Shown: positions 1 through 41,033 of the stretch, one piece after another
How positions within the stretch are numbered: position 1 is the first letter of the stretch
How the letters are laid out: each line of letters starts with the position of its first letter
From: a virus
DNA: 41,033 nt
Strand: one strand, 5' to 3'
Virus record (IMG/VR): IMGVR_UViG_3300031603_000011
Location: 1 to 41,033 of that record
Notes under the pieces: model-generated
Told to the model about the DNA's origin: nothing
Database searches by the model: none
What the model saw: the letters and a program-made list of their open reading frames with translations, nothing else
Position numbers and translations under genes: made by a program

Positions 1-469
1 TTGCATCTTGAAAACCTTTTGTAAGAACAGATGTCATTTGAGGTGTCATTCCGACCTGAAATAAAACAGTTCCTAATCCAACAACTATTGCACCTAAACC
101 GATTGCTTTAAGAACTCCAATAGTTTCTGCTGATTTGAGTTTACCTAATATTTCTTTATTAGATTTATCTAATCCTTTAAGTTTTTCTTTAGATACTTTT
201 TTATTAGCATCACCTTTAGAAAAACTATCTTCGACAGCTGCGTAGCCGTCAGATAATTTAATAAGGTTTTTACTTAATACTTTAAGGTTACTAAGTTTTC
301 TTGGATCGATTCTATTTTTCTTTTCTGCTTTATTTATTTTCTTGTTTATCTTATTAGCATATTTCTTAAGTCTCTTGCTTTTCTTGAAAAATTTTAATCC
401 TTCTTCCAGATAATATTCTTCAGTCAAAGTATACTCATCATATGCTTCATTAAATTCATTTAATTTCAT
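1..469 (-). CDS. Putative internal head / membrane protein (3' end outside window)
   Basis: The 5' 156 codons of a gene that runs out of the left edge. The start is ATG at 469, overlapping the end of the endonuclease gene by 14 nt. The N-terminus has gp21-type sites (L-T-E at residues 15-17 and L-E-E followed by Gly at 21-24). Immediately after comes a basic block, LKFFKKSKRLKKY, then a lysine-rich helical stretch and a hydrophobic segment (about residues 118-138, IGLGAIVVGLGTVLF). The same site-plus-FFK block is found near the C-terminus of the 671-residue protein encoded at 30289-32304. I infer a protein packaged in the head and processed by the prohead protease. No enzymatic domain is visible. 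A GTAAAGATAA motif lies about 30 nt upstream, inside the endonuclease coding region. Confidence 0.75.
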   Translation of the reverse strand, partial: MKLNEFNEAYDEYTLTEEYYLEEGLKFFKKSKRLKKYANKINKKINKAEKKNRIDPRKLSNLKVLSKNLIKLSDGYAAVEDSFSKGDANKKVSKEKLKGLDKSNKEILGKLKSAETIGVLKAIGLGAIVVGLGTVLFQVGMTPQMTSVLTKGFQDA

Positions 470-1940
470 TGTATTGTCCTTGCGGTTTAGTATTTATAAT
501 TATCTTTACATCTCCTTTAAAACTCCAAACTTTTTGCCCACAATCGTATATTCTATTAAAATTATTTATTTTCATATTTTCTTTTTCTGTTAAATTAGAA
601 TCAAAAACTTTTAATTTATTTTTTAACAGTTTTTTTTGAAAATTCATTCTGTTATATCTTTTTCCTTTATTATCTATGTAATAATATTGTGGTGATGTTT
701 GATGTAATAATTCAAATCCAAGAATTTTATATAATTGACCGTCAAATAATCTTTCATCTGAATAACTAATAATACTTCCATTATGATTTTTTAAAAAGTT
801 TTTAAATAACTTAGATGCTCCTCCAGTTATTTTTGTATTTTTTTTATTTACGAATCTTATTAACTCCCAATCATAATTTTTATTAAATCTGCTTTTACCA
901 AATGTCATTAATGAAACCAATTCATTATTATAATACAATCCTAAGTCAATAAAACTTGAAGATTTTCCTTGTATGTGATTTTCATCTTGAAACTCTCTTG
1001 CTTCAACTTTACTTACACTTTTAATAATACATTTTCTTGCATATATTGTTTCTGCATATATGTTTAACTTTGTATTAATAATTGATTTAACTATTTCTTT
1101 TTTTTCAATCCATTCATCTTCAAAAATATGATAAACTCTTATTCCTTTTTTTTGAAAATAGTTTGTTTTATTTAAATGATAAGTAGACGCTTTGAATATA
1201 TCGCTATGCCAATATAACCCATCATATTCAAATCCTATTTTTTTATCTTCAATATAAGCATCAATTTCAAATTTATCTCTATATTTTATAGAACCTTTTA
1301 TAAAATCCTTTAATTCTATTTCTCCTTTTGAGTATCCTTTAACATATGGATTGCATTTAGGACATCTTGGAATAGTTTTTTTATCATTAAACTTATCTAC
1401 AAAATTAGTATCACATTCATTACATTTCCATTTATAATACTGACTTTTATATTTTCCAATATAATCATCTATATCAAAAAGAGGAGTAAATCCGGAATCT
1501 ATAATCTCATATAATGATTTTTTTAGATTAGATTTAATTACTTTGTCTCTAACTTCTTCAGAAGCCATAGGAGATGTTCCTCCATACTTTTTTAAATTAG
1601 TTTCTTTTCTATGAAGAATAACCGATTTAATTTTGGAAGCATTATCTACTCCATCAGAAATTAGTAACGAATTTTTCATTAGTTGTATATTGTTATTTTT
1701 TTTACTTGCTATTCCGATTTTATTTTTTGTTTCTTTTGAATGCTTATTCCCTTTTAAGAGACAGTCAGCACAATACAATCCATTTAAATTTATCCTTCTT
1801 TTTTGTTTTTTACTTTCTTTACCACAATTCTCACATTTAAAAAAAACATAGTAATGATTTCCAGCATCTTCTAACGTTCCTTCAAAGAGTTTTCCGTTTG
1901 TTTTTTCTATTTTTAATATATCCAAACTTTTTGCCCACAA
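456..1940 (-). CDS. Vsr-like free-standing homing endonuclease (tandem paralogue 2)
   Basis: About 490 residues. Order of parts: N-terminal zinc-ribbon pair (CENC...CADC), one TNLKKYG-type DNA-binding unit, a second zinc finger (CNEC...CPKC), then a Vsr/EDxHD-like nuclease core (FEIDAYIEDKKIGFEYDGLYWHSD and a following IFEDEW). The C-terminal part (MTFGKSR, GGASKLFKNF, SYSDERLFDG) is typical of this phage endonuclease class and looks acyltransferase-like. It is closely similar throughout to the gene just upstream (1913-3592) but has one TNLKKYG unit instead of five. No ATG exists near the N-terminus: the reading frame opens at TTG 1940 or TTG 1925, inside the end of the upstream gene, so translation is probably coupled. 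The C-terminal extension beyond the paralogue's stop encodes the region just before the next gene. Confidence 0.8.
   Translation of the reverse strand: MWAKSLDILKIEKTNGKLFEGTLEDAGNHYYVFFKCENCGKESKKQKRRINLNGLYCADCLLKGNKHSKETKNKIGIASKKNNNIQLMKNSLLISDGVDNASKIKSVILHRKETNLKKYGGTSPMASEEVRDKVIKSNLKKSLYEIIDSGFTPLFDIDDYIGKYKSQYYKWKCNECDTNFVDKFNDKKTIPRCPKCNPYVKGYSKGEIELKDFIKGSIKYRDKFEIDAYIEDKKIGFEYDGLYWHSDIFKASTYHLNKTNYFQKKGIRVYHIFEDEWIEKKEIVKSIINTKLNIYAETIYARKCIIKSVSKVEAREFQDENHIQGKSSSFIDLGLYYNNELVSLMTFGKSRFNKNYDWELIRFVNKKNTKITGGASKLFKNFLKNHNGSIISYSDERLFDGQLYKILGFELLHQTSPQYYYIDNKGKRYNRMNFQKKLLKNKLKVFDSNLTEKENMKINNFNRIYDCGQKVWSFKGDVKIIINTKPQGQYNEIK
524..581. repeat. 58-bp direct repeat, copy A (3' end of endonuclease gene 2)
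   Basis: Identical over 58 bp to 1921-1978. It encodes the shared C-terminal residues ENMKINNFNRIYDCGQKVW of the two tandem endonucleases. The perfect identity, compared with the more diverged bodies of the two genes, points to gene conversion or a recent duplication breakpoint. Confidence 0.9.
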
Positions 1941-3592
1941 TCGTATATTCTATTAAAATTATTTATTTTCATATTTTCCCTTTCTGTAAGTAATTTATTA
2001 AAATTACTTATTTTCCCTTCTAACTTATGCTTTTGGAACATCATTCTGTTGTATCTATTTCCATTATTAACATAATAAAAGTTTGGTTTTGTAGTATGGG
2101 AATATTGAAACCCAAGGACTTTATATAATCCTCCATCAAATAATCTTTCATCAGAATAACTAATTATAGAAGAACCATTATGATTTTTTAAAAAGTTTTT
2201 AAATAACTTAGAAGCTCCGCCAGTTATTTTGGTATTTTTTTTATTAACAAATCTTACAAGTTCCCAGTCTATTTTTTTATCAAACCTGCTTTTTCCAAAT
2301 GTCATTAATGAAACTAATTCATTGTTGTAATATAATCCTAAATTATATAAGCTTGCCGCTTTTCCTTGTATGTGATTTTCATCTTGAAACTCTCTTGCTT
2401 CAGTTTTACTAACTTCCTTAATAATACACTTTCTGGCAAAAACAGTCTCTGTATATATATTTAGTTTTGTGTTGATAATGCTTTTTACTATATTTTTTTT
2501 ATTATTCCATTCATCTTCAAATATATGATATACTCTTATTCCTTTTTCTTGGAAATATTTAGTCTTATTTAAATGATAATCATTTGCTTTAAATATATCG
2601 CTATGCCAGTATAATCCATTATATTCAAATCCTATTTTTTTATCTTCAAGATATGCATCTATTTCAAACCTATCTCTATATTTTATAGCACCTTCTATAA
2701 AGTTAAGTAGTTCTATTTCTCCTAATGAATACCCTTTAATAAATGGATTGCATTTAGGGCATCTTGGGAAATTTTTTTTGCTGTAAAATTTGTCATCGAA
2801 TTCAGTTTGACATTTATTACATCTCCACCTATAATTTATATTGTTTTTCTTCCCGATATAATCATCTATATCAAAAAGAGGAGTAAATCCTACTTTCTTT
2901 ATACTTTCTATGTTGTTGCAAAAAATTTTTTTATTTAACTTCTTTCTTGTCTCAGAATACTGAAAAATGTTTTCTACACCATAGTTTTCTAAACAGGTTC
3001 TTATGCCTTTCTTCTTTATTACTTCATTTTGTAAAGCGTGCTCTGCACCGTATCTTTCTAAATTGGTTTGTTTAGCTTTATCTCTTATCTTTTTAGAGAA
3101 AAATGGAGTTGTCCCTCCATATCTTTTTAAATTAGTCATCTTCGATTTTTCTTTTATTTCGTCAGACTGCATAGGATTTTTAACTCCATACCTTTTTAAG
3201 TTAGTCTCTTTTATTTTTTCTTTAGTCTCATCTAAAAGCATGAGATTCTTAACTCCATACCTTTTTAAGTTAGTTTCTTCTCTTGTTATCTTTGCTTTTT
3301 CAAAACTTTCTTTTGTTCTCTTATTTGACATATTAGAATAAAACTCAGAAGTTCTTTTTTTGTTTTTATACTTTGTTCTATCAAGACTTGACAGACGACA
3401 TTTTTTACAAAGAAAAACATTCCCTTCTTTTTCAAATTTATACTTTTCTCTATTTCCAATTTCATTACATTCACTACAAGTAAAAAATATATTATCGTGA
3501 TATGAGCAGTTAGAAATAATTTCTTCATCTGTTAGACTGTTGTCAATTACTTTTTCTTCTTTATTTCTGTTTAATATTTTATATATCTTCAT
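1913..3592 (-). CDS. Vsr-like free-standing homing endonuclease (tandem paralogue 1)
   Basis: 559 residues. N-terminal zinc ribbon (CSEC...CKKC), then five tandem units of the TNLKRYGVKN type (the last degenerates to TCLENYGVEN), a second CxxC pair (CNKC...CPKC), and a Vsr/EDxHD-like core with FEYNGLYWHSD and IFEDEW. The C-terminal half matches the downstream paralogue. These units are typical of phage homing endonucleases that sit beside essential genes; here the neighbour is the major capsid gene, insulated by a terminator. The promoter at 3599-3627 places its transcription start on or next to the ATG at 3592, so the mRNA would be leaderless. No Shine-Dalgarno sequence is present. The endonuclease call is firm; the DNA target is unknown. 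Confidence 0.85.
   Translation of the reverse strand: MKIYKILNRNKEEKVIDNSLTDEEIISNCSYHDNIFFTCSECNEIGNREKYKFEKEGNVFLCKKCRLSSLDRTKYKNKKRTSEFYSNMSNKRTKESFEKAKITREETNLKRYGVKNLMLLDETKEKIKETNLKRYGVKNPMQSDEIKEKSKMTNLKRYGGTTPFFSKKIRDKAKQTNLERYGAEHALQNEVIKKKGIRTCLENYGVENIFQYSETRKKLNKKIFCNNIESIKKVGFTPLFDIDDYIGKKNNINYRWRCNKCQTEFDDKFYSKKNFPRCPKCNPFIKGYSLGEIELLNFIEGAIKYRDRFEIDAYLEDKKIGFEYNGLYWHSDIFKANDYHLNKTKYFQEKGIRVYHIFEDEWNNKKNIVKSIINTKLNIYTETVFARKCIIKEVSKTEAREFQDENHIQGKAASLYNLGLYYNNELVSLMTFGKSRFDKKIDWELVRFVNKKNTKITGGASKLFKNFLKNHNGSSIISYSDERLFDGGLYKVLGFQYSHTTKPNFYYVNNGNRYNRMMFQKHKLEGKISNFNKLLTERENMKINNFNRIYDCGQKVWIY
1921..1978. repeat. 58-bp direct repeat, copy B (3' end of endonuclease gene 1)
   Basis: Identical to 524-581. 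The start of the second endonuclease gene (TTG 1940 or 1925) lies inside this copy, so the downstream gene begins within the 3' end of its paralogue. Confidence 0.9.
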
Positions 3593-3598
3593 ATAACT

Positions 3599-3627
3599 AT
3601 TATACTCTATTATTCTTTTTTTGTCAA
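3599..3627 (-). promoter_or_regulatory. Consensus sigma-70 promoter for endonuclease gene
   Basis: On the minus strand, TTGACA (3622-3627), a 17-nt spacer and TATAAT (3599-3604). Both hexamers match the consensus exactly. The spacer contains AAAGAATAATA, which is also found in the promoters at 21429 and 30257. Transcription should start at about 3592, the A of the ATG. Confidence 0.85.
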
Positions 3628-3628
3628 T

Positions 3629-3663
3629 AAAAAAGACCCTTTCAATTGAAAGGGTCTTTTTTT
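3629..3663. terminator. Bidirectional rho-independent terminator after the capsid gene
   Basis: Stem GACCCTTT / AAAGGGTC with loop CAATTG, flanked by A-runs and T-runs on both sides, so it works in either direction. It starts 14 nt after the capsid stop codon and ends high-level capsid transcription before the endonuclease genes. Confidence 0.92.
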
Positions 3664-3676
3664 ATACTAAGTTAAC

Positions 3677-5173
3677 TTAAAATGTTAAGTTTGCAATAGT
3701 TAGTTTAGAGTAGAAATATTCTCCTCTAACTACTTTTGTCACTGCGTATCTGCTGAAAAATCCTCTAATGCTATTAAAGTTATCTGGGTGTGTAACTGTA
3801 TTACTCATCCAGTTTGTGTATGGTGAGTAAACTACACCAGCACCATAAGTAGATGATGTGCTTTTATAACCCATAAGAATTTCGTTGCTTGTATTATTAG
3901 GGTCTACATAAACCTTAACATTTCCAAGAACACCAATCTGCTGAACGTTCATTCCTGAACCAGCGATTTCGCCCTTAAAAGAAGGAAGCATTGCAAGAAC
4001 TGTACCAATCTGAGGAGAAACTACTGCCCAGTTTGCTGATCCTTGTCTATTATACTGTGCAACTTTTGCACCAACCATAGCCATTTTCTGAGCAAGAGCT
4101 CTATGTCTATCTAGGTAATTACCAGAAGTATTATTTCCTGTAACTGATGCGTCTGCTGCCCAATCATGAACAAAAGAAAGTGATGCTGGAACTATATCAC
4201 TAATATAAGTAAGAAGTTCACGGTCAATTTCATAATTCATTTCCATAGAAGCTACTTTAACTAATTCGCTTTCTACGTCGATCTTATGGAAAGCTTTCAT
4301 ATCTTGTTCAGCTTCTTTAGTCCATCTGATCTTTAATTTTCTTTCAGTTGTATCAACAGTCTGACTGTTAATTGAGAATTCCATTTCTGGTATCTTACTA
4401 GAACCTTCCTGATTATAAACTAAATAAACAGTTACAGTTTCTCCAGCTGTCCAAATTCCTGCAGTTTCAGCAACATCTTCTAACTGAATTGTTCCAGCAG
4501 TTGATTTGTAACCTACATTAGATCCAGTTACACCGAAATCTATTGATACAGCAGTTTCATCTAATACAGTTGCATAAGCAACTCCAGATGCATTATAAAC
4601 TTCAATTCTTTTGATCTCAAATTCAGTAATATCAGTTCCAAAAAAAGTTGTTGTGTTAGAAGTAATTGATGTTTCATTACCACTAGCCGCAATTTCAGCT
4701 GTAAAAGGACCGATTTTTTCTGATGAATAAAAAGATGCATATCCAGGTGCTCCCTGAACTACATTTCCTGTGTATTCATCACCAGATGAAATGTTACCTT
4801 TTGTATCTGAGAATGTATAAGCGATATTATAAATAATACCAGTTCTTGATGTGATTGGTTGAACTGAAACCAACTGATTTGCAATAAGTGCAGGCATTAC
4901 TCTTCTAATAACAGGAAAAAGAACTTTTGGTATAACATTGCTGCCTACCGATGTTGAGTTCTGTGGTGCTTCATTCAAGTTATCTTCGTTAAGAAGTGAT
5001 TCCAACCAACCTTCTGCTAGTTGTCCTTCTGCAATCATAGATTCGTAAGAATTCTGTAGTACGAGTGATGTATTAACCACGTCGTCTTTGTTTTCAAGTC
5101 CTTCTGTTAACCAAGACCATTTATCAACCATGACCTTTTCTTCATTAAGACGTGCATTTCTATCTAAATACAT
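3677..5173 (-). CDS. gp23: Major capsid protein (T4 gp23-like)
   Basis: 498 residues. Forms the shell hexamers. The conserved T4 gp23 block is seen after the prosequence: PVIRRVMPALIANQLVSVQP, a Thr-Gly-rich beta region, and a C-terminal half with AVVSPQIGTVLAMLPSF, VYVDPN and GYKSTSSTYGAGVVYSPY. The N-terminal ~68 residues hold a ladder of prohead-protease sites (LNE, WLTE-G, MIAE-G, QLAE-G, LLNE-D, NLNE-A); cleavage after E68 would give a mature chain starting APQNST, the position expected from T4. The start is ATG 5173, because GGAGG lies 8 nt upstream; the in-frame ATG at 5188 overlaps that Shine-Dalgarno site. It follows the scaffold gene and ends in a strong terminator. Confidence 0.95.
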   Translation of the reverse strand: MYLDRNARLNEEKVMVDKWSWLTEGLENKDDVVNTSLVLQNSYESMIAEGQLAEGWLESLLNEDNLNEAPQNSTSVGSNVIPKVLFPVIRRVMPALIANQLVSVQPITSRTGIIYNIAYTFSDTKGNISSGDEYTGNVVQGAPGYASFYSSEKIGPFTAEIAASGNETSITSNTTTFFGTDITEFEIKRIEVYNASGVAYATVLDETAVSIDFGVTGSNVGYKSTAGTIQLEDVAETAGIWTAGETVTVYLVYNQEGSSKIPEMEFSINSQTVDTTERKLKIRWTKEAEQDMKAFHKIDVESELVKVASMEMNYEIDRELLTYISDIVPASLSFVHDWAADASVTGNNTSGNYLDRHRALAQKMAMVGAKVAQYNRQGSANWAVVSPQIGTVLAMLPSFKGEIAGSGMNVQQIGVLGNVKVYVDPNNTSNEILMGYKSTSSTYGAGVVYSPYTNWMSNTVTHPDNFNSIRGFFSRYAVTKVVRGEYFYSKLTIANLTF

Positions 5174-5244
5174 GTATTTGTCCTCCATATAATATATTAT
5201 CTAATAGTATCTTCACAGTATGTCTAAAATAATAGGTTTATCTA

Positions 5245-6048
5245 TTATACGTTAGACATTCCAGCGATTTCTGAAAGTAAAGAGTTCATCTTTTTAGGGG
5301 TATCTTTTTCTTTTCCAGTTTCTTCTTCGTTGATATAAGAATCTTCATCACCGTCACCAGCAGATTCTTCTACATCATCATCTTCTTCTTCTTCGTCGTC
5401 TTCGTCTTCGTCTTCGTAATCTTCATCGTCATCTTCATCTTCGTCTTCATCTTCATCTTCTACGTCGTCATCTTCATCAAGATCTTCGTCGTTTTCAACT
5501 TCTTTAAGACTTTCAATCAACTCATAGAATTGTTCTGTAACTTCTTCTGAGTTTCCTTCTTTAACCATAGCAAGAATAATATTCTGTGTTTTTTCAGAAT
5601 AAGGAGCTATAAGGTTAGCAAGAGTTTCTGCTCCTTCTTCAAGTTCAAGTGCTGAAACAAGTTCATCATTTTGTTCCTTGAGAGTTTGAATTTCTTCAGC
5701 ATAAATGTTGCCAAAGTATTCTTCGTTAAGTGTTGGTGCGATAAGTTCTTTTACTTTTTCAAGTATCTGTAATTCAGGATTTGAATTAACCATTTCAACT
5801 AAAACTTCTGATCTAATTTCAGTTCTCATTTCACTAAGAGCATCTACCATTTTCTGAGCAAATTCTTCTTTCACTTCTTCTTGATATTCTCTATTAGCTT
5901 CTTCGAGTTCCTCAATCTTAGTTGACTTTAATTCTTCAACTTCTTCTAATAATGTTGCATAAACTTCTTCTTTCCAAGTAGAAAGACTTTCACGAAGTAA
6001 TGTTTCATCTTCAGTAGATAGTTCCATATGAAGTATTTCATTAGCCAT
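5245..6048 (-). CDS. gp22: Prohead core scaffold protein (T4 gp22-like)
   Basis: 267 residues, almost wholly helical and coiled-coil with very high Glu content. Residues about 185-236 are an almost uninterrupted Asp/Glu tract. The position directly upstream of the capsid gene and downstream of the protease matches T4 gene 22, whose product forms the assembly core and is degraded by gp21. Possible gp21 sites are spread through it (for example L-S-E near the C-terminus). Good Shine-Dalgarno (GGAGGAAATAAT before ATG). The sequence itself is low complexity, so the call rests on composition and gene order. Confidence 0.85.
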   Translation of the reverse strand: MANEILHMELSTEDETLLRESLSTWKEEVYATLLEEVEELKSTKIEELEEANREYQEEVKEEFAQKMVDALSEMRTEIRSEVLVEMVNSNPELQILEKVKELIAPTLNEEYFGNIYAEEIQTLKEQNDELVSALELEEGAETLANLIAPYSEKTQNIILAMVKEGNSEEVTEQFYELIESLKEVENDEDLDEDDDVEDEDEDEDEDDDEDYEDEDEDDEEEEDDDVEESAGDGDEDSYINEEETGKEKDTPKKMNSLLSEIAGMSNV

Positions 6049-6128
6049 ATTATTTCCTCCAAATAAATTTTCTATATAAAATTATGTTTTGTATAACATT
6101 ATCTTACTTAATATTCAAAAACTAGGTT

Positions 6129-6719
6129 TTATATTTCCTTGTCTTTGTTTGTTTCGTTTATAATTCCAGAGTTCTTTCGAATCTCATTCACTATTTCTTC
6201 TGACATAGTAATTGCAAAGTTTCCTTTATCGATTTGTTTAAAAATAGATACTTTTCTTTTTGCTTCTGCCATTGATTTAGCCATATCTGCTTCAAATTTC
6301 TGTGCTTCATCACTATCTAAGTCTAAACCTTTTTTCTTTTGTGGTTTGCCTTTATCTACATCGTCTTCAATTATATCAAATAATTTCTCTACGATTTCAT
6401 AGTAACCCCAATTATTAAAGGTATGAAAAAATCTAAAAGGAGATTTAACTTTACCAATAAGTCTTGATTTGAATTTTTCTTTAGCAGTTTCACCTTCTTG
6501 ATCTTTTTTTCCAAGAGTATGTGTTATATTAATAACATATGGTTGATCAATACCTTTCACATAAATTCTAACCTTAGAGAAAAATTTGTTCTTCTGCCAT
6601 TTAGTAATAAATTCAGCTTCCTTCCACCTCTTAAGTTCTGTAGTAAAAGCCTGTTGAGCTTTCCCAGCTAAGATAGGATGTGCAATTGTATTGCCTAAAG
6701 CTTCATTAATTTCTTCCAT
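6129..6719 (-). CDS. Conserved head-region protein of unknown function
   Basis: 196 residues from ATG 6719, which lies 1 nt after the protease stop codon with GGAGGA 8 nt upstream; the longer frame starting at 6788 lies inside the protease gene and lacks a ribosome site. The protein has a basic N-terminal half with a beta-like stretch (FFSKVRIYVKGIDQPYVINI), an aromatic patch (SPFRFFHTFNNWGYYEIVEKLF) and a charged helical C-terminus. It lies between the protease and the scaffold, where T4 has no gene. I do not recognise the family; assembly-core or head-vertex roles are guesses from position. Confidence 0.8.
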   Translation of the reverse strand: MEEINEALGNTIAHPILAGKAQQAFTTELKRWKEAEFITKWQKNKFFSKVRIYVKGIDQPYVINITHTLGKKDQEGETAKEKFKSRLIGKVKSPFRFFHTFNNWGYYEIVEKLFDIIEDDVDKGKPQKKKGLDLDSDEAQKFEADMAKSMAEAKRKVSIFKQIDKGNFAITMSEEIVNEIRKNSGIINETNKDKEI

Positions 6720-6720
6720 C

Positions 6721-8358
6721 TTATAATCCTCCAAAAACATCGTCCCAAACTCTTTCAAATTTAGCCGTATGTCCAAGTATGATACCATTTTCAGTTGTAT
6801 CTTCTGTTACAAAATTTGGTCTTCCATCAGTTCCTGCAGAAGGATCAAAAACAACATCAATTGCTTTCATTGTAAATCCAGGCTGAACTTCTACAAGCCC
6901 TTCTCCTAAAGGTCCATTATATGGTTTTACACCACCAAGTCCTCTAGTTGAAACTCCAAGTCTAACTCCACCGTCAATCAATTTTTTTAAAGTTTTACCT
7001 TCAACAGTATCAAGAACAACCATTTCAGCAAGAACAGCACCATCTGGAGCCATCTTCAATTTAGTTATCTTATGTGATATTTTATTGATATTAATTTTTG
7101 GTGAATTTCCGGTTAAAAAAGATTTTCCATTTTGTTTCATATAAAAATTTCCATTAGGAACTGTTATACAATAAACATTATCATCATGGTCTTCTTCTGT
7201 GATTGATAAAAATCGTTCATCTAAATAAATACCTTTTGTTGTAGATAAATTAAGTTGATATAAAGTATGTTTGTTCTTTGCTTCAATTAAATGATCAGCA
7301 AACATATAATCTTCAGTAGTATCTACTTCAGTCCAATTACCACTTCCACCAATTTTAATAACTAATTCATGTAAATCCTCAATCAACCTTTTAGACACAG
7401 AAAATAAATTTCTTCTTTTACTACCTTTATAATGCCTTTGGTCTCTGCCATCTCCTTTAACAAACCAGTCAACTAATTCCTCTAAATAGGGAGCATCCTT
7501 TTGTTTTAATTCTAATGGAATATATTTTGTATAACAATTACCAATAGGTTTTAAATATTCATAAAGATCTTTGTTTCTAATACTAAACATAATTATAACA
7601 TTATCTCTATTCTTTTGAGTGTATTCTTTTACTTCAAATGGCAATTTACCTAATATTTCCCTAAACTCATCAGCAATAACTCCCTCGTTTTGAGATATAC
7701 CAACTAAATAAGGATCTTTGGAAGCAAATCCTTCTGATAAATAAAATCCCATAAAAGCCATAAACGCTTTTATATTTACTTCTTCTTTTCCAACCATCAT
7801 TGTATCATTAGTTTCATTATCCCATTTTCCTATTTTGATAATTTTATGTTTATTATACTTTTTTCTATTATCAAAAACTTCTTTAACAGTAACTACTTCT
7901 CTTTTGCCATATCTATTCTCTAAATACAATCTATGAGTTCCTGTAAACGAAGTGTCAATATTTCTACCTTTAAAAGGATATATTTTGCCTTTCCAAGGTT
8001 CATTTATAATTGTTTCAATTTTTTGATACTCAATTGCATTATTTTCACTAAAGGTAACTACTTCATCACCTACTTTATAATCTAAAAAATCTCCCCACCC
8101 TTCTTTTCCAAGAATGGAGAAGTCGCTAACCCCAATACAGGCCGGATGGTCAAGTTCACCTACAAATCCGCCATTTCCAACAGCTTCTTGTAGAGATTCT
8201 ACAGCTGATTCCATAACATTCATTGGATAAATTCTTTTGTTTTTATTCAATGAACCAGCTCTGGAGACTACTCCACGAATGAAATAGCCACCTGATTCTT
8301 TTTTAGATTCTAATAACTGATATTCAAATATGTCTATATAATCTTCTAAAAATAACAT
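6721..8358 (-). CDS. gp21: Prohead maturation protease (T4 gp21-like) with intein
   Basis: 545 residues as encoded, 200 after removal of a 345-residue intein, close to the 212 of T4 gp21. It is the serine protease that trims the prohead at [L/I]-x-E sites. The extein shows the family motifs: FIRGVVSRAGSLNKNKRIYP at the N-terminus, the catalytic His in GELDHPA (H71 from this start), ISHKITKL after the intein, and the catalytic Ser in LGVSTRGLG (spliced residue 125). The intein separates the His and Ser blocks, so the precursor cannot be active before splicing. The start is ATG 8358 with AAGGAG 7 nt upstream; the longer frame to 8394 overlaps the preceding gene. Confidence 0.93.
   Translation of the reverse strand: MLFLEDYIDIFEYQLLESKKESGGYFIRGVVSRAGSLNKNKRIYPMNVMESAVESLQEAVGNGGFVGELDHPACIGVSDFSILGKEGWGDFLDYKVGDEVVTFSENNAIEYQKIETIINEPWKGKIYPFKGRNIDTSFTGTHRLYLENRYGKREVVTVKEVFDNRKKYNKHKIIKIGKWDNETNDTMMVGKEEVNIKAFMAFMGFYLSEGFASKDPYLVGISQNEGVIADEFREILGKLPFEVKEYTQKNRDNVIIMFSIRNKDLYEYLKPIGNCYTKYIPLELKQKDAPYLEELVDWFVKGDGRDQRHYKGSKRRNLFSVSKRLIEDLHELVIKIGGSGNWTEVDTTEDYMFADHLIEAKNKHTLYQLNLSTTKGIYLDERFLSITEEDHDDNVYCITVPNGNFYMKQNGKSFLTGNSPKININKISHKITKLKMAPDGAVLAEMVVLDTVEGKTLKKLIDGGVRLGVSTRGLGGVKPYNGPLGEGLVEVQPGFTMKAIDVVFDPSAGTDGRPNFVTEDTTENGIILGHTAKFERVWDDVFGGL
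7105..8139 (-). mobile_element. LAGLIDADG intein in the prohead protease
   Basis: 345 residues, starting at Cys (CIGVSDF) directly after the catalytic DHPA motif and ending in Gly-Asn before +1 Ser. A splicing block B His is visible (TSFTGTHRLYL). The two LAGLIDADG helices read AFMAFMGFYLSEG and LEELVDWFVKGDG. The penultimate residue is Gly rather than the usual His. Removing the insert joins HPA to SPKININ, restoring a normal gp21 sequence. Confidence 0.9.
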
Positions 8359-8368
8359 ATCAGTCTCC

Positions 8369-9025
8369 TTATTTAACCTTTCCAAAAGATGCAAGGTTCA
8401 TATTCTTAGGAAGTTTAGATTTTACTTTAGCTTTAAATGCTTCTTTCAATACCATTTTTGCCTTAGCTACTTTCTTATCTTCTCTTGCTTTCTTAGATGC
8501 TTCTTTTTTAGCAATAGCATCATCTGCTGTCTTTTTATCTGTTGCTTCTTTATCTGTTGCTTCTTTATCCATAACACCTTTTCTTTCTGTGTTTGCTATT
8601 GCAACTTTTGCTTTACCTGCAATAGAAGCGACTTTTTTACTTCCTTTTTCTAAAGAAGTAGAAATCTTTTCAACTCTACCAATATACTTTTTCATGACAG
8701 CTAATGATGCCTTAGCAGCTGCTATGTTTTCTTTATGCTCAACACTTCCAAAAATTGCCTGTTCAGTAGTATTTTTTTGAAATGCTTTATAAGCATCTGC
8801 ATATTTTTTACCAATATCGTTCTGTACCATATCAACTGAAAGTCCGGCAGCAAGTATAGTTTCTTTTTCTTTAAAAATTGAAGGAAGTGCTTTAAAAGCC
8901 TTTCCACTTTTAAGTTTGCGTAAAGCAGCTTTTCTTTGTTTATCGTTCATCTCTTCTTCATTAATAACATCTTTAAAGAGATCTTCAAATTCTTCAACTA
9001 ATAATTCATTCATTAATTTATTCAT
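8369..9025 (-). CDS. Probable prohead core / internal head protein
   Basis: 218 residues from ATG 9025 (AAGGAG upstream); a TTG one codon earlier is less well placed. The N-terminal 25 residues are acidic and contain L-V-E and I-N-E sites of prohead-protease type; the remainder is Lys/Ala-rich, helical and strongly basic, with a run of short repeats (DKEATDKEATDKKTAD). It occupies the place of T4 genes 67/68 between portal and protease. Composition fits a core or internal protein that binds DNA after maturation. There is no recognisable sequence match to gp67 or gp68, so this is inference from place and composition. Confidence 0.75.
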   Translation of the reverse strand: MNKLMNELLVEEFEDLFKDVINEEEMNDKQRKAALRKLKSGKAFKALPSIFKEKETILAAGLSVDMVQNDIGKKYADAYKAFQKNTTEQAIFGSVEHKENIAAAKASLAVMKKYIGRVEKISTSLEKGSKKVASIAGKAKVAIANTERKGVMDKEATDKEATDKKTADDAIAKKEASKKAREDKKVAKAKMVLKEAFKAKVKSKLPKNMNLASFGKVK

Positions 9026-9036
9026 CAATTTTCTCC

Positions 9037-10179
9037 TTATATGCTTAGAAGATAAATTGCTTCTTTGATAAGATCAGGTCGAGTTCCTTCTTCTATACTA
9101 CCATCAAGTTTTGCAATTAATTTATCTAATTTTTCTTTTAGTTTTTCGTCTTCCATTTTTTCAGCAAGTTTCTTTAATTCTCCAGAAATAGTTTTAATTT
9201 GTTCTGGTGTTAATTCTTTAGCTTCTTCTTCTGGATCAATATCATCATCTTCTTCAGTATCATCTTCTGCAGTATCTTTTTCTTCTTCACCTTCAGCTTC
9301 TGTTATATAAGCTGATCTAACTGCTTCAATCTCTTCATCTTCAAAAAGAATTTCCATACCTTTAGAAAGATCTTGTAAAGATTCTCTAAGTGTTGCATTA
9401 GAAATGATTGCTTTACCAAACATTGCTTTTCTGTCAGCGTTATCTAAGAAAAATACTTGTGGATATTCTTCAAAAAGTGTTACAAATTTTTCCTTACCTG
9501 CTTCTACATCTTCAACAAATAATACTGCTGCTTCAACGAAACCTTCTTTAAACTCTGCTCTTTTCCATAAATCATTAGCTTTTTCGGCAATACTTGAATT
9601 AACAAGTTTCACTTTTTCATTTTCAAGCAATGATACTATTACTTTATCTTCAAAGTTAAAAAATTTAACTTCATTGATAGGATGTGTTTCAAGTCTAGCT
9701 TGATACTCTTTGAAAAACTTTTCATTCTTAATAGAAAGATTGTCGTTAGCTTCTGCAAGCTGACTATAATCTACTACGTCTTCAAAGTCCTTTACTGCAA
9801 GGGATTCATTAATTAATTCATTAATAAATGCTTCTTGTTCTATTACGTTTTCTTTGTAAGATTCTGCAAGATCATCAACTGATGCATTTTCATCTTCAAA
9901 AAAGTTTTTGATTGAATCCTTAAACCCTGATTCTTCTTTTGTTAAAAAGATTTCTTCAAAGTTTTCCATAGTAAGTGTTAATGTCTTTGGTTCAAAGTTA
10001 TACTCAGCAGTATAAAAACTTCCGTTCTCATGATCTAATAGGATCATACTATCTTCGTACATATTAACAAGTGCTGCGTTTGATGATTCATTAACTATTG
10101 AAGAGATAATTTTTTCCATACTCTTATTTGAGTAAAGGTTCATGTCTTCAAATTCTCTTAATGACATTTCTAAAGCCAT
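9037..10179 (-). CDS. Acidic head-region protein, probable prohead core component
   Basis: 380 residues, acidic, mostly helical, starting at ATG 10179 behind GGAGG. Residues about 303-325 form an Asp/Glu stretch. The C-terminus is a coiled-coil-like segment (ELTPEQIKTISGELKKLAEK). Several gp21-type sites are present (INE-S, LAE-A, ITE-A). Its place between portal and protease is that of T4 genes 67-68, whose products are core proteins. I do not recognise a catalytic domain. Confidence 0.75.
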   Translation of the reverse strand: MALEMSLREFEDMNLYSNKSMEKIISSIVNESSNAALVNMYEDSMILLDHENGSFYTAEYNFEPKTLTLTMENFEEIFLTKEESGFKDSIKNFFEDENASVDDLAESYKENVIEQEAFINELINESLAVKDFEDVVDYSQLAEANDNLSIKNEKFFKEYQARLETHPINEVKFFNFEDKVIVSLLENEKVKLVNSSIAEKANDLWKRAEFKEGFVEAAVLFVEDVEAGKEKFVTLFEEYPQVFFLDNADRKAMFGKAIISNATLRESLQDLSKGMEILFEDEEIEAVRSAYITEAEGEEEKDTAEDDTEEDDDIDPEEEAKELTPEQIKTISGELKKLAEKMEDEKLKEKLDKLIAKLDGSIEEGTRPDLIKEAIYLLSI

Positions 10180-10201
10180 ATTTTTGCCTCCATAAAATAT
10201 T

Positions 10202-10636
10202 CTAAATGTATTTTTTTATTCCTCTATAAACTCTCTTAATCGTATTGTCCACTACATGATCAAATGTAATTTGTATATATTTCATATCTTCATTTATATA
10301 ATATCTTTGTTGTATTTCTTCTTTCAGGGATCTATTAATACACTTAGCAGTGTTCCCATCTGTTTCTATAATCTCTAAAAAATCCCCTCTAGTATTATCT
10401 TTAGAAAAGTTAAAAAATGGACTATTATCTTTTTTGAATTGTCTCTTACCTTTGTGCGATGCAGCTAAAGGTAAAGTGTATTCTTTTTCTTCTATGAGTA
10501 TATTCTTAAACTCTTTAAATACCTTTGTTGTAGGATATATACTTTTTTGAACCTCAAGGAATTGACCCACTTCAAATTTAGGGGTCTGTTCCTTTAGTTC
10601 TTCTAGTAATGATCCTAATGTATAAACTTTATCCAT
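10202..10636 (-). CDS. Hypothetical protein downstream of the portal gene
   Basis: 144 residues. The ATG overlaps the portal stop codon by 8 nt (ATGGATAA), indicating translational coupling; no strong separate ribosome site is seen. It has a helical N-terminus and a mixed alpha/beta body with two basic patches (ASHKGKRQFKKDN, KRVYRGIKKYI). No family recognised. Its position suggests a head-completion or connector-associated role, but nothing in the sequence proves it. Confidence 0.75.
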   Translation of the reverse strand: MDKVYTLGSLLEELKEQTPKFEVGQFLEVQKSIYPTTKVFKEFKNILIEEKEYTLPLAASHKGKRQFKKDNSPFFNFSKDNTRGDFLEIIETDGNTAKCINRSLKEEIQQRYYINEDMKYIQITFDHVVDNTIKRVYRGIKKYI

Positions 10637-13600
10637 TTAATATTGTATTTCCACAATCAACTGTTAATTCATTCAAAGACTTAAGTGTTCCACTCTCATC
10701 TTTTTCCCATAGAGTAACTACTCTTCTTTCAAAGTCTATTCCTTTAAACTCATTAAGAGATGTTAAAGCAACTATATTATTTCTATTAAGTTTATTACTT
10801 TTAACTTTTACACTTCCAGTTATAAAACTAGATGCTGCTTCAAACATAGGAGCTAAATCTGCTGTCTTGTTATAATCTTTAGATGCTTTTATTAAGTTAA
10901 AGAAGTCTGTTTTATTTTCTATTAAGAAATCTTTACCAAACATATTTGTTATTGTAGATGCTTCTAAATCTACTGGTGCTTCTGGAGGTGCTTCACCTTC
11001 TGGAGGAACTGCTCCTGCTGGGATTTCCATTCCAGCAATATCTCCAGGAACTCCTGCTGCCATTCCACCTGCTTGTGCTTCATTACCTTCTAACTTTTTT
11101 TGTAATGTAATATCAGCAATCTCTTTATTAGACATTTTTAAGATGTTTTTAAGTATCCATTCATTAGGAAAAAGATTTAACTGCTGTATAGCGGCGATAA
11201 GGGCCATTCTCTGGTTAATTAATTCAATTTCTGTTATCTCTTTTACGTTAGATGGAGGAGTAAGTTCAATTTTGAAATTACTTAGATCTTCCTTTTTATA
11301 TCCTTTGAAGAACAACTCTAATGCTGCTACTTTATTAAGTCCCTGAATAATCTGTGACTGAACTCTCTCAATAAATCTACCAAATTTCTGGTCAATAGTT
11401 GAATTATGAACTACTACTCCTGCAGATAAAGCAAAGTTAGGGGTTTCATCATCTACTGTAATATCATATGTATCAACTGTTTCTTCTAAAAATCTTACTT
11501 GTTTTACTTTATGATTATAAGGATAACAAACTCTTAATTCATTTAACCCTTTTTTATAACCTAGAGCCTTTAAGATATTAGTTATTGTAGTAGTAGAAAT
11601 TTTTAAGGATTTAGAAATGAAAACTCTTGACTCATTTCTAATTTTCATTATTTCCGGAAAATAATATTCTTTATTTATAAAATTTGCCCAACTTTCATAT
11701 CCTTCTTTTTTTATATAATTGAGTAAAGTAACATTAGAAATTTTAAAGAATTTTGAAACTTCTATAGAGTTCTTAGAAACACTAAGTTGTTCTTTAATTG
11801 AATCAATTTTTAATTTTTTAGTTTTAGTTTTTAATGCATTATACTCATTAAGGTTTTCTAAAATAAAACTTTCCCAATCCTTATATCCAAAATCTTGAAT
11901 GATATATCTTAATGTCATTCTATTAATATTCATATACTTAGAAACATTAAGCAAACTATCATTTTTTATTTCACCAATAACTTTAAGAATTTGTTTTTCA
12001 GTTGTATATCCTCTCTTACACATTTTTTTTCTATACTCTTCGCTTTTCCATTTTTCTTTCATCATATAACTATGCAAATTCCAATGATCTTTGTTAGTCA
12101 TACAGATAAGATTACTTGGATTGTTGTTATTTTTAAGAAAATCAATATGATGCGTAGTAGTTTTTCTTTCTTTTGAGCTTATATTTTTTTTATATTCTTC
12201 TCTCAATTCATTTTTCTTAATTATTCTATGGGTATATTCATATTCTCCTGTGTTGTTGTTCATAAGCATTTCATAATTAGGCATACTTTTACTTGAAGAT
12301 AACTTTGAATATATTGGCATCAATGAAGTGTTTTCTTTTAAGTCCTGTGCTTCACAATAACTTCCATCTCTTAACATAAATTTATGATCAGGAGTTGCTT
12401 TTATTGTTTTATCGTTATCAAGCACCACTTCAACTAATTCAGCATCCTGACGAGTCATTCCTGCCCATTTAATAGGCTTAATAACCCATTCTCCATCTTT
12501 TATTGAATATACAAAATTTTTCTTACCGTCTTTAAACTCTTCTGAAATATCTTTTATAGATAAATCTCTTCCATCTGTAAGCTTTATCTTTGTTTCTGGA
12601 TGTAAACACAAGCTTCTTTCTAAATTAGCTTGCTCACCCATATAACTAGGAGGTATATTCATTGTTTTAAGTATCTTATCTTTAAAATATTTTAGTAATG
12701 GATCTTCAGAACCTGAATTACCCATTGCTGCTCCACCTTGAAGTGTTTCAATTCTAGTTCCAGTTTGACCTTCTCTTACAGGAACAAATATATCAGATGT
12801 AATTGACATTACATTTGCTTTCTTATTAATATTTCCATTCTCATCTATAAAGGATTGTGATCTATAAGCATTTTTCATTTTAGTTAAAAATCGTTTAGCC
12901 TCAACAGCATTGAGATTACCTACATCTATGTAGAATACTCTTCTTTCTGGTGCTCGGCTTATTCGATATACTAACATTAAATCTTCAAGCATAACTAAAC
13001 GTCTGTAAGTTCTAATTCCTGCTTCTAATAGAGATCCACCATAAGGTGCATGAGATTTATTATCTATTTTGAAGTGAATGATTTGCCAAGGGAATAATCT
13101 ATATTCAGAAACCTCTTGAGCAGTTCTTGATGCTCCAGTTCCTTCTTTTTTCTTAACTACTTTATATGTAAAGTGAGAAAGCTTACCATCTTTTTCTATT
13201 CTCTCTACTTTGTCTGGTTCTAGGTATCTAACTCTTCTAATCTCTTTTGGCTTCTTATAATCATCCGGAACAATTTCATAAAAATTATCACCCATCTTAA
13301 CTGTCTCATAGAAGATAGTCCATAATTCATTATTCATATCTAATTTCTTGATAAAAACTTCATCAAGAACATCTTTAATTGCTTCATCATCAGAAAAGAA
13401 TTTCATTACATCACCAGAGTCATTAGGTTGTGATGAATCATCTGAGATAATTTCAATACCTCTATGAATGAATTCCATCCCATCCATTTCTTTATATGTA
13501 TCATATCCTGTTTTTCTGTTAGTTAAATCACTTCCCTGACCAAACTCTGTATCATCAAAAAAGATATTAAAGTCGGAACCATCTGAATATGAGTCATCAG

Positions 13601-13733
13601 TTAAGTCTATTTTTTTAGGATCAATATCTGTCTTTAGTTCCTGACCGAGATCAGAGATAGCATTAATATCTGTCTGGATACTTCTTGCTGCTTTTTCATC
13701 TACAAATACTTCAACTCCATCTATAAGTGGCAT
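10629..13733 (-). CDS. gp20: Portal vertex protein (T4 gp20-like) with intein
   Basis: 1034 residues as encoded, 632 after removal of a 402-residue intein. The portal is the dodecameric ring at the packaging vertex. Extein features typical of gp20: MEFIHRGIEIISDDSSQP, the beta region YLEPDKVERI, the central helix block RRLVMLEDLMLVYRISRAPERR followed by FYIDVGNL, and LKTMNIPPSYMGE then STIDQKFGRFIERVQ. The C-terminus has a Pro/Ala-rich linker (about PEGEAPPEAPVD). The start has AGGAG 8 nt upstream, 3 nt after the stop of the previous gene. It is flanked by overlapping genes of the same packaging operon. Confidence 0.95.
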   Translation of the reverse strand: MPLIDGVEVFVDEKAARSIQTDINAISDLGQELKTDIDPKKIDLTDDSYSDGSDFNIFFDDTEFGQGSDLTNRKTGYDTYKEMDGMEFIHRGIEIISDDSSQPNDSGDVMKFFSDDEAIKDVLDEVFIKKLDMNNELWTIFYETVKMGDNFYEIVPDDYKKPKEIRRVRYLEPDKVERIEKDGKLSHFTYKVVKKKEGTGASRTAQEVSEYRLFPWQIIHFKIDNKSHAPYGGSLLEAGIRTYRRLVMLEDLMLVYRISRAPERRVFYIDVGNLNAVEAKRFLTKMKNAYRSQSFIDENGNINKKANVMSITSDIFVPVREGQTGTRIETLQGGAAMGNSGSEDPLLKYFKDKILKTMNIPPSYMGEQANLERSLCLHPETKIKLTDGRDLSIKDISEEFKDGKKNFVYSIKDGEWVIKPIKWAGMTRQDAELVEVVLDNDKTIKATPDHKFMLRDGSYCEAQDLKENTSLMPIYSKLSSSKSMPNYEMLMNNNTGEYEYTHRIIKKNELREEYKKNISSKERKTTTHHIDFLKNNNNPSNLICMTNKDHWNLHSYMMKEKWKSEEYRKKMCKRGYTTEKQILKVIGEIKNDSLLNVSKYMNINRMTLRYIIQDFGYKDWESFILENLNEYNALKTKTKKLKIDSIKEQLSVSKNSIEVSKFFKISNVTLLNYIKKEGYESWANFINKEYYFPEIMKIRNESRVFISKSLKISTTTITNILKALGYKKGLNELRVCYPYNHKVKQVRFLEETVDTYDITVDDETPNFALSAGVVVHNSTIDQKFGRFIERVQSQIIQGLNKVAALELFFKGYKKEDLSNFKIELTPPSNVKEITEIELINQRMALIAAIQQLNLFPNEWILKNILKMSNKEIADITLQKKLEGNEAQAGGMAAGVPGDIAGMEIPAGAVPPEGEAPPEAPVDLEASTITNMFGKDFLIENKTDFFNLIKASKDYNKTADLAPMFEAASSFITGSVKVKSNKLNRNNIVALTSLNEFKGIDFERRVVTLWEKDESGTLKSLNELTVDCGNTILNG
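11403..12608 (-). mobile_element. HNH-endonuclease intein in the portal gene
   Basis: 402 residues. Starts with Cys (CLHPETKIKL), has splicing block B (ATPDHKFMLRDG), and ends AGVVVHN before +1 Ser. The inserted nuclease is HNH type: HHIDFLKNNNNPSNLICMTN followed by DHWNLH. Three helix-turn-helix-like repeats follow (SKYMNINRMTLRYII, SKFFKISNVTLLNYI, SKSLKISTTTITNIL), probably for target recognition. Excision joins ANLERSL to STIDQKFGR in a conserved portal stretch. Confidence 0.92.
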
Positions 13734-13736
13734 ATA

Positions 13737-14129
13737 TTATACTCCTGCTGTCTTTAATTCTAAAAACTTTTTGGCATTTGGATCTGTTAGAGCCAAAATT
13801 CTTAATGCTTTAGGGTTTTTAATACTCATATCTTTATATAAGTCTTCTCTAACTTTAATGTTGTTAGGGTTATTAGAAGTTGAAGTTTTACCTAATGTTT
13901 TATCTTCTATTTTTTCTATTGTTTTCTCTTGTTCGTTTTGTCCCATTCCTGAAACTTTCCCTTGCTTTCTTGCCAATATTCTTGTAAGGCTTGCTGGCTT
14001 ATTTAATTTTTTTTTAGCGGCACTTTTTACTTTAGAAAGAATATCTCCAGTCCCTCTATTCAAGGTACCACCAGCTCTCTTAGCCATCTCTAATTCATTT
14101 CTCATTGTGTTTTTGTTTTTATATCTCAT
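13737..14129 (-). CDS. Small basic protein in the packaging operon
   Basis: 130 residues, strongly basic in the first 60 (AAKKKLNKPASLTRILARK), with a low-complexity middle and a short C-terminal helix. It overlaps the previous gene by 11 nt and ends 3 nt before the portal start. The ribosome site is weak (AAAGAGA). It could bind DNA or the terminase-portal assembly; no family recognised. Confidence 0.7.
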   Translation of the reverse strand: MRYKNKNTMRNELEMAKRAGGTLNRGTGDILSKVKSAAKKKLNKPASLTRILARKQGKVSGMGQNEQEKTIEKIEDKTLGKTSTSNNPNNIKVREDLYKDMSIKNPKALRILALTDPNAKKFLELKTAGV

Positions 14130-14604
14130 CGTTTTTCTCTTTATGATCTTTATAGTATATTGCTACTTTGTCTTCTTCTAGGTTACCTTCATGAACCAAT
14201 TCATATCCGCCTTCCATGATCCATCTCTTATCACTTCTATGAATTCTTTCATCTTCATATGAGTAATATATAATATCAGGTTTAAAAAGTTTAGCATATC
14301 TTTTACCTAGAATTTCGAAAACCTTAAAAAACCGTTTAACGTTTGGTCTATCTTTTCCAAATTCAATTTCCCAGTCAAACCCTGTAATTGTTCTAACTTC
14401 ATATGATTTCATTATATCATATTCTTTAAAAGAACCAAACTCTTTACTATAACTATAAAACTCATCAAAAGAAAACTCAGTTAGACCTAGTGTTACTTTA
14501 TTATCTCCATCGAGAAACGTATATTTAATTCCATAATCTACTATTTCTTCTAGTACTTTTATTCCATTTATATCTAATATTAATTTGTGGTTCCTATTAA
14601 CCAT
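14119..14604 (-). CDS. Hypothetical protein between terminase and portal
   Basis: 161 residues. The ATG lies inside the last codons of the terminase gene with AAGGAAG 7 nt upstream, so it is co-translated. Mixed alpha/beta, aromatic-rich (FDWEIEFGK, LFKPDIIYYSYEDER, KRWIMEGGYELVHEG). The block EILGKRYAKLFKPDIIYYSYED resembles conserved phage proteins of unknown function. I cannot assign a function; position suggests a virion assembly role. Confidence 0.75.
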   Translation of the reverse strand: MVNRNHKLILDINGIKVLEEIVDYGIKYTFLDGDNKVTLGLTEFSFDEFYSYSKEFGSFKEYDIMKSYEVRTITGFDWEIEFGKDRPNVKRFFKVFEILGKRYAKLFKPDIIYYSYEDERIHRSDKRWIMEGGYELVHEGNLEEDKVAIYYKDHKEKNDEI

Positions 14605-17600
14605 TCATAATCTTCCTTAGAGCATCCATATGAATCTTCAAAATCATCATTGTCCATTGTATCAGAAGAAAGAACATCAAAAGTTTCCGCAACTCTTTTT
14701 AAAGAACTATCTTCAGAATTATCTTTACTGCCAGACTCTATTACTTCACCGTCATCAGTTATTAAAAAAGATTCTCCAGAATTTATAGCTTTATTTCTTA
14801 AGTATAAAGCTAAAGCTAGTGATATGATAGTATCATCATTTGATCCACCAGAATGCTCTGGTTTATTTCCACCTGCCCATATCCAAGTTGATAACTCCAT
14901 CCATAATCTCTTGCTATAAATCTTTATACTATCAAACAACTCAGGAACAGTAATCCAATCAATAAAATCATTAGTCAATAACTTTCTAGTCTTAACGTCT
15001 GTAGTCCAACCTGTCATCCGTGTGATTCCATTCTTGGTCTTTTTCTGTTTATATACATTCTGGTATGGATCAATTTCTGAATAATATACGCCATTGAAAA
15101 TTGCTTCACCTATACTATTACATTCTATTGCTAAGTATGCTTCATTGTAATATATAGCAGCTTTTTTTATAAATCTTGCAAAGTTTGGTGTAGACATATG
15201 ACCTTTGTATTCTGCTACTTGTTCGTATTCTGCAACATCAAGAATTTCCATAGTAGAGAAGTCTTTACCTGTTCCTGATGAAACATCAATCCCTGCTATA
15301 TACCTATGTCCAGGAATTGGCTTCTTCCAAATCCACCATCCTTCATACTCAGAAGTCCCGAAGACATCTTTAGTTATTGGTTCTCTCAATCTTTCTTCTA
15401 CATTAGAAAGTATCTCTTCGGAAAAGACTTTATCTCCTGCAACAATAAAATCATGTAATATCTCTTGACGATATGCTGCTGTATTTAAATCGTCGTGTGC
15501 TGCTTTTAACCATTCATTATCTAAATATGTTTCTCTTGCTATCGGTTTAAAGAATTCATTATATTTTTTCTTTATTTCTGGTTTATAATAATATCCTTCT
15601 TTGACTGCTTTATCAAGGATGTCGTTATATCCTTTCTTTGGCCCTTTAATTTTTTCATCATCAGGAACTTCCCACCAGTCAATTTCTAAATACTTAGTGT
15701 CTTTACTTCCTGCTCTTGCTGCTGTTACTTGCTCATAATAATAAGCACCTTTTCCAGCCACTCCGTTAGGTGTATTACTTCCTAACAACCCATTAGCATA
15801 AAAACTTTTAGATTCTGGAATAGTGAAATCATAAGTGTTTTTTTGGCTTTTTTCTTTAATGACACTTAAGACAGTATTGTCTATCATTCCACTAAGTAAT
15901 ATGTTATCATGGGTACTTTCTTTTAAATAACTGTTTTCTCTTATTTCGTCTATGTTATTATAATTTTGTTTTCTAGGTAGAGAAAAACCTATTTTTTCAA
16001 GAAATTTCTTTCTGTGGGAGTAAATTCTTAATGTGTTTGACTTTTTAATTAAAAAAGAATGTATTCCAAAACTTAATAAAATCATTTTTAATTGATAAAG
16101 AAGTTCATAGCTATAGCTTGTATAATCAACAGAATGATTCTTATAATTATTACATCCATCTCCATCAAACATCCCTTGTAATAAACTTATCATTAGAGTC
16201 TTTTTTAATTTAAGATTCCCTTTTGAAATTGTTTTATATTTAGCAGTAGTAGAAAAATATCCTAAAGAATTAAAAAGAAGAACAAATCCTTTTCCGAATA
16301 TATCTATTCTTCCGTTGTAAAATTTAAAAGAAAAGTTATATTTATTACAAATGTTTGATATTTTTTTAATAATAAAATCTTCAGTACAAGCTATACTTAT
16401 TTTATATTTCGTCTTATCTATATACCCTTCAGCTATATAAATTCCTATTAGATAAGATAAATCATTGTCTATTTTTTTAATATTAATATATTTTTCTGTA
16501 TTTCTTTTTGGTGTATAGATATAGTTTATAACTTCTAAACATCCTCTATATTTTATTTCAGAACTACTTAATATATTATCTCCTACTTTAATGTCTTTCA
16601 ACATTTTCAATTCAGACTTTCCATCTTTATTTATCATCATTGGATGAATAGGAGAACCAGAAATCTTAAATCCAGAGGAAGTTTCAACAGTATAAATATC
16701 AGTAATTCCACTATCATAAAATGTATTACATTCTTGCTGATGATTTATTCCGTCTATTTTAAATTCTGGTATTTCGTTATATCCTAATTTACAGTTTTTA
16801 GGTTTGTAATCTTTTACTTGTTCTAATCCACTATCTGTATAAATATAGGTATCTCCAACAACACAAGAAATTAATATCAACTGTCCACCTGTTTTATTTA
16901 AAGTAGGCTGTGCTGACGCAATAATATTTCTTGCCATTCTTTCTGATTGATAAAATGCAACCTCATCCAATATCAATACAGATAAAGAGTCACCACGACC
17001 AGCATTATCTGATTGACTTTCAGAGAGTATTGTTGAAGTTGAAGATTTCCCATGAATGAAAGTTATTTCCTGTTGATTTTGATATTTGATTGGTGTCTTC
17101 ATCCATTCTGGGAGGCTGTTCATTGTTGAATATATTTTCTTTACGAACTGTTGTGCTTTTTTTTGTTTAACTGATACAACATCTATTGATTCGGCAGGGA
17201 AGAAATGTGCTCTCCAAAAACTATATAGAGCAAAGATTGTTGATAATCCACTATTATGAACAACTAAACAATTAGATAGAAAATTACTTGTAGCAGTTGT
17301 AATATCATAAACGTTTTCGGGCTCTTCTAATGTTTGAATCTTTCTAATTTTATTAAATGGTTGATTTGAGTTATATGGTTTCTCTTTAGATATTAGTTCA
17401 ATTATCTCTTTTGTATCTGTTTTTCCTTTTATCCCTATTTCATCTATAAACTTTAATACTGATTTCTTCTGAGAGATCCTTATTTTCCAAAATCGTTGTG
17501 TTTGTTTTTTCCCAAATTGTTCTTGAATCCAACAATGAATTCCATATTTAGTTTGTAATATGTACTCTAATTGTTTTAATAATGTATAATTTGGAGCACC

Positions 17601-18650
17601 TATTCCTATTTCATATTGAATGTAATTAGGTCTTCTTTTGTCTTTGTTATATGTTATATATCCATCACCAGCAAATAATCTGTTTAACAATATAGACATT
17701 TGCTTCTTGTTCAAATTCATTAAATCTGTTGTTAGTATTCTATCAATAGATTTTTTATTTAGATTATGCTCATTCATAAAACTTAATATAGGTCTATATA
17801 ATTTACCTTTTGTTTTAGAAACTAATCTTAAATCATATCCTTGCTTTCTGTTTTCTACTAATGGTCTGTTGTAAATATATGGATGACAATTTTCAAAAGT
17901 TTCACCGGCTTCTAATACTTCATTTATATAATCTAAATTAGTATTAACAAAAATTGGCTGAGACGCTTTTCCATCTGCTAAATAATAACCTATTAATGCA
18001 GCATGTTTATCGTCTTCTAACTTAAAACTTCCAAAACTTCCATTATTAACTAAAGTAATTATTTTATCACTTAATGTTAATAATCTTGCTTCTTTATACC
18101 CTTCTTCTGTAAGTATTAAATGATCTAACGTTGTCATTACTTCAGCTCCAGAGTTTGTTAATATTCTGCAAACTTTCTTTTTGCCGTTATCATAAAAACG
18201 CTCAACAGTAACAAAATGGGATTTATTATTAATAACTGTTTCTACTTTATCTCCAACTTTCACATCTTTGATAGAAATATATCCACGATTAGTCATTACA
18301 AAGTTATCTTCTGTCAAACACTGTCTTGTTTTATCGAGAACAATTTTTCTGTAGTCCATTAGTTCTTTTGCTACTTCTGTCTGAAAGTAATAAGGATTCA
18401 TTTCAATAGTTCCTAATCCAGGAACATCTACTCTGCTATATTCATTTAGAAAATAACTAAATGATTTCTTAACTAAGAACATCTCTATACCAGCATCAAC
18501 TAATTCAACACCATCTGTATTATAGATTGTATAAACTAACTGACCAATTAAATAGCCAATAGCTTCTTTTAGTGTTGTTCTTATATTATATTTCTTTATC
18601 TTGTTTTCTATAGAACTGGTAAATGCTAGCTCTTCTTTTGTTAAAGCCAT
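14580..18650 (-). CDS. gp17: Large terminase subunit (T4 gp17-like) with two inteins
   Basis: 1356 residues as encoded, 636 after removing inteins of 356 and 364 residues; T4 gp17 has 610. It is the packaging ATPase and headful nuclease. ATPase motifs in the extein: deviant Walker A, K-T-R-Q joined to S-G-L-S-T after splicing; Walker B LSVLILDEVAFY; coupling motif LIS joined to TPNG. Nuclease motifs: first Asp in YIAGIDVSSGTGKDFS, Glu in AYLAIECNSIGEA, and paired Asp in GGSNDDTIISLALAL. Start ATG 18650 with GGAGAG upstream. Both inteins break ATPase motifs, so packaging depends on both splicing events. Confidence 0.96.
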   Translation of the reverse strand: MALTKEELAFTSSIENKIKKYNIRTTLKEAIGYLIGQLVYTIYNTDGVELVDAGIEMFLVKKSFSYFLNEYSRVDVPGLGTIEMNPYYFQTEVAKELMDYRKIVLDKTRQCLTEDNFVMTNRGYISIKDVKVGDKVETVINNKSHFVTVERFYDNGKKKVCRILTNSGAEVMTTLDHLILTEEGYKEARLLTLSDKIITLVNNGSFGSFKLEDDKHAALIGYYLADGKASQPIFVNTNLDYINEVLEAGETFENCHPYIYNRPLVENRKQGYDLRLVSKTKGKLYRPILSFMNEHNLNKKSIDRILTTDLMNLNKKQMSILLNRLFAGDGYITYNKDKRRPNYIQYEIGIGAPNYTLLKQLEYILQTKYGIHCWIQEQFGKKQTQRFWKIRISQKKSVLKFIDEIGIKGKTDTKEIIELISKEKPYNSNQPFNKIRKIQTLEEPENVYDITTATSNFLSNCLVVHNSGLSTIFALYSFWRAHFFPAESIDVVSVKQKKAQQFVKKIYSTMNSLPEWMKTPIKYQNQQEITFIHGKSSTSTILSESQSDNAGRGDSLSVLILDEVAFYQSERMARNIIASAQPTLNKTGGQLILISCVVGDTYIYTDSGLEQVKDYKPKNCKLGYNEIPEFKIDGINHQQECNTFYDSGITDIYTVETSSGFKISGSPIHPMMINKDGKSELKMLKDIKVGDNILSSSEIKYRGCLEVINYIYTPKRNTEKYINIKKIDNDLSYLIGIYIAEGYIDKTKYKISIACTEDFIIKKISNICNKYNFSFKFYNGRIDIFGKGFVLLFNSLGYFSTTAKYKTISKGNLKLKKTLMISLLQGMFDGDGCNNYKNHSVDYTSYSYELLYQLKMILLSFGIHSFLIKKSNTLRIYSHRKKFLEKIGFSLPRKQNYNNIDEIRENSYLKESTHDNILLSGMIDNTVLSVIKEKSQKNTYDFTIPESKSFYANGLLGSNTPNGVAGKGAYYYEQVTAARAGSKDTKYLEIDWWEVPDDEKIKGPKKGYNDILDKAVKEGYYYKPEIKKKYNEFFKPIARETYLDNEWLKAAHDDLNTAAYRQEILHDFIVAGDKVFSEEILSNVEERLREPITKDVFGTSEYEGWWIWKKPIPGHRYIAGIDVSSGTGKDFSTMEILDVAEYEQVAEYKGHMSTPNFARFIKKAAIYYNEAYLAIECNSIGEAIFNGVYYSEIDPYQNVYKQKKTKNGITRMTGWTTDVKTRKLLTNDFIDWITVPELFDSIKIYSKRLWMELSTWIWAGGNKPEHSGGSNDDTIISLALALYLRNKAINSGESFLITDDGEVIESGSKDNSEDSSLKRVAETFDVLSSDTMDNDDFEDSYGCSKEDYEWLIGTTN
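15774..16865 (-). mobile_element. LAGLIDADG intein 2 of terminase, in the ATPase coupling motif
   Basis: 364 residues, from Cys (CVVGDTYIYTDSG) to Ser-Asn (NGLLGSN) before +1 Thr. Block B reads ISGSPIHPMM. LAGLIDADG helices: LSYLIGIYIAEGYID and SLLQGMFDGDGCNN. Block F includes TYDFTIPESKSFYANG. The penultimate His is replaced by Ser. The insertion splits LIS from TPNG, the motif that couples ATP hydrolysis to DNA movement. Confidence 0.92.
17253..18320 (-). mobile_element. LAGLIDADG intein 1 of terminase, in Walker A
   Basis: 356 residues, from Cys (CLTEDNFVMTNRGY) to His-Asn (NCLVVHN) before +1 Ser. Block B reads MTTLDHLILT. LAGLIDADG helices: AALIGYYLADGKAS and LLNRLFAGDGYIT. The insertion point lies between Gln and Ser of the Walker A loop (KTRQ / SGLST). 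Confidence 0.94.
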
Positions 18651-18678
18651 TTTTCTCTCCTTTTGCTGTTACATTAAT

Positions 18679-18765
18679 CTATATATGAACTAATGTATTA
18701 AAAGCTGCAAGTTTTTTAGAGTCTGCTGGTCTCGACATTGGAATTGAACCTATTTTAATCTTCAT
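18679..18765 (-). CDS. Possible 28-residue peptide upstream of terminase
   Basis: A short open frame, MKIKIGSIPMSRPADSKKLA plus eight residues, whose ATG overlaps the end of the preceding gene (11 nt). It fills most of the gap before the terminase. There is no convincing ribosome site. The composition is protein-like, but the length makes it uncertain. Confidence 0.35.
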   Translation of the reverse strand: MKIKIGSIPMSRPADSKKLAAFNTLVHI

Positions 18766-19609
18766 TATTTTTCTTCTTAAGAATTTCCTTTCTTTTACCT
18801 AATATATCATCCACTATTGTTGTTTCACCTTTGGGCATTGTTGTAAATAAAGTTCTATTCTTTTTAATTAAAGTTATTAACTCTAGTTGTTTTTCAGGAG
18901 TTAACTCTCTATCAAACTTAACCATCTTCCCTAAAGATATTTGAATGTATTTATTGTCTAAAGGAACATTTTGTTGCTTCTTAAAAGTAATTCTTTCTTC
19001 ACCTTCTCTGTGAAACTTCTTATCTTTCTTTTCACCTTTCTCTGTGAACTTACCACCGCCAGACGTTATTCTATGCATCTGCTGTTGATTAACTATTCTT
19101 TCTAAACTTTTAATATTCATCTTATTAAAAGGTTTTATCTCTTTTAATGCATCCATCATTTTAGATTTTTGCATAATGTTAGCATTTTCGTAATCTAAAT
19201 CTAAATCTATTTCTATTTTCTTAATTGCTTTACCTAACTTTGTAATAAATGTAGTAAGCTCTGCTCCTTTTAATCCAGAGAAGTCACCGACGTTTTCTTT
19301 ATATGATACAGGATATTCAGCTATTGGTTCTATTCTTGCTCCGGGAACTTTATTATTGCCTACTAATTTATCAGCTGTAATAATAAATTTAACTCCACCA
19401 TCTGTAGCTCCAGATAAAGCACTTATTTGTGCTTCGTTTGCAGTGCTACTTGGACGAACTGTTGCTAATTGATGCTTGCCTTTCCCTCCAGCATATAAAG
19501 AAGTTTTTAAGTGACCTGACTGTAAGATCTTAATTAATTTACTATAGTTAGTATAATGAAAAAGAGTTCTTTCCCCAATACCTTCTGTTAATAATTGTAA
19601 TATATTCAT
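18755..19609 (-). CDS. ADP-ribosyltransferase-like protein with capsid-targeting leader
   Basis: 284 residues. It begins MNILQLLTE-G, the same nine residues as the next upstream gene, ending in a gp21-type L-T-E site. Directly after it comes an ART-like start: LFHYTNYSKLIKILQSGHLKTS (H18, T20), then an Arg strand (ATVRPSS, R52), a beta segment GGVKFIITADKL, and a late EGEERI (around residues 202-207) followed by YIQISLGK. This pattern (H-T, R-S, E-E-R, final beta strand) occurs in phage ART/DarT-like proteins. By analogy with T4 Alt it may be packaged, freed from its leader and ejected into the host to modify a target. Start ATG 19609 with AAGGA 6 nt upstream; it overlaps the previous gene by ATGA. 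The exact reaction and target are unknown. Confidence 0.75.
   Translation of the reverse strand: MNILQLLTEGIGERTLFHYTNYSKLIKILQSGHLKTSLYAGGKGKHQLATVRPSSTANEAQISALSGATDGGVKFIITADKLVGNNKVPGARIEPIAEYPVSYKENVGDFSGLKGAELTTFITKLGKAIKKIEIDLDLDYENANIMQKSKMMDALKEIKPFNKMNIKSLERIVNQQQMHRITSGGGKFTEKGEKKDKKFHREGEERITFKKQQNVPLDNKYIQISLGKMVKFDRELTPEKQLELITLIKKNRTLFTTMPKGETTIVDDILGKRKEILKKKNNED
19582..19609. repeat. 28-bp repeat encoding the capsid-targeting leader, copy 1
   Basis: Identical to 19866-19893. Both copies run from the start codon through the nine-residue leader MNILQLLTE, after which the two proteins have no similarity. Confidence 0.9.
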
Positions 19610-19893
19610 TTTAATTCCTTATTAAGTTTTCCTATTGCTTTTGTATAATCTTTCTTAGCACTCTTGTTCTTTCCAGAGTAGTATCCAAACATTATCATAG
19701 ATAAATTATTCTTAAGATTACCTACTGTGTGAGGATTAGATCCTTTTCCTTCTTTATGAGCACAATAAGATTTTACTAATTTATTTGCTTTCTGTTGAAC
19801 TTTCATTATATCAATATCACTTAAAGCTTTTTTCATTCCTTCAAAGCTTCCAGCAGATGATACATCTTCTGTTAATAATTGTAATATATTCAT
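19606..19893 (-). CDS. Small basic internal-head-type protein with capsid-targeting leader
   Basis: 95 residues from the ATG at 19893 (an in-frame ATG at 19899 adds Met-Ser). Leader MNILQLLTE then Asp, matching the [L/I]-x-E gp21 site, followed by a Lys-rich helical body (KKALSDIDIMKVQQKANKLVK). Size, charge and leader resemble T4 internal proteins IPI-IPIII, which are packaged and injected with the DNA. No sequence similarity to these is evident beyond the leader type. It sits between the RHH regulator and the ART-like gene. Confidence 0.75.
   Translation of the reverse strand: MNILQLLTEDVSSAGSFEGMKKALSDIDIMKVQQKANKLVKSYCAHKEGKGSNPHTVGNLKNNLSMIMFGYYSGKNKSAKKDYTKAIGKLNKELK
19866..19893. repeat. 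28-bp repeat encoding the capsid-targeting leader, copy 2
   Basis: Identical to 19582-19609; its end is the ATG that gives the shared leader, which supports 19893 as the start. Confidence 0.9.
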
Positions 19894-19903
19894 ACTCATA
19901 TCT

Positions 19904-20059
19904 TTACTCTTCTATATCAGGAAACTTTATTCTTTTAAACATTAATCTAATCCCCATTTCTGTTATACTTTTTATAGAGATACCTGAATGTTTTGAGAAC
20001 TCTTTTAATTCTTTATGCAATTCTTCATCAATTAATATTGATTTCTTCTTTTCTTCCAT
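19904..20059 (-). CDS. Ribbon-helix-helix DNA-binding protein
   Basis: 51 residues with the RHH (Arc/CopG) pattern: a short beta strand (KSILIDEE), helix 1 (LHKELKEFSKHSG) and helix 2 (SIKSITEMGIRLMFKRI). Such proteins bind DNA as dimers of dimers and usually repress their own promoters. GAGG lies 6 nt upstream of ATG 20059. It is the first gene of the operon that continues through the leader-bearing proteins to the terminase. The upstream region carries two tandem 10-bp repeats that may be its operator. Confidence 0.85.
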   Translation of the reverse strand: MEEKKKSILIDEELHKELKEFSKHSGISIKSITEMGIRLMFKRIKFPDIEE

Positions 20060-20072
20060 AATTCACCTCATA

Positions 20073-20092
20073 AATATACTATAATATACTAT
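20073..20092. promoter_or_regulatory. Tandem 10-bp direct repeat, candidate RHH operator
   Basis: Two adjacent perfect copies of AATATACTAT between the divergent RHH gene and the gene at 20151. One-helical-turn spacing suits cooperative binding of RHH dimers. The repeat overlaps TATAAT-like sequences on both strands. Confidence 0.55.
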
Positions 20093-20097
20093 GTATT

Positions 20098-20117
20098 TAT
20101 GATGTAGTAAAGATAAA
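20098..20117 (+). promoter_or_regulatory. Candidate phage promoter motif (GTAGTAAAGATAAA type)
   Basis: TATGATGTAGTAAAGATAAA, 33 nt before ATG 20151. It matches 33694-33713 (minus strand) in 19 of 20 positions and shares GTAAAGATAAA with 37943-37963. All three sites sit in upstream regions. It may be the late promoter recognised with the gp55-like sigma factor. Confidence 0.5.
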
Positions 20118-20150
20118 GACAATAAGAAGAAATTTTCAAGGAGAAAATAA

Positions 20151-20918
20151 ATGGACAAGACATTAAGAAAAGCATTATACCCTGCAGTAGTCACATTCCC
20201 TGCATCAAAAACAATTGGAGCAGTAACACTTACAGGTGACGTTATCGGTACTTATGAAAACGACACATTCGGACCTACTAAAATTATGTTAGCAGAAGCT
20301 GATGCTTCTAAAGTTGGAGTAAGCGTAGTTGCAACTACTTATGGTAGCTGGGATGGTGGAACAACTTTTTTAGCTATTGATGAAGACAAAACATTAGTTA
20401 ATGGAACTGGTGCAAAAAATGCAATGGTTGCAGTAGGAAGTTTAATTCCTAGAGTTAGAGTTGATGCAGCAATTTCAACATTAACATTAGCTCACGGTTT
20501 AGCAATTGATGTAGCAATTGACGAAGCATCAAATGGAGCAAGAAAAGAAGTTACAGCAGCAACAACAATTTCTGAAGCAATTTCTGGAGTTTCAACATTT
20601 TATACTGAAGCTTTAAGTTTAGCAACACCTGCTCTTTTAGATTATGCAGGAATGGCAATTATTGTAGAAGATAGTTCTGACATTACTGTTGGTACAACAA
20701 TCGGATACAAAATGCAAAGTTCTATGGACGGAGTTTATTGGTGGAATATGGCATCTGATGTTACAGACGGTTTAGTTGTTACAGATACAGACGCACCTGT
20801 TTATATCGAAGTTGCATATGAAACTGGATTAGGTAAATATGTTCGTTTAGCACTTACAGGAACAACTTCTTCTGCATTAGCTCCAGCAGCTATTGTAGTT
20901 CATGGTATCCTTTCATAA
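20151..20918 (+). CDS. Probable virion surface/decoration protein
   Basis: 255 residues, Ala/Thr/Val-rich and predicted mostly beta. N-terminal half (about 1-100) resembles a small beta-barrel (VTLTGDVIGTYENDTFGPTK); C-terminal half (about 140-255) looks like a galactose-binding or Ig-like beta sandwich (YKMQSSMDGVYWWNM, YIEVAYETGLGKYVRLALTG). It is a single-gene unit with its own motif upstream, AAGGAG ribosome site and a strong terminator, as expected of an abundant structural protein. No homologue recognised by name; head decoration is the best guess, tail or head-fibre protein the alternative. Confidence 0.6.
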   Translation: MDKTLRKALYPAVVTFPASKTIGAVTLTGDVIGTYENDTFGPTKIMLAEADASKVGVSVVATTYGSWDGGTTFLAIDEDKTLVNGTGAKNAMVAVGSLIPRVRVDAAISTLTLAHGLAIDVAIDEASNGARKEVTAATTISEAISGVSTFYTEALSLATPALLDYAGMAIIVEDSSDITVGTTIGYKMQSSMDGVYWWNMASDVTDGLVVTDTDAPVYIEVAYETGLGKYVRLALTGTTSSALAPAAIVVHGILS

Positions 20919-20933
20919 ATTAAAATTTTAAAT

Positions 20934-20968
20934 AAAAAAAGACACTCAATTAAGAGTGTCTTTTTTTT
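20934..20968. terminator. Bidirectional rho-independent terminator
   Basis: Stem GACACTC / GAGTGTC, loop AATTAA, with A-run before and T-run after. It serves the convergent genes ending at 20918 and 20974. The stem sequence is the same as at 35891-35926. Confidence 0.93.
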
Positions 20969-20973
20969 AGTCT

Positions 20974-21402
20974 TTAGAACTGTTCTCCCCAAGTTATGAA
21001 TTTATTATCATCTATCATTTTTCTGACTTTATCATATGATTTCTTTTCTTCTTTATTTCTTCTAAGTAAATATCTAAATCCTTTCGTCTTACCATCTGTA
21101 TCTGCAAACCCATAGAAGTGTTTTCCATCAGTATCACTAATTATTTTCTTATATATTTCCTGAGCAGCTGCTGAATGTGTTAACTCAGCATTGAACATAT
21201 ACATTTTATTCTTTTCTATATCTACTATTATTCTTAATCCGTGAATGAGAGAATTCTCTTTATTGATTTGTGCCATTTTAGATGAACTAGGATTTTCATA
21301 TATACTAATAAGTTGTTTCCCTGCAGTTGCCGATGCTATTGCAGTTGCTGCTTCCGCTAATATGTCTTCAGATAAATCATCTAATGTTTCTAAAAATTGC
21401 AT
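20974..21402 (-). CDS. Putative internal head protein with gp21-type leader
   Basis: 142 residues from ATG 21402, which has AAAGGA 7 nt upstream; the longer frame to 21435 lacks a ribosome site. The N-terminus, MQFLETLDDLSEDILAE-A, contains L-S-E and L-A-E sites followed by Ala, the preferred residue after gp21 cleavage. The body is mixed alpha/beta (SLIHGLRIIVDIEKNKMYMFNAE, HFYGFADTDGK), basic at the C-terminal half. No domain recognised. Leader type suggests packaging in the head and ejection. Confidence 0.7.
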   Translation of the reverse strand: MQFLETLDDLSEDILAEAATAIASATAGKQLISIYENPSSSKMAQINKENSLIHGLRIIVDIEKNKMYMFNAELTHSAAAQEIYKKIISDTDGKHFYGFADTDGKTKGFRYLLRRNKEEKKSYDKVRKMIDDNKFITWGEQF

Positions 21403-21428
21403 AGTATATTCCTTTCTATTAACTTTAC

Positions 21429-21457
21429 TTGACAAAATAAGAATAATATGTTATAAT
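21429..21457 (+). promoter_or_regulatory. Consensus sigma-70 promoter for the 21502-22630 operon
   Basis: TTGACA (21429-21434), 17-nt spacer, TATAAT (21452-21457). The spacer includes AAGAATAATA as in the promoters at 3599 and 30257. Expected start near 21464, giving a leader of about 38 nt. Confidence 0.9.
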
Positions 21458-21501
21458 TAATTATGGATACACAATCACAAAAATAATAGAGGATGCAATA
21501 G

Positions 21502-21753
21502 ATGAAGAAGCAATATTTGATGAATATAATTTCACCTATATCGATGAAGCAATTTTATGGAGATAAAGAAATAAATTATATAACTCCAGAAATAGCTACT
21601 CGATCTATGACTGAAACAGAAATCATTAACTACTTAGAGGTAGAAAATAAAAAGCCAAAGAAAACTATTTTTAAACTTCAGGATTATTTTACTCTTGATA
21701 TGTATAATTCTTTAGTTGAAGTAGAAGATTTTTTAAATAAGGAAGCAATATGA
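21502..21753 (+). CDS. Small hypothetical protein
   Basis: 83 residues, first gene of a three-gene plus-strand operon. It has GAGG upstream of the ATG and overlaps the next gene by ATGA. Charged and helical in the C-terminal half (TETEIINYLEVENKKPKKT). No family recognised. The host-type promoter suggests early expression. Confidence 0.75.
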   Translation: MKKQYLMNIISPISMKQFYGDKEINYITPEIATRSMTETEIINYLEVENKKPKKTIFKLQDYFTLDMYNSLVEVEDFLNKEAI

Positions 21754-22142
21754 ATGTAGCAGTCGTAGGAAGTAGAAGTTTAGTAGATTATGATTTAGTA
21801 GAAAAAGTTTTAATGACTATCATTAAGCCAGAGGTCGATACCATTGTCTCCGGAGGAGCAACAGGTGCTGACCAATTAGCTGAACATTTTGCTAATGATA
21901 ATTTAATAGCAAAAATTATACATAAACCAGATTACAAACAATATGGTGCAGGTGCTCCATTTATTAGAAACCAATTAATTATTGATGATGCCGATATGTT
22001 AGTTGCTTTCTGGGATGGTGTTTCTAATGGAACAAGAGACAGCATCAAAAAAGCAGAAAAGAAAGGTATCACAGTGTTGAATATTAAAATAACTCTTCCT
22101 ACAAAAAAATTTAAAAGTGCTAATTACTGGAGTGAAAAGTGA
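21750..22142 (+). CDS. DUF2493 / SLOG-family nucleotide-binding protein
   Basis: 130 residues with the DUF2493 pattern: N-terminal strand MNVAVVGSRS, the phosphate loop IVSGGATGADQLAEHFA (Gly/Ala/Asp at 35-41), AGAPFIRNQ (67-75), and the closing LVAFWDGVSNGT (86-95). SLOG Rossmann-like domains bind nucleotides or NAD-derived ligands; the cellular role of phage members is not established. It is in an operon with a consensus host promoter, so probably made early. A counter-defence or NAD/nucleotide role is possible but unproven. Confidence 0.88.
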   Translation: MNVAVVGSRSLVDYDLVEKVLMTIIKPEVDTIVSGGATGADQLAEHFANDNLIAKIIHKPDYKQYGAGAPFIRNQLIIDDADMLVAFWDGVSNGTRDSIKKAEKKGITVLNIKITLPTKKFKSANYWSEK

Positions 22143-22630
22143 AAACAATAACAGAATTATCTGATCTCGTAGGAAATCAAGAACTAACTGATGAGTATTT
22201 TTCTAATCGATATAAAGAAGTTGATTGGGAACCTTCTCTTAATACATTAGAGAATTGTATAATACATAACATGCAAGATTATTATAGATTACTATCAGAC
22301 AGCCAACTTAGAGATTTTCATGATCAAGGGTATTATGCTCCGGATATGTTAAATATGTTTCCTAAAGGAGTTATAGTTCCTACTATTGCTTCTAATGGTT
22401 TTATAGAATTAAAAACAATCAATGGAATATTTCAATATAGACATATGTGCAGGGCAAATGTAATTGTTCCTATCAAGAAAAAAGATGAAGTGTATTTAAT
22501 CTTCCCATACTTAATTGCTTTTTCAGTTGCTGTTGAATACTTACTCCCTGACATAGCATCAAATATAATAAAAGTAGCTCCAATTTATGATATCATTGTT
22601 ACCCCTAATCATTTATTAGAGGACTTCTAA
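22139..22630 (+). CDS. Hypothetical protein, GTG start
   Basis: 163 residues. The GTG at 22139 overlaps the previous stop codon (GTGA) and has GGAG 6 nt upstream. The protein is mixed alpha/beta with a hydrophobic C-terminal stretch (VYLIFPYLIAFSVAVEYLL). Its last codon overlaps the end of the convergent gene at 22627 by 4 nt. No family recognised. Confidence 0.75.
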   Translation: MKTITELSDLVGNQELTDEYFSNRYKEVDWEPSLNTLENCIIHNMQDYYRLLSDSQLRDFHDQGYYAPDMLNMFPKGVIVPTIASNGFIELKTINGIFQYRHMCRANVIVPIKKKDEVYLIFPYLIAFSVAVEYLLPDIASNIIKVAPIYDIIVTPNHLLEDF

Positions 22631-23085
22631 AGACTATCTTTAATATTATTCAATGATATTCCTGCTTGTTTTTCAGAGATAGTGTTGATCAATATGTTTG
22701 TTCCAGACTTATCACCTTTAGACGATAATACTTTTGCTAAGTCTATCATATTCTTATTAGCAGCATTTTGAACATCTAATGCTTTTAAGAGTGCTTCTTT
22801 AGAGGAAGTACTCTTATCAGCTCCATGAAAAACATCAGCACTAAAATTATCAAACACCAACTTCGCTTTGTCTATTACTCCTAATGAGTTTTTGACTATT
22901 CGATTAGAGAGTGCGTTCTCATCTTCTAAATCTACTGTATCTAATTCAGTTTCTTCTGTTTCCTCTAAAAAATCTTCAATGACATCTTCCATACTTTCAA
23001 TATCTTCTTCTTGCTCAACAATTATTGGTTCTACATCTGCTCCTATACTATTCATTATTGCATCTATATCTACTTCTTCACTCAT
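22627..23085 (-). CDS. Possible small terminase subunit (T4 gp16-like)
   Basis: 152 residues. The N-terminal 55 are acidic and probably disordered; the rest is helical: NRIVKNSLGVIDKAKLVFDNF, then SSKEALLKALDVQNAANKNMIDLAKVLS. This spacing (Arg-rich helix, Ser, long helix with Asn and a Leu-Ala-Lys end) resembles the central coiled-coil of T4 gp16, which recognises DNA and stimulates gp17. Length is close to T4 gp16 (164). It is not next to the large subunit, unlike in T4. The identification is by pattern only. Confidence 0.5.
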   Translation of the reverse strand: MSEEVDIDAIMNSIGADVEPIIVEQEEDIESMEDVIEDFLEETEETELDTVDLEDENALSNRIVKNSLGVIDKAKLVFDNFSADVFHGADKSTSSKEALLKALDVQNAANKNMIDLAKVLSSKGDKSGTNILINTISEKQAGISLNNIKDSL

Positions 23086-23549
23086 TTTCTATTTTCCCAT
23101 TCCATTTCTTCTACTGTATTAATAAATATTTGTTTCAACTCATTACTATATCCAAATCGCTCTTGATTAATTTCAATTGATTTTAATATATCTCCATTGT
23201 CATGTCTTAAGGTAGCTGCTTTCCAATCAATTAACATCTCAAAGACATTCAGTAAAGACATGTCTTTAATTCCATTCTCAAAATGTTCTGGGTGATGCTC
23301 ATAACGTTCATAATGATGATCTAATGCAACTTTCATATGTTTCAAATATTCTTTATATTGATCACTTCCATATGTAGAGCTGGCTAATTTAGGTGTCATT
23401 TCATCAAAAATTTCTTTCTCTGGACTTATCAATTTTGTTTGATCATGATCATTCAAGTAATCAGTTAACCTATTCGTTACTAATAACCCTAACTCCCATA
23501 CTTTTTTTATATGATCCATTGTATCTAATGTGCTATCGTATTCACTCAT
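23082..23549 (-). CDS. DUF5662 family protein
   Basis: 155 residues with the DUF5662 signature: NDHDQTKLISPEKEIFDE, TPKLASSTYGSDQYKEYL, the His-rich core ALDHHYERYEHHPEHFENGI, and MLIDWKAATLRHDNGDILKS ending with a RFGYS turn. The His/Asp pattern suggests a metal-binding helical fold similar to HD domains, with possible hydrolase activity; this is inference. The family is frequent in phages. It overlaps the next gene by ATGA and has AAGGA upstream. Confidence 0.85.
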   Translation of the reverse strand: MSEYDSTLDTMDHIKKVWELGLLVTNRLTDYLNDHDQTKLISPEKEIFDEMTPKLASSTYGSDQYKEYLKHMKVALDHHYERYEHHPEHFENGIKDMSLLNVFEMLIDWKAATLRHDNGDILKSIEINQERFGYSNELKQIFINTVEEMEWENRK

Positions 23550-23552
23550 TTT

Positions 23553-23744
23553 CTATCCTTTTAATTGATCTACTTTTCCTCTAAATCCACACTCAGAACA
23601 CTGTACCATATTGAGTATATCCCTATAGGGAACTCCCTCAATGGGGGTAGGTGGTGTCATTGCGGTTTCGACGACCTTTCTACCACAAATAGGGCATCGA
23701 AGATGTGAGTCATAGTATTTCTTCATTTCATCAGTAAATATCAT
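23553..23744 (-). CDS. Small zinc-ribbon protein
   Basis: 63 residues with two Cys pairs (C17-C20 in CPIC, C49-C52 in CSEC) forming a likely zinc ribbon. Translation starts inside the end of the endonuclease gene (ATGA overlap) with GGAG 8 nt upstream. Such small proteins may modulate transcription or translation; no specific role can be given. Confidence 0.8.
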   Translation of the reverse strand: MIFTDEMKKYYDSHLRCPICGRKVVETAMTPPTPIEGVPYRDILNMVQCSECGFRGKVDQLKG

Positions 23745-25024
23745 AGCTTTAACTCCATCATCTTTTCTTTTATACTTTCATCATATCTGATTCTTAATAA
23801 ATATATGTTATTATCATAGCAAAACTTATTTTTAATATTGTCTCTCTTTTTTGATTCTACAAGATTTGCTGATCCACCCCAATACTTTACTGGTTTAAAA
23901 TGTTGTATTCCATCGTATTCTATACAAGTATTGTGTTCAGGAAGAAAAAAGTCAAATCGTAAAAGCTTTTTATATTTACAATTCTTAAATGTTTTTTGTT
24001 GCGTAAATTTAATATTCCTTTTACCTAAAAAATCTTTAACTTGAAGTTCTCCTTTTGAAGTATTACAGTTCGGGCAACCTTGCCCAGATAAATGACTATT
24101 AGGAAATTGTAGGTAGCTCCCATGCTTTTTACAAATAATTTCTATTCTTGTTTTACTTTTGCTGTAATTAACTTTAGAATAATCATATTTATCCCCATGA
24201 ACTTTAATTGCATCTTTAATAAACTCTTCTGTTGTTTTGTCTCTGCCGTAACACTTTGGACATTTATTTCCTTTTGCGTGATTTTTAGGAGATTGAAAAA
24301 AACTACCATGAATAGGACATATTATTTCTACTTTACTTTTTACATTTATATATTTAACTTTTGAATAATCATATTTATCCCCATGAACTTCAATTGCTCC
24401 CTTAATAAAAGATTTAGTATCTCCTTTTTTAGTTCCAGAACAACTCTGGCATCCACTTCCACTTAAGTGTTGATGAGCTAATTGCCAGAAACTCCCATGA
24501 ACAGAACATATAATTTCTATTTTTTTATGAGCTTTAATATATTCAACTTTAGAATAATTATATTTATTATTATGAACTTCAATTGCATCTTTAACAAATT
24601 GTGCTGTCGTTTTACTTCTTACAGCTCCTCCTTTTATATTACCACAAGTTTTACACCCTTCCCCTTTTAAGTGACAATTAGGTTCTTGCAAAAACTCTCC
24701 ATGAATAGAGCATTCTATTTTTACTTTAACGTGAGCACTCTCATAATTAACTTTTGAATAATCATATCTATCTCCATGAATATTTATTGCATCTACTATA
24801 AATTGCTCAGTGGTTTTTTTATTATTAAAGCGATTAATATACCCACAAGTTCTACAGATGCATCCACTTAAGTGATTGTTTGGTATCTGTAAAAAGCTTC
24901 CATGCCTTTTACAAATTATTTCTACTTTTGTTTTACTGTTGGTATAATTAACTTTTGAATAATCATATTCATTCCCATGAACTTTAATGGCATCTACTAT
25001 AAACTGCTCTGTTGATTTTTTCAT
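23741..25024 (-). CDS. Repeat-rich (DUF723-type) endonuclease downstream of the sigma factor
   Basis: 427 residues: five tandem ~58-residue units, each with the core FIxDAIxVHGxxYDYSKVxY, a strand (VEIICxxHGSF), a His-Leu and a CxxC pair, then a C-terminal PD-(D/E)XK / Vsr-like nuclease (KGELQVKDFL, LLRFDFFLPEHNTCIEYDG, QHFKPVKYWGG). The repeats are probable DNA-binding zinc modules and the C-terminus the catalytic part, as in phage-encoded homing endonucleases. It overlaps the sigma gene stop by 1 nt (TAATG). A paralogue with four units lies on the other side of the sigma gene. Confidence 0.85.
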   Translation of the reverse strand: MKKSTEQFIVDAIKVHGNEYDYSKVNYTNSKTKVEIICKRHGSFLQIPNNHLSGCICRTCGYINRFNNKKTTEQFIVDAINIHGDRYDYSKVNYESAHVKVKIECSIHGEFLQEPNCHLKGEGCKTCGNIKGGAVRSKTTAQFVKDAIEVHNNKYNYSKVEYIKAHKKIEIICSVHGSFWQLAHQHLSGSGCQSCSGTKKGDTKSFIKGAIEVHGDKYDYSKVKYINVKSKVEIICPIHGSFFQSPKNHAKGNKCPKCYGRDKTTEEFIKDAIKVHGDKYDYSKVNYSKSKTRIEIICKKHGSYLQFPNSHLSGQGCPNCNTSKGELQVKDFLGKRNIKFTQQKTFKNCKYKKLLRFDFFLPEHNTCIEYDGIQHFKPVKYWGGSANLVESKKRDNIKNKFCYDNNIYLLRIRYDESIKEKMMELKL

Positions 25025-25719
25025 TAGTTAATATCAACTTCTGCATCTCCAAAAAGTTCAGTTCCGTGCTCTCTCATTGCTTTCATAAACTCTCTAATAT
25101 CTATTGATCTCATGCCATAGCTCCTAGCCCAGCTGTAGAAGTCAGTTTTGGACACAAACTTCTTAGTCTTTTTCAGATAATCAACAAGGATTAAAGATAT
25201 CGAGATGAATCTCTTTCTCTTCTTTCCTATAAAGGATTTGTTGACGATATCAATCAAAGTGTCTTGAACTTCCTCTAAATAGAAATCAAAATTCATTGTC
25301 TTATGGTCGTATAAATCTAATTGGTCTGCTATGTCATTATGGTTTCTATGCTTCTTTCTTCTATCTGTATAGTTTAATAAACTTCTCTTAGATATGATTG
25401 AAAAGAAATTGAAACTTGAACCTTTTTCTTTAGTCCATTTCTGGAAATTTTGAAAGCATGACATATTTGCATGTGCAAAACAATCATCGTAATCCTCAAA
25501 AATATAGTATCTGTAAACTTGAATAATTGCTTTAACTATTTTCATAATTTCAAGCATTATTTTTTCTTCAATTACTTTATCTTTCCATAGAACAACCATT
25601 TTACCATCTCCACCAATTTCGGTGAGAGAGGTACGTTGGTATTCTACTAACATTTCATTTACTTTTTCTTCATCGTAATAAAAATTTTTCTTTTTTTTAG
25701 TAGTTATAGGTTTAGGCAT
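25024..25719 (-). CDS. gp55: Late-transcription sigma factor (T4 gp55-like)
   Basis: 231 residues. The central part has the sigma region 2 pattern of phage late sigma factors: EIMKIVKAIIQVYRYYIFED, YDDCFAHANMSCFQNFQKW, then SSFNFFSIISKRSLLNYTDR followed by RKKHRN. A C-terminal helical region (DFYSWARSYGMRSIDIREF) could be a winged-helix or region-4-like part. In T4, gp55 directs host RNA polymerase to TATAAATA late promoters. AAGGA lies 8 nt upstream of ATG 25719, inside the end of the preceding endonuclease gene. Sandwiched between two paralogous endonucleases with overlapping reading frames on both sides. Confidence 0.78.
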   Translation of the reverse strand: MPKPITTKKKKNFYYDEEKVNEMLVEYQRTSLTEIGGDGKMVVLWKDKVIEEKIMLEIMKIVKAIIQVYRYYIFEDYDDCFAHANMSCFQNFQKWTKEKGSSFNFFSIISKRSLLNYTDRRKKHRNHNDIADQLDLYDHKTMNFDFYLEEVQDTLIDIVNKSFIGKKRKRFISISLILVDYLKKTKKFVSKTDFYSWARSYGMRSIDIREFMKAMREHGTELFGDAEVDIN

Positions 25720-26807
25720 AAATTATTCCTTAAAGTTTCTTCTATGTTCTCATTATAAGCTATCCTTAAGAGATTAATTTTATTAACATTACAATAATTA
25801 TTTTTTATTTCGTCCCTTATTTTTGTTTTTTTAAATCTTTCTTCTCCGCCCCAATATTCAACAGGTTTAAAATGCTGTTCTCCATCATATTCTATACAAA
25901 GATTGTTTTCTGGAACATAAAAATCAAAATGCAGTAATTGTTTATATTTACATTCATCAAAAGTTTTCTGTTGAATAAATTTTATTTTGTTATTAGTTAA
26001 AATAGCTTTAATTTTGTTTTCACCTTTAGATGTATTACAGTTTGGGCAGCCTCTTCCTGCTAAGTGTGTTTTTGCGCTTTGCAAGAAACTCCCGTGCTTT
26101 TCACATATAATTTCTACTTTTTTATTACTATTAATATAAATGGATTTATCATAATTGTATAAGTCATCATGAACTTTTATTGCGTCAACTATAAATTGTT
26201 CTGTTGTTTTTGTTCTTTTGTCATTACAACATTTTAAACATCCATGATTATTTAAATGATCGTTTGGGTTTTGCCAAAAGCTACCATGAATATGACAAGT
26301 TATTTCTAGTTTTGTTTTTGAATCAATATAAACAGATTTATCATAATTGTATAAACCATTATGAATTTCATTTGCTTCTATAATAAATTCTTTTGTTGTT
26401 TTTTTTCTTAATTTAGAACTTTTTAGATATCCACATTTTACGCAGCCTCTACCAAACAAATGATCTCCAGGGATTTGAAAAAAAGATCCATGTTCTTCAC
26501 ATATAATCTCTACTTTTATATGAGCGCCAATGTAATCAACTTTAGAATAATCATATTTATTATTATGGACTTTATTAGCTTTTTCTATAAAACTTTTTGT
26601 AGAGAGTTTTTGCTTCTTAATAGAACATTTTTTACAGATGTTTTTATGTAGATGAGACATAGGAGTTTGAAAAAAAGATCCATGTTCTTCACAAATAATC
26701 TCTACTTTTTTTCTATTGTTTTTATAATCAACTTTAGAATAATCATATTTATTGCCGTGAATTTTTATTGCGTCAACTATAAACTGCTCTGTTGTCTTTT
26801 TAATCAT
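25704..26807 (-). CDS. Repeat-rich (DUF723-type) endonuclease upstream of the sigma factor
   Basis: 367 residues: four ~60-residue units of the FIVDAIKIHGNKYDYSKVDY / VEIICEEHGSF / CxxC type followed by the same Vsr-like nuclease core as the paralogue (SKGENKIKAIL, LLHFDFYVPENNLCIEYDG, QHFKPVEYWGG). The reading frame overlaps the sigma gene start by 16 nt and the preceding gene by 1 nt (TAATG). Units 3 and 4 replace YDYSKV by YNYDKS. Function as a homing endonuclease is inferred from family and setting. Confidence 0.85.
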   Translation of the reverse strand: MIKKTTEQFIVDAIKIHGNKYDYSKVDYKNNRKKVEIICEEHGSFFQTPMSHLHKNICKKCSIKKQKLSTKSFIEKANKVHNNKYDYSKVDYIGAHIKVEIICEEHGSFFQIPGDHLFGRGCVKCGYLKSSKLRKKTTKEFIIEANEIHNGLYNYDKSVYIDSKTKLEITCHIHGSFWQNPNDHLNNHGCLKCCNDKRTKTTEQFIVDAIKVHDDLYNYDKSIYINSNKKVEIICEKHGSFLQSAKTHLAGRGCPNCNTSKGENKIKAILTNNKIKFIQQKTFDECKYKQLLHFDFYVPENNLCIEYDGEQHFKPVEYWGGEERFKKTKIRDEIKNNYCNVNKINLLRIAYNENIEETLRNNLCLNL

Positions 26808-27481
26808 TAATTTTCCAAGCTATTTCTAAAAAACAATATTTGTTTGTTTAATATAGATTGATCAAAAATTCCAGATAAAACCTTTCCATCTTTCTTTAAC
26901 ATAGTGCTAAATGAAGTAGTTCCTGCGTTCTTAAGAATTTTAAAACCTATGCTTGTTTCTCTTGCTGATCCATAATCAATATCAACAATCACTTTATCAC
27001 CTTTATCAACAATGTCACCTAATTCGGCAGCACCTTTATCTCCAGCGAGTATTAAGATAACTTCTTGTATCTCTGGTGAGATGATGGCGGTTCCTTTGAT
27101 AGAACCTTTTTTCTCTAATACTTTTTCAACGATAGATTGTTCGGTATGTTTTTTATCTGATAGGTAATCAACTAGATCTTGGATTGTTTGAATATTAGAT
27201 GCTTCTTCTTTAGTAACAGTAAGTTCGCCTTTAACTTTTGCTTTAATAACTGCTTCAATAATTAAATCACCTTTCTCATCTTTATTTTCAGTTGGAGCAA
27301 TGTCTACAGGATCTGCTACTACATCAACTGGTGCTACAGGAACTTCTGGTTCAACTTCTGGTTCAACTTCTGGTTCATCTTTAAATTCTTGAAGGAATAC
27401 ATCTATATCGTAAAAGAGTTTTAGACTATCTTTCTTTGCTTCGAGGATTATTTCATCTACTAAATTTTTTAATGTGCTCAT
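26807..27481 (-). CDS. Putative internal head protein, Pro/Glu/Val repeat
   Basis: 224 residues, start behind GGAGAATAAACC. N-terminus MSTLKNLVDEIILEAKKD contains I-L-E followed by Ala, a good gp21-type site. Residues about 36-60 are a low-complexity EPEV / PVAPVDVV stretch. The remaining part is helical then beta (KVIVDIDYGSARETSIGFKIL). No family recognised. The leader suggests packaging in the head, but location in the sigma-factor operon leaves other roles open. Confidence 0.65.
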   Translation of the reverse strand: MSTLKNLVDEIILEAKKDSLKLFYDIDVFLQEFKDEPEVEPEVEPEVPVAPVDVVADPVDIAPTENKDEKGDLIIEAVIKAKVKGELTVTKEEASNIQTIQDLVDYLSDKKHTEQSIVEKVLEKKGSIKGTAIISPEIQEVILILAGDKGAAELGDIVDKGDKVIVDIDYGSARETSIGFKILKNAGTTSFSTMLKKDGKVLSGIFDQSILNKQILFFRNSLEN

Positions 27482-27484
27482 GGT

Positions 27485-27697
27485 TTATTCTCCTATGTGA
27501 TGTTCTGCTACATCAGTTAGGCCATTAATAAAACTTATGAGTTGCTTGTGGTCTTGAAAAATAAATCCAGTATTACCGGGATCATGTTCATCATACACTT
27601 CAGATTGTTCGTCAGCTTCCGAGAAGAACACTTCAATCGTTTTATTCCCAGCCTTAAACTTATAACTATTACTATTATCTTTACTTTGTTTATACAT
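27485..27697 (-). CDS. Small hypothetical protein with a structured ribosome site
   Basis: 70 residues: beta-rich N-terminus (YKFKAGNKTIEVFF), acidic centre, helical C-terminus (HKQLISFINGLTDVAEHHIGE). Starts at ATG 27697 with AAGGAG 8 nt upstream; this site lies within a long hairpin (27698-27736). It is 3 nt upstream of the next gene. No function assigned. Confidence 0.75.
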   Translation of the reverse strand: MYKQSKDNSNSYKFKAGNKTIEVFFSEADEQSEVYDEHDPGNTGFIFQDHKQLISFINGLTDVAEHHIGE

Positions 27698-27736
27698 ACA
27701 TTTGGCTCCTTACTTCATATGTATGAAGCCAAATGT
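27698..27736 (-). promoter_or_regulatory. Intercistronic hairpin presenting the Shine-Dalgarno in a bulge
   Basis: On the transcript, ACATTTGG pairs with CCAAATGT (8 bp) and, stacked inside it, CTTCAT pairs with ATGAAG (6 bp, loop ACAT). The only unpaired part on the 3' side is TAAGGAG, the ribosome site of the gene starting at 27697; the AUG follows the stem directly. Competing pairing extends the outer stem to 10 bp (ACATTTGGCT / AGCCAAATGT) and hides GG. It has no U-tract, so it is not a terminator. Confidence 0.7.
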
Positions 27737-27740
27737 CTAA

Positions 27741-28418
27741 TTAGTCTAATAAATCCGTGAAGTCTTCCCAACCTTGATCTACACATAGAAATGCTAAATA
27801 ACCTAACAAATCAGATACATCATTCTTCCTTAGTTCTTTAGAGTTTTTAATTCTTTTTAACTTATCATCCAGTCTAATTAATATCCCATTGAGACTTTCA
27901 TTATTCTTTTCTGATACGAAAGAATTAAATATACCTAATGGTTCCATCACACTATTACCATAACGTCTATTTTTCTCGTTAACGAGTTTAAACATAGAGG
28001 TATATACATTGGCTATACCTTCAGTAATTTTAGTATGAGGTTCGTGATGTAAAGGTTCAGGAGATTGTTTAACTTCCCACTTATCTACATCTGTTACCAT
28101 TACAGATATCTTTGGAGAAGGGATATCTGTAATTTTATTTACCCTATCAACAGCATCTGGATTCCATTTATCAATAAGACTATGCTCAGTCTTTTCAAAT
28201 AAGTCAGCAGAGTTTATACTATCGCTGTATTCCTTTCGTGACCCAAGTATTGGCCCTTGATTTTTCTTAAATATTTTACCAATATCTTCTATTTTCTGCC
28301 CTATACTTTCATTATTATATAGGTCTACTTCATTATTTTTTTTATATGATTCATCTATAACTGAATTAATTCTATCTATTTCTAATTTTAATTCTGACTT
28401 CCCTTTTTTCTCATTCAT
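27741..28418 (-). CDS. Hypothetical helical protein
   Basis: 225 residues from ATG 28418, which overlaps the stop of the small membrane protein by 8 nt; ATG 28439 is an alternative with AGAGGA upstream but lies deep in that gene. Charged and mostly helical. Features: IGQKIEDIGKIFKKNQGPILG, the strand ISVMVTDVDKWEVKQ, a His-rich turn EPLHHEPHTK and a C-terminal SDLLGYLAFLCVDQGWEDF. No family recognised. Part of the operon led by the Ro-like gene. Confidence 0.75.
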   Translation of the reverse strand: MNEKKGKSELKLEIDRINSVIDESYKKNNEVDLYNNESIGQKIEDIGKIFKKNQGPILGSRKEYSDSINSADLFEKTEHSLIDKWNPDAVDRVNKITDIPSPKISVMVTDVDKWEVKQSPEPLHHEPHTKITEGIANVYTSMFKLVNEKNRRYGNSVMEPLGIFNSFVSEKNNESLNGILIRLDDKLKRIKNSKELRKNDVSDLLGYLAFLCVDQGWEDFTDLLD

Positions 28419-28554
28419 CTTCTTTAATAACCCTATCATCTTTAAATCCTCTTACTAAATACACTATTCCATCAACAATCATTTCAAGCAATATAGCAAC
28501 TCCTAAAAAATGCCAGAACGAGTAAAATGTAAAATGTAAAAATTCCATTATCAT
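28411..28554 (-). CDS. Small membrane protein
   Basis: 47 residues. One long hydrophobic, aromatic-rich segment (FLHFTFYSFWHFLGVAILLE then MIVDGIVYLV) followed by a charged tail (RGFKDDRVIKEDE). ATG 28554 overlaps the previous stop (ATGA) and has AAGGA 6 nt upstream; its own stop overlaps the next start. Perfect coupling at both ends supports a real gene. Function unknown; could be a small membrane or superinfection-type protein. Confidence 0.7.
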   Translation of the reverse strand: MIMEFLHFTFYSFWHFLGVAILLEMIVDGIVYLVRGFKDDRVIKEDE

Positions 28555-28796
28555 TCTTCTTCCTTTTCTTCCCTTGGAAAAAATTGCTTTCCATTCTTAT
28601 CAACCATTACAATACCTGATAGATCCAGCATTCTTTTCTGGCCCGGTGTTGGGTCAGCCGCTAATACAGTTCCTAACATTAAAATTGGATTCATAATAAA
28701 ATCTTTTTCACTGAACTCAAATCCATCAAACTCAAATACTCTACTTGCTTCACCAAAGATATGTTCGCTACCTGTAATTCCTAATATGTCATTCAT
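28551..28796 (-). CDS. Small hypothetical protein
   Basis: 81 residues, acidic C-terminus (REEKEEE). Starts with GAGGG upstream and an ATGA overlap with the Ro-like gene. Includes FDGFEFSEKDFIMNP and PTPGQKRMLDLSGIVMVDKNG. No family recognised; close coupling suggests it works with or is simply co-expressed with the Ro-like protein. Confidence 0.7.
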   Translation of the reverse strand: MNDILGITGSEHIFGEASRVFEFDGFEFSEKDFIMNPILMLGTVLAADPTPGQKRMLDLSGIVMVDKNGKQFFPREEKEEE

Positions 28797-30238
28797 AAAA
28801 TCCCTCTTTCAACTAATCTCATTATTTTTTTTGTTCTCGAATTATAACCGTGGATTGTAAAAAATCTATTGTTAGAGTTCGAGAGTTTACTTTCACTTAA
28901 ACTAATTAAACAAACGTTAGTAGTAATGTTCTCTGCTTTTAATTTAGATACGCTTCTTTCTATATCATGTAAATACTTTCTATTAGTCCATATAAAAATT
29001 GCATTAGGAACAAAGTTTAATTTAGCTGCCTTGATATGATTTTCTGTTTCTAATCCACCTTCAGCTTCCATAATAGCTCTAATATCTTTTGATCTCCTTA
29101 CTCCGTTAAATGAAAATACATTATTAGATGAAGCAGAAGCATTCGATGCAATTACTGCAGGTGATATTAATAAGAAAGGATCAATAGAACAAAACATATT
29201 ATTAGACATATCAATCAAATGAACTACATCATCTTTAGTTCCTGATAAACTTTTAATCTTTTCTCTTATTATATCCTGTAGAACCATAACAGTATTCATA
29301 TTAACACTTGCACTTATTAAAGTATTGAGTAAAGAAAGTAATTCAATTACATCAATTTTTAATGTTCTTTTTTCTTTAAGTATATCTACTAATCTTGTGG
29401 ATAAATAATCTTCCATTCCTTGAAGAAATATTCTACTTTTAATATAACGAAAAAATTCATCATCAGTCTTTGAATCTAGTACTTTATATAATACATCTTT
29501 TGATCTAATAACATTTCCTGGAATTGCTGACGGATCAAAATTAAACTCATCTATCAAATCAGTTACTGGTTTATTAAAACTATTGTTTCTAAGCTTTTCA
29601 TAAAGACAAATTAAAGGTAAGTTATTTTCATAATCTATCTTATCATTGAACCCTATCTCACCTTTCGCTAACCATTTAAAGATTAAACTTTCAATCTTGT
29701 TACGTGGCTTTGGTTTGATAATTCTAATTATGTCTTGCCCAGACCAGCCATATTTGGCACCCTCTCCGACAAAAGCTCTTTCAAGAAAATGAACATCATG
29801 AGAGATAAACCACTGCTTTATTACTAGATGTATGATACTTCCCATTCCTCTATACTTTCTAACTAAAGAAAGAAATAAATATAAATCATTTGGAGATTTA
29901 ACTATCTTTTGGAATGCTGTCCGGAATATTTTCTTTGCGTGAAAATTTCCCATAGATAAAAATACTAATGATAGTAACAGTGTTTCTGGCTTAGTAACAA
30001 TCTGAGAGTTATCAAGCACTATCTTAGTTAGTTCTTCTACGTTTGTGAATGCTGCTTTTCTAATGAGATGAATTTTACTCAAGTCAATTTTATTAAGGTC
30101 TGAGTAAAATTCTTTATCAAATGAACCAGTTAAGATCCATCTTTTTATTTCTTTTAAGTCTGTTGGAGTTAAACTAATGACTTCCCTTTTTTTAGTTGTT
30201 TTCTTTATGATAACAACTTTTTTTTTATGTTCTAGCAA
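28793..30238 (-). CDS. TROVE/Ro60-like RNA-binding protein with degenerate vWA domain
   Basis: 481 residues. Residues ~20-330 match the TROVE HEAT-repeat ring of Ro60/Rsr: IKRWILTGSFDKEFY, NVEELTKIVLDNS, ETLLLSLVFLSMGNFHAKK, RGMGSIIHLVIKQWF, and the signature YGWSGQDIIRIIKPKPRNK followed by FKWLAKG. Residues ~337-480 form a von Willebrand A-like domain (DVVHLIDMSNNM, AIFIWTNRK); the MIDAS is degenerate (D-M-S-N-N in place of D-x-S-x-S). Ro proteins bind the 3' ends of misfolded RNAs and Y RNAs and work with exonucleases in RNA quality control. The start is TTG 30238 with AGGAG 6 nt upstream, ~12 nt after the predicted transcription start. It leads an operon ending beyond the late sigma factor. 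Confidence 0.82.
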   Translation of the reverse strand: MLEHKKKVVIIKKTTKKREVISLTPTDLKEIKRWILTGSFDKEFYSDLNKIDLSKIHLIRKAAFTNVEELTKIVLDNSQIVTKPETLLLSLVFLSMGNFHAKKIFRTAFQKIVKSPNDLYLFLSLVRKYRGMGSIIHLVIKQWFISHDVHFLERAFVGEGAKYGWSGQDIIRIIKPKPRNKIESLIFKWLAKGEIGFNDKIDYENNLPLICLYEKLRNNSFNKPVTDLIDEFNFDPSAIPGNVIRSKDVLYKVLDSKTDDEFFRYIKSRIFLQGMEDYLSTRLVDILKEKRTLKIDVIELLSLLNTLISASVNMNTVMVLQDIIREKIKSLSGTKDDVVHLIDMSNNMFCSIDPFLLISPAVIASNASASSNNVFSFNGVRRSKDIRAIMEAEGGLETENHIKAAKLNFVPNAIFIWTNRKYLHDIERSVSKLKAENITTNVCLISLSESKLSNSNNRFFTIHGYNSRTKKIMRLVERGIL

Positions 30239-30256
30239 TTGATGCTCCTGTAGTTA

Positions 30257-30285
30257 ATTATATCATATTATTCTTTTTTTGTCAA
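30257..30285 (-). promoter_or_regulatory. Consensus sigma-70 promoter for the Ro-like / sigma-factor operon
   Basis: On the minus strand, TTGACA (30280-30285), 17-nt spacer, TATAAT (30257-30262). The spacer AAAAAAGAATAATATGA shares 14 leading bases with the promoter at 3599. Start of transcription expected near 30250. Confidence 0.9.
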
Positions 30286-30288
30286 GGT

Positions 30289-32304
30289 TTATCTACTCCA
30301 TGCTTGCTTAAAGAAAGCATCAGCTGCTTTCTTTGACTCTGTATCGAGAGCTGTTGGGCCAATATACTTTCCGAATTTTTTCCTTAATTCTTTAGCCGCA
30401 GATCTATATACACCAGAAGTTTCTTTAGCTATTCCTGCTGCTTTTTTATCTAAAGCAGCAGATTGAAATCCAATTGCTGCTCTTGCTTTATAGTTTTCAA
30501 CTCCTGCATTTTTAGTTATTTCAGCGGCTGCTCCTCCACCACCTACGTGAATAGAAGATGCAGGATCAGAATTTAATCCTGCATACCTTGACCCAACTAA
30601 GTATAATAATCCAGCAAATAATGCTATTTTTCCTATTTTTTTAATTATAGGAGTAATATCATCTGCACTTTTAATTAACTCAAAATATTTTTTAGTTTTA
30701 ACGGCATGTTCTTTCTTAAGAGTTTTCTTAACAGAAAAAGGTGCTCCTTTAAATTTCTTTTCAAGAGTTTCAAATTCAACAGCAATCTTTCTTACATCTT
30801 CAAGAAAAGTATCTAACTCTGTTTGTTCTTCTTCACTTAATTTAGATGATCCTTTAGATAATTTAACTATATATCTTTTTAACTTTTTACTATCTTTAAA
30901 GAAAAATATACCTTCGTCTAATTGAATATCTTCATTTAAATTATATAAGATATCTTCCATTGGATTAAGAATAGATTCATCTGTTTTAGTTCTAACATTA
31001 AGTTTAGCTTTTCTTTCTGCTGTTATTTCTTTTTTGATCTTATCGTGGTATTTTGAAAATGCATCAATTGCTTCTTCAAGATCATCAACATCAAGTGATG
31101 GATTGTTTTTTTCTATATCAGGAAACTTTGCTTTTAACTTTTCAAGAGTTCTTTGATATACTCCTAATCCTTCTTTGTCAAAGATTTTTTTATTTACTAT
31201 AGTAGTTTTATCAGCTTCCATAGTAGGCATCATCTTTTCAATACTCTTAACTAATACATTAACATCAGCCTGTGAAATATCTACTGCTTGGTCATATTTT
31301 TCTAAGAAACTATCAACGTCTGTTACATGACTTATTCCAGCATCTACATTTGGTTTAGTATTTTTTACGATATCTGCAATATTAGCTCCACCCTTTCCAC
31401 CAGTAACAGTGTTAAGTAATGTGTTTAAAGAAGTTGCTGCTTTGCCGGCAATTCCTGACTTATTAGAAATTCTAACAATTGCTTTCATCCCTTCTTTTTG
31501 GAAAGGACCGCTTGTAAGATTTCTTGCAGTTTCTTTCTTAATAGAACTAATTAAACCTTTGAAATCTTCAACTGTATCAATTGTTTTCATAGTAGCTGTT
31601 TGTTTTATTTCATAACCTTTCTTAAAGATGCTTGGAGTTATCTTCTTAAGATTCTTAGTGAATGATTCTCTTTGTTCTGGAGTTCTTTTAGCAAAAGGAA
31701 TCTTTGCTACTTTTGCATATTCTTCAAAACGTTTAGATAATGCTTTCTTTCTCTTAAAGTCTTTCTTAAGTTGAGCTACTACTTCATCTGCTGGAATTTT
31801 CCATTCTTTAGATAAAACACTAATCGCATCACTTGCAACACTAGATGCCAATAAATTAGCAACTGTATTAGTTGATGGTGTTTTTCTTTTAGTTAAATCA
31901 TTAGAACCTTTCAACCCTGCTGATAACTCTTCTGCTTTTTTAGCAGTTAAATTACCTTCTACATCTGTATCTTTTTCTTTTGTTGCTGCAATTTCTTTAG
32001 TTGTAGTAGCTTTTTCTTCTTTAGTAGTTGCTAATTCATCTGCATATTTTTTCTTATATGCTTTATCAAGTTCTTCATATTTTAAAGAAGCATCAATTTG
32101 TCCTGCGAGTTTACCTGCTTTTCCTTCTTTCTGAGAAGAGTTCCAAGAACGTTTAGCTCCTTTGATATCTCCTTTGAAATCATAAAAAGTTTTAGCTCCG
32201 GCATCATAACCATCTTTAACGATTGAGTCACTAACTCCCTTCCATTGTTCAGCTGATAAAGCCATTTCATTAAGTTCGCTATTTACAATATCATTAATTT
32301 TCAT
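30289..32304 (-). CDS. Large lysine-rich probable ejected virion protein
   Basis: 671 residues, Lys/Ala-rich and helical. N-terminus MKINDIVNSELNE-M is leader-like with an L-N-E site. Residues about 450-480 contain L-N-E, then L-D-E followed by Gly at 464/465, directly before FFFKDSKKLKRY; the same site-plus-block stands in the partial protein at the left edge. A single hydrophobic segment lies at about 559-572 (KIALFAGLLYLVG), and the last 100 residues are Ala/Lys-rich. I infer an internal head protein, cut by gp21 into at least two parts, possibly with a membrane-active C-terminal part. Alternative: a structural protein of another kind. AAGGA precedes ATG 32304. Confidence 0.65.
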   Translation of the reverse strand: MKINDIVNSELNEMALSAEQWKGVSDSIVKDGYDAGAKTFYDFKGDIKGAKRSWNSSQKEGKAGKLAGQIDASLKYEELDKAYKKKYADELATTKEEKATTTKEIAATKEKDTDVEGNLTAKKAEELSAGLKGSNDLTKRKTPSTNTVANLLASSVASDAISVLSKEWKIPADEVVAQLKKDFKRKKALSKRFEEYAKVAKIPFAKRTPEQRESFTKNLKKITPSIFKKGYEIKQTATMKTIDTVEDFKGLISSIKKETARNLTSGPFQKEGMKAIVRISNKSGIAGKAATSLNTLLNTVTGGKGGANIADIVKNTKPNVDAGISHVTDVDSFLEKYDQAVDISQADVNVLVKSIEKMMPTMEADKTTIVNKKIFDKEGLGVYQRTLEKLKAKFPDIEKNNPSLDVDDLEEAIDAFSKYHDKIKKEITAERKAKLNVRTKTDESILNPMEDILYNLNEDIQLDEGIFFFKDSKKLKRYIVKLSKGSSKLSEEEQTELDTFLEDVRKIAVEFETLEKKFKGAPFSVKKTLKKEHAVKTKKYFELIKSADDITPIIKKIGKIALFAGLLYLVGSRYAGLNSDPASSIHVGGGGAAAEITKNAGVENYKARAAIGFQSAALDKKAAGIAKETSGVYRSAAKELRKKFGKYIGPTALDTESKKAADAFFKQAWSR

Positions 32305-33102
32305 TTATTTATCCTTACTATTCTTTACGATTGCTTCTTTTGCTTTAATGGTATGAACATTAGCTAATGGAACTTTCTTTGTATCTTCTCTGCTCTTAGC
32401 AGAATCTTGTTGTTTCTTCTTAGCGTCCTGAACCGCATATAAATTTTTAAGATCATCATCTATAAAGTTAATTTGTTTATATGTTTGTGCTAGTTTTTCA
32501 ATAACACCTAATTTTTTTGCGGCATCTGTACCACCTTCATACTTAGGTTTTCCTTTTACTCTACTATTAATAGCAAAAACTCTCTTTCTAGGAAGTTTTC
32601 CTTTAATCGGTTTTAGTTTTGATTCTGAATTTCTATACATCAACCAAGATTGCATTGCTTGTGATATAGTAGGTTCTAAACCACGAGCTGTAAGAATACC
32701 AATATCCCAACCATTATTTATATAATTATCCATTTGTTTTAAATTCGGTATGATAGGTTTTCCATTTCTTATAGATTTTAAAGTTTTAGCTTTGTCTCTA
32801 AACTCTCTATAATCATATACATCATTCTCTTTATCTTCTAATGTAACTCCAAGATCTGCATATTGAGCAGGAGTATAAGCTTTTTGTGGTTTCAGTTCTA
32901 TGTATTCATCACCAACTTTTTCTTTTACTTTCCAGATTTTAATATCTGCTGTAATTAATGTGTCATCGATATCCATAAGAAACAATCTACCTTTCCCTTT
33001 AATCTTTTTCCCTTTAGGATCTTCTACTTTTTTCTTAGGATCAACTGGGACTGTCGTAGTTATTTCGAATAATTCATCTTTTACTACTTCTGCAAAATTC
33101 AT
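32305..33102 (-). CDS. HAD-superfamily phosphatase with capsid-targeting-type leader
   Basis: 265 residues from ATG 33102 (AAGGA upstream; the longer frame to 33150 lacks a ribosome site). HAD motif I is FLMDIDDTL (D44, D46), motif II GILTAR (T138), and motif IV NFIDDD (D215-D217), so the catalytic residues for phosphoryl transfer are present. The cap region resembles that of polynucleotide-kinase-type phosphatases (ITADIKIWKVK). The N-terminus MNFAEVVKDELFE has an L-F-E gp21-type site and a Lys/Pro linker of about 25 residues before the fold. This suggests an enzyme carried in the virion. The substrate (nucleic acid 3' end, nucleotide or small molecule) cannot be told. Confidence 0.8.
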   Translation of the reverse strand: MNFAEVVKDELFEITTTVPVDPKKKVEDPKGKKIKGKGRLFLMDIDDTLITADIKIWKVKEKVGDEYIELKPQKAYTPAQYADLGVTLEDKENDVYDYREFRDKAKTLKSIRNGKPIIPNLKQMDNYINNGWDIGILTARGLEPTISQAMQSWLMYRNSESKLKPIKGKLPRKRVFAINSRVKGKPKYEGGTDAAKKLGVIEKLAQTYKQINFIDDDLKNLYAVQDAKKKQQDSAKSREDTKKVPLANVHTIKAKEAIVKNSKDK

Positions 33103-33103
33103 A

Positions 33104-33673
33104 TTATTTTCCTTGTTTCTTTTCCTCTGCTGAATCCCAACCTTTACCAACTTTAGCCCAATCAGCTTTGTTCATAGTTGCCATAGTTTTTCCAAGAGAA
33201 AATATAGCTGCTGCACTATATTTTTTATAATTATTATTAAACTTCTTAGCATTTGCTTCTGGTGAATTATTATAACATTTTCCACCACCTGTTCCATCCA
33301 TTTTACCTTGTGGGTTTCCAGTTTCGTCTTTCTTCATCATCTTTTTATTAGTAGCACTAATTAGGTTTGCAACGTCTTTTCCTTTGCCTTTTCCTATTCT
33401 GCCTTTTCCAGCACCTGCTGTATTAGCATTACCTGCTCCTAATTCTTTCATTAAGTTTCTTGCTTCAATTAATTCTTTTAAATTCATAGGTCTATCCTCT
33501 GTTAATTTTTTATCTCTAGCAGCATACACAAGTCTCTTAAGTTCTTTCATATCTTTTACTTGTTTAACTTTTATCTTCTTTACTAATTCATCAGCTAATT
33601 CATCAAAACTTATACTGTTATTAGTATGTCCTTGCAATGCTTTATTTACTGTCATTCTATTTACTTCAATCAT
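33104..33673 (-). CDS. Basic hypothetical protein, probable internal head protein
   Basis: 189 residues, first gene of the block with the HAD and 671-residue proteins; AGGAG upstream of ATG 33673 and the GTAGTAAAGATAAA motif 20 nt upstream. The sequence is basic with a Gly/Lys linker (GAGKGRIGKGKGKD) and a Ser/Ala C-terminal helix (AAAIFSLGKTMATMNKADW). No domain recognised. Confidence 0.65.
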   Translation of the reverse strand: MIEVNRMTVNKALQGHTNNSISFDELADELVKKIKVKQVKDMKELKRLVYAARDKKLTEDRPMNLKELIEARNLMKELGAGNANTAGAGKGRIGKGKGKDVANLISATNKKMMKKDETGNPQGKMDGTGGGKCYNNSPEANAKKFNNNYKKYSAAAIFSLGKTMATMNKADWAKVGKGWDSAEEKKQGK

Positions 33674-33693
33674 ATTATAAATCTCCTGATATA

Positions 33694-33713
33694 TTTATCT
33701 TTACTACTTCATA
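33694..33713 (-). promoter_or_regulatory. Candidate phage promoter motif (GTAGTAAAGATAAA type)
   Basis: TATGAAGTAGTAAAGATAAA on the minus strand, 20 nt before ATG 33673; 19 of 20 positions identical to the motif at 20098-20117. It lies in the divergent region with the plus-strand gene at 33734. Confidence 0.5.
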
Positions 33714-33733
33714 TATGTATTATAGGAGAAATT

Positions 33734-33967
33734 ATGTTTTATGATTATTACTGTCCGGACTGTGGACACGAACAAGAAGAACAACACGGAATGACAGAAG
33801 ATCCAATAATTAAGTGTCCTCATTGTTATGGATTTATGAGAAGAATAGTTACAGGAGGTTCTGCAACACATTTAAAAGGTGGAGGATGGGCAGGAAAACC
33901 AGCACAAGATGCAAGCCAAGCCAAACATTCTTCAATAAAAATTAAACAAGAACAAGTGACAGAATAG
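33734..33967 (+). CDS. FmdB-type zinc-ribbon protein
   Basis: 77 residues from ATG 33734 (AGGAG upstream). The N-terminal FmdB/CxxC-SSSS domain is clear: YDYYCPDCGHEQEEQHGM (C7, C10), IIKCPHCYGFMRRIVTGG (C28, C31). The tail is Gly/Ala/Ser-rich and basic. FmdB-type ribbons in bacteria and phages are of unclear function and often called putative regulators. It starts the plus-strand lysis block. Confidence 0.85.
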   Translation: MFYDYYCPDCGHEQEEQHGMTEDPIIKCPHCYGFMRRIVTGGSATHLKGGGWAGKPAQDASQAKHSSIKIKQEQVTE

Positions 33968-33977
33968 GAAGGTTAAA

Positions 33978-34331
33978 ATGAGTTTTACAATAGTAGCAAT
34001 TCTTACAGGAATTGCAGGATTAGTAGTCGGTGGAATTGCACTAAAGAGTTGGTTAGATGATAGAAGTATTGAAGAAGCAAAAAAAGTTCCTCCAATTATC
34101 GATAGAACAGTAGAAGATATTACAGAAACAGTAACAGCAATAGATGAACATATAGAAGATATCAAAACAACAACAGATAAAAATGATATAAAGATTGCAA
34201 AGCACGAAAGCAATTCAGCAAATATCAAAACTGACTTAGATATAAGATCAGATGATGCTGATAAACTAAGAGATGAACTTGAAGCGAGGATGGATACCAA
34301 TAAAAATTGGAAGGATGATCTTAATGATTAA
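33978..34331 (+). CDS. Membrane-anchored coiled-coil protein, candidate inner spanin
   Basis: 117 residues: an N-terminal transmembrane segment (residues ~3-22, FTIVAILTGIAGLVVGGIAL) followed by a long charged coiled coil (TVEDITETVTAIDEHIEDIK). One membrane helix plus a periplasmic coiled coil fits an i-spanin; overlap with a secreted coiled-coil protein and the nearby endolysin strengthen this. The last part is Asp/Arg-rich. A holin-like or other membrane role remains possible. Confidence 0.55.
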   Translation: MSFTIVAILTGIAGLVVGGIALKSWLDDRSIEEAKKVPPIIDRTVEDITETVTAIDEHIEDIKTTTDKNDIKIAKHESNSANIKTDLDIRSDDADKLRDELEARMDTNKNWKDDLND

Positions 34332-34779
34332 GAAGATATTAATTACTTTTTTCTTCCTTTCTATGTTATTATCTCCATTAGTTGCTCAAGATTATGAAGA
34401 ATTATTAACTAAATATGAAACTCTATTAATCAGTTGTAAAGAACAAAACGATAGTTATAATGAACTAATAGAAGATTATAAAATATTAAATGAACAATAT
34501 AGAGAAGAAATAGAGTTTCATCAAGCATCTAAAGATCAATTAAATACTGATAAAAAAGTTCTCGAGTTATCAAGAGATAGCATAAATGATTTACTAAAGA
34601 TTGTTGATCCAAGATACTTTACTATATTTGTTATTGGTGGATATCAAGGCAATTTACCTTTAGGCGAATTAGCAATCTCAGCCTCTATTCCCAAATTACC
34701 TTTTGCGGTATTTTCAGGAGTAGAGTATATTTATACAGTAGGAGTAAATATGAAATTAGGTGTAGGAGTTAAATTTTGA
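34324..34779 (+). CDS. Secreted coiled-coil protein, candidate outer spanin
   Basis: 151 residues from ATG 34324 (AAGGA 8 nt upstream; overlaps the previous gene by 8 nt). Signal peptide IKKILITFFFLSMLLSPLVA, with no lipobox Cys. Residues ~22-90 are coiled coil (EELLTKYETLLISCKEQNDS, YKILNEQYREEIEFH). The C-terminal 50 residues are beta-like (FTIFVIGGYQGNLPLG, YIYTVGVNMKLGVGVKF), unusual for classical outer spanins, which are lipoproteins. Overlapping spanin genes are common, so the pair is a candidate two-part spanin, but the missing lipid anchor is a caution. Confidence 0.5.
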   Translation: MIKKILITFFFLSMLLSPLVAQDYEELLTKYETLLISCKEQNDSYNELIEDYKILNEQYREEIEFHQASKDQLNTDKKVLELSRDSINDLLKIVDPRYFTIFVIGGYQGNLPLGELAISASIPKLPFAVFSGVEYIYTVGVNMKLGVGVKF

Positions 34780-34979
34780 TTGAAGAAAATATAATCACAG
34801 CAACAGATGCATTATTTGGTTTTGGAGCATGGTTAACAACAAGGGAAGAAGCTGTTACTTTTAGTCGTAATGACGATGCAACAAAAATGGTAAATCTTAT
34901 TACAAAGTTCTTAGAAACAAACAACTTACCAGATGTAAGCGAACACTATCCAGATAATTTCATTATGCCACAGGATTAA
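34776..34979 (+). CDS. Small hypothetical protein, TTG start
   Basis: 67 residues. TTG 34776 overlaps the previous stop (TTGA) and has GGAG 7 nt upstream. Contains ITATDALFGFGAWLTTREEA and TKMVNLITKFLETNNLPDVSE. The first motif occurs in short phage proteins of unknown function. Acidic. Co-transcribed with the lysis genes. Confidence 0.7.
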   Translation: MIEENIITATDALFGFGAWLTTREEAVTFSRNDDATKMVNLITKFLETNNLPDVSEHYPDNFIMPQD

Positions 34980-34982
34980 GAT

Positions 34983-35171
34983 ATGGATATAATAAAAGAA
35001 TTAAGAGAAGATGAAGAACTATATTATGCATATCAATCAAATATAGCAATGGCGTTTGTAGATGCTTATGATTACTATAAAAAAGGAAAGAAGTATATCA
35101 ACAGAGAAGATTTGCTTATCATTAGTAATAACGCATCTAAGAACTTCTTAAACTTATTAATAAAGGAGTAG
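34983..35171 (+). CDS. Small hypothetical protein
   Basis: 62 residues, helical and Tyr-rich (EELYYAYQSNIAMAFVDAYD). AGGA lies 7 nt before the ATG; it ends 3 nt before the endolysin. No family recognised. Confidence 0.7.
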   Translation: MDIIKELREDEELYYAYQSNIAMAFVDAYDYYKKGKKYINREDLLIISNNASKNFLNLLIKE

Positions 35172-35174
35172 AAG

Positions 35175-35882
35175 ATGTATATAAAACAAAAGTTATTAAC
35201 AAAGAATGAATGGTCAAGACCAGATAGGAAACTAAATGCCGTAAGGGCAATTGTTCTACACTGGACTGCAGGACCGAAAGATACTCCGGAAGGCGTATAT
35301 AATTGGTTCGAACAAAGAAAGAAAGGAAAAACTGGATATGGTTCTGCTCATTATTGTGTTGGAATGGATGGTGGTACGATGCAGTATCTTCCTGATGAAG
35401 AAATGGCATATCATGTAGGTTCAAAAACATATACCGATAGAGGAAGAGAAATTTCTAAATATCCTAATAATAGTTCTATAGGAATTGAAATGTGTCCTAT
35501 AAATATGGAAGGTGAATTTACAGATGATACTTGGAATCAAACAGTAATTCTTACTGCTATGCTTTTAAGAACACATAACCTAACAGAGAAAGATGTTGTA
35601 ACGCATCAGGAAGTAGTTGGATGGAAAGATTGTCCAAGATGGTTTGTTAAATATCCTAATGAGTTAATTAGATTTAAAGCAGAAGTAAAGGAGTTATTAA
35701 CTGATGGAATACTTGGGATGGTAACTGCTAAAAATTTAAACGTTAGAGATAAACCTAATGGAAGAAAAGTTGGATCAATACCTGCTAAACTTATAGTTAA
35801 AATTCGAGGTCTAAGAAATGGATGGATTAAAATATCTCACAATCAAGGAATTGGTTGGGTATTCGGAAAATATCTAGCATGA
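35175..35882 (+). CDS. Endolysin: N-acetylmuramoyl-L-alanine amidase (Amidase_2) with SH3-like tail
   Basis: 235 residues. Residues ~15-165 are an Amidase_2/PGRP zinc amidase: zinc ligands H29 (IVLHWTAG), H144 (VVTHQE) and C153 (KDCPRW), plus the substrate-side AHYCVGMDG, AYHVG and SSIGIEMC strands. It cleaves the bond between muramic acid and the stem peptide. Residues ~178-235 are a bacterial SH3-type domain (VTAKNLNVRDKPNG, WIKISHNQGIGWVFGKYL) that probably binds the wall. There is no signal peptide, so release needs a holin. GGAG upstream (AAAGGAGTAGAAG before ATG). A strong terminator follows. Confidence 0.95.
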   Translation: MYIKQKLLTKNEWSRPDRKLNAVRAIVLHWTAGPKDTPEGVYNWFEQRKKGKTGYGSAHYCVGMDGGTMQYLPDEEMAYHVGSKTYTDRGREISKYPNNSSIGIEMCPINMEGEFTDDTWNQTVILTAMLLRTHNLTEKDVVTHQEVVGWKDCPRWFVKYPNELIRFKAEVKELLTDGILGMVTAKNLNVRDKPNGRKVGSIPAKLIVKIRGLRNGWIKISHNQGIGWVFGKYLA

Positions 35883-35890
35883 ACGATAAT

Positions 35891-35926
35891 AAAAAAGACA
35901 CTCTTAATTAAGAGTGTCTTTTTTTA
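35891..35926. terminator. Bidirectional rho-independent terminator
   Basis: Stem GACACTCTTAATTAAGAGTGTC, fully self-complementary, flanked by an A-run and a T-run. It lies between the convergent endolysin and holin-candidate genes. The GACACTC / GAGTGTC arms are identical to those at 20934-20968. Confidence 0.93.
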
Positions 35927-36169
35927 TTTATTTAATTTCATAGTTTCAGCAATATTGTTCCCTTTATTACCTGCTATATAAACTAAACTAACAGATCCAG
36001 CAAAACTTACAATACTTGCAATTGGAAGAGTTACTCCCAAAATAAATATCTGTCCTATAATAGAGAGTGGAACGAAAGACATCCACATAACTGTAATCCA
36101 GAAAGTTCTGGACTTAAATCTGTTTTTAGCTTTTGCTTCTCTATCTTGTGCTAATTCTTCTCTTGTCAT
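35924..36169 (-). CDS. Holin candidate (two membrane segments)
   Basis: 81 residues from ATG 36169 (AGGAGATAGAT upstream; the longer frame to 36211 overlaps the fibre gene). Charged N-terminus (REELAQDREAKAKNR), then two hydrophobic segments (TFWITVMWMSFVPLSIIGQI and ILGVTLPIASIVSFAGSVSL) and a short basic tail. Size, topology and place next to the endolysin fit a class II holin. Its transcription is opposite to that of the endolysin, so it follows the fibre genes. Not matched to a named holin family. Confidence 0.55.
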   Translation of the reverse strand: MTREELAQDREAKAKNRFKSRTFWITVMWMSFVPLSIIGQIFILGVTLPIASIVSFAGSVSLVYIAGNKGNNIAETMKLNK

Positions 36170-36195
36170 ATCTATCTCCTGTTTTGTAATTTGGA

Positions 36196-37914
36196 TTATA
36201 TCTGCATCCAAATTACAGAATTAAATTTATACCATTCATCTAAATCAGTTCTATAACACTCATCTCCTAACTTGGGGGATGATGGAAATGTAGCTGAAGA
36301 AGTTTTAGTTGTTATTAATGCAAAAAGCCCTTCTATCATAGCTTGTAAGTTAGATTCTCCATTGACTAATTTTCCTGTAGGCGTTACACCTGTAATTCCA
36401 TCAGTTCCTATCAATGCAGCTCCAGCAGCTGCTGAGTAACTTGCACCTTCTGTTGAAAGTAATTCTACTAATTCATATAAATCTTGTCTATTATTATTTA
36501 TCATTTCTCCAAGAATAAATCCACTAGCAGGATCAGTTCCTGTATCTCTTTCTGTCCAATTAAAATCTGTTTGTGAATCATATTCAAATTCAGTTACTGC
36601 AATAGGAGGAGCTAATACAGCACTTGACTCAAATTTATTTGTTGTAGAATTCCATATAACACAAACTCCATTAGTTATTGTGTCATTATCTTGTCTAGTC
36701 GCAACTGCTTGTTCTGATCCAACTTCACCAATCCTGAGATTATCATCTGCTTCATCAAAAATTATATTATAATCAGTTTTAGTTCCTCTGTCTACTACAA
36801 TACCTGCAGTCCCATCAAGAGTAGTAACTCCTACTCCTGATTCTCCAGAATTTAATGTGATTATATTATCTGTAATTTCTAAATCTGTTGTATTAACGGT
36901 TGTAGTTGTTCCTGTAACTGTTAAATCACCATTAATAACAATTGGCAATGAAGAAGCAGTTAAATTGATCCCTCCTGCAGAAACTACTTTGAAAGAGTCA
37001 GCAGTCGTATCTGCTGTTTCTATTACTTTTGTAGAACCAATAAACAAATGTGTATTATCTATTGAATTTTGCGTGAAACCACCATCATTTGCAATACCAG
37101 TTACATTAACTGTTGATAACTGAAATTGTTCTCCATCTGGAACAGTAGTGATCATTTTAATCTCACCATCAGCTTTGTCTACTATGAAATAATATTGATC
37201 AATTGCAGTAATATTAAAGAATGGCTCTAATATTATTTTAGTTAAATCTCCTGCTAAAGCAGTTACATAAAACGATTTCAAATCTACTTCATTATACATA
37301 TCAGCTAGAAGTTCAAATCCTGTTGCACTCGTAGCAGTAGTTGTATTATCAAATTCAGTTTGATTAACACAACCATAGAAGTATGTTGTAGTTATCCGTG
37401 TCCCAATAAATGTCTTTACTATTTTTGCTTTATATCCACCCAAATGCTTTATCTCTACAGACTCTACTCCATAAGGGAGATTAAGTCCAAGGAGTTTTGC
37501 TATTTGTTTTTCTGCAATTCTTAAAGAAGGTTTATTAACAACAATTATACTATTAGATCTACTATCAGTATTTATATCTGTATGATTAATAGCAGCAATA
37601 CCGGGAGGTATTCTAATATAGTTGGTATATGTACTATCTACTATTACTTGAGTAACATCAGCTGCTGTTATTTCAAAAGCAGTAGTCAGAGAGTTTGCAA
37701 AAACTCCATCATTACTGATCTCTTGACTAGCAAATTCTTCTAAAAAATTAATTATTTCATATTGATTTTGATATATATTTTCAATAGGTCTTTCAATATC
37801 ATGACCAGTTTTAGTATCATTAGTTGTGTAGAATTCTAAATTATTATACTTTGTAGTTCCGTCAAAAACTTCACTATCACGTACTATATTATCTCTACCG
37901 AAAAACTTTAACAT
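36196..37914 (-). CDS. Tail fibre / baseplate-associated structural protein
   Basis: 572 residues. N-terminal part (1-130) begins MLKFFGRDNIVRDSEVFDG and is mixed alpha/beta; the rest is a Thr/Asn/Ile-rich beta structure. Residues ~330-365 have the phage-fibre signature GDLTVTGTTTTVNTTDLEIT and DNIITLNSGE. The C-terminus ends with a PSSPKLGDECYRTDLDEWYK motif, common in phage fibre and appendage proteins. GGAG upstream of ATG 37914. It is probably an adhesin or its connector; the exact T4 equivalent is unclear. Confidence 0.8.
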   Translation of the reverse strand: MLKFFGRDNIVRDSEVFDGTTKYNNLEFYTTNDTKTGHDIERPIENIYQNQYEIINFLEEFASQEISNDGVFANSLTTAFEITAADVTQVIVDSTYTNYIRIPPGIAAINHTDINTDSRSNSIIVVNKPSLRIAEKQIAKLLGLNLPYGVESVEIKHLGGYKAKIVKTFIGTRITTTYFYGCVNQTEFDNTTTATSATGFELLADMYNEVDLKSFYVTALAGDLTKIILEPFFNITAIDQYYFIVDKADGEIKMITTVPDGEQFQLSTVNVTGIANDGGFTQNSIDNTHLFIGSTKVIETADTTADSFKVVSAGGINLTASSLPIVINGDLTVTGTTTTVNTTDLEITDNIITLNSGESGVGVTTLDGTAGIVVDRGTKTDYNIIFDEADDNLRIGEVGSEQAVATRQDNDTITNGVCVIWNSTTNKFESSAVLAPPIAVTEFEYDSQTDFNWTERDTGTDPASGFILGEMINNNRQDLYELVELLSTEGASYSAAAGAALIGTDGITGVTPTGKLVNGESNLQAMIEGLFALITTKTSSATFPSSPKLGDECYRTDLDEWYKFNSVIWMQI

Positions 37915-37942
37915 ATTTTTATCTCCAAAGATTGGTTCTTAC

Positions 37943-37963
37943 TTTATCTTTACTTTACTTATA
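37943..37963 (-). promoter_or_regulatory. Candidate phage promoter motif (GTAAAGATAAA type)
   Basis: Minus-strand TATAAGTAAAGTAAAGATAAA, 28 nt before ATG 37914. Shares TAT..AAGTA and GTAAAGATAAA with the motifs at 20098 and 33694. Confidence 0.45.
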
Positions 37964-37983
37964 CACTCAATCTTAGAGTAACA

Positions 37984-38139
37984 TTATAAAGATTTTCTTC
38001 TACTTGACCCCTGAAAAGTAACAGTGATAGAAGAGTCATCCTCCTCTATCCTGTACTGCGTGTCTGTAACTGGTTCAGTAATCCAATCTGCATGTATGGT
38101 TTTATCGTATAGCTGTGCTGAATCTAAGTTTGTTTTCAT
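37984..38139 (-). CDS. Small hypothetical protein in the GC-richer fibre cassette
   Basis: 51 residues (MKTNLDSAQLYDKTIHADWI...). ATG 38139 overlaps the preceding stop by ATGA. Beta-like C-terminus (QYRIEEDDSSITVTFQGSSR). Its base composition resembles that of the neighbouring fibre genes rather than the rest of the phage. No family recognised. Confidence 0.6.
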   Translation of the reverse strand: MKTNLDSAQLYDKTIHADWITEPVTDTQYRIEEDDSSITVTFQGSSRRKSL

Positions 38140-38516
38140 TCAGCTAACCTTATGATTTTCGTCCACTCTTCCCTCTGCTTTAATATAGGGAGTCTTTTTG
38201 CTTGCAAATCGTGATACTCCTGCTCATATGTAGTGTCAGCAAGAGAAAGTTCCCTCATTCGTGAAAGCTGATTATCTACATAGTCGGTGTCATTAAGTTG
38301 ACGCTGTGCCAATCTTGCTTGCTCCTGTAAGATTTCCTTAGTTTTCTCAGCATCAGTTTTACCCAACACTAATACTTCATCAATAATCCTTACTTGCCCT
38401 TCATAAGTTTGGAACTCCTGCTCGGTTAGAGTTTTGATAGGTTCACCAAGTTTCAGAACATTCTCTGCAAAATCTTTGTCTGTGTGAAAGTCACCATTGC
38501 TGTAAATATAAATCAT
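38136..38516 (-). CDS. Putative tail-fibre assembly-type protein
   Basis: 126 residues following the receptor-binding gene. N-terminal beta motif MIYIYSNGDFHTDKDFA, then long helices (TDAEKTKEILQEQARLAQRQ, SRMRELSLADTTYEQEY). Place and build (short beta start plus coiled coil) resemble small fibre-chaperone proteins, but no family is recognised with certainty. GGAG upstream of ATG 38516. GC-richer than most genes in the window. Confidence 0.55.
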   Translation of the reverse strand: MIYIYSNGDFHTDKDFAENVLKLGEPIKTLTEQEFQTYEGQVRIIDEVLVLGKTDAEKTKEILQEQARLAQRQLNDTDYVDNQLSRMRELSLADTTYEQEYHDLQAKRLPILKQREEWTKIIRLAE

Positions 38517-38566
38517 TTTAAACTCCTATTTCTTTTTGAAACAATAACACTCATAACATTCCTTTA

Positions 38567-38586
38567 CCTGCCCTTAGCAGGGCAGG
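38567..38586. repeat. GC-rich hairpin after the receptor-binding gene
   Basis: Inverted repeat CCTGCCC / GGGCAGG with a 6-nt loop. No T-run follows on the minus strand, so it is not a standard terminator. Found 14 nt after the receptor-binding gene stop; it could be a boundary or RNA-stabilising element of the fibre cassette. Confidence 0.6.
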
Positions 38587-38600
38587 AGATATTCAGATTC

Positions 38601-39491
38601 TCAGATTAGAAAAGCAGGAACAACCCCATTAACACTGCTAGCATTGTAATAGTCGGCATAACCAAGGTAGTTGGCAGCACAGAAGTAGGTCGAGGAATCA
38701 GCTGATGGTTCTGCTAGCCACCAGGTTGAACGACTACCATTGTGTTTTTTCACTCTCCTCGATGGGTTCAGCGCAAATAGGGGGAATTGAGTTTGTGTTC
38801 CTGTCCCATAATCCGTATGGCTAAATCCTGTAGTACCGAAAACATTTACGTTCGTCTGCAAGAAAATGTTTTCTGGCCCACACCATCCAGCAGAGACTAC
38901 ACTTGGTACCCACCTGTCGATCTGATACGGATCAAGACCGATAGCAGTAATGAGTGCTGGTTCGAATTGCTCATGCAACCAGTGGTACAGCTCGCTTCCG
39001 AGATAATCACCTGTTGTAATATTTGTTGTATTAAATTTGGCAAGCGTTGGGATGTTCTTAAACCCCATCACACAATGATTAGCCGTCGGTACAGCTGTAT
39101 TACCGACATTCAGACAATCATTGAACCCTTGTATCTCTATTCTAAGATTTTCATAACTTGCGTTCCATGTGAGAGTCCTTGCAGGATAAACGAGCGGTTT
39201 CACAGAGTCAGCCGGTATTACCAACTCTGGTAGGTCAATGTAATCACCTAACCTTAGTCCAGAGAAATCCCCTGATAGTTTGATTGCACGAAGTGCAGCA
39301 AAGGCTAATTTTGGAGTAGCTAATCCCCAAAGGGTTTGCAAGTTCCTTCCTGCTAATCCCATTATTTCAGAGGGAGCTAAAATATCATTTAGAACCGCTT
39401 CTGCAAGTGTATCGCTATCTACGGTACTATCTGGTAAACCGCCTACTGCTAATCCTGTGACAATTCCGTCACCTGATAAAGTTAATGCCAT
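38601..39491 (-). CDS. Receptor-binding tail fibre protein with DUF6273/lectin-like tip
   Basis: 296 residues. N-terminus ALTLSGDGIVTGLAVGGLPD is typical of tail-fibre attachment segments. The body carries the unusual IEIQGFNDCLNVGN, GFKNIPTLAKFNTT and YLGSELYHWLHEQFEPAL. The C-terminus, with STWWLAEPSADSSTYFCAAN and GYADYYNASSVNGVVPAFLI, matches the DUF6273 ending (WWLRSP ... GVRPAF-I), a C-type-lectin-like fold of surface and phage proteins. It is the likely receptor-contacting part. The coding DNA is clearly GC-richer than the rest, which suggests recent acquisition. GGAGG upstream of ATG 39491. Confidence 0.8.
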   Translation of the reverse strand: MALTLSGDGIVTGLAVGGLPDSTVDSDTLAEAVLNDILAPSEIMGLAGRNLQTLWGLATPKLAFAALRAIKLSGDFSGLRLGDYIDLPELVIPADSVKPLVYPARTLTWNASYENLRIEIQGFNDCLNVGNTAVPTANHCVMGFKNIPTLAKFNTTNITTGDYLGSELYHWLHEQFEPALITAIGLDPYQIDRWVPSVVSAGWCGPENIFLQTNVNVFGTTGFSHTDYGTGTQTQFPLFALNPSRRVKKHNGSRSTWWLAEPSADSSTYFCAANYLGYADYYNASSVNGVVPAFLI

Positions 39492-39539
39492 TAAAGAACC
39501 TCCATTCTATTTGTGTATATTTGTTTTAAGGTAATGTCA

Positions 39540-39596
39540 TTATACCCATGTACCTTTTGCTGTGTTTGTTGTTAATATTTCTAATTCGTTTGCCAT
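39540..39596 (-). CDS. Possible 18-residue peptide in the fibre operon
   Basis: MANELEILTTNTAKGTWV with a strong ribosome site (AGGAG 6 nt upstream). The end (NTAKGTW) resembles the other tiny frame at 39632-39694. Could be a leader peptide or remnant. Confidence 0.4.
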   Translation of the reverse strand: MANELEILTTNTAKGTWV

Positions 39597-39631
39597 GTGA
39601 GCTCCTTTTGTTAATTATACTTTGAATGCTT

Positions 39632-39694
39632 TTATATAGCTCCATCTATCCAAGGTTTAGCTACTGTGTTATTATATATTTGTTTTAGAGTCAT
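39632..39694 (-). CDS. Possible 20-residue peptide in the fibre operon
   Basis: MTLKQIYNNTVAKPWIDGAI with GGAG 8 nt upstream, starting 1 nt after the stop of the preceding fibre gene. A degenerate in-frame copy (TLKQIYTN) lies at about 39500-39530 without an ATG. Confidence 0.4.
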   Translation of the reverse strand: MTLKQIYNNTVAKPWIDGAI

Positions 39695-39695
39695 T

Positions 39696-41033
39696 TTAGG
39701 TTCTCCATCTTAATTTAACATTGACACTTACTTTTACTGCTGTTGATACTACATTACTCCATGTTCTGATATTATTTATTTGTGTAGTTGTAATAGTTGA
39801 AGCTGACAAATAAACAGCAAGAGAAGTACCATCAACTAGAGATAATATTATATTATCTCTACTTGGTGCACTTGCTGCTGTAAATGGATAAGTAAAGGTT
39901 CCATCGCCATAATAAGCATTCCCTGATGTTGTCCCAAACTTATTTGGACTACTTGTAGTTGTGCTACTAAAAGCATTACCCCAAACATCTGCCCATCCGT
40001 CAGCATGTTTTATAAAATCAGATCCTGTATCCTCATACTCCCTAACCTGCCAGTTAGTCCCATCTGATTCAAGCAACATATGACCTTCACCTTCACCTTC
40101 CCATGTTAAAGCTGCTAGGCCACCTACTGTTTCGCTTGAGGATAGGCTTAACTTATAAGTACCACCATTAGTCCAATAGATAGATTTGGTTTGAAGTACA
40201 CCTGATATTGCAGGTAGGGTTACTGTTACATCTGCTGAAGTTAGGTCATAAGTCTTAGGCATGTTAGATACGTCAAATGCGGTTGCTACTAGGTTTGGTT
40301 TTGTTACTACTACTTTGTAAAACCATGATTCTGTGTCTATACCTGCACCATTACCATTAGTATCTAAGAAATACATTCCAGCATTTCCAGTTTGGATTTC
40401 TAAATTATTAGTATCAACTTGTCTAACTTCATACCCTCTTCCTTGGCTAGTTCCAGCAGCTATTCCTCCAACACTAAAGCTATTGGCTTCTAAAGTAGCT
40501 TCGCTTGTTCCATCTGTTGATACCAAAACATCAACAATTAAATCTGATAAATTAGCTGATAATCCATGAGTTACATTAGAGTCAGTATTCTTTGTAATAT
40601 CTGACCCTAAATGAACATTAGTCCAATCACTTCTATTTATCCACCCAGTATCATACCTCAAAGCACTAATAGGCTCTCCACTTGTAGTTACGTGTTCTGC
40701 TTTTATATAGCCGAAAGTAATAGATGTTTTAGGTCTTGTTTCGTTGGTTGGGTTGACTGGGCCGTTTACTGTGTCTGATACAGCCGTTATTTTTGCTGCT
40801 GAACCCTGTCCGGTTGTAGAAAAGTATGGTAAACTATGATTTGTTTGGATTATAGCTTGTGATAAGTATCCATTACCTGCTAGAAACCCGAACTTGTTGG
40901 TTACATCCAACCCACCTGCTTGCCATCCCTTCATAGCATCATCAAGATAAATCCCTTCTTGTGTTAGTATCCCTACTCCGGTTACCGTAATAGCTCCGGT
41001 ATTTGCAATTGCTCCTGCTTCTGAGGAGTGATA
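39696..41033 (-). CDS. Tail fibre protein, 5' end outside the window
   Basis: The last 445 codons of a gene that enters from the right edge; the frame stays open to 41033. Gly/Thr/Asn-rich, beta-structured. The visible N-terminal part (AITVTGVGILTQEGIYLDDA, MKGWQAGGLDVTN) and the C-terminal YLSASTITTTQINNIRTWSN followed by VNVKLRW are typical of a fibre shaft and tip. The sequence LLESDGTNWQVREY resembles a common short fibre module. An ATG at 40934 is internal. No chaperone domain is seen. Confidence 0.75.
   Translation of the reverse strand, partial: YHSSEAGAIANTGAITVTGVGILTQEGIYLDDAMKGWQAGGLDVTNKFGFLAGNGYLSQAIIQTNHSLPYFSTTGQGSAAKITAVSDTVNGPVNPTNETRPKTSITFGYIKAEHVTTSGEPISALRYDTGWINRSDWTNVHLGSDITKNTDSNVTHGLSANLSDLIVDVLVSTDGTSEATLEANSFSVGGIAAGTSQGRGYEVRQVDTNNLEIQTGNAGMYFLDTNGNGAGIDTESWFYKVVVTKPNLVATAFDVSNMPKTYDLTSADVTVTLPAISGVLQTKSIYWTNGGTYKLSLSSSETVGGLAALTWEGEGEGHMLLESDGTNWQVREYEDTGSDFIKHADGWADVWGNAFSSTTTSSPNKFGTTSGNAYYGDGTFTYPFTAASAPSRDNIILSLVDGTSLAVYLSASTITTTQINNIRTWSNVVSTAVKVSVNVKLRWRT

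Follow-up and report, generated by a model that had tools for sequence, protein, structure and literature searches.

The closest described relatives of the protein reported here are the Ro60/Rsr proteins (TROVE, PF05731, with vWA_Ro60, PF25045), in which H187 is reported to be essential for direct Y RNA contact (PMC4030889). Human Ro60, a ring protein that binds RNA, is an autoantigen. TROVE proteins of jumbo phages have also been published, their carriers forming a small subset of jumbo phages in which ROT/TROVE stands beside RNA-repair enzymes (PMC7824862). Among such phage-borne Ro60 relatives (Sixama, Atu_ph07, Phosso, Vibrio vB_pir03 and Thermus phiLo, 9l5y), most keep the contact histidine and the MIDAS, and none was observed to share its operon with a gp55-like sigma factor. 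Phosso and Atu_ph07, both jumbo phages, carry TROVE between the genes for tail sheath and tail tube. DUF2828/DUF7788 proteins likewise combine a ring with a vWA part; they occur in 681 phage records and are often annotated as 'Ro-like RNA binding protein'. Upstream of such a Ro-like gene, Listeria phage CKA15 produces very abundant unannotated transcripts (for example at 26,236-26,727) for which the authors suggested Y RNAs, and the Ro-like protein itself, CKA15_055, was detected in purified particles (PMC12282133). The lineage described below may bear on why phages carry Ro60 relatives. Its TROVE-like protein shares with Ro60/Rsr the order of the HEAT ring, the GW..D..R motif and the vWA-like C-terminus, and finds its best sequence and fold matches there, whereas it falls below Pfam detection (as does that of Vibrio vB_pir03), carries Lys for the contact His, has lost the MIDAS and keeps only 30 of 129 columns that are near-invariant among 13 viral TROVE proteins.

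A divergent Ro60 relative on a T4-like phage fragment

The window, meaning the whole 41,033-nt stretch analysed, is an isolated 41-kb viral fragment with a T4-like major capsid protein and terminase. The gene runs on the minus strand from a TTG start (30238-30236) to 28793; the earlier note had given these coordinates correctly and left the strand unstated.

28793..30238, minus strand: divergent TROVE/Ro60-like protein, 481 aa; HEAT ring at residues ~24-330, degenerate vWA-like part at ~335-481
30245..30249, minus strand: AGGAG, Shine-Dalgarno-like, 6 nt before the TTG start, read directly

The Pfam TROVE model PF05731 did not detect the window protein, and Pfam and PHROGs scans gave nothing usable. 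Ro60 homology, as proposed in the earlier note, was nevertheless confirmed by several routes. A phmmer search of PDB sequences, whose alignments included the GWS..D..R region, matched the protein to Xenopus Ro60 (7e-5), human RO60 (8.7e-5) and Deinococcus Rsr (0.0026); the signature YGWSGQDII..KPKPRNK, quoted earlier, was found in the protein. Annotated phage 'Ro-like RNA binding proteins' were matched by tblastn (5e-6), and hhalign with five annotated phage Ro-like proteins gave 1.9e-13, a further hhalign comparison 7.8e-17. A profile built from 69 TROVE proteins of viral contigs matched only this ORF in the six-frame window (3.9e-19, scaled to a search of 25,000 sequences) and had 0 matches in 200 shuffles. 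The profile search that had been proposed as a check was thus negative for PF05731 and positive for the viral profile. A phmmer match to TniQ (3.3e-5) covered a different stretch of the protein, was absent for the ortholog described below, and was taken as chance.

The AlphaFold model, computed with a TROVE protein alignment, placed a ring at residues 24-330, where pLDDT was mostly 75-95, whereas confidence in the C-terminal part was low. Foldseek gave the ring model 13 significant matches in the PDB, every one of them a Ro60, Rsr or phage TROVE protein, phiLo Ro60 (9l5y) among them, so that the HEAT-repeat ring characteristic of the TROVE/Ro60 superfamily is predicted for the window protein, as had been expected. 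This model leans toward a TROVE fold because of the alignment on which it was built, and the weight is therefore carried by the sequence evidence; single-sequence prediction gave pLDDT 47 and was unusable. Taken together, the window protein is almost certainly a genuine, if very divergent, TROVE/Ro60 relative, judged by its sequence matches. The view that such proteins are uncommon in T4-like phages was not supported, given at least 318 IMG/VR loci with TROVE besides the published jumbo-phage cases. Phage Ro proteins are already known, and the window protein is a new, divergent variant.

Promoter and operon shared with the late sigma factor gene

The perfect sigma-70 promoter reported before the TROVE gene was recovered, as were the seven tightly coupled genes said to follow down to a gp55-like sigma factor.

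30257..30285, minus strand: early-type promoter TTGACA-17-TATAAT, exact, with TG before the -10 (extended -10); also precedes the ortholog
21429..21457, plus strand: second copy of the early-type promoter 29-mer
3599..3627, minus strand: third copy of the 29-mer
28551..28796, minus strand: ORF of 81 aa that overlaps the stop of TROVE; the relative yielded no homolog
28411..28554, minus strand: ORF of 47 aa, for which the relative likewise yielded no homolog
27741..28439, minus strand: 232-aa protein, phrog_1485 (unknown); C-terminal part kept beside TROVE in the relative
27485..27697, minus strand: 70-aa protein, 66% identical in the relative
26807..27481, minus strand: 224-aa protein, 61% identical in the relative
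25704..26807, minus strand: HNH-type nuclease, 367 aa, an insertion into the operon that is missing from this site in the relative
25024..25719, minus strand: gp55-like late sigma factor, matching phrog_234 with E 1.3e-4; identity to the protein of the relative 73-74%

The promoter ends 18 nt upstream of the TROVE start. Exact TTGACA-17-TATAAT sites occurred four times in the window against 0.11 expected, and the 29-mer of this one (TTGACAAAAnAAGAATAATAnnnTATAAT) occurred as three near-identical copies in all, with none in shuffles. The T4 late-promoter motif TATAAATA was no commoner in the window than in shuffles. Behind the second copy lies a plus-strand operon (21429-22630) whose second gene has a homolog following the same promoter in the relative.

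Relatives were obtained only by scanning IMG/VR with the 29-mer, direct searches with the TROVE or terminase sequence having returned none. The scan yielded a 201-kb contig, IMGVR_UViG_3300033146_004404 (G001, hereafter the relative), with ~42 copies of the 29-mer (43 sites, one weak), and several smaller contigs. The relative encodes an ortholog of the window protein (38% identity, E 2e-98) that matches Ro60 in its own right (3.4e-5) and has the same promoter directly before it. The gene order there is TROVE, 99 aa, 70 aa, 234 aa, sigma and zinc ribbon, that is, the window operon minus the HNH nuclease and two small ORFs. Since the operon neighbours are 61-74% and the capsid proteins 71% identical, TROVE diverges faster than its surroundings. 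In the relative, 40 of the 43 promoter sites lie on the plus strand; the TROVE-sigma promoter is one of the three on the minus strand, which is shared with the structural genes. The arrangement 'early, together with the late sigma' is therefore conserved in a second phage, in agreement with the earlier reading, early activity being inferred from a predicted promoter.

This conserved early-type promoter also bears on a possible role in the virion, in which a Ro-like ring would be packaged or injected and act at entry. The position of the window gene within a structural gene block, the location between tail genes in Phosso and Atu_ph07, and the presence of a Ro-like protein in CKA15 particles (PMC12282133) would fit such a role; however, an early-type promoter precedes the gene, and the CKA15 protein belongs to the DUF2828 family, as judged by the homology of its Listeria relatives. 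We consider a virion protein improbable.

Several other features of the window were noted. It contains two pairs of related nuclease-like genes (456-1940, 1913-3592, 23741-25024 and 25704-26807), the last two of which have HNH/homing endonuclease matches, flank the sigma gene and were not found there in the relative. The terminase, portal-like and a further head gene (14580-18650, 10629-13733 and 6721-8394) look interrupted by intein-like inserts, the aligned pieces being split or shorter in the relative. Near-identical, strong terminator-like hairpins (AAAAAAGACACTC...GAGTGTCTTTTTT) are found at 20934-20967 and 35891-35924, one of them bidirectional and placed between convergent genes.

Y-RNA contact surface, MIDAS and proposed function

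The MIDAS (DxSxS..T..D), which had been described as broken in a vWA-like C-terminus, is indeed degenerate: the window protein reads DMSNN, the Thr motif is absent and TDxE is replaced by TNRK, and the ortholog reads DMSHR and TN, leaving neither with a canonical vWA bearing a MIDAS. In Xenopus Ro60 numbering, counted from the phmmer alignment, the near-invariant H187 column holds Lys175 in the window protein and Lys176 in the ortholog, so that both lack the canonical Y-RNA-contact histidine. The K170/Y171 columns hold Gly158/Glu159 and R174 is Lys162 in the window protein, while W177, D181 and R184 are retained. Both proteins have altered His, Lys/Tyr and MIDAS positions, and the GW..D..R..KPKPRNK core is among the stretches best conserved between them and is still basic. 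The window protein is a divergent but conserved form of TROVE that probably no longer acts by way of Y RNA. The sequences themselves show the homology to TROVE, the degenerate vWA, the promoter and an operon conserved in the relative.

One explanation of the altered residues is a repurposed ring that has no RNA role and acts by protein contacts, for example with the late sigma factor or RNA polymerase. It would account for the conserved operon with sigma, for the degenerate MIDAS and changed RNA-contact residues, and for divergence (38%) that is faster than that of the neighbours (61-74%), but it sits poorly with a GW..D..R..KPKPRNK core that stays conserved and basic, and we regard it as quite improbable.

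We favour, at about even confidence, a reading in which this T4-like jumbo phage lineage would make the Ro60/TROVE ring early, from a host-sigma-type promoter and on the same transcript as the late sigma, for the handling of damaged RNA. The ring would still bind RNA, probably the single-stranded ends of small RNAs (tRNA, rRNA) that are damaged or misfolded, and would do so with neither the classical Y-RNA contact surface nor a metal-bound vWA ligand. Such RNAs might then be handed to repair or decay, with the RtcB and Rnl2-type RNA ligase that the relative encodes alongside ~20 tRNAs and a tmRNA. Against this reading, both enzymes come from the relative and not from the present fragment and do not adjoin TROVE, and a Lys in place of H187 may yet touch RNA. 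This mechanism is put forward tentatively, and the control of host or phage RNA turnover suggested in the earlier note would, like the handling of damaged RNA, be a role that we infer.

Y-like RNAs and a second Ro-like protein

Rfam searches found no associated Y RNA in the 41-kb fragment (weak matches lay far below threshold). A repeated element was found in the relative and two further contigs, directly after tRNA genes or at early-promoter starts, with the form UAGACAC-UAACAGCAAYYAAA ... AAUGUGUCUA-GUUUU and a length of 46-132 nt.

L114 (a region of G001), 6005-6062, 6299-6357, 11938-11983, 16932-16987 and 3127-3243: Y-like RNAs
L130, L131, L133, L134, L164:2661-2927, L165, L166:2436-2486 and L167:3983-4240: Y-like RNAs at other loci
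G001:C1:37031-38500 (L114:17031-18500): second Ro60-like protein, DUF2828+DUF7788, with intact MIDAS and a Y-like RNA in its leader

Covariation is seen in the closing stem of seven pairs, although pairing had been required to select most members. When the outer anchors and ACAGCA alone were fixed, all four free positions paired in 28 of 32 distinct sequences, where 14.9 would be expected, and 2000 re-pairings reached 22 at most. Two copies enclose a YrlA-like series of T-arm, hairpin and D-arm; comparing them shows two compensatory changes, and all pairs are intact. Because some copies enclose this YrlA-type tRNA-like module, in addition to the covarying stem and ACAGCA, the elements are probably Y RNAs. 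At threshold, the Rfam searches of this analysis gave them no name; a YrlA match of 23.7 bits in the relative, against a threshold of 69, was rejected as not discriminating, two ordinary tandem tRNAs (L162) scoring 28.4 bits, and the case for Y RNAs therefore rests on the stem, covariation and gene context. The single match of the RNA pattern in bacterial genomes lay inside an ORF and was taken as chance.

A motif scan found the element in 11 further contigs, none with a detectable TROVE, which weakened a direct link between the RNA and TROVE; nor was an element found near the TROVE gene. These observations bear on a classical Ro60/Rsr function, in which a host or phage Y RNA on the outer surface would gate the ring or tether it to a nuclease such as PNPase. 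The Rsr-Y RNA-PNPase system is established in Deinococcus, according to work cited in PMC12282133, and Y-like RNAs do occur in a relative bearing the TROVE ortholog. Set against this, the H187, K170 and Y171 columns are altered in both orthologs and the RNAs occur in 11 contigs without TROVE, making a classical function unlikely. The Y RNA partner that the earlier note had looked for is likewise doubtful, since neither ortholog retains the contact His or the Lys/Tyr next to it, and since the Y-like RNAs of the relatives adjoin a different Ro-like protein.

That protein, absent from the present fragment and encoded by the relative in addition to the TROVE ortholog, is of the DUF2828/DUF7788 type and, unlike the window protein, has an intact MIDAS (DTSGSM) and flanking Y-like RNAs. 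Proteins of this 490-aa class were present in 11 of the 14 contigs with the element, some of which are near-duplicates, and one to three elements lay within ~450 nt upstream of the gene in 9 of these 11. In a profile comparison, the DUF2828/DUF7788 protein matched TROVE across ring and vWA (E 1.2e-5), which makes it a remote relation of Ro60; its profile had no significant match to the window protein or its ortholog. Such RNAs accompany the gene in unrelated phages too: four named phages were then chosen by the DUF2828/DUF7788 protein alone and checked for elements. Listeria List-36 has three just upstream of the Ro-like gene, Bacillus PJN02 has five, and Mycobacterium Finnry has three just downstream, one enclosing a YrlA-type module; Synechococcus B23, with one element ending 8 nt before the gene, is a weaker case (2 matches vs 0.6 in shuffles). 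The CKA15 transcripts are likely to be stem-ACAGCA elements. In the present phage lineage, Y RNAs are probably bound by the DUF2828/DUF7788 protein.

The favoured reading, an early TROVE ring that handles damaged RNA, could extend to two Ro systems, a possibility that we rate below even: a DUF2828/DUF7788 protein with Y RNAs of its own in several copies (ACAGCA and a closing stem, in part YrlA-like), and an early, Y-RNA-independent TROVE ring tied to the late sigma, the two jointly managing damaged or aberrant RNA. A ring without the Y-RNA surface and MIDAS, and a second ring beside Y-like RNAs, would allow the two proposed functions to be told apart and each to be put to the test. The stem-ACAGCA motif also offers a simple route to Y-like RNAs beside hundreds of phage Ro-like genes. 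The tRNA array of the relative (L114) includes the tmRNA at 12523-12810 and a tRNA with a CUA anticodon at 7434-7508, a possible amber suppressor.
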